Of a DNA stretch of 64,000 nt, positions 1-64,000 are shown in pieces. Within the stretch, counting starts at the first letter, position 1. Each line of letters starts with the position of its first letter. The DNA is from Marchantia polymorpha subsp. ruderalis (taxonomy: Eukaryota; Streptophyta; Marchantiopsida; Marchantiales; Marchantiaceae), in NCBI GenBank assembly GCA_037833965.1, contig AP031356.1:5726501-5790500 (forward strand). The letters run 5' to 3'. The position numbers were made by a program, and so were the translations under genes. The notes beneath the pieces were generated by a model that did no database searches, was not told the origin of the DNA, and saw nothing but the letters and a program-made list of their open reading frames with translations.

Positions 1-103
1 GATGAGCATCGGAAAACTCGCATCCGGACATGCGCTGTTCGCGCTAGGGTTCACCGTCGGAAAGGACTTCCGTACGCCTTCGACGATGCGCCTTCGGCGG
101 AAC
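1..103 (+). mobile_element. Leader piece of an older element copy, cut by copy A
   Basis: The stretch ends in GCCTTCGGCG-type micro-palindromes like those filling the leaders of copies A and B. Copy A starts at 104, so this is probably the leader of an older copy whose other parts lie outside the window. No ORF can be called. Its last five bases, GGAAC, may be one side of a target-site duplication. Confidence 0.4.
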
Positions 104-499
104 TGTGGTACCCCACTTTTGGTAATTTTGAGAAAATTAAAACATTTTTGGAAAACTGTACCGCGGCAGTAGTGTAAATAGCCTATGGTGCATCAAAATA
201 GAGTGAATTCGGAAGATCGCAGAGATTCTCAAGGGAATTCGTAGAATCTAGGAGTTGGGTGCAACGTCAAGGAAGGGCACCACCCTCCCTGCGAGCTCTG
301 AAGGTATGATTCCTTCGGCGCAAGGCGCAAAATCCGCCTCGGCGCTGCGCCCTCGGCGCTAGGGAAATCCTTCATATTTAGGTCAACCCCCAAATGCCTC
401 GACTTGGCTAAGTACTTGTTGGAAAGAGCTCGACACGCTGATTCCAACGCGCCCAAGAAAGCCACAAACGGATGAGGACTCCGGGAGTTATGAAGGTCG

Positions 500-1210
500 C
501 AAGATACTCAGCTTTTCGCCTGCGCATAGGCGAAGAAAGTTTTGTCCTATGCGCGGACGAAGGAATGTCGCCTGCGCACAGGCGAAAAAGGGTTTTGGCG
601 TAGGCGCGAATGTCGCCTACGCACAGGCGAGGAAACCTCTGCCTAGGCGGACGAGCGAAGTTCGCCTACGCACAGGCGTTCGCCTGCGCATAGGCGCTAA
701 GGCGTCGGCGGGAAATCCGCCTTCGGCCCTAGAAATGCGCCTTCGGAGGTAGAAATTGTACGGCGCCTTTTGCGCCAGCGCAACGGCGCGGACGAGCAAG
801 GAGCCGCCGGAGTAGTAAAATCCGTACGGACCGTATGGACTGTACGGATGGGACGGATGGATGCGCTCTTGGTCGGGCGGAGTTGCGGCGGCGAGAGCGC
901 CGACGGAGAGACAAGGAACGGACAGTCTGGACGGAGACTATTGACCGCGGTCAACGCCTTCCGCGCCAGCGCAGCGACGCGGACGGAATTCGCCTACGCG
1001 CAGGCGAGCGCCTGCGCACAGGCGGGTGAAGTTCCGCGCCGGCGGAGAATCCGCCGAGGAGTCCGCCTGCGCACAGGCGGGAGTTTAACTTTTGTCCGAC
1101 GTGCGGAAGAGCGCCGAGGCAGAGGAGGATTGGCCGAGGAGCGGTACGAACAAGTGTACCGCGCAAGGCGGAAAAGCCGCCTTCGGCGCTGCGCACCCAT
1201 GTCCGCGGCG
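500..1210 (+). repeat. Micro-palindrome array in the leader of copy A
   Basis: Two short motifs recur many times with little spacing. One is CGCC-TTC-GGCG, a 4-bp stem with a 3-nt loop. The other is CGCCTRYGCRYAGGCG, a 5-bp stem around a six-base, nearly self-complementary core such as ACGCAT or GCGCAC. Spacing is irregular and the units point both ways, so this is not a simple tandem satellite. The same motifs fill the leaders of B, C and D and enter their coding linker. Confidence 0.8.
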
Positions 1211-1616
1211 TAGTACGCTCGCGGAGTTCAAATTCGCCAATTCGAGCGTGTGAGTTAAATCGGCGTCGGCGGAGCGTGAAGCCGCGCGTGAGAGCGGAGA
1301 CCGTTTTAGCGTAGAGCCGGCGCGGCCATCAATTGATTCGACCCTCACGATCAAGAGCCGACCATGACCTTCGACCGGGAGACGGAGAGCGCTCCATTCT
1401 TGAATTCGCGATTCCATTTTCTAGTGCGAGCTGCGCGCGTCCATCTGCTAGCTGCTAAGCATTCCAGACATCGCCACGCAGAGGATTACTTGTTGATTGA
1501 GAGAGAAGTGAGTGCGCGTGATTTGGAATTGAGTGAGATTAGAGTTTGCCGAGGAAGCAAGGGAGCTCGAGCGGAGCAGAGAGAGAATTAGCGAACAGGC
1601 GAATTCCAAGAACGCA

Positions 1617-2990
1617 ATGTCGAGGCTGAACCGATTGCGGATGCTGCCGCTCCGGCTTCCACAGAACGGGCTGCGCGCCTACGAGGAACGGCTGATAGCA
1701 AGAAAGCTCAATTTCTTGCTATGGGGATGGAACTACATTTGTGTGGATATGGTGCGCGAGTGGCTGGAGCCACATGGACCACCTTCGCGCGGATTGCGTC
1801 CGCATGTCGATCGGTGGACGGTCCAAGATTGGGCGCAGGCATTGGGAAGGTGTGCCGGCATCCCAGGGCACCTCCTCTTTGATAGTGAGAGCGTCAAGAT
1901 GTATAAGCAGGACGAGGCGCAATTTGTGGAGTTGTTCAAGCGGGAGAGGTCTACCAAGAATGGGTACAAGACCCGCGATTACAAGGATCGCTTCCGCCGA
2001 ACTGTGGCTACGGCGCTGCTGCAATTACTGCAGCCACACCACGCCTGCTACATCACATTGTGGCAGGTTTCTTTTGTGGAGTGCATCATCGAGGGAGCTC
2101 CAATTCACTAGGCGAGCATCCTGCACAGAGTGATGCTACAGCATCTCGGCAGGATAACGAGGTCGACTTTGACGCAGAGGACACCCCGACCTCCACGCCA
2201 TCAGCTCAACAGGATGCGGGGAGAGACGCATCCGCAGCGCGAGTGACGCGGAAGCGGAGATGGAGAGAGGAACCGGAGAAAGAGCCACATCGAGACTCGA
2301 TGGCTCTCAAACTGAAGCGGCCACTGGAAGAAATTTGCAGTCGGCCGAAGCAGAAAGCGCGCCGGCTTGTATTGCCTGCAAGTAGCGCGGAAACGGCGCG
2401 GGCCGCCGGAGAGAAGGAGACCCCATCCTCGGAGCAGGACGGGAATGCACAGACAGCAGAGGGGTCAGAAGACCTCCCTACGCCGAAGGCACGAACGCCT
2501 TCGGCGGAAGTGAGACGACCTTCGGGTCAAGAGCGACAACACGCGGCACGGCTAAGTGTGCCGTCTACGGATAGGAGAACGCCTGCGGATAGGAGAGCGC
2601 CTACGCATAGGTGAGACTTGCCTCCGGTACAGCGCAGGAAAGGAAAGGAGCCGGCGGAAGATCCGCCTTCGGCTCAAGAGCCTTCGGAGCAAGGTCCTTC
2701 GGCGGTGAGACCGCCGGGAAATGCGCCTTCGGCGCAAGGGCCTTCGGGCCACCGAGTTACAAGTAGGGAGCCGGCAGGGAACGCGCCCTCGGCGGGAAGT
2801 CCGCCGGAAGGTGCGCCTTCGGCGGAAGGGCCTTCGGGCCAAGGGACATCAGGCGAGCCGCCTTCGGCTCTTCCGCCTTCGGCGGAAGCGCCGCCGACAA
2901 TAGCGCCTACGCATAGGCAAGACGCATCCCTGGCGCAGGACCTAATGAGGGAGCGGGACCTATCGAAGGAGCGGGACCTAACGGAGGAGC
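1617..2990 (+). pseudogene. Gag-like ORF of copy A, broken
   Basis: The ATG at 1617 matches the conserved start of the family ORF (M-S-x-L-N-R-L-R-M). The N-terminal domain shows FLLWGWNYICVDMVREW, then DRWTVQDW and HLLFDSESVK. It reads in frame to a TAG at 2109-2111 where copy B has a Trp codon. About 140 bp present in B are then missing, which shifts the frame, and the acidic DNEVDFDAEDTP segment and the Pro/Ser/Ala linker follow in another frame. A further stop lies at 2612-2614. The reading is cut at RDLTEE by the start of copy B. The function of the family is unknown; the call gag-like rests on position and architecture only, since no zinc knuckle, protease or pol is visible. Confidence 0.75.
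2480..2910 (+). repeat. Micro-palindrome array inside the coding linker of A
   Basis: The same CCTTCGGCG motif as in the leaders is read here as Pro-Ser-Ala, giving repeated APSAQGPSG, APSAEGPSG and PPSA units. CCTACGCATAGG is read as PTHR. The protein linker is therefore largely built from the palindrome that also spreads in the non-coding leader. Confidence 0.75.
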
Positions 2991-3369
2991 TGTGGTAACC
3001 CACTTTTTGCTTTTGTGCGGAATTTAAAACAATTTTGGAAAACAGTACCGCAGCAGCCGTGTAAATGGTGATCGGTACATTTAAATAGAGTGAAAATGGA
3101 TAATCGCGGATTTCGCAGGATCTCGTAGAATCCAGAAGTTGGGCGCAATGTCCGAAACAGGCGCCGACCTGAACAATCGATTCTGAAGGAGTTCTCCTTC
3201 AGCGCAAGGCGCATAATACGCCTTCGGCGCTAGAGAGATCCCGCAGAGTTTATGCAATTCACAACGCCTCGACTTGCACAGGGTTTTGTTGGAAAGAGCT
3301 CGACGTGCTCGTTCTAACGAGCCCAAGACCGCCTAGAACGGATGAGGACTCAGGGAGTTGTGACTGTCG

Positions 3370-4020
3370 GAAGATGCAACGAAGAGCGCCTACGCATAGG
3401 CGGAAGGAGTTCGTCGTCGGCGGGAAGTCCACCGGGAATTCCACCTACACATAGGCGGAAGGAATTCGCCTGCACGTAGGCACTTCGCCATCGGCGGAAT
3501 ATCCGCCTTCGGCCCTAGAAGTTTGCCTTTGGGGGTGAAGCTCGTACGGCGCCTACGGCGCCAACGCATCAAGACTAGGTAAGTACCAAAGGAGTAGCGA
3601 ATCCGTACGGTCCGCCTTCGGCTCAACGCCTACGGCGGAACGGACGGATGCGCCCTCGGCAGGACGGGACTCCGGAGGCGAGGGCGCCTACGGAGAGACG
3701 AGAGAGATTGACAGACGAGACGAAATCTGTTGACCGCGGTCAACGCCTTCGGCACAGTCGCCTTCGGCGCTGCGCCTACGGTGATGCACCTACGCCGACG
3801 GACATCTTCGACGCTTGTGGTCAGCGCCTATGCACAGGCGGATGGAGTTTGGAGCCGGCGGGAAGTCCGCCGGGAAATCCGTCTTTGGCGGAAGAAGTTC
3901 GCCCTCGGCGGAGCGTGCAGAGGAACGCCTTCGGCTTGCGGGATCGATGCGAGTCGGAGTACGAATGCGAGTAGCGCGTCGGCGAGAAAGACGCCTTCGG
4001 CGCTGCGCGACCATGGCCGC
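3370..4020 (+). repeat. Micro-palindrome array in the leader of copy B
   Basis: This has the same two motif types as the array at 500-1210: CGCCTTCGGCG and CGCCTRYGCRYAGGCG variants. Copies are scattered at irregular spacing across the leader just upstream of the ORF. Confidence 0.75.
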
Positions 4021-4428
4021 GACGAAGTACGCTGGCGGAGTTCAAATTGACATTTTGAGCGTGCGAGTGCGCGCGACGGCGGAGCGTGAAGCCGCCCGTG
4101 CGAGAGGAGGGCCGTTACACCTCTGAGCCGGCGCAGCCATCAAGTGAGTCAACATTCACGACCGAGCATGACATCCAGCGAGCGGAGAACGGACACTTCA
4201 TTCTTGAATTTGCGATTTCAATTTCTTGTGCGAGCTGCGCGCGTCCACCTTCTAGCCGAGAGACATTTCAGACACCACCGCGGAGAGAGTCACACAGCGA
4301 CAAAGAGAGAATTGAGTGCGTTACAGTCGGAATCGAGAGAGATTAAAGTTTGCAGGAGAATCGAAGTAGTGAGCAAGAAGCTTGAGGGTAGCGGAGGAAG
4401 GTTCACGAAATTGAATTTCAAGAACGCG

Positions 4429-6842
4429 ATGTCGAAGTCCACTCAACTGCGGATGGTCCCACTCAAGCTTCCGCAGGTTGGGTTGCGTGCTTTTCAGGAC
4501 CGGCTGATTGCAGTAAAACTCGATTTCCTGTTGTGGGGATGGAATGACGTGTGCTCGGACATGGTGCGCAAATGACAAAGGGAGGGACACCAACCTACGC
4601 GCGGATTCCGACCGCACGTAGATCGTTGGACTGTCCAAGATTGGGGACAAGTACTGGGGAGATGTGCAGGCAAGGACGGGTTCCTTCTATTTGATAGTGA
4701 GAGCGTCAAGGTGTCGAAGGCGGAAGAAGCCTCCTTCGTGGAATTGTTCAAGAGAGAGAAGTCCACCAAGAACGGGTACAGGACCCGTGACTACAAGGAT
4801 CGCTTCCGTAGAAACGTAGCGATGGCACTTCTGCAACTCTTGCAGCCGCACCGAACAACGTACATCACTTCTTGGCAAGTGTCTTTTGTGGAGCTCACAT
4901 TGGCAGGAGCTCCGGTTCACTGGTCGCGTATCTTGCATAGGGTAACGCGGCAGCATGCGTTTGAGGAGAGGGGAGGAATGATCAATCATCTCTCCCCCTT
5001 CTTGATAAACTTTTATCGGTCGATGGGTTGCTTAACCGCAACCGAGCGTATTCAGTTTCCGCTGTTGTCACTCGACAATCCCGGGAGATATGTGCGGGAT
5101 AACGAGGTCGACTTCGACGCGGAGGACACTCCGACTTCCACTCCACCGGCTCAATAGGATGCGGGGAGAGACGCATCCGCAGCGCGAGTGTCGCGGAAGC
5201 GGAGATGGAGGGAGGAACCGGAGAAAGAGCCACATCGAGACTCGATGGCTCTCAAACGGAAGCGGCCACTGGAAGAAATTTGCAGTCGGCCGGAGCAGAA
5301 AGTGCGCCGGCTTGTATTACCTGCAAGTAGCGCAGAGACGGCACGGGCCCCCGGAGAGGAGGAGACCCCATCCTCGGAGGAGGACGGGAATACACAGACA
5401 GCAGAGGGGTCAGCGGACCTCCCTACGCCGAAGGCACGAACGCCCTCGGCGGAAGTGAGACGACCTTCGGGTCAAGAGCGACAACACGCGGCACGGATGA
5501 GTGTGCCACCTACGGATAGGCAACTCCTTGCGCTTAGGCGAGCGTCTACGCATAGGCGAGCCTCGCCTTCGGTGCAGCGCAGGAAAGGAAAGGAGCCGGC
5601 GGAAGATCCGCCTTCGGCTCAAAGGCCTTTCGGGCAAGGTCCTTCAATGGTGAGACCGCCGGGAAATGCGCCTTCGGCGCAAGGGCCTTCGGGCCACCGA
5701 GTTACAAGTAGGGAGCCGGCGGGGAACGCGCCCTCGGCGGGAAGTCCGCCGGAAGGTGCGCCTTCGGCAAAAAGGCCTTCGGGCCATCATGCGAGCCGCC
5801 TTTGGCTCAACCGCCTTCGGCGGAAGCGCCGCTGACAATAGCGCCTACGCATAGGCAGGACGCATCCTTGGAGCAGGATCTAATGAAGGAGCGGGACCTA
5901 ACGGAGGAGCAGATTGTCTGTCAGCAGGAGGAAATGTGTGTGTGCGATGCACAATTGCACTCCGCGCAGACACCTTCCGCACGATCGCCTTCGGTAGTGG
6001 ACACCTTCGGCGATGAGAAGTTAGCAGAAGCCGGACAGGCGGGCGATGTGAATTTGGCACAACCAAATTCTCCCACCGCCTTGGACATTCTGGCAGGGAG
6101 CAGCGAGGCTGCAGCAGCAACAGTGGTGGCAGACGACGCAGACGCGGACCCCCGCCATCCTGGGTCCTACGTCGAATTAGTGAGAAGGCGAACCCGCACT
6201 AAAGTCCACACCAGCAAGTTGTTGGCCCGTGTGGATCAGGAACTTAAGGATCTGCGGGAGAGGCATGATTGCCTGTGGGGCCACCTCAATCTCACTAAGA
6301 AGGTGTACAAAGCTCTCGACAAGACGAAGGACGAGAAGCTGAAAGATTTTGCCAAGGAGAAGGCTAAGCTCGCAGAGGAGCTGGATTCTGAGCAGGCTCA
6401 AAATTGAACTTTGTTAGAGGAGCTCGTGCGACAGACACGGTTGTTAGAGCAGTGTCAGCTCGCACGGCGGGCGGATGAAGAATTAATCCGCAAATTGCAA
6501 TCCGAGTGCGGAGAATTGAGAGCGCAGCGTGTGGAGGCCGAATTGCAGTTGGTTGTAGTTGAAGACGATCGCCGGCGGGAGGCGGATCGCACGAAGGAAG
6601 AGTTGGCGAGGCGAGTCAACCATTGTCTCAGAGGTTACGTCCACTTGGAAGTGGCGGCGCAGGAGAATCTCACACTGCGCGAGTTAGAGCTTCGTGCGAT
6701 GGGTTTGTTGTCAGGAGACAGTCGGAGCCGGCGGCGAGTGGCGAAGAAACTGGATTCGTTTCTGTCGAAGTCGCAAGACACCATGGCCACTCTCGAGACG
6801 GAGGTTTCTGCGGTGTTGCGGCGGTTGGGACTGCGCAGTTGA
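4429..6842 (+). pseudogene. Gag-like coiled-coil ORF of copy B, broken
   Basis: The reading starts at ATG 4429 (MSKSTQLRMVPLKLP). Parts in order: the N-terminal globular domain (FLLWGWN, DRWTVQDW, FLLFDSESVK, NGYRTRDYKDRFRRNVAM, TSWQVSFVE, INHLSPFLINFYRSMG), an acidic stretch, the Pro/Ser/Ala linker (about 5430-5860), PGSYVELVRRRT (about 6160), a long coiled coil (about 6190-6660), and a tail ending LRRLGLRS with TGA at 6840-6842. Stops at 4573 (Trp to TGA), 5155 (CAG to TAG) and 6405, and one frameshift near 5800-5835, break it. The reading between the breaks still fits the family, so loss is fairly recent. Confidence 0.8.
5430..5860 (+). repeat. Micro-palindrome array in the coding linker of B
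   Basis: It is almost the same sequence as 2480-2910 in copy A. It encodes repeated PSA/PSG units through the CCTTCGG motif and ends with the CCTACGCATAGGCA unit. Confidence 0.75.
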
Positions 6843-6986
6843 GCAGAAGACTGGCAGGGTAGGGAGTTAGTGCGCGGCAGTCCGTCGCGTAGAAGGCGAA
6901 GCACAGGTTCTGCGGAGTGTAGTGTAGCGTGGTTCCGTGCAGGCGCGTAGCGTAGTGCAGTGTACTGTTAGTTAGGACTTAGAAGG

Positions 6987-6994
6987 TATAAAAT
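6987..6994 (+). promoter_or_regulatory. Conserved TATA-like box of copy B
   Basis: TATAAAAT lies about 145 bp after the ORF and about 970 bp before the 3' end. D has TATAAAG at the matching place (minus strand, 12608-12614), E has AATAAAAGG (24922-24930) and F has AATAAAG (22204-22210). It could be a promoter (U3/R border of an LTR) or a 3'-end processing signal; the sequence does not decide. Confidence 0.45.
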
Positions 6995-7299
6995 AGTTCC
7001 AGGCGTCTTGCTTTGAGATTCTTCCAATTTCGGAAGTGCAGATCAGGAACTCATTTTCTCTGCGTGTTTGTGTCCTTAGTTCTGTCATCACGCAAGAGGA
7101 GCTACAACTTGGCGTTCCGCATTTTGTAGCTGAAGGCCTTCGGCCGAATGTTCAGAGCTAGTACACTGGTTAGAGACTTGAGTAGTTCGGATCTACACCT
7201 GCGGGTGATTGCCGATGCGCAGAGCCCGTTACTAGTTAGATACTTGAACAGTTCCCCCTTACACTTTCGAGTGATTGTTCATGATTGTACTCCTTCGGG

Positions 7300-7870
7300 A
7301 TTTTTCCCCTGAATGCCAAAGTGAAGTTTTGCTACTTCGAGTAAGCCTTGGTTGTAATTCAGGTTACGCTGCAGCAGGTGCCTTCCATGCAACCCCTGTA
7401 GTATTTCTGGGAATGACAAGTGCCTAAGTATTCAAACTCTTCAATAGACTGTTATGGTGTGTTACTGGATCGTTTCTCAGCTGAGTCTCTTAGTGAGACC
7501 TGTGTTCTCTGCGCGTTTTGTGAGTTGAGTGTGTTGTTCACCGCGTGTGAGTGACTTTGATCCAAAGTAGGAAGTCCAATCCAGGTTCCCTGTGCTAGCA
7601 GAAACTAGTGGAAGGGTTGTAAAAGCCGGAGTTGGGAGTCACTACCCGCAGATTCGCTGAGTGTATTCGTGAGAGACATTTCCCCTGGAATCTTAAGTAG
7701 AGGTCCTAACCGACCTCTGAGTTGTGTTTCTATAGTTTCAGGTGTGTGTGTGTGTTGAGTGAACTACGCTGCACTCTGCGACCTCCGAGTGAGCTCCGAG
7801 TGAACACTTGCAGTATTTCTGGGAGTGATAGTCGCCTGAGAATTCAAACTCTTCAATAGTCTGTTAAATG
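7300..7870 (+). repeat. Diverged tandem duplication in the 3' part of copy B
   Basis: Two units about 412 bp apart each contain TTTCCCCTGRAT, then GTATTTCTGGGARTGA, then TTCAAACTCTTCAATAG (second boxes at 7401 and 7813). Copy D carries the same duplication on the minus strand (about 11,740-12,300). E and F carry the last box only once. Confidence 0.6.
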
Positions 7871-7962
7871 TGACACTTTGTACTCTGTGTGTTGCCTCGG
7901 TCCTTGTGGGTTTGACCTTTCTACCACTATATTGCAGTTTTAGCCTTTGGTGGGTTATTACA

Positions 7963-8560
7963 TGAACTGCTAGTAACTCCACACTCATACTCCAACCGGA
8001 GGTGAAAAGTGGGTTAGTCCTGTTCAAGCTCTCTACCACGATGAAGAGTTCTCAGATGTTGAGAATCTTGCTAAGGCTCTTGTCGCTAAAGGATTGCCTC
8101 TTGTACGAGTGTCAGATCCACTGAGGGTCATGTTGTTTGAGAAATATTGTGTTTCTTCTCCAAGGGTGGTTCTTCCTAGGACAGTCAGGGATCAGTTGCG
8201 GAAACAAGTTAGGCATGGAGGTTTGATGGACAGGAGCTGTGCTTTTGGAATACTGTTTAGGGGATGTGATTGATGAAGAAGCAGCTGCCGTTCTTCAAGG
8301 ATTACCTATTGTACTGTTGTCAGATGGTGGATGGGCAGTGTTTGGAAGAAGTGGCAAGGAGCTGCTCTATACTGTCTGAACAATTCAGTTTTTACTGCTC
8401 GAGATCTCTACGCTATTTCTCGTATCGGACAGGACAGTAAGCTTGAGAAGCCGTCAGCTATAGGCAAATTTGGTATTGGTTTTAACTCTGTCTATCACTT
8501 CACAGATATTCCTGGATTCATTTCAGAGATTTTGATGAAGCTGGGATGTCAACAGTAGCA
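7963..8560 (+). pseudogene. Sacsin-like gene fragments, joined and broken
   Basis: Three short readings in different frames resemble the large plant sacsin-type proteins (HSP90-like ATPase repeats). About 8025-8240 reads EEFSDVENLAKALVAKGLP and RVSDPLRVMLFEKY. After a frameshift, about 8250-8380 reads EYCLGDVIDEEAAAVLQGLP and LLSDGGWAVFG. In a third frame, about 8375-8530 reads NNSVFTARDLYAISRIG, KPSAIGKFGIGFNSVYHFT, which is the ATPase part. In intact sacsins the last block lies N-terminal to the others, so these are rearranged pieces rather than one decayed exon. They sit between the inverted element arms and probably represent captured host fragments. Confidence 0.65.
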
Positions 8561-9888
8561 ACAACCACAACCATTTCTTCGCAAGGTTCTGCTGTCGGAG
8601 CAAATCGATGGAGCATGAATCGACTCTCGAAGGAGTTAGAGTGTTCCAGAGCTCCGTCCAACCGTCGCGAATCTGCACCGACTAGATGATTGTGTGTCTG
8701 ATCGTCTGAGATTGTGAAGAAAATTTGTAGGCATCATCAAGCGACGTAGTTGCGGGTTGTCCCAGGTGCAGAAATCATCTGTTTGAAGACCGGATGAGCT
8801 TTGCAGTACCCGTAGTTGTGAATTGAGTCTATTTCCTTTCTGTAGGCGAGTAGCCATGGCTGCTGATGCTCCTGCTTATGTGAATCTGCTACGGTGTCCA
8901 AATGGAGGTTTAGTTGAACCTCCGCAGCCAAAGACGGGCTCTAGTCACTTTGTTGGTGTTCTACTAAAAATCCGTTGCCAAAGAAGAGCATAGGGCTAGA
9001 GACGCCGAAGACTACAAGCAGCTCAGTCACATCACCGACAACCCGCCGAGGTCTAGAAGCAGATCCCAAACCCAACCTTCCCCACCAATCTTTTTCCCTA
9101 AGTTACGGATCTGCTCTGCCGACTTACCTTTCCTACATTGTTTTATCGACTAGAGGCAGTGCACCTTGGAGACCTGATGAGGTTATGAGTACCAACCGTA
9201 GAAGCATCTTGGGTTCACAAGGGGCCAGATGAGCAGGCTCCTACAGAGTTTCCATAATGTCCGGCAGAGCCCACGGTTTGAGTAATTCTAGGAGTAGGTT
9301 AGCTTCCGGATAGTATGGCAGCGATTAACGATGGGGCTTATGAGCACCCGGCTGCTAATCCGGAAAGTTAGCGGCGGCCACTAGAAATAAGAGTCAGCCA
9401 CCGGTCCGGAATTGACGGGCTTTTAGTTGGTCACTGGTAGAAGATAGGATTTAAGCCGGGGGTTTTCTCAAGGTAGGGGCCTCTTTTTGTACTCCGTTTT
9501 GAGTTTCTCAATTGAGAACATACCTGTAGCTCTTATCTATGGAACGGTTGTCGAAACAGGCCCAGGGACTGTTGTCTTGAGTAGATATTCGGGAAGAGTG
9601 TTGAACAGTATGAGAATCTGGAGAGTGCACGGAGTGAGTGAAAAAGGGTCAGGCGTAGAGTGTTGACGGTTTCCACCGTCCGGAGGAGGCTAGAGGGGAG
9701 AGAAGACTTACTGCAGCCTAGGCTGGTAGTCTTCAGGACACGAGCGTTGTCTGTAGACCGGATTCCTTCATAGAGTCGGTCACTTTCTGATGCTAGGATT
9801 AAAGCCAAGTTACTAACTGCGAACCAGTCCGGAAGTGAGAGACGAAGTCAGATTAGATGTTAGTGTTATTGTCTTAAAGGGGGAAAAC
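8561..9888. other. Unresolved repeat-like filler between the inverted arms
   Basis: No gene can be supported. Short readable pieces such as VPTVEASWVHKGPDEQAP (about 9190) suggest remains of a retroelement polyprotein, but stops are frequent in all frames. The stretch ends with a purine-rich run, AAAGGGGGAAAAC (about 9877-9888), followed by TGTAGATC, as at the polypurine tract/3' LTR border of a gypsy element. Confidence 0.3.
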
Positions 9889-9985
9889 TGTAGATCTTCG
9901 TGGGAACGAACGCAGAGTGGTTTACTTTGGGAAATGTTTAGTGTAAACTAAGTGCTTTCCGAAGGAATACTAATACCACGTCATG

Positions 9986-11077
9986 CTACAAACGGTGTTT
10001 GCTCGGAGTACCTATCGACCGCTGGCACGTCGGTGCCGCGTGTTGTCTCTCCTGGCCCGAAGGCGTCCGTGCCTTCGGCGCAGGGAGGTCCGCTGACCTC
10101 TCTGCAGTCCGCGCGCTCCTATCCTCCTCCGATGATGGTGAGACCTTCCCCTCTGCGGCACGCCCCGTCTCCGCGCTACTTGCAGGCAACACGAGCCTGC
10201 GTGCCTTCTGCTTAGGCTGACTGCAGAGCTCGTGTAGTGGCCGCTTCCGTTTGAGAGTAGCCGAATCACGATGTTGGCCCTTCTCTGCTCCTCCTTCCCA
10301 TCTTCGCTTCCGCAGCACTCGTGCTGCGAGCGATTCTCCTTCAGCTCTCGGTTGGGCTGGTGGCGTGGAGGCAGGAGTCTCTTCTTTGTCGGTGTCAACC
10401 TCGACGTCTTTCACGTACTGCCCCGGATTGCTGCGTGACACCAATGGAAATTGCACTCGCTCGGTCGCGGTTAGACAACCCATCGACCGATAGAAATTGA
10501 TCAAGAAGAGGGAGAGGTGATTGATCGATTCACCCTTCTCCTCAAACGCATGCTGCCTCGTTATCTTCCATAGGATGCGAGCCCAATGAATTGGAGCTCC
10601 GACCAACGCCAGCTCCACGAATGCCACTTGCCAAGAAGTGATGTAGGTGGTCCTGTGCGGCTGCAAGAGCTGGAGAAGTGCTACCGCGACATTTCTGCGG
10701 TAGCGATCCTTGTAGTCCCGGGTCTTGTACCCGTTCTTGCTGGACTTGCTGCTCTTAAAAAGGGCCGCGAAGGAAATCTCCTCCTCCTTTGTGAGCTTGA
10801 TGCTTTCGCTATCGAATAGGAGATGCCCGTCCTCTCCCCCGCATCTTCCCAACACTTGTTCCCAGTCAGCGATGACCCATCGTTCTACGTGCGGTCGAAA
10901 TCCGCGTGTAGGTTGGTCTCTCTCCTTCTGCCACTCGCGCACCATGTCCTGGCATACGTAATTCCACCCCCACAGGAGGAAATCGAGCTTCACCGTAATC
11001 AGCTCGTGCAAGAAAGCGCGCAACCCAATCTGCGGTAGCTTCAGCGGAATCATCCGCAGCTGCGTCGCCTTCGACAT
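9986..11077 (-). CDS. Gag-like N-terminal ORF of copy C, open but truncated
   Basis: A 363-residue open frame starts at ATG 11077 (MSKATQLRMIPLKLP). It holds the whole N-terminal domain without a stop: FLLWGWNYVCQDMVREW (about residues 27-43), HLLFDSESIK, NGYKTRDYKDRYRRNVAVAL, TSWQVAFVE, APIHWARILW, INHLSLFLINFYRSMG. A basic linker with RKRR, KRKRP and ARRLVLPASSAE follows. The family reading is lost near 10,030 and the frame ends by chance at 9986, so the Pro/Ser/Ala linker and coiled coil are absent. It is the best-preserved copy of this domain in the window and the best query for a structure or profile search. Function unknown; not a host gene. Confidence 0.7.
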   Translation of the reverse strand: MSKATQLRMIPLKLPQIGLRAFLHELITVKLDFLLWGWNYVCQDMVREWQKERDQPTRGFRPHVERWVIADWEQVLGRCGGEDGHLLFDSESIKLTKEEEISFAALFKSSKSSKNGYKTRDYKDRYRRNVAVALLQLLQPHRTTYITSWQVAFVELALVGAPIHWARILWKITRQHAFEEKGESINHLSLFLINFYRSMGCLTATERVQFPLVSRSNPGQYVKDVEVDTDKEETPASTPPAQPRAEGESLAARVLRKRRWEGGAEKGQHRDSATLKRKRPLHELCSQPKQKARRLVLPASSAETGRAAEGKVSPSSEEDRSARTAERSADLPAPKARTPSGQERQHAAPTCQRSIGTPSKHRL

Positions 11078-11642
11078 CGCGTTCTTGAAATTTCACCGCG
11101 CTTTTCAGAAGTCTGCAAACTTTCCTCTGCTATCCCCAAGCTTCTTGCACGCGGATGCAATCTCTCTGCGAGCTCCCACTCTCACTCCCTAGCAAGTCCC
11201 ACGGTCGCGCACTCCGCTCTCGCTCTGATTTGCAATTCTCCGCGCGTCGCCTTCTTCTCTGATTTCTCTCTGCTAATTTGTGTGCGCGCTCAGCTCTCGC
11301 GAAAAATCGAAATCGCAATTTCAAGAATGAGTCACCCGCCTTCGGCTCACAAGATTTCATCCTCGACACTTGGCGTGGGGATCGACCCACTTGATTGCTG
11401 CGCCGGCTTGGAGGCGTAACGGCCCCCCTCTCGCACGCTCGGCTTCACGCTCCGCCGTTGTGCGGGCTCACACGCTCAAAAATTGAATTCAATTTCACTC
11501 GTCGTCCGTCGACGTAGCCCTATTCACACATCGCCGAAGGCGTATCGCCGAAGGCGCGGCGACGGAGGCCTTCGCCTTTGGCCGACTCTCATCTCTGTCC
11601 TTTCCCGCACCGCCAAAGGCGTTGACCCGCAGCGCCGAAGGC
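9990..11642 (-). mobile_element. Element copy C, inner part (continues 16787-17561)
   Basis: Reading down the minus strand, copy C starts at 17561, is interrupted at 16787 by copy D, and resumes at 11642. The resumed part holds the end of the leader (GCGGAGCGTGAAGCC near 11,450, as at 4080 in copy B) and the open N-terminal ORF. It fades out near 9990, where family similarity stops. The 3' third is missing. Confidence 0.7.
11638..11642. repeat. Probable target-site duplication of copy D, left side
   Basis: AAGGC lies next to the 3' end of D (TGTAATAA on the + strand). The other side, 16787-16791, is AAGAC, a 4 of 5 match, consistent with a 5-bp duplication and one later change. Confidence 0.55.
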
Positions 11643-11738
11643 TGTAATAAACCACTAAAGGCTAAAACTGCAATATAGTGGTAGAAAGGTCGAACCCACA
11701 GGGACAGAGGAACACACAGGGTACAAAGTGTCACATTT

Positions 11739-12300
11739 AATAGACTATTGAGGAGTTTGAATTCTCAGGCGACTGTCACTTCCAGAAATACTGCAAGTGT
11801 CCACTCGGAGCGCACTCGGAGGTCGCACAGTGCAGCGTAACACACACACACACACGTGAAACTACAGAACCACAACCCAGAGATCCGTTAGGACCTCTGC
11901 TCAAGATTTCAAGGGGAAGGTCTCTCAAGAGTGCACTCAGCGAAGCTGCGGGTAGTGACTCCAAACTCCGGCTTTTACAACACTTCCGCTAGCTTGCTGC
12001 TAGCGTAGGAAACCCGGTTTGGACTACCTACTTCGGATCGAAGTCACTCATACGCGGTGAACAACACTCTCAACTCACAAAACGCGCAGAGAACACAGGT
12101 CCGCACTGAAGGACTCACTGAGAAACATTCCAGTAACACACCATAACAGTCTATTGAAGAGTTTGAATTCTCAGGCACTTGTCATTCCCAGAAATACTAC
12201 AGGGGTTACCCCAAAGGCACTTGCTGCAGCGTAACCTGAATTTACAACCAAGGCTTACACGAAGTAACAAAACTTCACTTTGGCATTCAGGGGAAAAATC
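11739..12300 (-). repeat. Diverged tandem duplication in the 3' part of copy D
   Basis: Two copies of the box with TTCAAACTCWTCAATAG and TATTTCTGGRA occur about 400 bp apart, matching the duplication in copy B (7300-7870). Confidence 0.6.
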
Positions 12301-12650
12301 CCGAAGAAGTACAACCAGGAACAAACACTCGAAGGTGTAGGGGCGAAACTATTCAAGTATCTAACTAGTCACTGGCTCTGAGCATCGGCAGTCACCCGCA
12401 GGTGTAGATCCAAACTACTCAAGTCTCTAACCAATGCACTAGCTCTGAACATTCGGCCGAAGGCCTTAGGCTACAAAATGCGGAACGCCAAGTTGTAGCT
12501 CCTCTTGCGTGGTGACCGAACGAAGGACACAAACACGCAGAGAAAATGAGTTCCTGATCTGCACTTCTGATGTTGGGAAAGATCCCAAGGCAAAACGCCT
12601 TGAACTACTTTATACCTTCTAAATCCTAACTAGCACTACACTGCACTACG

Positions 12651-15416
12651 CTACACGCCGGCACGGAACCACGCTACACTACACTCCGCAGAACCTGTGC
12701 TTCGCCTCCTGCGCGACGGACTGCCGCGCACTAACTCCCTACCCTGCCAGTCTTCCGCTCGACTGCGCAGTCCCAAACGCTGCAACGTCGCGGACACCTC
12801 CACCTCGAGGGTGGACATGGTATCCCGTGCCTTCGACAGAAAAGAGTCTAACTTCTTCGCCACCTTCCGCCGACTCCTACTGTCACCTGTCAACAACCCG
12901 GCTGCACGAAGCTCTAACTCACGCAGTGTGAGTTTCTCCTACGCCGCCACTTCCCAGTGGGCGTAGCCCTTGAGACAGTGGGCGACACCCCTCGCCATCC
13001 CCTCCTTTATGCGATCTGCCTCTCGCCTGCGATCATCTTCAATTACCACCAACTGCGATTCGGCCTCCGCACGCTGCGCTCTCAATTCCCCGCACTCCGA
13101 CTGTAGCCTGCGGATTAAATCCTCATCCGCCTGTCGTGCAAGCTGACACTCCGCCAACAACCGCGTCTGTCGCACGAGCTCCTCTGACAGAATCTGATTC
13201 TGAGTTTTCTGAGAAATCAATTCTTCCGTGGTCTTCACCACATCCCTGGTGAGCTCTTCTAGTCTCTCCTTCTTCATCTTGTCGAGGGTGTGCGATTTCC
13301 GCACAAGGTTGTACTGACCCCATAAACAGTCATGCTTCTCCCTCAATTCCTTCAGCTCCTGGTCCACCCTAGCTAGTAGCTTGCTGGTGTGGACTTTAGT
13401 GCAAGTCCGCCTGCGCACTAATTCGATGTAGGATCCCGGCTGGAGTGGATCGGCGTATTTATCAAATTTGCGATCCAAGTACTTCAGCAACGGTATTACC
13501 TGCTCAGAGAGCGCCGCCGCCGGCGCTCCAACAATTTCCTCCTCCTCCTCCTCGGTATCTCCTGACCCCGACATTGCTTCTGTGGAGCCTCCGTCATCAT
13601 CATCCGAGGGAAGGATTTCAGTCGCCATTGATAATGTTGGCGACTGACCCGAGTGGGGCTGCACGTCGTCTACAAGTGCTGCCTCCGAAGGCACTCCCGC
13701 AGCTTCGCTGTTCCCCGCTAAAATGTCCAAGGCGGTGGGTGAATGTGGCCGTGCTACATCCCCATCCCCCGCCTGTCGATCGTCGACTGTGTCCTCTTCG
13801 CCGCCGACGTCCGCCGCCGAAGGCGATCGAGCGGAGTGTGTCTGCGCGGGGTGTAATTGCGCATCGCGCACCCGAATTTCGTCCCGCGGACAGACAGTCC
13901 GCTCCACCGTTAGGTCCTGCTCCCTCGATCGGTCCTACGCGAGGGTTGTGTCTGGCCTGTGCGCAAGCGCAAATACCGGCGTCTTGTCCGCCGCAGGCGC
14001 AGCGCCAAAGGCGTCTATCGCCGAAGGCGCATCTACCGGCGGATTACCCGCCGAAGGTGCGGTCTCCGCACGCTCCCTGCTCACATCTCGTTGACCCAAA
14101 GGCCCTGGCGCCAAAGGCGCAAATCGCGGCGCGTTGTACGCCGGAGGGTCTGGTCCCGAAGGCCCTTGATCCGTAGACGGATCTTCCGCCGGCTCCTTCC
14201 CCTTCCTACGTTGGACCGGGGGTGAATCCTGCCTGTGCGCAGGCGAACGCCTGTGCGTAGGCGGACTTTCTTTGCCTACGCGTAGGCGGAGGTCCACGTC
14301 CGCTTGGGGTCGCCTTTCCGTTGAAGCTCGCCTGTGCGCAGGCGGAACACTCGTCCGCATCGCACGTGGTAACTCCGGAGGCCCTTGGCCCGAAGGCCGC
14401 CTCTCGTCCGTCGGAGGTGCAGCGTGGTCCGTCGCTCTTGCAGACGTCCGCGCTCCCTCGGTTCTCCCCGGCGACGCACTTCCTTTCTCCGTGGCGATCG
14501 TCGCCGTGTCCGCGCTGCTGGCTGGTAACACAAGCCTGCGCGCCTTGTGCTTCGGCCGGGTGCACACTTCGTGCAATGGCCGTTGTCGAATGGGAGCAGT
14601 GGGTTCTCGATGCTGCTCCTCTTCAGACTCCTCCTTCCATCAACGCTTCCGCGGCACTCTTGCTGCGGGTGTGTTTCTTCCCTCGTCCCTCCGCCTCGGT
14701 GGAGTAGAAGCTGGTGACTCCTCTGCGTCGGTGTCGACCTCGTTATCCCGCACATACTTCCCGGGATGGTCGACGGACAATGGCGGAAAGCGAGCAAGCT
14801 CCGCCGCGGTCAAACAATTTCGCTGTCGATAAAAATTGATCAAGAAAGGGGAGAGGTGATTGAGAGTTCCCCCCTTCTCCTCAAACGCGTGCTGCCGCAT
14901 CACTCTGTGCAGGATGTTCGCCAAGTGAATTGGAGCTCCCTTGATGATGAGCTCCACAAAAGAAACCTGCCACAAGGTGATGTAGCAGGCGCGGTGTGGC
15001 TGCAGTAATTGCAGCAGCGCCGTTGCCAAAGTTCGGCGGAAGCGATCTTTGTAGTCACGGGTCTTGTACCCATTCTTGGTAGACCTCTCCCGCTTGAACA
15101 ACTCCACAAATTGCGCCTCGTCCTACTTCGACACCTTGACGCTCTCACTATCAAAGAGGAGGTGCCCTTCGATGCCAGCACACCTCCCTAATGCATGCGC
15201 CCAATCTTGGACGGTCCACCGATCGACGTGCGAACGCAATCCGCGCGAAGGGGGTCGCTGTGGCTCCAGCCACTCGCGCACCATATCCACACAGATGTAA
15301 TTCCATCCCCACAGCAAGAAATCGAGCTTTCTTCCAATCAGCCGTTCCTCGTAGGCGCGCAACCCGCTCTGTGGAAGCCGGAGCGGCAGCATCCGCAATC
15401 GGTTCAGCTTCGACAT
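12651..15416 (-). pseudogene. Gag-like coiled-coil ORF of copy D, four stops and no frameshift
   Basis: The reading starts at ATG 15416 (MSKLNRLRMLPLRLP) and stays in one frame for about 886 codons to the family stop position (12759-12761). There TGA has become CGA, so the open frame runs on to 12651. Parts: N-terminal domain (residues 1 to about 245), Pro/Ser/Ala linker (about 300-490), LLKYLDRKFDKYA and PGSYIELVRRRT (about 640-665), coiled coil (about 670-830), and a tail with VAKKLDSFLSKA and LQRLGL. In-frame stops lie at 15123, 14640, 13935 and 12939. Three are TAG where paralogous copies have CAG; the fourth is TGA where paralogues have AGA. The lack of frameshifts suggests recent activity or selection on the frame. 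Confidence 0.8.
13810..14420 (-). repeat. Micro-palindrome array in the coding linker of D
   Basis: Seen on the + strand as GCCGAAGGCG and CGCCTGTGCGCAGGCG units. On the coding strand they give PSA, AHRQ and RLRTG-type repeats between about residues 300 and 490. Confidence 0.7.
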
Positions 15417-15839
15417 TGCGTTCTTGGAATTCGCTTGCTCGCTAGTTCTCTCTCTGCTCCGCTCGAGCTCCTTGCTCCCTCTGCAAACTCTAATCTCACT
15501 CAATTCCAAATCGCGCGCACTCAATTCTCTCTCAATCAACAAGTAATCTTCTGCGCGGCGATGTTTGGAATTCTTAGCAGCTAGCAGATGGACGCGCGCA
15601 ACTCGCACTAGAAAATGGAATCGCGAATTCAAGAATGGGGCGCCCTCCGTCTCCCGGTCGAAGGTCATGGTCGGCTCTTGGTCGTGAGGGTCGAATCACT
15701 TGATGGCCGCGCCGGCTCTACGCTAAAACGGTCTCCGCTCTCACGCGCGGCTTCACGCTCCGCCGACGCTAATTTAACTCACACGCTTGAATTGGCGAAT
15801 TTGAACTCCGCGAGCGTACTACGCCGCGGACATGGGTGC

Positions 15840-16400
15840 GCAGCGCCGAGGGCGGATTTTCCGCCTTGCGCGGTACACTCGTTCGTACCGCTCCTCGGCC
15901 AATCCCCCTCTGCCGAAGGCGATCGTCCGCGCATCGGACAAAAGTTAAACTCCCGCCTGTGCGTAGGCGGAATCCCCGGCGGAATCTCCGCCGGCGCGGA
16001 ACTTCACCCGCCTGTGCATAGGCGCTCGCCTGCGCGTAGGCAAATTCCGTCCGTACAATCCGTACAGTTTTTACTACTCCGGCGGTTCCTCGCCCGTCCG
16101 TGCTGTTGCGCTGGCGCGGCAGGCGCCGTACAATTTCTACCTCCGAAGGCGCATTTCTAGGGCCGAAGGCGGATTTCCCGCCGACGGCTTAGCGCCTGTG
16201 CGCAGGCGACCGCCTGTGCGTAGGCAAACTTCGCTCGTCCGCCTGGGCAGAGGTTTCCTCGCCTGTGCGTAGGCGACATTCGCGCCTACGTCAAAACCCT
16301 ATTTCGCCTATGCGTAGGCGAACTGCTTTCGTCCGCGCATAGGACAAAACTTTCTTCGCCTGTGCGCAGGCGGAAAGCTGAGTATCTTGCGACCTTCATA
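15840..16400 (-). repeat. Micro-palindrome array in the leader of D
   Basis: The array is dense in CGCCTGTGCGTAGGCG and GCCGAAGGCG units. It is the counterpart of 500-1210 in copy A. Confidence 0.75.
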
Positions 16401-16786
16401 ACTCCCGGAGTCCTCATCCGTTTGTGGCGTTCTTAGGCTCGTTGGAATCAACGCGTCGAGCTCTTTCCAACAAGACCCTAACTAAGTCAAGGCGTTTGGG
16501 GATTGACCCAATTCTGAAGGATTCTTCTAGCGCCGAAGGCGCAGCGCCGAAGGCGGATTTTGCGCCTTGCGCCGAAGGGGTTATACCTTCAGAGCCCGCA
16601 TGGAGGGTGGTGTCCGTCCCTGACATTGCACCCTACTCCTGGATTCTACGAGTTTCCTCGAGAATCTCTGCGATCTTCCGAATTCACTCTGTTTTGATGC
16701 ACCGAAGGCTATTTACACTGCTGCCGCGGTACAGTTTTCCAAAAATGTTTTAATTTCCTCAAAAATACCAAAAGTGGGGTACCACA

Positions 16787-17561
16787 AAGACGTATACTTG
16801 AAGATGTCCGTCGACGTAGGTGCATCGCTGAAGGCGCAGCGCCAAAGGCGCTTGAGCCAAAGGCGTTGACCGCAGTCAACTTGTCTTGTCCTTTCAATTG
16901 ATCTCTCTTGTCCCCCCGAAGGCGCTTTTGCCACAGGAGTTCCGTTCCGCCGAATGCGCACGTGTCCGTACCGCCGAAGGCGTTCGGCCGAAGGCGGACC
17001 GTACGGAGTTGCTTGCCCCGAAGGCGTTGACCTAATCTTGATGCGCTGGCGCCGAAGGCGTTCGTACGAAGGAGTTCACCGCCGAAGGCGTTGACCCTTG
17101 GGCCGAAGGCGGCTCGTCCGTCAACGTAGCCCTTCCGCTAAAGGTGTGCATTTCAGTAACTTCCGACACTTGTAACTCCTTGATGCCTAATCCGTTCCAA
17201 GCATTCTTGGGCTCGTTAGAACAAGCGCGTTGAGCTCTTTTCAACGGAACCCCAACCAAGTCAAGGCGTTATGAATTGAATAAGTTATGAGGGATTTCCC
17301 TAGCGCCAAAGGCGTCTAGCGCCGAAGGCGTATTCTCCGCCTTGTGCCGAAGGAGATTCCCCTCAGAATCGGTCGTTCGGGCCGGGGCGCCTGTCCCGGA
17401 CATCCCGCCCAACTCAAAAATTCTACGAGATTCTACGAGACCCGCAATCATCCATTTTCACTCTATTTAAATGTACCGGTTACTATTTACAGTCGCTGCT
17501 GCGGTACTGTTTTCCCAAAAAAGTTTTAAATTCTGCACAAAAACAAATGTGGGTTACCACA
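16787..17561 (-). mobile_element. Element copy C, 5' part
   Basis: It starts at 17561 with TGTGGTAACCCAC, the same start as copy B, and carries the first 775 bp of the leader, including a GCCGAAGGCG array at about 16,830-17,110. It is broken at 16787 by copy D and resumes at 11642. Its insertion point lies within a gypsy integrase sequence (17562 onward). The other side of that target site is not seen, because the 3' end of C is lost. Confidence 0.75.
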
Positions 17562-17870
17562 GGTCTTTTCGAGAAATGGGGGATAGATTTTGTAGGTCCT
17601 TTGAATCTTATTCCTCGAGGAAATAAGTTCATTGTGATAGCTACAGATTATCTTACCAAGTGGGTAGAGGCAAGGCCACTAAAATTTACTAATGATAAGG
17701 AGGTTGGTAGGTTTTTGTATGAGAAAATCATAACCATATTTGGTTGTCCTTTAGAGTTAGTGTCGGATAGAGGAGGAGAGTTTGTGGGAAGCAATGTTAG
17801 ATCATTTTTCCATCAAGTCTCGAGTGACCACTTCCTACAAACCCAATGCTAATGGGTTGGCGGAGCGGAC
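17562..17870 (+). pseudogene. Ty3/gypsy integrase core fragment
   Basis: The reading has FEKWGIDFVGPLN, FIVIATDYLTKWVEARPLK, FGCPLELVSDRGGEF and, after one frameshift near 17,810, TTSYKPNANGLAERT. These are the three catalytic blocks (D, D and E) of a retroviral-type integrase of plant gypsy elements. The fragment is cut on the left by the start of copy C and on the right, at 17870, by the start of copy E. It is a scrap with no other pol parts in the window. Confidence 0.85.
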
Positions 17871-18005
17871 TGTGGTGCCTAGTTTTTTAGTTTTTCTTAA
17901 AAAATCAACAAAACTAAGAGATATTTTTTAGAAAGTAGTTTTAGAGTTAGAATGAGCAACTCCTTAGGAGAAACGATAGAATTAGTTAGAATTCGTCTAC
18001 GTCAT

Positions 18006-18790
18006 GTAAGACCAGATATTGCATGTGTGAAATAAAACTAGAATTAGCCAATGACTTAATCATGGATGGTTAAATGGTTAGGATAGTTATGACTAAATCT
18101 AGCTAGTTATGACTAAGTCTATCTAGTTTAGCTATAATGTCTACACTTGGCGGAATAACTAGAGAAGTTCTAGAAGATTTGAGTGAGCACTTCTATTTTG
18201 TCTTGTACAAAAGTCTAGATTCCAAGAAAAAAGACTTTTGAACTTCATGTTTAGTTTTGATTGGTTTGACTAAAGTAAGGAGTAATCTATTGCTTATACT
18301 AAGTCTAATATTGACTTAGTGGAAAGTGGAAGTTCTAGAAGTTGGAAAGGCACAAATGGCATGTCGCCACCTCAATCTAGGGATTAGTAAACATCTAGAA
18401 GGTTTAGGGGGCCAATGGCATGTTGCCACATATTGATAATTAGTCAACCTTACTATGGTTTCTCTTCGTAAAAGTAAGTTAGATAGAAATTACCATTTGT
18501 TACTATGGTAAACTCTCTAGTATATATAGAGAGGTAGGGAAGAGCCTCTCAAGCAAGTTTGAAGAGCTCATATGTAGAGACTTATTTCATATATGAAAAA
18601 GTGATGAATTTTAAGTACCTTGGAGTGTCGATGAGTGTGTGAGTTGGAGTGATACCTTGAGAGATTGTGTGAGAGGGTGTTTGGGCTATGAGTGTGATGC
18701 GGAATCCTAGTCTTCTAGAACCATGATGAGCTACCGAAAAGCCATCTGAGGTAAATCTGAGTGAGAGTCATCCCGGAGGTTGCAGGACCG
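18006..18790 (+). repeat. Long inverted repeat, left arm (pairs with about 23,335-24,098)
   Basis: The leader of E recurs in inverted orientation at about 23,335-24,098. Landmarks are GTAAGACCRGATATTGCATG at one end and CCCGGAGGTTGCAGG at the other. The arms are about 4.5 kb apart and enclose copy F. Transcription through both arms would give a foldback RNA. Confidence 0.75.
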
Positions 18791-18956
18791 GAAAGAAGTT
18801 TGAATGGCGACACCTTCAATTCACACGAGTTGGGAAAACCGTTGCGACAGCGAGGTATACCCAAAGGAATGAGAGTTTGGTGCCTACATTCCCCGAACAC
18901 ATTATCGCAATTGACATGAGATTGGAGTGCGGAAGCTCGAGCGAAAGAAAGCAGCT

Positions 18957-19199
18957 ATGGCGCGTCGGATACGATTATCCGCTCTAAAAGTTCCCGATGC
19001 AGGAATGCGAGCTTATCGTTGCGAATTAATCCTCGTGAATACGGACTTTTTGCTTTGGGGTTGGAATTGAGCGAGAGCGGCGATAGTGCAAGAGTGGGAT
19101 AAGGGTGATTTATCGAAGCCACCAAGTTATCGAGGAAATTCCAAGACGTGGCAAATTTGGGATTGGAAGAAAGTCCTAGGACGTTGCGCAAGTGACGAA
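18957..19199 (+). pseudogene. Gag-like ORF of copy E, first segment
   Basis: The ATG at 18957 starts MARRIRLSALKVPDAGMRAY. The motif FLLWGWN is followed directly by a TGA, then the frame continues through WQIWDWKKVLGRCASDE to the insertion point of F. After F and its duplicated ACGAA, the same frame resumes with GNLSFDSESVKVTQ at 22747. The join proves that F was inserted into this ORF. Confidence 0.8.
19195..19199. repeat. Target-site duplication of copy F, left (ACGAA)
   Basis: ACGAA directly precedes the TGTGGGG start of F and is repeated perfectly at 22742-22746 after its ATTACA end. It corresponds to the Asp-Glu codons in the ORF of E. Confidence 0.9.
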
Positions 19200-19623
19200 T
19201 GTGGGGCCTACTTTTTCGTTTTTCTTTAAAAATTAACAAAAACATAAACATATGTGTGTAGAAGATAGTTATATAAGTTTGAAAGAGTAGATTTATAGAG
19301 TTATGATAAGATTCGTTAGAATTCGTCTACGTCTGAAGATCTTCGGATCTTCGCGTCTTCGGCGCAGCCTTTTTAGTACGCACAAAGGAGTTGAGTCTTC
19401 GGCGAAGACATTGGAATCAATTTCAAATCATGCAACGAATCGGACGAGGTTCGCACGCGTCGAGAGTTCTACGAGGCACAGGAGAAGGTAATGTTAGGGC
19501 TTCAAGGGTAAAGGCAGTAGGAGGAGACTACGCACCGACATTGCGATATCGAGCAAGAACGATCGAGAGCGAGAGGAATTGCAATCGAGCCAACCCGCGA
19601 TCAACGAAGGGCAAATTGAATAC

Positions 19624-22108
19624 ATGGCGCCCAAGAAAAGTGAGAAGGTGAGGAAATTGGTTCCCTTGAAGGTGCCGTATGAGGAATTGAGACCCTTCAG
19701 ACACGAGTTGAGGGAGCTGCGGCTAGAATTCCTTCTATGGAATTGGAATTGCGTCTCAGCGAGTATCTGGAAGGAGGTTATGGACAAGAGCGCGACCGAG
19801 GGCGAAGAGCTCCGCGGTAATCTCATGTTGTGGACCATCGAGCATTGGACGAAAGTAATGGGACCGTGTGCGGGAAGCGACGGAGACCTTCTGTTTGACA
19901 AGAATAGCGTAGGACTTACGCGCGTCGAGGAATTCTCTTACGGGCCTCTCTTCGAGACTGGAAGACAGGGAACGAATGGATGGAAGATTGTTGATTATAA
20001 GAAATCCGAAGAGAATGGCGATCGCGTTTGGGATCATGCACATCTTACGGCCAGCGCGCACGACTTGTGTGACGGCCTGGCAGGTGGGATTTGTCGAACG
20101 CATTTTGAAGGGACAGCGCGTACATTGGGCAAGGATCTTTTATGATCTTGTCTGGGTGAATGCGTTTGGTCGATGGACGAGATCTATGACCAATCATCTT
20201 ACCCCCTTTCTAGTGCATTTCTATCGAGGAATGGGATTGCTTACGAGGGAGGAGGAGAAACGATTTCCAAGGGAGCGGGAGAGCTTTACAGTGGAGTCCA
20301 GTGAAGGGACCGAAGACGAGAATCAATCTCCTGCAATTCCAACACACACTACCGCTCGAGGACCAGTGCAGGTGGACGTGGTTCCAAGGCAGGAGCAACC
20401 AGAGAGACGGGTGGCAAAGAAAAGGAAGGTCGTAAGCGATGATGAGGAGGAATTGGCCCACACGGTAAGAAGGATGGATATGGATGTGAGTGGATCCAGA
20501 TAGCACAGAGCTCGCGCAAGACCAAAGAAGAGGGCAAAATGGAGGATGGTGACAGTTGAAGTGTCAGATAGCAGTGTGGAGAAGACGGTGGCACCAATTT
20601 TGAACACATCCGAAGTCGCAATTAGCGAGGTAATGCGATCTGTGGAGTTAGGGGTACCTTCGGAGGCGTCAATCAAAGATCCGGCAGATATACCGGCAGA
20701 ACCTTTGAACGAGGGAACGGAATTGGTAAGTCCGATTTCTTTGTCTTCGGAGCGGACACGGTCTGCGCAAGGCGAAGGGACACCCCAGATGAAGATGAAC
20801 GAGGACTTGGAGAAGGAGTTTACCTTGAGCGAGGAGATTCTGGAACAGGTTGTCGCAAGGGTAGGAGGGACGGAGGTGGAAGCCGAGGGCATTACACTGC
20901 CGACGTCTCCTGTGGAAGAGGTGAGACCCGAAGAAGGAAAGAAGACTTCGGGCGAAGAGGTGAAGACATTGGAAGTTACATTTCTTGAATTCTTGCAGGA
21001 TAGTGTAGTAACATTGTTGAAGTACTTGGACGGGAAGAGAAGGAAGTATGTTGTATCAAAGGAGCCAGGATTCTATGTTCAGATGATCAGGAACAGAACG
21101 AAGCTCAAGAGAGCAGTTGTAGTAAAGAGGTAGTGGAATTTCACGACTGCATTGGCACGGGAGCGAGCTGCAACCTTGTCAACCGAGTGCGCGGCAGTGA
21201 AGGCAACGTTGCGGGAGCAAGACGCCCAGCTTCGAGAGAAGGAAACGGAGTGTGAAGTGCTGCAGCTGAATCTAGAGAAGGAATCATGACGTTGTCCAGA
21301 GTTGGAAGAGACCTGCGAAGAACTTCGTACCTCTAATGAGAAAGCCCAGAAGGTAACAGTGGATTTGATGGCGAGGTTGAAGAAATCCAAGGAAGCTTAC
21401 GATGCAGTAGTCAAAAGGGCGGAGCGATTGATCACGACAGCGGAGAAGCGAGAGAAGAAGCATGTCGAAGACCTTGCTACATTTGAAGCCCGAAGAGCCG
21501 AAGAAGCTCGCATCGCCGAAGAACTTCGGGGCAAGCTCGCAGGTACGAAGACGGCGGAGGAAGATCTTCGTAGGAAAATTTCGGAGATTGACGCGAAGTA
21601 CGAAACAGAATTCCGACGTGCGGAGGAGCTATCAGCAAGTCTGTCGGCGGGAAATCAGACGCATGAAGACGAGTTGAAGGATTGGGCCAAGAAATTGGCA
21701 GAGTACGAGTCGGCCAAGTCTTCGGAGGTCGAATGTAGATTAAAGGTTGAATCTGACTGTCGACGGTTACGGGAGCAGTTAGAGAAGTTGGAGATGAGAT
21801 CGGAAGAGTTGCAAAGGAGAATGAAAAAGGCAGAGGATGCCTATCGTCAGCTGCGGGAGGATTCAACCGACGTGTTGAGATTGCGGTTAGAGAAGTGCCT
21901 GAACGGGTTCTCGATGTGGGGATTGGATTCGGTGAAGTGGTTGAAACTGGATCTGCTCGAGCGACGGCTGATGAGTGCGAAGTCCAGCGGATCCGAAGGA
22001 CACAAACAGATTGTAGAGTTAGTTAATTCATTTTCAGAGGAATTGAATGAGGCGCGCCAGAATGTAGAAGTTGAGATTGTAAACGTGTTGCGTAGATTAG
22101 GAGTCTAG
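19624..22108 (+). pseudogene. Gag-like coiled-coil ORF of copy F, lightly broken
   Basis: The start MAPKKSEKVRKLVPLKVP at 19624 fits the family start. The N-terminal domain has FLLWNWN in place of FLLWGWN, then TIEHWTKVMGPCAG and DLLFDKNSV; after one frameshift near 20,010 it continues ILRPARTTCVTAWQVGFVER and HLTPFLVHFYRGMG. There follow an acidic, Lys-rich linker without PSA repeats, TLLKYLDGKRRKY and PGFYVQMIRNRTK (about 21,010-21,100), a long coiled coil (about 21,150-21,900) and a tail ending VLRRLGV with TAG at 22106-22108. Stops at 20501, 21131 and 21287 interrupt it. The total is about 828 codons. Confidence 0.8.
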
Positions 22109-22203
22109 AGTAGTTCAGACGATGCTGTAACCGTTACATCGGACGGCACAGCCCTTGAGGTCGATTCGCCCCAGGCGGTTGATATCCCAGAGTTGCCATT
22201 GTG

Positions 22204-22233
22204 AATAAAGAGGCCCAAGGCTCTTTCCTTGGG
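22204..22233 (+). promoter_or_regulatory. AATAAA signal plus hairpin in copy F
   Basis: AATAAAG is followed within 4 bp by CCCAAGG-CTCTTT-CCTTGGG and then a T-rich run. E has the same layout at 24922-24950 (CCAAGGC-ATTG-GCCTTGG), and B and D have TATAAA there. The spacing suggests either a poly(A) signal or a TATA/R hairpin. Confidence 0.5.
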
Positions 22234-22741
22234 GGGCTTTTCTGTCAATTTGCTTGTCTTGACTCTCAGTCTGTCTTCGTTGTGTGTCCTTGTGCTGGTG
22301 TGTGGTCCAGACATTGAGCATGGTGCGCTCTTGTTTGTCAAAGTTATCGCAATAGGAGTTGTGAATATTCGGCCTTGATGTCTTGGGTAGCCTAGGGTTA
22401 CCGCGGGATTTAAGCAAGTTCGAGTCTGAGTATTCGGGTTAGTGTGTTGAGATGTATGCAGTGCTGGGAAGTTTTCCCCATGAAATATAAGTGTGAGATC
22501 GCTTGCGATTCTTGCAGGTTGTGTTTGGAAAAGGTTCAGGTTGTGAGTACGGTTTTGCACTACCCTGTGAGTCTTCGGCTCTAGCTGAGTAGTGTCTTCT
22601 GGGAGTAGCATTGGCCTAAGAAGTAAAACTTTGCAATAGAATGCTATCTTGTGACAAATCGTGACTTTTGTGTTTGTTTCTGTCCTCGTGAGATCGGATC
22701 TATACCATTATGTTCCATTTTGGTATTTGTACGTTATTACA

Positions 22742-22746
22742 ACGAA
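22742..22746. repeat. Target-site duplication of copy F, right (ACGAA)
   Basis: This is a perfect match to 19195-19199. The ORF of E resumes in frame directly after it. Confidence 0.9.
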
Positions 22747-23130
22747 GGCAACCTTTCCTTTGATAGTGAAAGTGTCAAGGTAACACAAGAGGAGGAAAAG
22801 GCCTACGCGATTTTGTTCAAGCACCCGCGCACCGGCAAGAATGGCTATCGTACCATCTGGTACCACGATTGGCTCAAAACAAATGTGGCGATGGCGTTAA
22901 TGCAAATTCTTAGACCGGCTCGAACTACTTACATGATGACTTGGCATGATGGGTTCGTGGAACGAGCATTGTGAGGAGATTATATTCATTGAGCACGCAT
23001 CTTCTGGACATCTACATGGAAACACATCGGGCTAGTTCCAGGAGGATCAGCCAGTTACTTGTCCCCATTCTTGGTTAATTTCTATCGGGTTATGAGATTG
23101 TTAACTGCTGAAGAAAGGAAGAATTCCCAG
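22747..23130 (+). pseudogene. Gag-like ORF of copy E, second segment
   Basis: It continues the ORF of E after F with LSFDSESVKVTQEEEKAY, NGYRTIWYHDWLKTNVAM, TTYMMTWHDGFVERAL, then two in-frame stops, and YLSPFLVNFYRVMRLLTAEE. The order and spacing match the N-terminal domain of B, C and D. The reading ends at about 23,130, where the sequence switches to an inverted piece of another copy. Confidence 0.75.
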
Positions 23131-24098
23131 CTGCGGAAGTCATTGCCACCTTTGCCCGCGTCTTATTACGCACTAGCTCCACGTAAGATCCGTTGGTGGT
23201 AGCTCTTGCATACTTCCTCCGCTTGTGGTCAAGGTACATGAGTAATGGAAGCACCTGCCCACACAGAACAGCGGCGGCACTAAGTACTTGCGATTGTGCC
23301 TCCTCCGCCAAAGGATCTTCGCCCTGCAACCTCCGGGCTGACTCTCACTGAGGTTTACCTCAGATGGCTTTTCGGTAGCTCATTATGATTCTAGAAGACT
23401 AGGATTCCGCATCATACTCATAACCTAAACACCCTCTCACACAATCTCTCAAGGTATCACTCCAATTCATACACTCATCGACACTCCAAGGTACTAAAAA
23501 TTTGTCACTCTTTCATATATGAAACAAGTCTCTACATATGAACTCTCCACACTTGCTTGAGAGGCTCTTCCCTACCTCTCTATATATACTACTTGAGAAT
23601 TTACCATAGTAACAAATGGTAATTTCTATCTAACTTACTTTTACAAAGATAAATCATAGTAAGGTTGACTAGTTATCAATATGTGGCAACATGCCATTGG
23701 CCCCCTAAACCTTCTAGATGTTTACTAATCCCTAGATTGAGGTGGCGACATGCCATTTGTGCCTTTCCCACTTCTAGAACTTCCACTTTCCACTAAGTCA
23801 ACATTAGACTTAGTCTCACCAATGAAATACTCCTTACTTTAGTCAAACCAATCAAAACTAAACATGAAGTTCAAAAGTCTTTTCTCTTGGAATCTAGACT
23901 TTTGTACAAGACAAAATAGAAGTGCTCACTCAAATCTTCTAGAGCTTCTCTAGTTATTCCGTCAAGTATAGACATTATAGCTAAACTAGCTAGACTTAGT
24001 CATAACTAGCTAGATTTAGTCATAACTATCTTAACCATGATTAACTCCTTGGCTAATTCTAGTTTTAATTCACACATGCAATATCCGGTCTTACAGCC
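23131..24098 (-). mobile_element. Inverted, internally deleted piece of another E-type copy
   Basis: Read on the minus strand, 24098 down to about 23,335 is the E-type leader. It jumps directly (after CCCGGAGGTTGCAGG) into the middle of the ORF: VLPLLMYLDHKRRKYA and GSYVELVRNKTRAKVAM (23329-23131). The leader-to-ORF jump is an internal deletion. The whole piece interrupts the + strand reading of E, whose coiled-coil part resumes at about 24,099. AGCCCGG occurs near both borders. Confidence 0.7.
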
Positions 24099-24904
24099 CG
24101 GCTCCAACATGACAAACCCGGTGGACGTCCGGAATCAGAGGAACAAAAGAACCAGACGACGGAGGCGAAGTACGAGGTACTTCGGAAGAAACTAGCCGAG
24201 GAAGTCGGAAAGCGGTGGTATTCGAAGAAGACCTGTGAGAGTCTTTGCGAGGATATTGAGAAGGCCAAGTGTGCAATAGTGGATCTCCGGAATAGGCTGG
24301 AGGCATCTCGGACCGCCTATAACGCTGATTTGCAGAGGGTGGACGAACTGTCGGCAGCATCGGAGAGGAAGGAATAGAAGCATGCAGCCGAGTTGGCAGC
24401 AAAGATGAAGGATTTGGCAGAGTGTGAAGCTGCTAGGATCTCGGACTTAGAATTGATAGAGAAGCTGGAGACTAAGCGTAGTGAGTTGAGGTCACAACGG
24501 ACGCAAGCCGAGGAGCAGTTATGCGAGATGGAGACGAGATTGTCGGAGGCAGAAGAGAAAGACCGGCAGTTATAAGAGCAGACAAATGACGCCTTGACCG
24601 TGAGGGTGAACCGATGCCTGCGAGGGTTTGAATTATGGCAGGTCGAGACGCATAAATGATTATAGTTACGAGATGTTGAGCGCCGTGCGACGGCAATGAT
24701 AGCGAGTAGTGTTAGTGGGCAGCGCCGGTTAGCCAAGAAGTTGGACGTGTTTCTTACAAGTTCGCGCGACGGGGTGTTGAACTTGGAATTGGAGCTAGCG
24801 GCCGTTTTGTAAAGGTTAGGTTTAGATCGGAAGTTAGAGGGGAAGGCAACCGCCGACTCTGCAGGTGTAGGACCTGTTCGGAGCTCGCATCAGAGTGAGT
24901 GATA
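24099..24904 (+). pseudogene. Coiled-coil part of the gag-like ORF of copy E
   Basis: A heptad-rich reading (EVLRKKLAEEVGKRW, DLRNRLEASRTAYN, ELAAKMKDLAECEAARI, RSELRSQRTQAEEQL) leads to the family tail LAKKLDVFLTSSRDGVLNL and a final RLGL. Several in-frame stops interrupt it (for example at about 24,375 and 24,573). It is the C-terminal half of the ORF whose N-terminal half lies at 18957-19199 and 22747-23130. Confidence 0.7.
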
Positions 24905-25449
24905 GTTCAGAGTTAGTTAGGAATAAAAGGGTCCAAGGCATTGGCCTTGGGAGACTTTTCTCGAATTTAGTTTTCTCTCAGTTTTGAAGTCTGCATTCTC
25001 CGCGCGTATGTGTATTGAGTGTTTTTGTCACCTCGCGAGAGTTACCTCGGTTTGTCGAAGATATTGCATCCGAAGTAGTAGCCCAATTTGAATGCTCTGA
25101 ATAGCGATTGACTAGAATCAAGATTTAGCAAGTTCGCAATTGGTAGTTGCGTGCAGATCCTGAGTGTACTCTTTGGGAATATTTCCCCCTTGAATACTAA
25201 GACAATGTCGCGATCGACCTCTGTGATGCTACATATGAGAATTTAAGGAGTGATGTGTGTATTACGATGCATTGCGTGTCCTTTGAGTTGAACACCTGCA
25301 GTACTTCTGGGAGTGACAGCGGCCTAAGAATTCAAACTCCTCAATAGAGTGTTAAATACGTGACATTTGGTACTCTTTGTGTTGTTTCTATCCTCGAGGT
25401 ATAGGATCTTTACCATTATGCTATATTTTGGTATTTATCTGTCATTAAA
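24905..25449 (+). mobile_element. 3' part of copy E
   Basis: It contains AATAAAAGG with the CCAAGGC/GCCTTGG hairpin, one GTACTTCTGGGAGTGA box (about 25,293) and the terminal GGTATTTATCTGTCATTAAA. The end compares with GTCATTACA in the copy at 63,508, so the last CA has become AA or is cut. It is followed immediately by copia pol sequence. Confidence 0.65.
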
Positions 25450-26777
25450 GATTTCTTCGATGTCTTTGCTCCGGTGCTAAAGTGATCCACTATACGAACA
25501 ATACTGCCATTAGCTGCAAACAAAAGATGGAAGATCCGTGAGCTTGATGTTAAAACAACCTTTTTAATGGCAAGCTAGATGAAGATGTATACATGTATGT
25601 GCCAAATGGTTTTGAGGCATCTCAAGAAAACATAGTGTGTAAACTTTTGAAAGCTTTCTATGGCCTTAGACAAGCACCAAAGGCCTGGTATGAAAGAATC
25701 TGTATCTACTTAACACAACATGGAGTCAAAAAGAGCATAGCTGATAGTAATATGTATCACTCAGTAGTTGATAGCAAGTATGCAATTATACTACTCTATG
25801 CTGATGATCTGTTGCTAGTTGGAGATATTCATGATGAACTCAACAGTATCAAAAATATTCTTACAAGGGAATTTGATATGACAATCTTGGGTGATGCAAA
25901 GTTGTATTTAGGTGCAAAACTGGAGCAAACAGAGATTGAAATCTACTTGCACCAACAAAATTTTATACTAAAACCCTTAGCAAAATTTCATTTAGATACC
26001 TGTAACTCAGTTTGCCTTTCCATGCCTCCTGGATTGCACCTTCAGAGTCATACTACAACACCTGAAGTTGATCCCACTTTATATAGATCATTGGTTGGTT
26101 CACTTCTCTTTGTCGCAACAATATCAAGACCTGATATTAGCTTTGCAGTAAATAGTGTGTGTAGATATATGCAGTATCCTCGAGAGACTCATTGGGCTGC
26201 TGCAAAATCAATTTGGCGCTATTTGAAAGGAATGATGAACTGGGGTCTTCATTTCAAGCAGCATGGAGGATAAAGGTATCATACCTTTGCTGAGTCTTAT
26301 TATGGGAGGGATGTCGACACTCGGAGATCTACAATCGGGATAGTTCGCAAACTTGGAAGTACTACAATTGATTGGAGTAGCAAGTTACAGTCTGCAGTAA
26401 CAATGTCAACTACTCAGGCTGAGTATCATGCACTTTCTGAAGCCGCAAAAGATATTGCTTTCTTGCGCTATTATTAGCAGAGTTAAGATTATGCTAAAAC
26501 ATAACAACTTTACTTTTTAGTATTTGCTACTAGTTTAATACATTACAACAAGTCATGTATTAAACTAGTAGCAAATCCTATTTTGCATGCGAGAACAAAG
26601 CATATAAGAATTCAACATCACTTTGTACGAAAAAGAGAACAGGCGAAAGATTTACAAGTCTATTATATACCCACAGATGAACAAGAAGCAGATTGCCCCA
26701 CTAAACATAGTAAAATTTACAAAAAATAAAGAAACTTTGGGAACAATAGAACTCCCACCTACAGGAGCGAGGGAGGG
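25450..26777 (+). pseudogene. Ty1/copia reverse transcriptase and RNase H remnant
   Basis: The reading begins inside the reverse transcriptase (DFFDVFAPVLK, then a stop), and an open frame from 25593 gives YVPNGFEASQENIVCKLLKA, LYGLRQAPKAWYE-type FYGLRQAPKAWYE, and the catalytic YADD at about 25,797-25,808. It continues TISRPDISFAVNSVCRYM and, after a stop, the RNase H part MSTTQAEYHALSEAAKDIAF. The end of RNase H (HARTKHIRIQHHFVR, YYIPTDEQEADCPTKHS) follows after a short palindromic insertion. Gag, protease and integrase are missing on the left, where copy E abuts. Confidence 0.85.
26522..26576. repeat. 22-bp perfect inverted duplication in the copia RNase H
   Basis: Arms 26522-26543 and 26555-26576 are exact reverse complements with an 11-nt loop. 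The right arm is coding (CIKLVANP in copia RNase H) and the left arm is an extra inverted copy inserted before it, as expected from template switching during replication. Confidence 0.85.
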
Positions 26778-27100
26778 TGTTAGAAAATCCTCTCCCTTAA
26801 GCATGACGTGGGAACTCCCACCTCTATCTAGTGAACTAACACCGCTATCTAGAAATATATAGTAAACTCCTTAGGTAGTGACTAAGCAAGTCAAGATTTC
26901 TCGTTACCTTGTCTCTTGTGACAGTAAAGGCAAGCTCTATCACCTAGCGACCATTGATTTTCGAACAATGATAACTTCAAAGTATTCTGTAAACCTGAAT
27001 TTAGAAATGCCAGTTTGGAATATCCGGAGATGAAGTTGCTCTTCTTACTTTATGCACGCAATTTGTACGTGCGCAAAACTGAAAGTCTGCAGATGCTAAT
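26778..27100 (+). mobile_element. 3' LTR of the copia remnant (right end uncertain)
   Basis: The purine run GGAGCGAGGGAGGG leads directly into TGTTAGAAAATCC, the usual polypurine tract/LTR start of copia elements. AAATATATAG at about 26,850 may be its TATA box. No clear CA end or target duplication is recognised, so the right border is only approximate. Confidence 0.6.
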
Positions 27101-27130
27101 AAAAAGCATTTCTTAGAAGAGGTAAGACAA

Positions 27131-27168
27131 TTTTATATAGCAGGGGAATATATCCCCATGCTATAAAG
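27131..27168 (+). promoter_or_regulatory. Candidate TATA boxes of the terpene synthase gene
   Basis: TTTTATATAG (27131-27140) and CTATAAAG (about 27161-27168) lie 110 and 75 bp upstream of the ATG. The second is at a suitable distance for a short 5' leader. GGGGA-ATATA-TCCCC between them is a small inverted repeat. Confidence 0.4.
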
Positions 27169-27240
27169 TGTTGCTGCTAGAACTATACTACGCGGCCATT
27201 TGATTTCGGTTTAGAGGAGAGGCATCGATCAGAGTCGAGC

Positions 27241-28320
27241 ATGGCGAGCTGTGGTGCCGGGAACGAGGAGATTGTCTTCAGAGACAAGTTCCGCAACAGG
27301 TGCTCGAAGTTCCTCGAAGACATGTGCTTCAAGAACACCAAAGAATGCGCAAGTCATGGACCGTTGGATCAGATTTACGAAGCTGTGTGCAGACTGCGAA
27401 AAATGAAATCAACAAGCGTCGATACTATCAGAGGCTGCTGTGCATATGCGGACTTCACGTGTAGGTACCATACGTTCGAGCACAAAGTCAAAGTTGCCCA
27501 TTTTACCATTGTGGCCACAGAGATTGACAATCTGTTGAACAGTGCTACCATGCGCTCGATGCCTGATGGTGGAGCTTGCACGAAAGAAGACTGTGAATTA
27601 TTTCATCTCAAGCTCCTCAATCCTGAATTGTACAAGAAACTACATCCGACTCGTGGACCTTTGCACCCTCTTTTCGAGGAAATGATCGCGATCCTGCTGA
27701 CAGACCTGAATCCATTTTTTCCATCGCAGCCACGACATCACAAGACGCTTGTGGCAGCAACCCTGCAATTCATTGAAGCGTGTCAGTTGGAGTACGAGTA
27801 CAGCGAGAGTGGGTTTGAGATTCAGGCTGACACGCCTCACCTTCCTCTATTTCTACGACAAAAATCTGGAATTTCAGAAGCGTTTGTTCTCTTCGTCCTT
27901 GTTGGGCCTCATCTGGTTCCAGAAAACTATGCTTCCGAAGATGGAAGCTCAGATCGCCTATTCTTCTACAACAAGATATATCCGATGCTCCCAGAGCTCG
28001 CTGCAGTCTCCGACCACGTCAACGATGTTCTGTCGTTTTACAAGGAGTACGAGGAGGAATACGTAGGAGCGAATTACATTTTCACCGTTGCCAAAGCTGA
28101 GAACATCACCCTATTCGAAGTCCTCGATGGTCTCATGAACCAGATAGTGGAAATCCGGAAGAATGTAATGGCCATAGCGGAGAGGACCAATTCTCTGGAG
28201 GTCAAGAGAACCGTTGCTCAGTACTTTCAAGGCTATATTTCCTTGCACTTGTCTTTGGAGAAGCGTTATAGGCTTGGGGAGGTCTTTGGTGACGGCTGGT
28301 TCCAAGGTCATGTCATTTGA
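27241..28320 (+). CDS. Fungal-type (trichodiene-synthase-fold) terpene synthase, 359 aa
   Basis: A class I terpene synthase of this family cyclises a prenyl diphosphate (often farnesyl diphosphate) to a sesquiterpene using Mg ions. The intact single-exon ORF has ATG in a good plant context (GAGCATGGCG). The second metal site fits the NSE pattern exactly: NDVLSFYKE at residues 261-269, followed by YEEEY. An RY pair lies near the C-terminus (342-343, in EKRYRLGEVFG). The first Asp-rich motif expected near residue 95 is not recognisable; only TEIDN (93-97) is there. Length is close to the usual 350-390. The similarity is to fungal trichodiene-synthase-type enzymes, not to plant TPS with PR/DDxxD helical domains. 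Such fungal-type genes are known from liverworts and are thought to come from fungi. It stands alone between a copia LTR and AT-rich DNA. The product is unknown, and the missing motif may mean altered or lost cyclase activity. Confidence 0.75.
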   Translation: MASCGAGNEEIVFRDKFRNRCSKFLEDMCFKNTKECASHGPLDQIYEAVCRLRKMKSTSVDTIRGCCAYADFTCRYHTFEHKVKVAHFTIVATEIDNLLNSATMRSMPDGGACTKEDCELFHLKLLNPELYKKLHPTRGPLHPLFEEMIAILLTDLNPFFPSQPRHHKTLVAATLQFIEACQLEYEYSESGFEIQADTPHLPLFLRQKSGISEAFVLFVLVGPHLVPENYASEDGSSDRLFFYNKIYPMLPELAAVSDHVNDVLSFYKEYEEEYVGANYIFTVAKAENITLFEVLDGLMNQIVEIRKNVMAIAERTNSLEVKRTVAQYFQGYISLHLSLEKRYRLGEVFGDGWFQGHVI

Positions 28321-29479
28321 TGCGGGCCCATTCGCATGACGTTCTAAGATATGTTGGATGTGAATAGTTGCCACTTCGTGAACGGCAACATGCAGCTAGC
28401 AGTTCTGTAGCAAGATGCGTGTTGTGATAAATTAGCCAGAGAGTTATATTCAGTGTCTCTGGCTTCAAAAGCATACTCACTGCAGATTTTACTGTCTACC
28501 TCTCACACTCACGTAGACAAGAAGACAAATCCATCATCATTGGATTCCACATTTTCAGTCACTTGATACTACACGCTTTACCGTCAAACCATTCCTGTTT
28601 ACTTATCCGAGAACAAGTCGTGAAACGCTCTGTAATCGTAATGCAGCGTAAATAAGTTATTGTGATCGATGAGCACGAGTTATATAGTACCATTAAAGGA
28701 GGATCAGTTCACCATCTTGGAAGCCCATCTTCTTCGCTTTGATTGCATGTGGATTTCTGGATTTTGTTAACAGATTCTTAACACTGTTACCTTCAGAGTG
28801 TTAAAAATGGAGGACATGTTTCCGATGGCATGACGATTGGTTGCACGGGCACGTATTCATGTCGTCAAGTTTCTCTTCAAAGTATGTGGGCTAACGAGTC
28901 GGCACTCATCCCTGTAGCCAGTAAAGTAGAAGATCTGCAGAGGAACTTCTGATTGTAATGGATTCCTTCAATAGAAACTCCCTTGCTTGCTTTCAGATAT
29001 ATGGGTTCAACGGAACGTATCAATTCATAAATCGAATGGCCCTGACCTACAACCTCCAGGACACTTGTCGACAATCATAAGGGCGTGTTATCACATCAAA
29101 TGAAATGCATGAAAGCAGGAAAACAATATGAGCAGAGAGAATCAGATACAAATGATTCATGTGGAAAACTGAACTCAGAACTATATCTAACTAACGGACT
29201 GAGCACTACGAGAAATGAAAGAACCAAAAGAACTTAAGCCTTAAGTTTTGATCATTAATTCTTAAGGATCAAAACTCCGTTGAGTCAAAGTGACTTTGAA
29301 TGTAAACGGCATCATGATGACACTGGACTATTGTGCTTTTTTTCTCGAACAAGCTGCTTGTTCGAGGGACTTGTTTCGAAAGCATACGAATAAGTATATT
29401 TCAATGCATTTTGAAAGATATGCCAGCTCGCTCACTTTCGTATCACGAAGCTCCACCAACGCGTTTTAGGTATCCTCAG
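28321..29479. other. No gene recognised; 3' region of the terpene synthase gene
   Basis: Ordinary AT-rich sequence with no supported ORF. A small inverted repeat, AGTTTTGATC/GATCAAAACT, lies at about 29,247-29,276. Confidence 0.5.
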
Positions 29480-30083
29480 AAGCCTGCTTCCTAGATGCCT
29501 GTACATAAATGGTTTGATTGCGGCTAAGTCATTTTTAACGCTTGCACGACCTGCCCCGTGTTTTTCCCCACTAAGTTCAAAACTCTTGCCAAATACTTTC
29601 CTTCTCGTTCTGCAACCTGAAATAGGATATTCAAGTGGTGAGTCCAGGTGAAAACTGAGTATTGCTAGTGATTACTAATCAATCAGAGTGAACATTTGTT
29701 AAGCAAGATTTATGCAAACTAGTCCATTTGCGGATGGCATGTGTGTTTAAATGTGGTACCTCAGAAGCAAAACTTTCAATTTGACAGAAATTTGACCTCG
29801 TTGAAGAAGCCGAAGAAAATATGATTTACGTTGTTTTAGTGGCCGAAAACTCCATTAAAGTAGGTTTCATTGTACAACGCTTCCATGGATTAAATTTTTT
29901 TGTTAATAAGATTACAAGCAGCCTAGAAGCACCTACATAGTAAGAAAACCCAACGCACCTGAACTAAAGTATACAGCACTTGCTTTCCTGCGCAATCGCC
30001 TATAGCGTACACATCGTCATATCCAGGAAATATTAAATACTCATCCAAATCATTTCTGCCAGTATGATGATTCAGATCTAATA
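29480..30083 (-). pseudogene. Type II NAD(P)H dehydrogenase fragment (last exons)
   Basis: On the minus strand an exon-like reading at 30083-29959 gives RNDLDEYLIFPGYDDVYAIG followed by DCAGKQVLYTLVQ and a CAG|GTGCGT donor. After an intron ending TTTCAG, 29616-29524 gives VAEREGKYLARVLNLVGKN. One shifted base leads on to GRASVKNDLAAIKPFMYRHL at about 29,560-29,500. GDCA and AERxGKYLA are hallmarks of the FAD-binding C-terminal half of alternative (NDH-2) NAD(P)H dehydrogenases of mitochondria and plastids. A frameshift and the absence of N-terminal exons nearby mark it as a pseudogene fragment. NDA/NDB versus NDC type cannot be decided. Confidence 0.65.
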
Positions 30084-31841
30084 AAAACGTAACACAACAT
30101 TCAATTCACCTAAAACGATCAAATAACTTACTTATGTTAATCGCATCCTTCTCACCGACATTTGACATGACTATCTGCTCCGTCAATTGGATGACAATGT
30201 CCCCAAGAAAGACACAGGAAAAAATCTGGGTATTTCAAGACTTCCGGATAATGAACGTTGCCACCCAGAAATATCCATTACTGTTTGTAGATGCTATCTT
30301 TGACCATATGGCCGGACAAATGTTGTAGAATACTCGATGGATTCTCGGGATATTTCAAATGTCGATCCAAGAAGAAAATAAAGATAGGACTACATTCACC
30401 ACGGATAGGAGAACGCATACGCTTACCATAATTAATCATTTGGACTTCGTAGCGCACCAGCAACGTTGCAGCAGATGATGACACATATTTTACTAAAAAT
30501 TTTGACCTACGTAAATGTTTGGAAATTTGTTTCGATGAATCCTGAGTCTTTGGGTCGAAGTTGGTACACTTGGTACCTACAACAAACTTTCCACAAATGT
30601 TGAACTAGATTTACACCAACTTTTTATGATTCAATAAATATCTTATCAAAAAAATTGGAATAATGAAAATAATTTATTAACATGTGTTTGTATACATTAA
30701 AGATCAAATTTTAGCATAAAATTATTAAAAGTGGATATCATATTTGTTGAAAAATTGATGTATAACAATACTTGGACATATATTTTTGGAACATAAATAT
30801 TTGAATATTTACTTATATATCATTTATATTATCTAAAGAAAATTTCATTACTCCATGAAACAAATTAAACAAAGATTTTATAACTTTTAATCTAAAACAG
30901 TAATTCATTCAATGAATCTGTGAAAAAGAGAATGATTTCAGATATTCAAATAAATTTGATACAAAATTAAGTTTTTTATAATGAATTTATTTTAAAAATA
31001 ATAGCTATTAATTGAAAATATCTATGCTAGGAAATCATATTTAAATTATTTAGAAATAATATAAAAATTTATGTCTTACATTCATATGATGAAATTGAAG
31101 TATTGAATACTACATTACTATTTTCATATAGTTCTAATAAAAAAATCTACGAATTATATAATCATGTTTAAATCATCAGCTTGGTTTATAAGCATGAGTA
31201 CAAAAAATAATCCATGAATAGTTCAGAAATTATTATCATAATCATTTTTTTAGATGAATTAACATAATTTGAAATATATGTGTGTACATATATGTACGTA
31301 CACACAATTATATATCTAAGCTGTCAAAATTAGACTTTGTGGGTAGAAGACATTGATTTTCATCCAGAAACTCATTAGTCCCCCTACAACTTTAATATTC
31401 ATGTAGCTCTCAAAGCAAGATGTTTGAGATTTAATCCTCTACCCTGATTCTGAAGAAACCACTCGAGATATTAAAGACCTCTAGACAGCCGTTCTACTAT
31501 ACAGTTTCAAACCTTCAATTATGGACGTCGTTCTTTTTGGAACCTGATTTCTAGTTTCCTAAACATTTTATAAAGTCATATCAATCTGATGGAAAACGGG
31601 CCTTAATCTTAACTGATTTAGCTTCAATTACTTATCTAAATAATGCACATATTATATCCATAATCTTCAAATCAAGAAAGAGATTCAGAAGAAATGCACT
31701 TAATTTGAATGGAAGAACAGATAGACTAGCTGGGTATGGAAATTTACTCATCACCTCATGTGCAGGCCCTGGAGCTCTCTACCATGTCTTAGCTGAAAAT
31801 ATAGGTTTACAAATATTGTTTTATCCTGACCTGTCACAAGA
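30084..31841. other. AT-rich stretch without a recognisable gene
   Basis: From about 30,600 the sequence is very AT-rich with long A and T runs. The short ORFs at 30134-30328 (+) and 30278-30484 (-) show no domain I recognise; the latter might include eroded upstream NDH-2 exon sequence. Confidence 0.4.
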
Positions 31842-31858
31842 GCTGGAATAGCTCAGTT

Positions 31859-31891
<33 letters not shown>

Positions 31892-31915
31892 GAGGTTCGA
31901 CCCCTCCTTCTAGCG
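31842..31915 (+). tRNA. tRNA-Asn (GTT)
   Basis: A 74-nt cloverleaf. The acceptor stem GCTGGAA pairs with TTCTAGC, with one G-U at the fourth pair and discriminator G. The D arm contains GCTCAGTTGGTTAGAGC. The anticodon stem TGTGG/CCACA closes the loop CTGTTAA, with GTT at 31876-31878. The T arm is GGAGG-TTCGACC-CCTCC. There is no intron and CCA is not encoded, as in nuclear tRNA genes. The internal A and B boxes are intact. T runs (TTTT at about 31,947 and TTTTT at about 31,954) downstream could end Pol III transcription. Confidence 0.95.
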
Positions 31916-32228
31916 AACCCCTTTATTTCTTCGGACCTACTCGTCATTTTCGCCTTTTTGTTCTCCTACATCGGGAGCACTAACATGAAATACCATCTGA
32001 GCTACGCGGCCCGGCAAGTGCTTTTGTTACTCAAAAAAATATTGTAATTTACGCGTTCCGGGGCAATCTAGCAAACACTGGCACACAGTGCGAATTTTGC
32101 ACAAAGATGGCTGTTTTCCACGAACCACAAGTGCGACGCTATGCATGCTATAATCGCTGGGCCAAACCGCGCCGGGACGACTGGTGCTAAACCCCACGCA
32201 ACTCGGCCGAAAGTGAGTAGGAGAAGCC
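31916..32228. other. Spacer between the tRNA and its decayed partial copy
   Basis: Nothing recognised apart from the T runs noted for the tRNA. GGGCCAAACCGCGCCGGGACG (two short pieces around 32,158-32,178) may be eroded 5' parts of a second copy, but no fold can be shown. Confidence 0.3.
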
Positions 32229-32330
32229 ACACGGTCTGAGGTTCGACCCTCCATCTAACCCACTTTCGTTTTCGCGACTTACTCTACATTTTCGCCTTCT
32301 TGTCTTTCTAAATCGGAGCACTCATTTAGA
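32229..32330 (+). pseudogene. Decayed duplicate of the 3' half of tRNA-Asn and its flank
   Basis: CCACACGGTCTGAGGTTCGA continues with CCCTCCATCTAAC and then, at the same spacing as after the real tRNA, TTTCGCGACTTACTC, ATTTTCGCCTTCTTGT and ATCGGAGCACTCAT. The matching flank after the tRNA is TTCTTCGGACCTACTCG, ATTTTCGCCTTTTTGT, ATCGGGAGCACTAACAT. No matching 5' half or anticodon arm is preserved. Confidence 0.65.
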
Positions 32331-34546
32331 AAAGATATTTTTTAAATTACTCTAAAATACTGATCGTATTATGGGCTTACAGTAACCTTGTATCAGGTAT
32401 ATATCTATGTATACACACTAAACATTTCGATCAAAATATGAATTCTAATTTCATATGTGATTGCTTAGTGAACTAATAAAAAAAATTTGCATCTAAGTAA
32501 TTATTTATGGTAAAAAGAACCCAATGACATAAATTAGTATCTTATAATATAATTTGTGTCAATACATGAATTTTATTCAAATTTTTTTTAAAGTCTAAAA
32601 TATTTTCATTAATCAAATCTAGTTATCCAATTACATGAAAGATTAAGGTCTTTCAAATTTCATGTCTAAAGACTTATCATATTGACTAACATCTTAAATT
32701 TATATTAAATCAGAACTTGATTATACAATATACATATAATTGATATTTTTAGCATAAATAAATATCAATTATATGTACTAAGACACAATAATGTTGTTTG
32801 TTACACACAAACATTTAATTCATCTTTAAATATGAACGACAAAAGTGTGAGCATGATATAGAAAGAATTAAATAGTTCTAAAAACGTAATTTAATATATC
32901 ATTATTTTTTATTGTGATAGAAATTCATTTTCAATAATAATAAAGAATAAGAACTAGAATTTTTAGAAAAAAGACATCCAAAACATTTCAAAATCGGAAA
33001 AAAATATCAAAATATTTTTTTTAATAAAGAAGATAGAAAACACACGTAAGTTATGATGTCTCAATATACTTCCTATATATATCAATGTACATGGAAAAAA
33101 CACATATTTCAAATTTTCAGCAATTGAAAACTATATTAATTATTAATAACAGTCGATATTGGTCATAAAACACAGAAATTTTAATATTCATATAATTTTA
33201 CAATTTATATTTAAACTTACAACTGAATATAGAAATTTTTACCCTGGAATCTATCTTCCAACTGTCATTGACTAAATAAATGCTTCTATTATAAAAAAAC
33301 GAAGCCTTTGTATGATTAGATGGATATGTTTATGACCTTAAAAATATCAGTATTCAATATAGAAAATTAGAACTAATGTGATACTATATAACTTGAAGGT
33401 GATAATATATCATGTGTTTATTGTGAGTTATGTTTTTATACAGGTAGAAAATTTCTTTTCTTATCCTTTAGATGTTATTATTTTTTAAGGTAGAGCAAGA
33501 TGCAAATTATATAACAAAAATGATGACATAGATTCATCAAATCTTACAACTATGAAACTAATCCAGTTGTTAGTAGCATCAATATGGGAAAAATTGCATA
33601 CTAAAGATAATGGATATGATTGGGAAAAACTTGACCAAATAATTTTTAAGTAGACTTATGATTTAACTCTCACTAGCTTCACCATGATGAGCTACTCTAG
33701 TCAGCTTGACACTATATAACAGAGCTGATTCTCAAGGACATAATTAAGATTTTCTAATGAATCATTATTGTGTATCCATGGACATTACCTAACGAGATGA
33801 ATCATCTATCTTTTTTGGTTTTTTCTCTATTGTGTATGTGTGTCATGTTAATGTTTGCATCATAGATCAATGATTGGTTTCATACCAATATATTGGTCTA
33901 ATATCAATTGATAATTTGTGACTTCATAAAAAAATTGGCAATAAATGCATTGATGTTTTTGATAAGCACAAAAGTGCTTTACATCAGTTTTGCAATTTTT
34001 GTACATTAAGAAGGAGATTTATGTCACCAACTTTATCATTAATAAAAACAAAAAATCAAACACGCACAACAAAAAATCACATTTGCACAAAAATTCAAAA
34101 AACCAAATTGTTGTCAACTCTATTTAGATTGATTCATCAATCTAATAATCAAAAGTTTGATCACAATGAACTTTCTAGATCCTATTACAAACAATCAAAG
34201 GAAGTTATAATCTCCACAACTAGCATCACATGAGTCATCTTTTTTCATCTAGCTGCATAGTTTGTTGGAAACAACATTGGTTTTGGAAAAAAAAAGGATT
34301 GTTGCACAATTGAAACATATACTACTAGTCAATGAATTTTTATTAAACATTCAGAGTGATAAACATAATTTCTTAGGTATAAGAATGAGTATCGATGTAT
34401 TTAGCATTTCAAACTTTACCAGCTTACAAACTACAAATTTCATGAATTTTTCCAAATTGAAATATTCATGATGTTGGATAACAAACAAGAGCTAATTTCT
34501 TGACCTACAAGGTATTCATATACAACTTGACTAGTTGCTACATATT
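32331..34546. other. Very AT-rich stretch, no gene recognised
   Basis: Long A/T runs, stops in all frames. Two small open frames (34021-34233, 34262-34471) have Lys/Asn/Ser-rich composition as expected by chance from AT-rich DNA. Confidence 0.5.
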
Positions 34547-35060
34547 TGTGGTAACTTCGTGTTTAGTTTTTTTTTTGAAAAGATGAAATGTGAAGAGTAG
34601 ATGGATAGAAATTTACACTTTTAGGATAAAAATAATTAGAAGCAGATTAAATAAAGGATTCTGTAGCAGATGAAAAGTTAGTAATAGTTGGAATCCATGA
34701 CAGACACCCCTCTCTTGGAATAAGTGTTTTTACTTGCAATCAATAAAGTTAAATTAAATGAGTCATGATTTGCTAGAGTAAATACTTCACAACTTTGTGA
34801 GTTAATGGTGACTTGACTTAGTAAGTATCTTGATAGATAAAACTCGACATGCTTGTTACAACAAGCCGAAGAACTTCTGAAACGGATAAGGAGTTAACGA
34901 GTTATGAGTGTAAGAGATGGCTGGTATGGGTAAAGAGAAGTCGAAGAGAGGACTTCCGAATTCGGCTTTCCAGCAGAAGGGACTTCGGTTTAGTAAAAAG
35001 AACGAACTTTGTACAACCAATGTGCACGAGTTCACTAGGCTGGCGTCAAGATACAATAGC

Positions 35061-35094
35061 AGAAAAGGTAGTTCCGCATGGAACTACCTTTTCT
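35061..35094. repeat. 15-bp perfect hairpin inside remnant H
   Basis: AGAAAAGGTAGTTCC and GGAACTACCTTTTCT enclose the 4-nt loop GCAT. Confidence 0.8.
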
Positions 35095-35180
35095 GCATGG
35101 ATATTACCGCATGGATATTTCGGGAGAATTATTTTTCAAATCGAGAGATAAATGAAAATCGCAAGTGTACAATTGAGTGC

Positions 35181-35218
35181 AAACGATGGTGCAAGTTCCA
35201 GGACTTGCACCATCGTTT
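35181..35218. repeat. 16-bp perfect hairpin inside remnant H
   Basis: AAACGATGGTGCAAGT and ACTTGCACCATCGTTT enclose the 6-nt loop TCCAGG, only 86 bp from the hairpin at 35061. Confidence 0.8.
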
Positions 35219-35600
35219 TGCAATGATAGGAGAACATTTTGCAATGAACAGATAGCTACCAAACATGATCTCTTGCTGTGAGATTAGAATTGGATTTCCG
35301 CAGCGATTGTGAAAGAGTGGTATTACGATTGCACGCCAGAGGGTAATGGAATTCGTGGGAACCATGAAAATTGGACAATTGAACAATGGACTCAAGTCTT
35401 GGGGCCGTGTGTGCAGATCAGACCCGCGATTTACTCTATTCCACATCGAAGGACGATGTGTAGATTCGAACGTCGACTGGAAGACAAATTAAGAGCAATG
35501 ATTGCCGAGGAGAAGATGAGCAAAAAATCTGCATTTCTGATGTTGAGGATAGAAAACCTCGCGCAACACACTCAACAGTGTTTCAAATTCTGTGAGAAGT

Positions 35601-36942
35601 AGTGGATCATGCAACGGAACCAATTAATGACCCAATAAAAAAAAAATTGGTCTAATCCCAACCTCCTCAGTATGACTCGATCGCAAACACTTCCGAGCAT
35701 TCACTTGGATAAGACTGTCACACAACAAAATGTCGCGCGAGCCCATTTACAACACCATCCTGCGTCCTTCCTACGAACTGGATGTCATCCTTCTTTCTAT
35801 GTAACCAAAAAATTGTACCTGATTAGATACCGAATCTCAGTCGGCCCTCTGGAGTTAATTATGTTCGCTGATCTGTCCATTGTACTCGAGAATAATGAGA
35901 CTGCAAGTGTGAGAGCATCCTAAATCCAAGTCAAATTTAGAAAGGGAACATACACAATTATTCATGTAAACTAGTGGCATTGCGACGCATGTGATGAATC
36001 CGACTGAGGCTAAAACCAAGTGCTAATCCAGACCTTGCTGCCTACATCCCTTTGCTCCGACAATAAAAGACTTATAAGCCCTGAAGGCTACCTTCCATAC
36101 TTTATTTATGTGTCATGAGAAGGATGCTCAACGGACGCATCATCCTCAATGAAACTTTTGTATTTGTACATTTTTTCCATAGCAACACATGTGTTGGTAC
36201 TAGTTAAAGCACTAAGAACACCAAATCAGATCGAGCACAAGATCATATCTTACGTGAAACCCTACCCCAACCCATAATGAGTTGACTTTTAGCATGCTCA
36301 ATGCTAAGCCTGATACCTGGAGACCAAAACTGAACTGGTGGGCTTTAGGTGGTCTGAGAAATGGAGAACAGGGTATGGACCCTGCAAAAAAATTCTGAAG
36401 ATCACCAATAGACCACCAGCAGTCAAAAAGGGAGCCAGGCCCTCATTGGATTGAAAAACTACCACTATTGTCATCCACCTTCTAGGAAAAGGGATAGCAA
36501 AGCATCCTCTTAAAAAAAGAAAAAAGCTTGAGTGAAGGTGGAGGGAGAGTAAGTTAAGGGGCTTCAGAAGGTTACAGCAAGAAAGTTCTCGCACAAAATT
36601 TGGCAGGTCTGGAATTTGTCGTAACAGCCCAGACTGGCAGATGAAAATGTGTGAAAATCCACACCCCCGATTGTACACTGAACCCCATCGGGAGTAGGTT
36701 CAAATGCACGGGGGGAAAAAGCATGAAAAACGAAGAAAATGGAAATTCTCTGAAAGTCATACGCTCTACTATCCTGAAATAGTTTGCTCTGTGTCCTGTA
36801 CAAGTTTCTTAGAGTATGAAGCTCAAATCTCCAAGAGTCTTTGAACTTCTCAAAGACTTGAGCTCCCTTCCCCACAAATTGGTAACCGTTGTGTTTACGT
36901 TATGTTAGTTTTTGACACAAGCTTCGACTTTTGCAGCCAGGT
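35601..36942. other. No gene recognised; 3' region of the bHLH gene
   Basis: The open frames here (35672-35923 +, 36304-36678 -, 36564-36875 -) show no domain I recognise. The part below 36943 is expected to hold the 3' UTR of the minus-strand bHLH gene. Confidence 0.4.
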
Positions 36943-39363
36943 TCAAGTGAAAGTTTTAAAAAGCTTCTGCAATGCATTAACTATGTCATCGGCAGTCAGC
37001 TCGGAACCTTCTTCGACCTGAAACATTGAAACATGCTTGCATGCATTAGAATAGCCGCAAATGAAAACAGAACAGGATTAGCTCATCACTATCTTCGAAG
37101 GAAAGAAGCCCGTCAGCTACAACCCAATAGCTGACGAGCAGTTGAGGTTTTGAAACCCGAGCAGCAAGACAAAGAGACCAATGTGCTTTCCCACCAAAAT
37201 CTCTCAAGAACTCAAAGAGAATGAGAAACAAGGGCAGGCCTCGGTGTTTGATTCGTCAAATAGCGAAGCCTGATTCATAACCGTCAAAAAGATCACTGGG
37301 ATCTCCCTAAATTCAATGCAGACTCAACTGAGCACCTTGTTGGAGCAAAATAAATGCAAGAAAGAACACTCCCACCATGAATATCGGATTTTCTTAACTA
37401 GTATTGATAGTCAACCGACCCATCAACTCATGGGTTCGTTCCGCTGTAAATCATTTCAAATGGAGACTGTCACATATACTGTTTTGTTTCTGGAAGTAAT
37501 TACTTACTTGCAATACATAGGGCAAAATACCGTGAGAACAAGACACTGAAAATTCATAATAAACAGGTTTGTACATAATATCCTCAACAAAAAATTTGGT
37601 AGGTGGAAAAGAGTCACCTTCGCATTGAAGGTCAGGTCAAGAGCGGTTGCTGAAAAGGAAAGAATGTTCGCACTGACAACGACCAGACGCAGCTTCTCCA
37701 ATTCCGCCAAAGATTTTACTAGCACACCTTTCTTCTTCTCACAGTGCAGTTTAATGAGAACATTTTTCTCAATCATACGAGCTTCAATCTCTGCAGCCTG
37801 TTCTTCATCTTCAACCGTTGTGACAGTGGTGTTCTCGCTCGTATCCTCCTCATCGCTGGCGTTTCTAGACTGTTTCTTCACAGTGTAAACTGTCCGCAGG
37901 CCCTTCTTTGGAGTGCTTTCTTCTAAGGTTTTAACCCGGTCTTGTAGCTGCTTGACATATTTGATTGCATCACCAAGGACGGAAGCCTTGTCCATCTATC
38001 AAATAAAAAAGGACAGAGTGAATGAGGTGTATTTTATCACTACTTTGTGCTTCGTGATTCCTCTGAGAGAAACTGCTTGCTTGATTTTATCTTAGATGCA
38101 TAGAATAACATTTTGAATTTGTTTCAAGTAAACCAATAGCTGAAAAAAGAAACGTCACAAGTAGGATACTGCGGCCTTTTTGACAGAAATTAATATTTGG
38201 TCTAAGGTCTCCACATACACAGCACACATGTTAAAACTCTGCAAACTCTGAGGAAGATGCCCCCTCGGCACAGGAATAGTTAAAACGAGCGACTCACCTT
38301 TTTAAGTCCTGGTACAATGGCAGACAGTGCAATAAAACGTTGGCTCAACTTCTCCCGACGTTTCCTCTCGGCCATAATGTGGTCTTGTGTGTGACCAGAA
38401 CCTTTCACAGTGGTGAATGGTGCTTGGACAGCATTGACTCTATCCGGCTTCACATCCACGTAATCCATATCTGGTTTTCTCTTCCCTGGCATTGATTCTC
38501 CAAGAGAATTTGGACTCTCTCTTCCACAACTGTTACTCTCTGTTTCTATCGAGGAGTGTACATCGTTGCAATTTTCCTGGATTCTTAATCCGTTACGACA
38601 TGGAATAGAGGTTGTTGTTGAAGCAACAGACTCCAGTGTTTCATCAGGTATTTTCGACAAAGAAGTAAACCCTTCAGTACGATGGTTCCCAATCTTCTCG
38701 GGCTGCAAAAATTGCACCATGCGGTGCTGAGGTTTTCCAGAGTAAATCGGTACAGTGGAGCTCCTTTGGCCTTGCTGAGAAATATTTCCTTCCCAAGCAT
38801 TCGACCTCAGCATCTTCATGGGCCTTTCAAGATTACAAAGGCTGTCCAATGGAGATGAGTACGATGAAAGATTGTGAGGAGGCACTGCACTCGGGATCTT
38901 CACATCGTTACCTGTCTTAAATCCTGGCATCAATGAGGGAAAGCTAAGATTATGGCCATTTTGGTGTCCGACGACATTCACAAGCGATTCTGATGTAGGG
39001 GGAAAGAGACTATCTAAGTGCCTCACAAGAGAAGGATCCTCCAGTCCCTGCTTAACAAAAAACAACGTCTCAATCAGGAGAGAAACGAAACACAAACTCC
39101 ATGTATTCAAAGGAGATCGAACTTCAGTCGCTGACTTGCAGGTAACAGACATCCATCTGACGTCAAAGGAAGCCATCGGCAGTTACAAAAGTGGAATAAC
39201 GAGCGCAATTTTTGTAAGTCTAAAAGTTTGCAAGAGGGATATACTGCGGTGAAGGAAAACCCCTCAACATTCTGTCTCTTATGATCATTCAGAAATTAAG
39301 ATAGGACTGTACCATCTCTGACAACCACTGCATCGCACTAGTAGATGAAGGTGCAAACTCCAT
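36943..39363 (-). CDS. bHLH transcription factor, subgroup IVa-like, 417 aa, four exons
   Basis: Minus-strand exons by eye: 39363-39313, 39047-38298, 37995-37618 and 37017-36943; all introns are GT-AG and phase 0. Residues 1-17 (MEFAPSSTSAMQWLSEM) join to GLEDPSLVRHLDSLF, the short N-terminal motif common in this plant group. The bHLH lies at about 238-293: basic region DHIMAERKRREKLSQRF with the His-Glu-Arg set for E-box/G-box binding, helix 1 up to PGLKK, then helix 2 MDKASVLGDAIKYVKQLQ. The intron between PGLKK and MDKAS is typical. The C-terminal part (about 335-417: NVLIKLHCEKKKGVLVKSL, TADDIVNALQKLFKTFT) resembles the ACT-like dimerisation domain of this group. It is a nuclear DNA-binding dimer. 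Members of subgroup IVa in angiosperms control ER bodies and terpenoid pathways; the target here is unknown. No break is seen. A possible 5' UTR intron acceptor (TGCTTGCAG) lies near 39,435. Confidence 0.88.
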
Positions 39364-41399
39364 TGTTAAAAGTCCAATAACATTCCAGCTCCAACTGCAA
39401 TATTAAGTGCTTGAAGAGCTACGCTGCGAGTTTTGAACCTGCAAGCACATCAAAGAAGTTTCTGTCAAACATAACGTCAAACAGCAAGACACCTTCAGGT
39501 TGTGAGAGGTGGAAAGTTATGAAATATCTTCGGACCCGATCAAATATCATGCACGAAGGTAACAATGAGGAGAAAGGTGAGTACGGTAGAAGCCTAGTAA
39601 CAACTAAAACAAGAGAAGAAAGAGAAGAAGAAGAATAACTCAAATACATAAACAGTAACCAAAACAATTCCAGTCAAGAATTGAGCACACACGTAGTGCA
39701 AACGCCGATACCCCGGTGCGTCCGCTTAAAGGTAGGATCCAACAAGAACATGTACAACATGATAATGTTGTGACAGGAGGAGAGGAGCAAAAACTGAAAG
39801 AACACCATGAAAGCTCTCTTGCAATTATTCTCATAGACGTCATGTGCTTATCGCTGCTACAAAACAACAGCATGTATAGTAAAATGACGGTATATCAACA
39901 CACCCCCCACCTAATTTACTTCTCGTAGCAAATTAAAATTTCATTGTTCTTTGCCGTAGTTCAGTTACTTTGAGGTTCATCGGACATAATATGCCGCTCA
40001 TATGGTTTCCTACGAAGTTTCCATAGGATTGCTTCTGATATCCGTCATACTATGCGCAGGTTCTTGCAATTTTAGCGAGATTGTCCTAGCGCAAACACGG
40101 ATAATAAGAAAAAAATTATTGTGACGAGCAGACATAAGGAAACTCGTGAAACTGTCAGTGTAAAGACATGAAGCACGCCTACTCGAACGGAGCGTAGACA
40201 GAACATAGCGGAAGGTTGTCAATCAAGTAGAGATCAGGTAATGTCTCCGACAAGTGAGAAACATAGAACTGAAGATGCTGATAAATTGGGGGCTGTTATG
40301 TTATTTGACGAAGGAAAATTAGTCCAGTTACAAATTTAGCTCTTAGGAAGACTGAACAAGTGTAAACTCACACTCTGATAGAATTCACTGTAGATATAGT
40401 CCAAATCGTTCTTCATCGCCAGTGATATTCCATATCTGACTTAATTATTCCTGTTAACAAACTATTCATAGCCTCACTAACAGGGTTAGAGCAGCACAGG
40501 TTGTGAAAGAAATGGCGTAACCAGCTTCGCAGTAGTTTCAGTATTTGCAGTTACGTCAGGTGTAATTCTTGGAATAATAAAATTGATTCCTACGGTACCT
40601 TGTTTATCGGAGACTTTCAAAAATATATCCGTCGATGGGAGGTACGCACGACCTCCTTCGAAGATGAGCGCCTGAAATACTCCAATATACACTAACTCAA
40701 CGAAATAGTATATGCTGGAGCATACGGAACCAAAAATGATCGGCTTTTAATATGTTTCCTGGACACTGCACAGCAATGAATCCGGAACAAGGTCCGTCGA
40801 CATGGCATGATACAGTGCTTCCATCCAGTGCTTCCATTGGACTAGAAAAAGCAAATGCGGAGATACAATGCTGTATCATACCATGTGCACTAGTTTCAAC
40901 TCTCCGCAAGGACCGACCTGGTACGGTGGAAACTAGCTCGAAAGCTACAAGGGAAGGATAATTTAATTCCGTCAGAACAACGTGGTCGCTTTCAGAAGAA
41001 ACCAACATCACAATATTCTCTACACACAGCCCATTTCCGGTGAAAACGATCATCAATTGAATCCGCTGGAGAGCGAGAGGTTAAAATCAGGCTGGCTTCG
41101 ATAGACCGCTCCTCTCCAAACTAGGCAGGCATATCCAAGAAAGGGCTCAACATTGAGCTGCCAGAGGTCGGGTAAGACTGCAGAGCACAACACCCAAAGA
41201 AGGAGGTTTTCAAGTACGAACCGGAGCTGTTAATCAGAGCGAACTACCCCAGAGCGATTACAGCGATGGACACTTCCGACGCGCAAACATAAGCCTCGAG
41301 TTGCAGCTCCCAGCGCACGCACGCACAGCTTATCCGAGCCCCATCGGTCCCCACGAGGCGAACAAGCTGCTGCTGCTGCTCATGACCAGAATTACAGAT
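39364..41399 (-). other. Probable 5' UTR/intron region of the bHLH gene
   Basis: No coding exon is recognised. A possible acceptor (TGCTTGCAG) is at about 39,435 on the minus strand, and a possible donor (GCTAG|GTAGATGAG) is at about 41,420-41,432, which would make this a long intron in the 5' leader. A 14-bp near-perfect inverted repeat, ATGGCATGATACAG/CTGTATCATACCAT, lies at about 40,803-40,905. This is inference. Confidence 0.35.
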
Positions 41400-41760
41400 C
41401 CAAAACCTACGGCGCCTTCCTCATCTACCTAGCGGCCTCGCCCGGCCCGCAGGCGCATCTCCCGAAGCCGGAATACCATTTTCTTCCGCTGATCTTCTTC
41501 GCCCGCCTCGTTCTTGCCTTTCGTGCCAGCTGACCCGCTGCTCAGCGCAGCGCAGCGCCCTCTCCTCACTCCGCGCCTGCACTCGCCATTCGATCGACCG
41601 ATCGCTCCCCGACTCACTCCCAGCTCCAGCTCGCGCTCGCGCTCTCGCCTTTCTGTCGTCGTCCTCGTCGTCTGACACTATCCATTCCCTCCCTCTCTCT
41701 CTCTCTCTCTCTCACTCTGCCCCTCTCCGTCGGCCGTCGTCCGGAACGTTAGCGGCGCAT
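41400..41760 (-). promoter_or_regulatory. GC-rich, GA-repeat region, likely promoter/5' leader of the bHLH gene
   Basis: The stretch is rich in CpG and contains a (CT)n run at about 41,694-41,713, which reads (GA)n on the gene strand, a common feature of plant core promoters and 5' leaders and a target of GAGA-binding (BPC) proteins. The open frame 41678-41421 is low-complexity (Arg, Ser, Glu) and is probably not a protein. The transcription start is not determined. Confidence 0.35.
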
Positions 41761-41820
41761 GGACTCTCTCGGGACTCTGTCTCTGTCACTCTCTCGATCA
41801 CTCGCCCCTTCGGCTCTTCT

Positions 41821-41842
41821 TGTGTACCCTATAGGGTACACA
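41821..41842. repeat. 22-bp perfect palindrome
   Basis: TGTGTACCCTA is followed directly by its reverse complement TAGGGTACACA, with no loop. It lies in the GC-rich region upstream of the bHLH gene. Confidence 0.85.
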
Positions 41843-44800
41843 TCTCAGTCCCTGTCCCAGTCCCTCCACGGGTCCGGTCCCGATCGATGTCCCCTTCACG
41901 CTACTCCTGCCACACAGAAGAAGGTCCACGGAACTCCGAAAGCGCTGCAGTTGGATTTGGTGAGGGCCCACCACCACCTCGGTCCGTCCGCCCCGACTTC
42001 TTAACTCTACCCTCCCCACACTCTACTCCACCCGCGCCGCGAGATAAGCACCCGCATCATTGCCCCTTTTCCAGCCGCAGATTTCCAGAACCGTCCGATT
42101 CTCGGTTTTATTCCTTTGGCTCCAGCCAACCGTCGATCTCGATTGCGGATGCCACCCGAAATCGTCTCATTCCCCGATTTCGAACCGTATATCGTGACGC
42201 TTACTTTATCCACCCGTCCGTGGTTTATTTTATTATAGACCTTGCATGCAGCGGTCTCAATATCGGGGTCGATTTCGGCCGTCCGATAAGTCCTTTGCGC
42301 CATGACCCGTCCGATAAAAGCCTTTCTTTTTTGAGATTTGTAGAAAGAAAATTGCTCTATTTATTATGGTATAAAGTGATTCGCGGGGTAAGCACCTGAC
42401 ACCCTGTTCACATGACATAGTAAGATCATTTTGATTCAAGTGGAAATCACAAAAGACTTTAGATAAGAACAGTATAAATGTACAGTCATTGCGATACAGT
42501 CATGTATACTATACAGTAGGTTATCGATGAAGTACTGTAGTACAGTAGAGCCTCGGACAAATCGGCCGCCTACTGTTGACGTCTACGGCTGACAACGACC
42601 CGTGGCTGCAGAACGCGCAGTAACCATGGCACCAGCCATCGAGGCCACTGATCAACCACCGGCGAGGTTTCTCGCAGTTTTCAACCCCATCATGCGTTTC
42701 TGTGCTGTAGTTCCACGTGGCAAGGCCCAATGCTGGACCGTCTGGCACTGTGACACTGTGCTTCAGACTGGGGATAGGGACGGAGAATTCAAACACATCC
42801 TTTACTTCTACCGTACGGCAATCGCGCAAGATGGTACGATTATCCCTGGTACGATACTCGGCTCGATGTCTTTGGTAGTACTTCGCTTCACAGAGGACTG
42901 TTGAGATGGTTCTTATGACTACCGTATTTCTCAAGTACGATGTAAACTTTCGGTCGTTCTGTCCTGCCAGCGCTTTTCTACATCTCGTAAGGAACTGTAG
43001 GAATGCTCGATGAAAATGCACAGTTGGAAAAGACGAATACAATTGGATTTTGCAATGTTGCTATTTTGCCAAGTAGTGACTTCATGACAATTTTAGACAA
43101 TATTCTTCAGCATATAAGGCATATACCATCCGGAAAAAGCAAAGAGAAACAGATGAACATAGCGAAATTTTGGGGAGTATCCCGTCAAGTATATGACACC
43201 AAAGGGATCGTATGAAATGAGATCCCGAGAGCGTCACGAAGTAAATATTTTACCGTTATAATGAACTATCTGGATTCAACTATCTACGTGATTTTCTGTC
43301 AATACTATAAATATCATTAATCTTGCATGGCTCAGAAGAATTATTAAAAATATAGAGCAGCGGACTCAAGGTATATAAATAACACACCTACACAATAATA
43401 ATCGGTGTCTTCTTGTATGATAAACTCTCGCAATATTGTTAAAAATGGGATTCCATGGCTTAACAAGTGTTTTAAGGATTGAAGTAGATTATAGCTTCAA
43501 GCATATTACATTTCTTTCAAGAAGTTACGTGTTCACTCTAAACAAAATGACCAGAATGAGAATGGCTGAAATTGATCTGTCTAAGACAATGAAGATAATA
43601 AACATAAGGGACTTTGGAGAGTAACTCGTTAAGCAGATTAGAACTCGTCTATTGTTGATACACGAGTTTTGTAGTTCCCTGAGGTCAATTTTTTCATTGA
43701 TTTTGGCATTATATCACAGTGTAGAGAAATATTCATCTCTTACAACACCTTAGGGTGAAGATGGATCTTTTCAGTGCAATGGACATCTTGTTAAAGCTCA
43801 CACAAGAATATGCTGATTGGAGTGAAAATAGCGTTAATTCGCGCGAAGCAGTGAGTTGCTAGAATAATATGGGTTGAATCAATAATAAAAGCTTAAAATC
43901 AAGTTCGCGCTGTCATTAACAGCTTCTCGTTAGTCACCGACCAATAGTAATTGCTGTTGGAAAAAGGTATTGTGTCAAAAAAGATGTTTAACGAGTGTCG
44001 ATTCATGACTCTATATAACCTCAAACTATTTCCAACAATTGTGTTAAAAAACAATTACGAGCTTTCCTAAAATAAAGGATAAATATAATCATACATGTAC
44101 TAAAATTTAAGTCTCGTTTTTGTAGGAAGGTATTAATTTCCGAGTTTTAGTCTGGAAAATTCAAAGATGTTAGCATATTGTAGCCTAAAAATCTCCCATT
44201 CAATATCAAAATCTCTAGCTGATATATATATCAACTTGTTCAGTTCTCTGGTCTGAAATGAATGTTCCTCAACTGTTCTCTAAGCAATACATCAATTCTC
44301 AGGAGAGGAGAAGGAAGTCTAGTTGAAATATTGCTTCTTGTTGTCAATCTTCTTCTCTAATTAGGGTCAATCTTGCTCGGAATTACTCAACATTGAATGA
44401 ACATCAAAACTCGCAGTAACCTGGTAACAACTTGACCAACCAACTTACGATGCAAGAAATATCAATTGTGCATCACTTACTCAGAGGTTTTCCCATAATT
44501 CGCTCATTTTGTTTGTCATTACAATGCATGCCCTCGTAAAGTTGGAGGAAGGTAATCATTTACTTCCCAATTTGCAAGTCACCAATGCCACGCTCAACAT
44601 TTCAGGACTTTTGGAGCGTAGTGGAGACACCCGACAACGAAAGATACAGCACCACTACCGTACTTTAACTGCTGAAGTAGAAGGAACACATATTTACCAG
44701 CATTGAAGTAGAGCATTTACTGCTGAAGTTACGACATATTATCGTTGATTAGGGGATCAGTTAAGAGTAATATCTCGGTCAAGCTCGAGGAAGTTATAAT

Positions 44801-47800
44801 TGGTATTGTTTGTGGATTCCTCCTCCGAGAACAGCCAACACTCTCTTCTGTCCCGTTATCAATTTTACACTAATAGAGCAAAACACACCAATTCATTACA
44901 ATATCACATGTATAGATTCTTGTCCCAATGTAGCCTTCGAATCTACATTGGTACCTATGCATAATTGTCGCTTCGGATATTTTTGGAGATAAGGCCAAAA
45001 GTGATACATTACACATCGTTAATCCTTGATGACCTTTTAGCTCAGCTGAATGAATACTTTTAAAATAGTAATTAATCAGTGATAGATATTAATTTACACC
45101 TTATTATTATCTAGGCAAGCAAGCTTACTAGTATTATTCACTGTGCAAACCTTTTATTTAATGTTATTATAATCAACCATTGTCTAAACCAGAGGATGTA
45201 TCTTACCATTCACGTCGAGGTGATCTAACGGAACGGAAGAAGAACAATGTGACTATTGCTTGGGAATAGGTGAGTGGTAAAAAACGTATGCCTAGGATTT
45301 CATCCAGTGACAACACAAGCAATAAATTGGAACTTTATATGGATAATTTACATTTCCTATACGATAGCGGCATATGCTCATCAAAACAGACTGTACTAGT
45401 TATACTCCATCATATTTGAAATCCCTTTTATGAATATTGTATGCCGAGTAGTTGTGTTTTGAAGGCTACATTCTCGAGTATTAAATTCAAACTATAGTTG
45501 TGTAATGATCTCATGTTTCAGTTCTCAGTTCTACACAACGAAATTTTATTTTTTAATGAATCATCATCACACTCAATTGTACGCGAATAACATTATGAAC
45601 TACAAAATTTTGAAGTTAGATTAGAGATAAAACCTTTTTTCATTTCGCATTGAAATTGAATAGAGTTATAAATGTGTATTATGATGCATTGGATATCGTT
45701 ATTTTCATTTTTGTATATAATTCATTTTTAACCATGTTTCCATTGGTTTGCAAAAAGCACGAACTAGTGTGAAATACATGAGAAGAATCTCGTTATATGA
45801 TGCATCATTTGATGTTTATGTTATTTGAAATAGAGAGTTTGGATATTGTATAAGAAAATAATATTTTTAGAGCCATCACTAGGTTTCTCATTTGATTTCA
45901 TACTTGATGAATTACTTACATTTTTTTTATTCACAATGTTACAATTTTTTGAATTTTCAGATTTATTTATTATTTTTCCTACCTACATTGCCAGCACTTA
46001 CGAGACTCAAATGCAAACAATGAGGATTTCTACTTAAATGTTAATTGTCCAACATGAGATACTTCAAACTAATTAATTAAACTCTCCCACAACGACAAAC
46101 TGACCAATGGACTATCGCGATCGATGTGAATGATAAATTTTTATATAGAACTCTCACGTAAGATTAGATCATTCAGTTAGATGGCAGTGACATGTGGAAT
46201 GTAACGGGACATTGAATACTTTCTTATGTCTTCAAGATACAGCTCGGAGAATTATGCAGCATAGTTCTATTGCAAAATGCAACACAAGTTGTTCTTCGTG
46301 GCTGACCAGCCGCAGATTCAGCTGCGATTGCTCTTTTTAATACTGGGCCACGAAGATAGATTTTGACACAGATGTAAAACATAGTTAGAAACATGTGAAT
46401 TTGTGAAACATTGTGTCATGGAGATGCTAAAAGAACGAAGAGGGATGGAAGTGTCATGGCGAAGGGTACGGAGCTGACCGTAGCATCTACTGCATGGATA
46501 CATTCAGCCTCCACAATGCCAGCTTTGTCTCTATCCTCTGCAGCTTCTAGACACATATTCCAGGAAAATCTAGCAATTGCAATTTGACGCCAAACCCGTA
46601 TTATTCCTCATGCCGTCCATCCTTCAAACAGTGATACTGGATATAGAATCGCTTCAAGACAGAACAAGGAAAATAAACATCAACGCCACTGGACTTGGCA
46701 AAAATTCCAAACTATTTCTCAAGACACGCGGCAAAACATCCGGAGGCAATCTACTACTGTAGTAATAACCAGGAGAAGGGTAAGATCCATATAGGGGAGA
46801 AGTGATTACTCACCCTTTACTATCATTCGCGAATGATGAGTAAAGGTCATGCCTTCCTTTTAATATTTGTTTCTTGATCTATGTGAGAAAATGAATACTC
46901 GAGCGATGCGCGCCAGAAATTTCGAGAATCACAACTCCACTGCGCTGATTTCACCTGGCACCGGCGGCCCCACACAACAGCTAAACATCCACAAATGTCA
47001 CATAAGAAACACAAGAAACCCCACCTCAAAGTATGACCACAAGGTGATCCATCCTTAATTGAGCAACACCGAAGTCTACCGGTGAAATTTGTAGAAGTAT
47101 TAAGTGCATAAAATAGGGAAGATAAATGCTAGTCACATCGAGCTGTAACGATGAAACAAGGTTCGGATGGAGCTAGTCCAATAACATGGCAGTTAGAAAT
47201 TTATACTAGAGCATCCATATCGATGGAATCCATTTTAGATTAATCATGAAAATATTTATATAGTATGTCTCTATTCCACATGTTATGTCTCTATTCTTAT
47301 ATACTTCACATTTGTAAAGATCTCATCATCCATATATGTAGTAATGTATTGGTGAAAAGATTGTAATAAGAAAAAAATGAAGTATAATTAAGAGAATCTA
47401 TATTACATGGTGACATAACCTACCAACATCAAAGATTTGAATCTATCCTTGTAGGATGTAGATAAAGATCCATTCATCTATGGATGTACATTTGGATTTA
47501 TCATATATCATTTATGATTTTTGTGACCTGGAAATCATAGAAAATGATATAAGATCCATCCATCTTATTATGAACTAATCTCTACAAGTCCAAAAGGGTC
47601 AGTTATTGTTTTTGATAACACCGGTGGTCTAAAGGTCAACGGCGCTGCTAACATTGACAATTTATAATATACGGCATTGAGAAATTCCAAGTATTATTCA
47701 CTTCGTTTGCCTTGGAGATGCATGGAGATCAGAGAGATGATACATTTCTTTGTGCACTTTTCCAAAGTGTAAAGGATCATTAATACATTCGCCAGATTGC

Positions 47801-47999
47801 ATCTAGTCTTTTAGATTAGGCAGTTGTAGAAAATGATACCACTAGCTTTATGCTGCACACAAAAGAGTAAGATTGGTTTGATAGGCGACACTTGTTATGG
47901 ATCTCCGGTTACCACCGGCACTGGTGAGTTGCATTCTAGTGACATTTGATGTGCAGTTGAAAAGATAGCTTTGGAGAAGGTATCTGTGAAGAGATATAC
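41843..47999. other. No gene recognised
   Basis: 41.9-42.3 kb is still GC-rich and may belong to the promoter region; after 43.2 kb the sequence is AT-rich with many stops. The 173-residue frame at 43042-42521 (-) has no motif I recognise. A stem with about 16-bp arms around TCATTCGCGAATGA lies at 46,813-46,846. Confidence 0.4.
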
Positions 48000-49999
48000 A
48001 CTTTTCATTACTTTTTGGCATTCAGGCTAGCGTTTATATTGCCTTTCTTCGCTTTTTGCATCGTACGGATATCCGTAGTTCAGCATCAAGCATATAATTG
48101 TAGTGTCCCACATTCTTTTAAGCGAATACAATGCATTATCTTCACACGCTAGTTTTCCCTCATTTATATTTTCTAAATCTTCAAGGAAATGACTACGAAC
48201 TGATTTCCTTACCGCTTTTATGGGGAACGGCTTCAAGGAAATTCTTGCATTGTCTCGGGCAAGGCTTCTACACCGTCCGGTACAGTGATGTACCTTCTGT
48301 GAAGCGCGCAGGATCCCGAGGAGCTTTCACAGGTTTCAAACTGACACCTGGAAGTTCTCTCACCATCTATGATGTTGTATAGGTGCGAGAGTACGGATCT
48401 GACCGGCCATCAAGGGAACGTTCCGGAACTTCAAGTCTCTCGTTCACAGAGACCAATTGTTCCCGATTTAGATACAATACCATATTTCGTATTTGCCACA
48501 TTGGCGTTCTCGTTTCATGGGGCTATATGATTTGGTCCTCGAAAGAGCTGACGTCGGATTAGGACCCACCACGTCATCACGCCCATCTCATCGAGATCTG
48601 AACTCCCCGTCGAAGGTTCGTCGCAGCGCAGCGCTGATCGTGTAAGTCTTCCCCTTTTCTGTAGCTGGAGCCTCGATCTTCTCGATGAAGATGAGCACAA
48701 TCTGGAGCAGGAATGACTGAATGACTGAATGAATGCTCCTGGCCTCGAATAGTTTTCCCTCCAGGAATTTCGTCATCGAGGCTGTTCGGATTCCTGCTCC
48801 TGCTCGCTCCGGTAGAAGCTGCTGCTGACAAGCACTTACGGAGACTTTTGATGTACTCCGGAAATTGCAACTAGTTGACAAACGCCAATTACACCGCAAG
48901 AATTCGTGCGTCGATACGCTCTGGATGGACGAAAATGATGTCCGTGGTACTGTACTCCTTCGCCTCGCCAAGAGAATTGGAGCACGAAAGCACATCCGAA
49001 GCCTTAGAGCACGGTCTGCTTTCATCCTAACCTGTGGATGCCTTTCATACGTCCGGAAATTCCGCTCCTGCTGATTAGATTGCTGAGCTAGATAAGTATT
49101 ATCTGTCGCAGACTTCGCGTGTGTTCGCGGCCTGAGCGACTGGTTTTCCAGAGCAGCGCTGAGAAGATTCCTGATTGGCGTCGGGTCACATCGTCGACGT
49201 TCGGAACAGCTGAAATGAGAACGCTCAGACCGAACGAGTGGAAGAAGACTGCGTCTTCCGTTTGGGGCCCGTTTGGGTCCACGGAGATAAGAAAGGAAAG
49301 CGAGAGCGCGAGCCCGGACACGATGCCATCATGCGTAGGGCTGCGTTAGCCGGCGAAAACTTCTGGAGGAGATCTAACGAAGTCTGCCGAGCTCGCGCAG
49401 TCCGATTAATCACGGCCAAAATCGAAGCTCGTAGGAATCTGATTTGGTGGGGATCGCTGTTCTTGAAATCCGCCATAAATTTCTATAACTGCGGGCATTC
49501 GGAACCATTCCTCCATTTGAAGGCAGTAAAACAAATAATAATGAAAAAAACGAGTCTTGCAAAAGGTTCTTGATTTTGTCGATAAAGTCTAATTTGTCTT
49601 GCGGCATGATCCGTGTCAGATGCAGTAGAAGAACTTCCCGTAAGATTTTCTCCCTTTGAGTTTCTCTTTGACCCTTAGGAGCAGTGTAAAGGCTGCATTC
49701 AGGCCCATACCCATGCCAATTTACCGCTCGCGTAAATGAGCCCTCGGTCAGCCTTACGGATCTTGTATGGACCACCCGAAAATCTTCGGCCACGCAAAAA
49801 GTAAACTTCCGACTCTTCAAGTGAACTGCTTGGTTCTGCGGAAGGATGTGAGAGAAGACGTGCAAGACTATGCAGGAACCATCATCCATCTACAAGCTCT
49901 AACACCGAACGGATGTATTCGACGAGTTAGGCATTTGAAGGCGGGAAGGGAGGCAGAGAGGACTGATCACAACAGGCTTGGGATTCTCGCATCGAATCT
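48000..49999. other. Mixed-composition region, no gene recognised
   Basis: Several moderately long overlapping frames exist on both strands (48588-49025 -, 49225-49476 -, 49238-49573 +, 49410-49889 -), but none shows a known domain. The reading IFIEKIEAPATEKGK (minus, about 48,640-48,690) looks protein-like but could not be linked to a family. Confidence 0.3.
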
Positions 50000-51600
50000 G
50001 GCGGATCCAGACGGTCACGGGAGAAAGTCGTTGAGAGGAGAGGCTCTGTCTGTCTGCCCTCTAGTTCTTAAGAGCATAAGCATGAGAACGACGAGTCACG
50101 AGATTCGAAGCTGGAAAAAGCACAAGCCGCTGGCCTAAATCACTTTTCCTGTGATCGAAATATTCTTGTCCACGGGAAGAGCTCGTACTCGGACTCGGAC
50201 TCGGAGTCGAGTCGTGCCCATTCATTCATTCACCTTCATCATTCATGCGGTTGGTCCGCTCGGCTTCGTCGTGGTCTGGCGCGAATCAATGGCATTTCGT
50301 TTCATTCAAACGATTAAAGGCGAATGCCTTCGACCTAGCGCTTCTTTCCGCTCAAAGCAGCAATTTCCCGCTCGAGGCAATCATTTTCCCCGCCGACTTC
50401 AGACTGAACCGATCAACTTTCACATTTACCTCTCTTCGACCACAACCCTCGGCCTCGGCCTGAATTTCGCCACTCACCAGCCTTTGCGCATCGTCGTGTC
50501 AATTTCGTCGAGCAAGATGAGGGTCAGACATGCGTTCATGCAGCCGAGGAGATATTCTTCGGCATATTCCTCTTCGCCTCGGACCGACTGAAGGCCAACC
50601 AGAAGTTCCAGACAGACATCACGCATTGGGCCGAGATGACGTGTCTTGGCAGACACACTCGGTTGGCACCTGCCGTCGAGATGTGTCGACAGAGGCAGCA
50701 CATGCCCTCGAAGGCATCCTGGTCTACCTGGCCACGGCCTGGCCTGCCTTGCGGATGTGTCATGAGCGGCATCCGAGGTGGCAGATGCCTCTCAACGAGT
50801 ACCGGCGGCCTGGAGATGTGTTGGCAATCCTCCGTGGCCGTCGAGCGGTAGACAGGTTGACGAGCGCGACGAGCCGCGACCGCGGTCGCTATGATGTCCC
50901 CGCTCCTCCTCACCATCCTCCGACTGCGAAAATCGCGACAAACCTGCGTGCTTTGCGCGCCTGAAAAACCGGAACAACCGGTCGGCCCCACCCGTTGGCG
51001 ACCGGTTGTGGAAAAGACGTGCTGGATCTCCCTCCGAGCGACGACTCGACATTCCCGACGCCGAATCTCCGTCGACCCTCCGGGTCGACGGCTGACTGTT
51101 GTACGGACGCTGATGTGTGACTGCTGGGACTGCGAGGGGCAATCTCGAGGTACCGTCACGTGCCGAGGGGTCGGGTAATCGTTGAGGCCGAAAGAGGGGC
51201 CCTTTGCTTTTGGTGGGTGGCTGAGTCCTCAAGAGAAAGAAAAGAGTCCCTTTCCGACCATGGACGGTCGCTGGACGGCCGTCGCTGGTCCAATCGAAGC
51301 CACTTGTGCACGCAGGATCGAATGGATCGGAGGCAACGCAGCGCAACGCTCCTTCGACCACCTCTCGCATTCTCGGCTGCCCATCTACAAGGCTATTCGA
51401 CGGTAGAGTGCACAGAATCGGGGGGTTTCTGCGACGTGCGTGCCCGACCGGCTCCCGGTCCCCGAGGGGGGAGGACTAGGAGACGTTGGGAAGAGAGGTG
51501 GAACGGCTCGGAGAAGCGGCAGCACCGCAAACTCGGTGGAGATTCAAACTGGAGGAATTCAGGAGTCCCGAGTGTTATGACCTTCTCGTAAGCGCTCGCG
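50000..51600. other. GC- and CpG-rich island with long overlapping frames, identity unknown
   Basis: Composition contrasts with the AT-rich surroundings. Overlapping frames of 144-207 residues occur on both strands (50530-50964 +, 51159-50536 -, 51370-50792 -). The minus-strand reading YAEEYLLGCMNACLTLILL (ending at a stop near 50,474) looks like a helical protein end but is not recognised. Options are a promoter/first-exon island of an unrecognised gene, a decayed GC-rich element, or a transferred fragment. Confidence 0.35.
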
Positions 51601-52245
51601 CTCTCGCATTTGGTTGGCATTGGGAATAGAAGAATTCCTGAGCGAGGGAAATCCATGCTTTCTACTGAATCAGATCGGACTTTGAATTCTGGAACTCGTA
51701 CGTCACCACTGTTCCCGAGCTCTTGCAGTGAAGCAGTCAGGCCTTGTGGTTTACAGTGGCTCTTGCCAGTCTCGAGGTGAATGAGATGTTCAGACTTTTC
51801 AGAGATATAATGCGGAGGTCTTTGGTGCGGTGCGGTGGAGATGCCATTAGAATCTGAATCGAAACTACTGGCGAAGCATGCTTTCTGGGCCCATAGAAAT
51901 TTGAACAGAAGCACAAAATACTTGCTCAGAAGGTGAAGAGTTGAGAGTCTCAAGGACCCTATTGGCGTAAGGATTAACGTCTGCAATGACGAGGCCTCTC
52001 ATCAATGGTTATATCCTCAGATCAAACTGAATCGATTTTTCTCACAGCCTCGCCCGTCGGCACTGGACTCCTGTTGACTGAATGCTACTTGCGAAAGACA
52101 TGTTTGATATCTGCCAAATTCTTTTTTTCAGTCTCTTCTTGCGAGAAAACACTGACATCATGCAAATATAAAAAGAGCTTTGACCTTTCAAATGGACAAA
52201 TTAACCCTGAGTAGAAGAACGTCTTCACGGAGAACGACGATGCAC

Positions 52246-52273
52246 CTTGCTCCTATCAAGTGATAGGAGCAAG
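52246..52273. repeat. 13-bp perfect hairpin with 2-nt loop
   Basis: CTTGCTCCTATCA-AG-TGATAGGAGCAAG. It is one of several short tight foldbacks in the window. Confidence 0.8.
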
Positions 52274-54061
52274 CTGCATCCCATCGGTGGCCAGTTCGGT
52301 TTCCCCAAGATGTTAAAATCTGCTAGATTCCAAGCTGCAGGCCTTGACGGTCACTGAACTGATTTCGGTGTTCGCGAAGTCACAATACTGCCCGTGACGA
52401 TGAGAATCACCGAAACCTTGCCCCGTTTGATGACTGGACACTTGTGACACCGAGAGAAGAAACGAAGCGCCAGGGGAAGCCCAGTGCTCCATTTACAGCT
52501 CCCCAGTTGGGCGTAAAACGCGGGGAGCCAACAATTCATCCTTCCTCTCACCGAGTTATGCGTTTGAGACACATAATCATGCAATGGATACAATGCAGTC
52601 ACAGGTCTATATGGGTTCATCAGCTCGACGTCACAATGTTTGCTACCCAAGACCAACAGGACTCTCATCTCACAGATTAGAAAATGTCTAAGCGTTTTGA
52701 CCCGATTCCAGCTGGAGTTCTCGCGTTGCTTAAGCTGGCCAATGAGAGTACTATTTTGACACTTCTCTCAGAAAGGCAAGCATTATTCCAATAATCGGAA
52801 TGCCTACGGGGGTCCCCAATGTTGCATGGGAAGACTGTCAGCCCTGCGCACAGTCAGACCACATCATTCGGAAGAGGGGATTGGAAGCCTGAGCATGCAA
52901 ATAAGCAAAACCCTTCCATATATACCACAATCACAAGTACACGACGCTTACGTTCTTGCCTCCTAACATGGAACGTGAGTGCCATCGTGCTCGTAAACAC
53001 ATGGCTACCTGGACTATACTCTAATAATGCCCATCTGCCCGTGGGTTGAGAGGTGCCGAAGTGTGAACCCTAAATTGTTGCCTGGTTAGTGCATGAACTT
53101 TGCTATAGTATCACTGCGATTCCCTCCTGATCTCCAACAGAACCAGATCACTGAGCTTGTCCCCGATCTAGCTCACACCTAAGTTACATCGATTTTGGAT
53201 GAAAGATGTGTGAGTAAAGCTTCAGTAAGTATATCAGCTGTAATATTTTCTCCTGCTTCAACCCTTTTTTAACCAAACCTTGCTATTCTATAAATGATGA
53301 CTTTCAAGGCTGCGATGCTTTTTTGGTGTTGGCACGGAAAACAGGAATTCTTTTTACAGCAGTGACATATTTAAGTGAATGATTATGAGAGTTTATTGTT
53401 GAAAAATTAAAAAGGTTTTAATAATTATTATAGAGAAAAAAAATGAATCAAATTTTGAGGTTTGAAAATATAACTAGGATTAATTCACAAAAACTCATAA
53501 TTTTTCAGTATTTCTACGATCGGTTTCAAAATTAAAATGTATAGGAGTGATGAAGATAGAACCAAAAATGTTACGCAAATGTCAAGAATTGCATCTACAA
53601 TTATACCTTTATGCACTTTTCAAGCAAAACAATATTCATGCAATAGTGTTTCTATTCGTACATCATGACTATAATTTTTAACAAGAGAGACAATTCAAGA
53701 TTAAGTTAATAATATTTCTTCATAGATAGTCAAAGGATCAAGCAACATGACGAAAAGATTCCTATATTATGAAGAGAGATTGCATAGGGTTACGTACTTA
53801 CATACTTCGAGGCTAGATGTAACAACTTTCACATTCATAATGAGTGTTGGTGACAATCATTACGAGTAAACAATAAGGATATCACTCTTTTAGCTTACTT
53901 CATGTCACATGTTTTTATTGCTAAATAGCTAGCACCCATCAATGGCATCCATATAATAAATTTCAGGTTATTTACTTCTTTTTTGTTATTAAGTAAAAAC
54001 ACTTTGATAGGTCATGTGCAGTGTAACACTACAGTTTGTGAATTTGAGTGGAATCTTAGCT

Positions 54062-54097
54062 AAATCCTCGTCAGGAAAGGGTTCCTGACGAAGATTT
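54062..54097. repeat. 16-bp hairpin with 4-nt loop
   Basis: AAATCCTCGTCAGGAA and TTCCTGACGAAGATTT enclose AGGG, with one mismatch in the stem. Confidence 0.8.
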
Positions 54098-55410
54098 GAT
54101 TTCAGATCGAGTCACCACTCCAACTAGAGACTAGTGTTCATGGTTGGAACCTGTAGCGAAGAGAAAGAGAAGGAAACTTCCATGAATATGTACTTATGAG
54201 CTCTTCACGTTTTTAGTGTGCTTGTTACAAGAAATATGCACACTGAGAATCTGAAAGAAATCGTAGGTAGGATATATGTGATTGTCCTGCATAGGAGGAG
54301 CGCTCCACCAACTCAAAAGATTGTAATTCATTTACCTTGTCGCTGCCTTTTCTTTAACCAAGACATTCAGATTGCATAGATGACGTATAACTCGTACGAC
54401 ATGTATATGCAAGTTTACGGTCTCCACTGCTTCCTTTCGCTGAAAACGATGTAATTATCACAGAGATTTAGATTAAAGTTTTGAAGAGCAATGTGAATGC
54501 TCATATGATTTGGCCTGGCAAGCCATTCACTCTTTCCTACCTTCAATTCAGCATTGGATAAGATTATTAAACGAAGAGCGTGTCAGTGCATTATGCATAC
54601 AAACTTTGTAGGTCCACTGACTACCAAATTCAACTCGGCAAGCGCAATGTTCCTTGTTTGAAACCACGCGTTCACTTCAACATTCGAATATGAGATGGCT
54701 TGACTGACAGTGGCTATGAACCTCGAACGAATATTTTATTCGTCAAACTATTTTCAATCGAAATAATTCATTACGTATTTACTCACATGTATTTTTTCTG
54801 CTTTTTAATTTACTGCTTATTTTCCTTCTTACTTACATGGCGACTTTCAGACCCTTTGTGAGGCAAAAGCTAGTATCCTACAAACTGCTCTCAGTAGTCA
54901 GAAATTGGAATGCAGAGATTGAGCATTAGAAGGCTACTTGTATACACCACGTACAAAGTAAACACATTAAAAAATTGAAAGCGAATTCGAATAATCGAGA
55001 TGGAAGCCAGTTTGTGGTGAACGGTTTACTGGTAAAGTTAGTAAAAAATGTCAAAGTGTTTGAAACTTAAGCATGTGTCATCAGATGGACCTCTTTTAAC
55101 AACCTACATGTCCGTAGTAATTTTTTTCACATGAAGGGCTTGATGCATATGCTCTCATGTCCAAGACTTAACTCCAGCGAGAGAGATTTCGAAAGCAAGG
55201 TGAAGCCTACTACCTCCTTAACGAATGGGAGGCTTCTATCGAACTGCAATTGGGTACATATGACAGGTGACATTAGGCTGATAATACAATGATGGTGTTC
55301 CCTCCCTGAAAGAAGTCCATATATTTATTGATACAAGACCCAAGCGACTGCACAACAGTAACAAAATCTCATGCCAAAGGAAGAATCAGGAGTTGAAATT
55401 CACTTGATTT

Positions 55411-57569
55411 TTACATTCCAAAATTTCGTCTAATGAGTTTTCGATCAGCTGTTGCCAACTTTCTTCAATTCGCTCATGTTGGTTGTTTCCACTCTGCAGA
55501 GTAACACACGTATAAGTCAGTAAATAACCGAAACATCGGTTCATTCAGGAAACTTGTTCTATACTGTTAAATATCTACAATTGCATAGTAAAATAAAAAG
55601 GTCTCCTCCAAGATAAGGTATCTAAGTTCAACGTTTTGAAAAGAAACGCTGCGAAATCAAAGACTACAAAAAAGAAATTTACGTACTAACAACTCCTTTG
55701 CCAAAATCGCTGCATATAAAAAGACAAAAAACATTCGTTTCTTGCCAAACAAAACAAAGGAGATTTCGAATTGACACAGGTCCCGTGACCATGTCCATGG
55801 TTTCCAAGAAAGGTCATAAACGAAAGGTTCTGGAAAAGAAACTCACGTGCTTCCAACTATAGCAAGCTTTTGTACTTTTGTTTCTTCAGCCCCACTTTGA
55901 TTGTCCTCAATAAATACGGTCAAACTGCGTATGGTAACAAGAATATTGGACGGTAAATGAGACTAATACAAACATAATTGTTGAGTCCATTACTGATAAT
56001 TATACTAAACAGGGATTACGAGAAGAAGTGTTTATGGTCTCCACGTACATTACTTCTACAATAAGACACCACAGACAGGCACATTATAGCTAAACCATAG
56101 ATTATTCTGAGAGGTAAAAGCTCCACAAACCTTCTCACGTGTTGAAACTTTACATACTTCAGCAAGACAGGCTTTCCCTGCAATTCCAAAAGTCATCAAT
56201 TGGTCCTCCACAAACATTACCGTGTTTCTAATTGAAGCTAAAACTACCAATTACTATCTGCCTCAAGACAAGGCGATGAAACTTTGAAAGCAATTGCTGC
56301 AATGATGCCAAATTTTCTCAAGGTGAATCACTAACCTGGAGTTGTTCAGGTGTTAAAGTCAAAACATCACTTGGTGGAAAATCACCCACATTCCTGCAGG
56401 CAGTTATTATAGACTTGTCAGCTGATGCTTCTTAACAACCACTCTGAACAACTGAATAACCTACAACAGAGATTCCGTCGAATCCAGCACAATATACCCA
56501 CCAACTTCAACACAATTCTAGGTCACACAGTATTTACGACTTACAACTCACCCAAAACCCATATTTTGCCTGTTTGCGAATAACTTCACAGTTTTTGGAC
56601 CTGCATCACCCGCGAGAAGAATGAGTGACTACCCTATCTGGCGTAGTAAAGAGCTGCATATTTCTCAATGCACAGAAATGATGAAATACTTTACAAGGTT
56701 AAATGCGTCAAATCAAAGCATGACGTGACTCACCCTCTTCGGCTGGTGCTCTAATGATCAAAGAGTGAAGCTTCACAACTTGATTGAAAGGAATGTAAAT
56801 CAGCAGTTGCTCATCAGTATCGCTTTCAAGCTGTAGACCATTATCGTCCCTGTAACCCTGCACAAAAGGAAACGTTCAAAACATTCCCGTTCTAGCCTGG
56901 ACTCCCACCAACCACAAAGACATGTTCGCCACGAGTGCACGCGCTCATTCACGATCTGATTTTAGTTGTAAGTATTTCCATGTCCTACCACAATGCGATA
57001 TTGCATGAAAAGTCATGCAGACCTGTTTCAAAACGTTGATGAAAGTCCGATCAGACTTCTCATTCAAACACTCGACGCCCACCCAATCAATACATTCCAC
57101 CAGGTCAATCTGCACCAGAGTCAGCTCACGCGAATGAGATCAGGCGATTGTAATGAGCTTATGAGATTATGCAATATCAATTGCCCTCATTTTTTGCGTT
57201 CACAGGGTAGGACGGTAACGATCGTTTCCCGCTTCATTTCTAGGGTTGCAACCCTCATTGCCAAGGAAGGGGACACTGACTTTCTTCTTTTCAAGACAAT
57301 CCCATGCGCGATATTTTGTACTAAGACACGGATCCTAATTTGCTACAGGCAATCGACAAAATTCACGTTCTGACAAAATTCAAAAACATGAAGAAATCAC
57401 TTGATTCAAAAATCGCAAGTCCCTAAGTTCGAAGAGCGAATTGTCCGCCAAGCCTCAGACATCACAAATAATACAAGCTCATTTTAAACGAAAGGATCAA
57501 CCTCGAGCCGAAAGGCGAAAGTGCTGAGGACAAACTGACCTGGTGGCGTGCTGCTACAACTGCCGCCAT
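55411..57569 (-). CDS. PITH-domain protein, 191 aa, nine exons
   Basis: PITH domains bind the proteasome in thioredoxin-like 1 and occur alone in PITHD1-type proteins; the plant role is poorly known. Exons on the minus strand by eye: 57569-57540, 57109-57023, 56857-56734, 56600-56552, 56393-56336, 56177-56131, 55924-55847, 55709-55691 and 55494-55411. All introns are GT-AG and the phases join to one 576-bp frame. Key segments: [13 protein letters not shown] (17-29), [20 protein letters not shown] then [20 protein letters not shown] (40-79), [20 protein letters not shown] (82-101), [19 protein letters not shown], and [20 protein letters not shown] ending LAIVGST (132-158). These are the conserved PITH blocks. 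The last two exons (19 nt, then the tail [13 protein letters not shown] to residue 191) differ from the usual short C-terminus, so the 3' end of the model is less sure. No break is seen. Confidence 0.88.
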
Positions 57570-58036
57570 CGAGATGAATTCTTATTCCCTCGATGACAGG
57601 GAGCGACCGATGTCTCCGCCTCCAGAATCAGTCGATCGTTTCCTTCACTTTCGTAGACGAGAGTCTGTGATACGAACGACGCGGAGGCACACGCAAGACG
57701 AATGAGAATGTCAAATTGGTGACAGGCAAGTCTGCTTCGAAGGCTTCATTGAGACCATGAATGAAAGGCAATGTCCCCAACCCCGCTTCCCAAATTCCGA
57801 CCCGGCCGAGCCTCGAACCGGCTACTTTTAGCATTCCGATCGGTTTTGGGATATCCGATCACCAGACGGAACTGCCGGCTAAGAAACCGGCACGTATCTC
57901 TCCTCAGCGTAGCAACGGGGGAAACACCCGGCTTTCCGCTAACTACCGGTCAAAGCCCGGTTTAAACGACCGTCCATCCGCATATCCGGATTTCCACATA
58001 GGCGCTTGGAGCTCTTGGAAAATTGAATTAGATCTA
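57570..58036 (-). promoter_or_regulatory. Upstream region of the PITH gene
   Basis: GC-rich with repeated CCGG-containing words (about 57,800-57,970), directly upstream of the PITH start codon and ending at a pogo-like transposon. The small + frame at 57761-58099 is probably not coding. No TATA box is assigned. Confidence 0.35.
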
Positions 58037-58379
58037 CCCGAATGTAATATGGGGCCAAGTAAGCCAGGTCTCAATAACACTTATGTCAAATACTATTAGT
58101 CTGGACTATACTAATTTTGAACATAAGTTTTTGTGATGCCAACCATAGATTAGTATGGACCAGACTATTTGTGTGCTTCAAACAACAATATGGACTATTT
58201 AGGAATATTCTAAAATAGTATGGATCTGATAAATAAGTTCCAGCCAAGAGTGAAGTTTATTTTTTATCACCTTTATTTCATTAAGTCCCTCTCATTTGCA
58301 AATCAGGTACGATTTCCCCATCAAAGTGGTTGATATGTTTCATTATGATCGCTGCAATAATTGTTTGATATGCCATTCT

Positions 58380-59830
58380 CCTCTCGCATCGATTGCCAAT
58401 CCACAAGGAATCATGGCTTTAGGAGCATAGATGAGGCCGTTAGCATCGAGTTGCATGTTTACATGCAACGCGATGCTAACGGCCTCACCCATGCATGTTT
58501 ACATCCCTGACATAATCCGCTACCAACTGCAAAGAGAATCTTTTCCCCGAGTTCAGCAGCTTGCTCGACCATTCGCCATCGCGGAGAACTTCATTTGACC
58601 ACTGTTGTTCTCGTATCATCTCCATCTTCTTGCTCTCCCATCGTTTTGTCCGAGCATCCTTGATCTTGGAAATAACAAAAGGATATGCAGGCTGAACCTT
58701 GTTAGTAACACATGGAGGGAAGAACCGAAGGGTTGTCTTGGTTCTAGTCAACGCAACCGACATCGCATCTGATTCATTGTGACCTCCGAATTGTCCATGA
58801 ATAATAACTTTTGTCTCTCGTAACGATCATGTTGAAAAGCACGTGGTTCAGAGAGCCATTGCGGGAATACCTGCATATCATTCCATCCTTTCGGCCATGT
58901 GCGATAACTTGCACCTGGCACATCATCTAATAAACCCTGAATCCCATAGGATCTATTTTTATTCGTGAAGATGATCATCGGTGCCTTTATATGTGAGGAT
59001 ACTCCCCCTATAATGCGGAACATCATGGTCATACACTATTCTCCGGAAACAACATCAGCATATTTGACATCGTTGTCTCCCCAAATTCCTAGGATCCGAT
59101 CATTGTCAACATTCACTGCGAAATGAGTCTCATCCATGTTTTTTATTAGGTTTTCATCCAACTCGCTAGATGAAAATCCTCTAATTAGTTTCTAAGTGGT
59201 ACGTGATGATCTTTTCAACATGAAGTTCTTTCTCTGGACTACATAGCAGCTATCTTGTTTGAGCGCGCACGACCACGTTGTGTTTTGCCATGAATGTTTG
59301 AACCCACATTGTCGTAATTTTGTTGAGAATCAGTTTGCCGTCTGCATCTCTGAAATTCGCATTGAATTCTCCCTCATTTGATTTGATAATGTCTCTAGCC
59401 AGAGTGCCAAGTAGGGCTGTTGAGAACTTTAGCCTCGTTTTTTGCAGTCGGTGGAACTCCTCGTTGAGTTCTACATACATGTGAGTCGTCCAATCTTTTG
59501 TGTTGCGGCCACGACCTGCCACAGCTTTGAAATTCTTTCTCGTAGCTTTGAACTGCTGATTCATCTGCAAAAACTCGGTATGCACACTAGCCTTTGAGTA
59601 CTGGTCTTTTAGTTTCCACCATGACGATGTTTTTTGGACATTTGCCTTGTAGGATTCACGGAAAAGATGCGGAAAGTTTGCCACTACCTTGGCAAAAAGA
59701 TCCTTCTTGCCATTGGAATCACATTCTTGCATCATCCAACAAAATACCACAATGCGACTCCCAATAGAAACCACTTGTTGTAGCTTTTTTTCTCGCTGTA
59801 TGTCTGCCTAAGAGAATTCCTCCTGATGAG
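58380..59830 (-). pseudogene. Pogo-like DDE transposase, broken
   Basis: Minus-strand reading in order: an N-terminal helical part (59774-59250: LFAKVVANFPHLFRESYKA, QTFMAKHNVVVRAQTR, like the CENP-B-type DNA-binding region), MDETHFAVNVDNDRILGIWG with the first catalytic Asp (about 59,120), MFRIIGGVSSHIKAPMIIFT (59,020), KLLFMDNSEV with the second Asp in the MDN motif (about 58,790), then LRFFPPCVTNKVQPAYPFV and ISKIKDARTKRWESKK (58,730-58,620). LDANGLIYAPKAMIPCGLAI (about 58,450-58,390) follows beyond a foldback. Stops (for example after VVSGE near 59,040), frameshifts and the hairpin at 58432-58487 disrupt it, so it is non-functional. Confidence 0.8.
58432..58487. repeat. 27-bp hairpin inserted in the pogo transposase reading
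   Basis: Arms 58432-58458 and 58461-58487 are reverse complements with one mismatch and a 2-nt loop. The left arm belongs to the coding sequence; the right arm is an extra inverted copy that introduces the stop after VRDVNMHG. Confidence 0.85.
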
Positions 59831-60192
59831 CTTCTTCCATAGCCTCTTCCTGTTGAGCAACTTCTTCTTGATAAACTACACCTTCTTCCGGATTAATGAA
59901 CTCCTCTCGAAAGGCTTGAGAGCGAGCAAAACCAGCTATAATAGGAGAGGACAAAAAACACAACATTGAGTTGTGAAAAGCGCAAAAAATCGTCAGGGCC
60001 GGTACAGCGTTGGGCTATCGCCTATCTATCTTAAATGCAAAATAAGCGCGGTGCGTAGTTTGGACTACAATAGTTAAGTGCTACCCGTCACACATGCAAT
60101 TTATATTACAGATAGAATTATGTATTAGTCGAGGCCATACTATATATGAATCCAGACTATTTGCCAATCTAGAGTAATTATTACATTCGGTG

Positions 60193-60899
60193 TACATATT
60201 AAAAGTTCAAGAAATCTGACATGCAGCGCAATTCATTTCGGCGATCTAGATCAAAAATCTTTGAAGTACGAAACATTGAAGAATTTTTTCCAATTCCAAA
60301 TTATGATTCTAAATAGATGATGGCATTGCAAAATGCACCTAACTAAGCACCGAAGCGAACTAAAAATCGTAGGGAAATTATTCAGAATTGAAAAGAGATA
60401 AATTGATCTCCGCAGTATGACGGTCAGATTCGAAGAGGTAGGAAGAATATGAACAAAAAGCTACATGGAAGAAAATAATGAGTACAAAAAAATGTTCTTC
60501 TCAAATAAAACTAAATGGAATTGCATGAAATGGAAGTAAGATTATGAAACTTCTCAACTCTTTACCATGTTATTAACGGACACATCTGCTGGATATTCTA
60601 ACATGGAGAGTCAACAATTGGACTAAGAAAGTATTGATATGTAATCATCAAAAAACCAGATAATGTCCATTCATTGGTGAAGTAAATATTTCAAGTTACG
60701 TCAAAATGCTTCTAAATAACTATTGTGATAATTTTGATCCAATTATGATATGATATGGTTAGATTATCTACTAACAAAGACAATTTCCACTCACTAATGT
60801 TGTTGAAAAAGAGTTTGATCATTATGTGATAAATGATATGTCACAACTAGAAGCATCCGTATAGATGTATCAAATTCCTTAGTAACAAAAACTAGAGTA
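60193..60899. other. AT-rich sequence, no gene recognised
   Basis: No ORF or motif is supported. It may include eroded integrase-side sequence of the copia remnant that follows. Confidence 0.4.
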
Positions 60900-62560
60900 G
60901 TTGGTTATCGTTATCGTTGGTAAGTCTTCCGTTTCCGCACAAAACTATAGAGACCAACCAAAATCTTCTACTAGAAGATCATAGAATCGGACTAATAGAA
61001 CTTTAGTCAAGTCTGATTTATAGTTTAATTCATACATTATTGGAAATTGTGACATTGATATTGAGTATGATGATGTTACTACATTGATCTTGGAAGAGAG
61101 TTATATTTTTCTTACAAAGAAACTCAAGTTTATGTCAATGAATTTGAATAGAATGCTGCCATGGAATATGAAATCCAATTGTTGATTGACAACAAGACTT
61201 GGAAATTAGTTGAACTTTCTAGAAATCATATGTTGATTGATTGCAAATGGATGTACAAGATGAAGGATAGTCCAATAGTTGACGAGGAGAGAATCTTCAA
61301 AACTAAGTTGGTGGCTAGAGGTTTCACACATGATAAAAGTGTTGATTACAACAAAGTTTTTTCATTTGTATTAAAATATTCTACAATTTGTCCGGTATGT
61401 GCCCTAGCAATGATAATTAATCTTGTTATTGATCAGATTGACAAAGTTACATCAATAGTCTATAGATATCTAGAGTAGAGAATCTACATGAGGCAATCAT
61501 TTGGGTTTGAGGTGAAAAGTAATTCAATGTTAATCTGTAGATTGCTCAAATTCCTATATAAATTGAAGATAACTATTAGACAATGTAATACGCAATTTGA
61601 TGAGTTCATGGACGCACAAGGTTTTTCACAGACTATGTATGATCCTTCTGTCTACATGAAGAAGTTGAATAATGAAATCTTTAATTTTATTATTGTAATA
61701 CTTTGAGTGGATGACGTGCTAATCTTGGCAAAAAACCAATCCAACATTGATGGATGCAGGAATCAATTGTAATCTACATTTAGATAAAGGGTTTGTATAA
61801 GTCAAAAAACATAGTAGGAATAAACATTCACCAAAAAATAAAGAAGAAGATTCTATGATTGCGTCAAGGCAAGTATATTTAACTTATACTTGACACATCC
61901 AACATCGCTAGTTTGGACTCCTGTGGCATCACATTTCAAAATTTTTGCAGCTCAATGTCCAACCAATGTTATAGAAAAAAATAGTGTCATGTGTTTTATA
62001 TGACCAAGCTACATTCAGTTTCATGTCTTTGATTGTGTAAACTAGGTCTAATATTGCTCTAGCAATGAGCAAGATGAACATGTACATGTCGAATCAAGAA
62101 AAGTATCATTGGCAAGCAATGAAATGGGTTCTCATGTATTTTAACAGTATAAAAAATTATGCCTTATTTTTCATAGTTTATTAGACAATGTCAAATCTTT
62201 TTTAAACTACATTGATAGTATTTATGTACAAGATCTAGACTAGAGAAAATCACTAGATATGTGTTTACACTTGGTAGTTGAAGCATAAATTGAATATCTA
62301 CCTTGTAGAAGTGCATAGTTCAATCTACAACAGAAGCTGAATATGTAACGGAAGCAAAAGAAAAAAAATAAATTTTGATTGAATAGATTTATCATTGAGA
62401 TGGTTTTGAAACATGGCGTTATTTATCTTTATTGTGATAGCTAGTGTGTTTTACATCTTATTGCAAATTATATGATAAATATTAGAGTGAAGTACATCAA
62501 CATCAAGTTCATTTATCGGACATGCATTATCTGATAAAAAAAATTGAGCTAATCAAGATA
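60900..62560 (+). pseudogene. Second Ty1/copia pol remnant (RT and RNase H), heavily decayed
   Basis: 61161-61478 reads MEYEIQLLIDNKTWKLVELS, CKWMYKMKDSPIVDEERIFK and LVARGFTHDKSVDYNKVFSF. 61488-61706 reads FGFEVKSNSMLICRLLKFLY and VDDVLILAK, with the usual YVDD altered to L-stop-VDD. RNase H pieces follow in other frames: MSKMNMYMSNQEKYHWQAMK then WVLMYFNSIKNYAL (about 62,065-62,160), TRYVFTLGS (about 62,250) and TEAEYVTEAKE (about 62,332). The order is that of copia pol. It differs clearly from the remnant at 25,450 and is older by the number of breaks. No LTR is recognised. Confidence 0.8.
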
Positions 62561-63507
62561 GTTAATCAAAATTCAATCTAGTTAATGAGTTGATCAAAGT
62601 TATTTCTTTGATGAAGTTTTGCATGAAGAACACACGTAGGGTTTTTTAGCATTTCAGTTACCTCTTTATTTTATTATTCTGTCTTGTTTTGGCTATGGCT
62701 TAAATCTAGTTATAAATAAATACATTTTGTTATACTTTCTTCAAAAACTTCTCGCTAAATAATTATATAGATTACACTTTTTATTGTTCTTTCAACATGT
62801 GTTAAAAAGTAAATGTTATGAGTCTAGTAGAATTCGGTTAAACTTTAATTAGTTGCTAGGCTTAAGTTGTCATTATATAATCTTGTTGACGTTTATGTTT
62901 TTCACTTGAAAATTTCATCAACAAGTTGTAGTTTTTCCCATGGACACAATCTCTACTCTTATGAAACACGCATTCATACGTCTTTGTGAATTCATGTTTT
63001 TAACTATCTCATATATTTTTATTATCTACGGTTATAACTTCTTGATTAATCATGTGAAGAAAATACCAAGAAAAAATGGTTTCATTCTAAAAATCGAATA
63101 TTTTTAATTTGTTAATAAATTTTTTTTAAGTAAGAATAGTATTTTTGAAAAAAATACTTTATTGCACTAAAAAACTAAAAATTTGTCATTTGATTTAATC
63201 TATAATCATTTCATTCCGTTATTTTATTTTTTAGCTAAAAATATAAATATAAGATATTAGAGTCATTTTTTATTTCTTTGGTTTTCAAGAAAAATCTTCA
63301 TTCATGAATTTATCAATTGTGTTTTTTTATTTTTTGAAATAAGAAAATTTGACAAACAAAGCCTTGAAAATGTTTTATGATCATAAGTGAATGTCACCAA
63401 AGCAACATATAATTATAGTTCAACAAAGAAATCATATTCATTGCAAGATCAATAAACATACCAATTATTAACTTGAGTTTCAAAAAACAATATTGTAAAT
63501 GTGAACA
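62561..63507. other. AT-rich sequence, no gene recognised
   Basis: Long A/T runs and stops in all frames. It may include the 3' LTR of the copia remnant, but no border is seen. Confidence 0.4.
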
Positions 63508-64000
63508 TGTAATGACAGATAAATAGCAAATGGAGCATAATGGTACAGATCCGATCCCACGAGGACAGAAACAACACTAAAAGTCATGATTTGTCACGCA
63601 TTAACATTCTATTGACAAGTTTTACTTCTCATGCCAATGTCATTCCCATAAGACACTGCTCAATTACGGCCGAAAAGCAGAGTATAATCACTTTTGCAAC
63701 CTGAAACTTGTCCAATCAACACCTGTGGGAATCGCCTACGACCCCACACTTAGATTTAAGGGGTAAAATTTCCCATAATTGCATACATCCAACTTACTGA
63801 TCCGAATATCCAGACCCAAATTTGCTTAAATTCTGAAGAACCCCAGGCTACTCGGAACATTAAGGCTGGACACTCACGACTCCCGATGTGGTAGCTTCGA
63901 CAAACAGAAGCGCACTATGTTCGATGGCAGGATCACACACTAGCACACATACACACAATGGATACAGATTCACAGTCAAAACAAGCCAATTGACAAAAAA
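63508..64000 (-). mobile_element. 3' end of another E/F-type element copy, running out of the window
   Basis: On the + strand it begins TGTAATGACAGATAAATAGC, the reverse complement of the family 3' end. It then follows the 3' region of copy F closely to the window edge: ATGGTACAGATCCGAT, ACGAGGACAGAAAC, GTCATGATTTGTCAC, CAAGTTTTACTTCTC, CAACCTGAAAC, TTTGCTTAAATTCTG. The five bases outside (GAACA, 63503-63507) would be one side of its target duplication. Its ORF lies beyond the window. Confidence 0.8.

What the first reader, a model, noticed from the sequence alone, without database searches (positions are those of the whole stretch)
19195..22746. A mobile unit with TG...CA ends and a perfect 5-bp duplication, but no LTRs and no pol
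Copy F (TGTGGGGCC...GTTATTACA) is flanked by ACGAA on both sides, and removing it with one ACGAA restores the reading frame of the gag-like ORF of copy E across the site. This proves insertion and fixes both ends. The unit has no repeated ends and encodes only a coiled-coil protein. The ends and duplication length fit a retroviral-type integrase, but the structure fits no standard class. This is the best candidate for an undescribed element type.
Basis: partly seen in the sequence, partly recalled or inferred. Interest (0 to 1): 0.85.

Follow-up and report, generated by a model that had tools for sequence, protein, structure and literature searches.

The report
Solo retrotransposon LTR carrying a gene
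The piece is a lone long terminal repeat left behind by a Ty3/gypsy retrotransposon of a Marchantia-like liverwort, so it is not a new kind of mobile element, but unusually this repeat holds a long protein gene that natural selection preserved while the element was spreading.

Summary
In detail: 19200-22741 (3542 bp, TG...CA) sits between perfect ACGAA repeats, and joining the flanks restores the interrupted frame. Elsewhere in this genome copies of it continue into a primer-binding site matching the genome's own tRNA-Asp at 18 of 18 bases, then Gag, RT, RNase H and integrase, a purine tract and the start of a second LTR. Three elements have 6096-6125 bp between primer site and purine tract. 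F is thus a solo LTR of a roughly 13 kb non-chromoviral Ty3/gypsy element; 650 LTR 3' ends against 24 strict primer-site junctions suggest that solos dominate. What remains odd is the LTR: it contains a TATA-like box, an ORF of at least 750 codons unlike Gag, and a stop overlapping AATAAA. Variants shared between copies are 46.6% synonymous, private ones 29.8% (neutral expectation 29.0%), so the ORF was selected while the element spread and decayed afterwards. A related family of LTR-like units in the window encodes the same protein family. My searches showed no plant precedent for a selected gene inside an LTR; its function and expression are untested.

The parts
19200..22741 (+). Solo LTR (unit F), TG...CA, 3542 bp
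   Evidence: Ends and flanks; the same unit joined to PBS and PPT elsewhere
19195..19199 (.). Target-site duplication ACGAA, left
22742..22746 (.). Target-site duplication ACGAA, right
19270..19277 (+). TATA-like box TATATAAG (candidate promoter), LTR position 71
   Evidence: TATATAAG or TATATGAG at LTR position 70-72 in 18 of 18 complete units; no transcript data
19624..22204 (+). LTR gene, decayed in this copy: an ATG in the homologous frame at 19624, open pieces 19579-20145, 19976-20503, 20546-21133, 21302-22108, terminal TGA at 22202-22204 in frame with the last piece.
   Evidence: selection test. True start codon not determined
22204..22209 (+). AATAAA overlapping the stop codon (candidate poly(A) signal), followed by a short predicted hairpin
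   Evidence: AATAAA in 17 of 18 units, TGAATAAA in 16 of 18; hairpin folded for 3 units only
18787..19199 (+). Left half of host fragment E: piece of a related protein of the LTR-encoded family, interrupted by F
   Evidence: tblastn; frame join
22747..23118 (+). Right half of host fragment E
2991..7962 (+). Copy B: related ~5 kb TG...CA unit (TGTGGTAACCC...TTATTACA) encoding the same protein family; probable LTR of a sister family. Flanks GGAGC / TGAAC do not match
   Evidence: no junction with a primer site was seen for this family
11643..16786 (-). Copy D: related ~5 kb TG...CA unit, flanks GTCTT / GCCTT (4 of 5); probable LTR of the sister family

Best explanation
F is a solo LTR of a Ty3/gypsy (non-chromoviral) retrotransposon of a Marchantia-like genome. 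Shown: the family is LTR (3.5 kb) - about 17 bp spacer - PBS for tRNA-Asp - Gag - (protease-like stretch) RT-RH-IN - polypurine tract - LTR, and its single units carry 5-bp duplications. Inferred: a full element integrated at ACGAA inside an older fragment (E), and recombination between its two LTRs then removed the 6.1 kb interior plus one LTR. Shown: the LTR carries an ORF of at least 750 codons, without similarity to the family's Gag, kept under purifying selection while the family was spreading. Inferred: the LTR is a complete transcription unit (TATA-like box near position 71, ORF, stop overlapping AATAAA), so each element carries two copies of the gene and every solo LTR one; the protein is an accessory factor of the element (for example against silencing, or in copy-number control or particle function), not a host gene, because private variants of the sampled copies look neutral.
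For: Copies of the unit lead into TAGATAAATTTTTCTTTTGGCGCCGCTGCCGGGGA or close variants (5 loci; 24 junctions genome-wide, backward control 0). The PBS is the reverse complement of the 3' 18 bases (terminal A of CCA supplied) of a tRNA-Asp(GTC) gene of this genome. Gag PF03732 1.9e-12 and zf-CCHC; RVT_1, RT_RNaseH, Integrase_H2C2, rve. Integrase, then AAATGGGGAGAGGAGTA, then an F-like unit at L033 (unit 92% to F); the purine tract and LTR start also at L054, L056, L059, L062, four of four candidate elements; 30 such junctions, control 0. Element on C1: 5' LTR L025, interior L052, 3' LTR start L054; LTR starts 190 of 201 identical. PBS-to-PPT spacing 6096, 6111, 6125 bp in three elements. 650 LTR 3' ends, control 0. 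Target duplications. Selection: shared variants 189 of 406 synonymous, private 178 of 597, neutral expectation 0.29; p about 1e-7; absent in the other two forward frames.
Against: No element was seen with both LTRs complete and a matching duplication around the whole. Of four candidate elements, the outer end of the 5' LTR was seen in two and that of the 3' LTR in two; the one with both had flanks ATGAC / GGTCG. For the L025 element the 3' LTR end was not in the stretch fetched, and its 3' LTR was not among the 38 scored of 1243 candidates for the whole 5' LTR. LTR starts within an element are 93-95% alike against 92% to F. 5 of 14 complete units without PBS lack a perfect duplication (3 of these match 4 of 5). 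The antisense frame with the same wobble positions also shows the synonymous excess (p 3e-6). All pol frames read were broken or partial. No expression data. The protein has no Pfam match, no PDB relative, and its fold prediction failed.
Confidence: 0.92

Rival explanations
1. F is a one-LTR unit that transposes as such (for example by integration of a one-LTR form), not a remnant of LTR-LTR recombination.
For: 14 of 18 complete units show no primer site, 9 of them with perfect 5-bp duplications; 650 LTR 3' ends against 24 strict PBS junctions is a large excess, though the two patterns differ in strictness and interior starts had 90 first-look candidates.
Against: A solo LTR made by recombination has exactly the same anatomy and is the ordinary route (established knowledge). 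Junctions with interior are concentrated on the small contig C1 (13 of 24 PBS, 22 of 30 PPT junctions on 2.3% of the bases), as expected if recombination makes solos and C1 recombines little. Weak: LTR ends are themselves enriched on C1 (33 of the 100 exact ones listed).
Confidence: 0.05
2. The LTR reading frame is a passenger: a captured gene fragment without function for the element.
For: F's own copy is broken into at least four pieces; no Pfam domain in the longest frame; all named relatives found are Marchantia gene models.
Against: Shared variants are enriched for synonymous changes in this frame and the share rises with sharing (47%, 53%, 57% for at least 2, 3, 4 copies). Between the two families of units the protein is 39% identical over 279 codons with third positions less conserved (0.33) than first and second (0.52, 0.57).
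Confidence: 0.07
3. The LTR protein has been taken over by the host and solo LTRs persist as host genes.
For: Many M. polymorpha gene models encode parts of it (93 of 102 hits and 102 of 107 are so named, the rest unnamed); the LTR has promoter-like and poly(A)-like signals.
Against: Private variants of the 18 complete copies are 29.8% synonymous, the neutral expectation being 29.0%: these copies show no sign of being maintained. A single domesticated copy among the hundreds not sampled is not excluded.
Confidence: 0.05
4. A non-autonomous class such as TR-GAG or LARD (LTR element with only a gag-like ORF or none).
Against: The ORF lies inside the LTR, not between LTRs, and the family has its own gag and pol.
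Confidence: 0.01

Closest known systems
[not shown]
   Same: Gag, RT-RH-IN order, PBS for tRNA-Asp (non-chromoviruses use mainly tRNA-Ala, -Arg, -Asp, -Lys, -Trp: PMC6317226, passages read), 5-bp duplications, very long LTRs (up to about 5 kb reported there), no additional RNase H seen where looked
Solo LTRs
   Same: TG...CA, single unit, 5-bp duplication, apparently far more numerous than full elements
   Different: Carries a long selected reading frame with candidate promoter and poly(A) signal
Retroviral genes in or overlapping the LTR (MMTV sag, HIV nef, spumavirus accessory genes; recalled, no call)
   Same: Accessory, non-Gag-Pol protein encoded in LTR sequence
   Different: Those ORFs lie in or run into U3 of animal retroviruses; here an ORF of at least 750 codons occupies most of the LTR, probably in R, of a plant element; no sequence relation tested
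TR-GAG / LARD non-autonomous plant LTR elements (recalled, no call)
   Same: Only one gag-like ORF, or none, in the copy first seen
   Different: They have two LTRs around the interior; here the ORF is in the LTR and pol exists

Membership tests
LTR of a Ty3/gypsy retrotransposon | TG...CA ends and short target duplication | tested here: met
   9 of 14 complete units without PBS have a perfect 5-bp duplication
LTR of a Ty3/gypsy retrotransposon | Unit followed inside by a primer-binding site for a host tRNA | tested here: met
   24 junctions; 18 of 18 bases to one own tRNA-Asp(GTC) gene checked
LTR of a Ty3/gypsy retrotransposon | Unit preceded inside by a polypurine tract | tested here: met
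   AAATGGGGAGAGGAGTA then TGTGG; 30 junctions
LTR of a Ty3/gypsy retrotransposon | gag and pol with RT before IN (gypsy order, not copia) | tested here: met
   frames broken or partial in the copies read; protease read by eye only (no Pfam match)
LTR of a Ty3/gypsy retrotransposon | Same unit at both ends of one element | tested here: met
   Element on C1: complete 5' LTR L025, 3' LTR start L054 (190 of 201 identical); only the first 201 bp of the 3' LTR were read
LTR of a Ty3/gypsy retrotransposon | Target duplication around a full-length element | tested here: inconclusive
   One of four candidate elements had both outer flanks read: no match
Chromovirus clade | Chromodomain after integrase and, in most, tRNA-Met PBS | tested here: not met
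   No Pfam match in the integrase C-terminal ORF of L050, which ends about 95 bp before the LTR; PBS is tRNA-Asp
Tat with additional RNase H | aRH domain | tested here: inconclusive
   None found between RH and IN (L052) or between IN and LTR (L050); other positions were not searched
[not shown]
   No reference set at hand

The most novel reading that the evidence does not exclude
The LTR is a self-contained gene cassette. By keeping its accessory gene inside the LTR the element doubles it at every insertion and makes it survive solo-LTR formation, so hundreds of solo LTRs form, or formed, a genome-wide reservoir of a trans-acting protein that helps (or restrains) the remaining full elements. 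This would be a distinct life strategy for an LTR retrotransposon, shared by at least two families of such units in this genome.
Probability: 0.3. Interest if true: 0.8.

Novelty: new variant of a known kind. Interest (0 to 1): 0.55.

Why it matters
LTRs are usually treated as regulatory DNA. A selected reading frame of at least 750 codons within the LTR means that a solo LTR is not just a scar but a gene copy. That changes how such repeats are annotated (many M. polymorpha 'hypothetical proteins' match this LTR protein), how their age and silencing are read, and raises a testable question: what does an element gain by putting a gene where it is duplicated at each jump and survives the loss of gag-pol?

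Tried and rejected
Apparent 13-15 kb pairs from the first end searches (C8:16797k, C7:444k, C1:1180k) looked like LTR pairs but were single units interrupted by other sequence. Undescribed class, TR-GAG and LARD: set aside once PBS, gag and pol were found. The idea that the 0.78 kb inverted repeat around E (18004-18784 / 23323-24096) is the TIR pair of a DNA transposon: set aside, because among 40 scored copies of its outer end seven same-strand pairs lie 6.6-6.9 kb apart, as LTRs of another retrotransposon would. The AlphaFold model of the copy C protein (mean pLDDT 39) was not used for a fold search. The first tRNA pattern held one base too many and found nothing; corrected. PDB search by profile: 0 at E<=0.1. 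Literature: eight searches; no listing showed a plant LTR with a selected gene; this is absence from those listings only. PMC8775202 (outline and passages) uses 'protein-coding LTR' for 'protein-coding LTR-RTs'. PMC9985172 and PMC10508981 (passages): nothing on ORFs in LTRs in what I saw. Homology searches scored only the 7995 and 7996 candidates sharing most words, so relatives outside Marchantia may be missed. Two relatives carry precomputed Pfam labels PF19220 and PF24319, not followed.
Full report
What is there. The window lies in a 241 Mb, nine-contig genome. All named relatives of the LTR protein are Marchantia polymorpha subsp. ruderalis gene models (93 of 102 hits, 31 of 31, 102 of 107; the rest are unnamed), so the source is a Marchantia, probably M. 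polymorpha or close kin (inference). Unit F runs from 19200 to 22741, 3542 bp, TGTGGGGCC...GTTATTACA, flanked on both sides by ACGAA. Joining the flanks with one ACGAA gives an open stretch of 118 codons, and the protein of copy C matches on both sides of the site.

It is an LTR. The first 206 and last 162 bases were searched in the whole genome: 397 and 860 first-look candidates, 40 scored each. I fetched 40 stretches (L009-L048), chosen from those scored hits and so biased to copies close to F, and aligned F to them. Eighteen complete units, F included, were compared. Four of them (L018, L021, L025, L047) continue directly into TAGATAAATTTTTCTTTTGGCGCCGCTGCCGGGGA or a close variant (L047 has extra bases before the primer site) and lack a duplication; a fifth junction, in L046, belongs to a related unit. 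Genome-wide, 24 places join the LTR end to this stretch (up to 2 mismatches), against 0 for the pattern read backwards. The 18 bases TGGCGCCGCTGCCGGGGA are the exact reverse complement of the mature 3' end (terminal A of CCA supplied) of a tRNA-Asp(GTC) gene of this same genome; one gene was checked with ARAGORN, and its 3' end occurs exactly at 4 places and with one mismatch at 16 more. This is a primer-binding site.

Behind it lies a gypsy interior. L049 carries Retrotrans_gag (E 1.9e-12) and CCHC knuckles. L052, from the interior of the element whose 5' LTR is L025, carries in broken frames a protease-like stretch (by eye, no Pfam match), RVT_1, RT_RNaseH, Integrase_H2C2 and rve in that order. 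At L033 an integrase ORF (rve 7.6e-14) is followed by AAATGGGGAGAGGAGTA and then by an F-like unit of 92% identity. At the far end of the L025 element the same purine tract leads into TGTGGGGCCTACTTTTTCA, a second LTR, whose first 201 bases match the 5' LTR at 190; three other candidate elements show the same purine tract and LTR start. Thirty such 3' junctions exist (up to 3 mismatches), control 0. In three elements the primer site and the purine tract lie 6096, 6111 and 6125 bp apart on one strand; three further pairs within 20 kb lie 3163, 9508 and 16052 bp apart. The family is therefore LTR-PBS-gag-pol-PPT-LTR, about 13 kb (inferred from 3.54 + 6.1 + 3.54), Ty3/gypsy by domain order. No chromodomain and no additional RNase H were seen in the pieces searched. 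M. polymorpha gene models that match the LTR protein and also carry RNase H, integrase or Gag domains (P0126, P0093, P0157, P0203, P0208) agree with this order in another assembly.

What is missing. I saw no element with both LTRs complete and a duplication around the whole. Of four candidate elements the outer end of the 5' LTR was seen in two (L025, L058) and that of the 3' LTR in two (L057, L060); the one with both had non-matching flanks, ATGAC and GGTCG. The 3' LTR of the L025 element was not among the 38 scored of 1243 candidates for its 5' LTR.

F is a solo LTR. Of the 14 complete units not followed by a primer site, 9 have a perfect 5-bp duplication and 12 match at 4 or 5 of 5; 182 cross-pairings gave none with 4 or more. 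Two interrupted units (L038, L045) also have perfect ones. LTR 3' ends number 650 (up to 3 mismatches; control 0); the count includes 5' LTRs, 3' LTRs and truncated copies, and the 24 PBS junctions are a stricter count (90 first-look candidates for the interior start), so 'solos dominate' is a reasonable reading and not a census. Junctions with the interior cluster on C1, a 5.6 Mb contig holding 2.3% of the bases: 13 of 24 and 22 of 30. LTR ends are enriched there too, 33 of the 100 exact ones listed (only 100 of 650 places were listed). If C1 is a sex chromosome (size and recalled Marchantia karyotype, not tested), accumulation of elements and weaker loss of interiors there would both fit.

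What is unusual. The LTR contains a gene. L030 has one open frame of 750 codons, and L019 one of 652 that ends exactly at the TGA of TGAATAAA. A TATA-like box lies at LTR position 70-72 in 18 of 18 units, AATAAA near position 3000 in 17 of 18, and TGAATAAA in 16 of 18. In 2249 aligned sites of this frame, variants found in a single copy are 178 of 597 synonymous (29.8%), equal to the expectation computed from the mutation spectrum of the non-coding ends of the LTR (29.0%); variants shared by two or more copies are 189 of 406 synonymous (46.6%), p about 1e-7. The share rises to 53% and 57% for variants in at least three and four copies. Forward frames +1 and +2 show nothing (p 0.57, 0.18); of the three antisense frames only the one with the same wobble positions does (p 3e-6; the others 0.83 and 0.19). 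So the frame was protected while the family was spreading, and inserted copies decayed afterwards. Between this family and copy C of the window the protein is 39% identical over 279 codons, with codon-position identities 0.52, 0.57, 0.33. Copies B and D of the window are themselves TG...CA units of about 5 kb; D has flanks matching at 4 of 5, B's do not match, and no primer site was seen for that family, so calling them LTRs is inference. The LTR protein has no Pfam match at E<=0.01, no BLASTP similarity to the family's Gag (best E 0.54 and 3.9 for single comparisons), and no PDB relative by profile (copy C family); the attempted fold of copy C was poor.

Mechanism. Shown: insertion with 5-bp duplication, single-unit state, LTR anatomy of the family, past selection on the LTR frame. 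Inferred: with a promoter at the start of the LTR and a poly(A) signal after the stop, transcription from any LTR can give a complete mRNA, while genomic RNA must read through that signal in the 5' LTR; R would then be about 2.9 kb and contain the gene. The protein is most likely an element accessory factor. Which one is unknown.

Novelty. What remains is a Ty3/gypsy family, and probably a sister family, with a selected gene inside the LTR. [quoted passage not shown] my eight literature searches listed no plant precedent. Animal retroviral LTR genes are an analogy from memory.

Noticed in passing
window 18004-18784 and 23323-24096: Inverted pair of about 0.78 kb sequences (93% alike) around E; each starts TGTAAGACC. 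Among 40 scored copies of the outer 200 bp, seven same-strand pairs lie 6.6-6.9 kb apart, so they look like two LTRs of another retrotransposon in opposite orientation, not TIRs.
   Followed up: partly
window 17871-18003 and 24096-25447: Remains of another F-related LTR (75-77% to F at its start and end) in which the inverted pair, E and F seem to be nested.
   Followed up: partly
L030, L031, L035, L038: In several fetched loci an F-like unit sits inside or at the end of another F-like unit, as F sits in a fragment of a related protein; possible target preference, not tested against abundance.
   Followed up: no
contig C1 of G000: 13 of 24 PBS junctions, 22 of 30 PPT junctions and 33 of the 100 listed exact LTR ends lie on this 5.6 Mb contig (2.3% of the genome), perhaps a sex chromosome.
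   Followed up: partly
window 25593-26273: Copia-type reverse transcriptase fragment, RVT_2 E 1.2e-29.
   Followed up: no
window 37504-39176, minus strand: Two ORFs that read like a split basic helix-loop-helix transcription factor gene (motif recalled, no search run; ORFs).
   Followed up: no
window 27241-28320: 359-codon ORF, not identified.
   Followed up: no
window 31842-31915: tRNA-Asn (GTT) gene.
   Followed up: no
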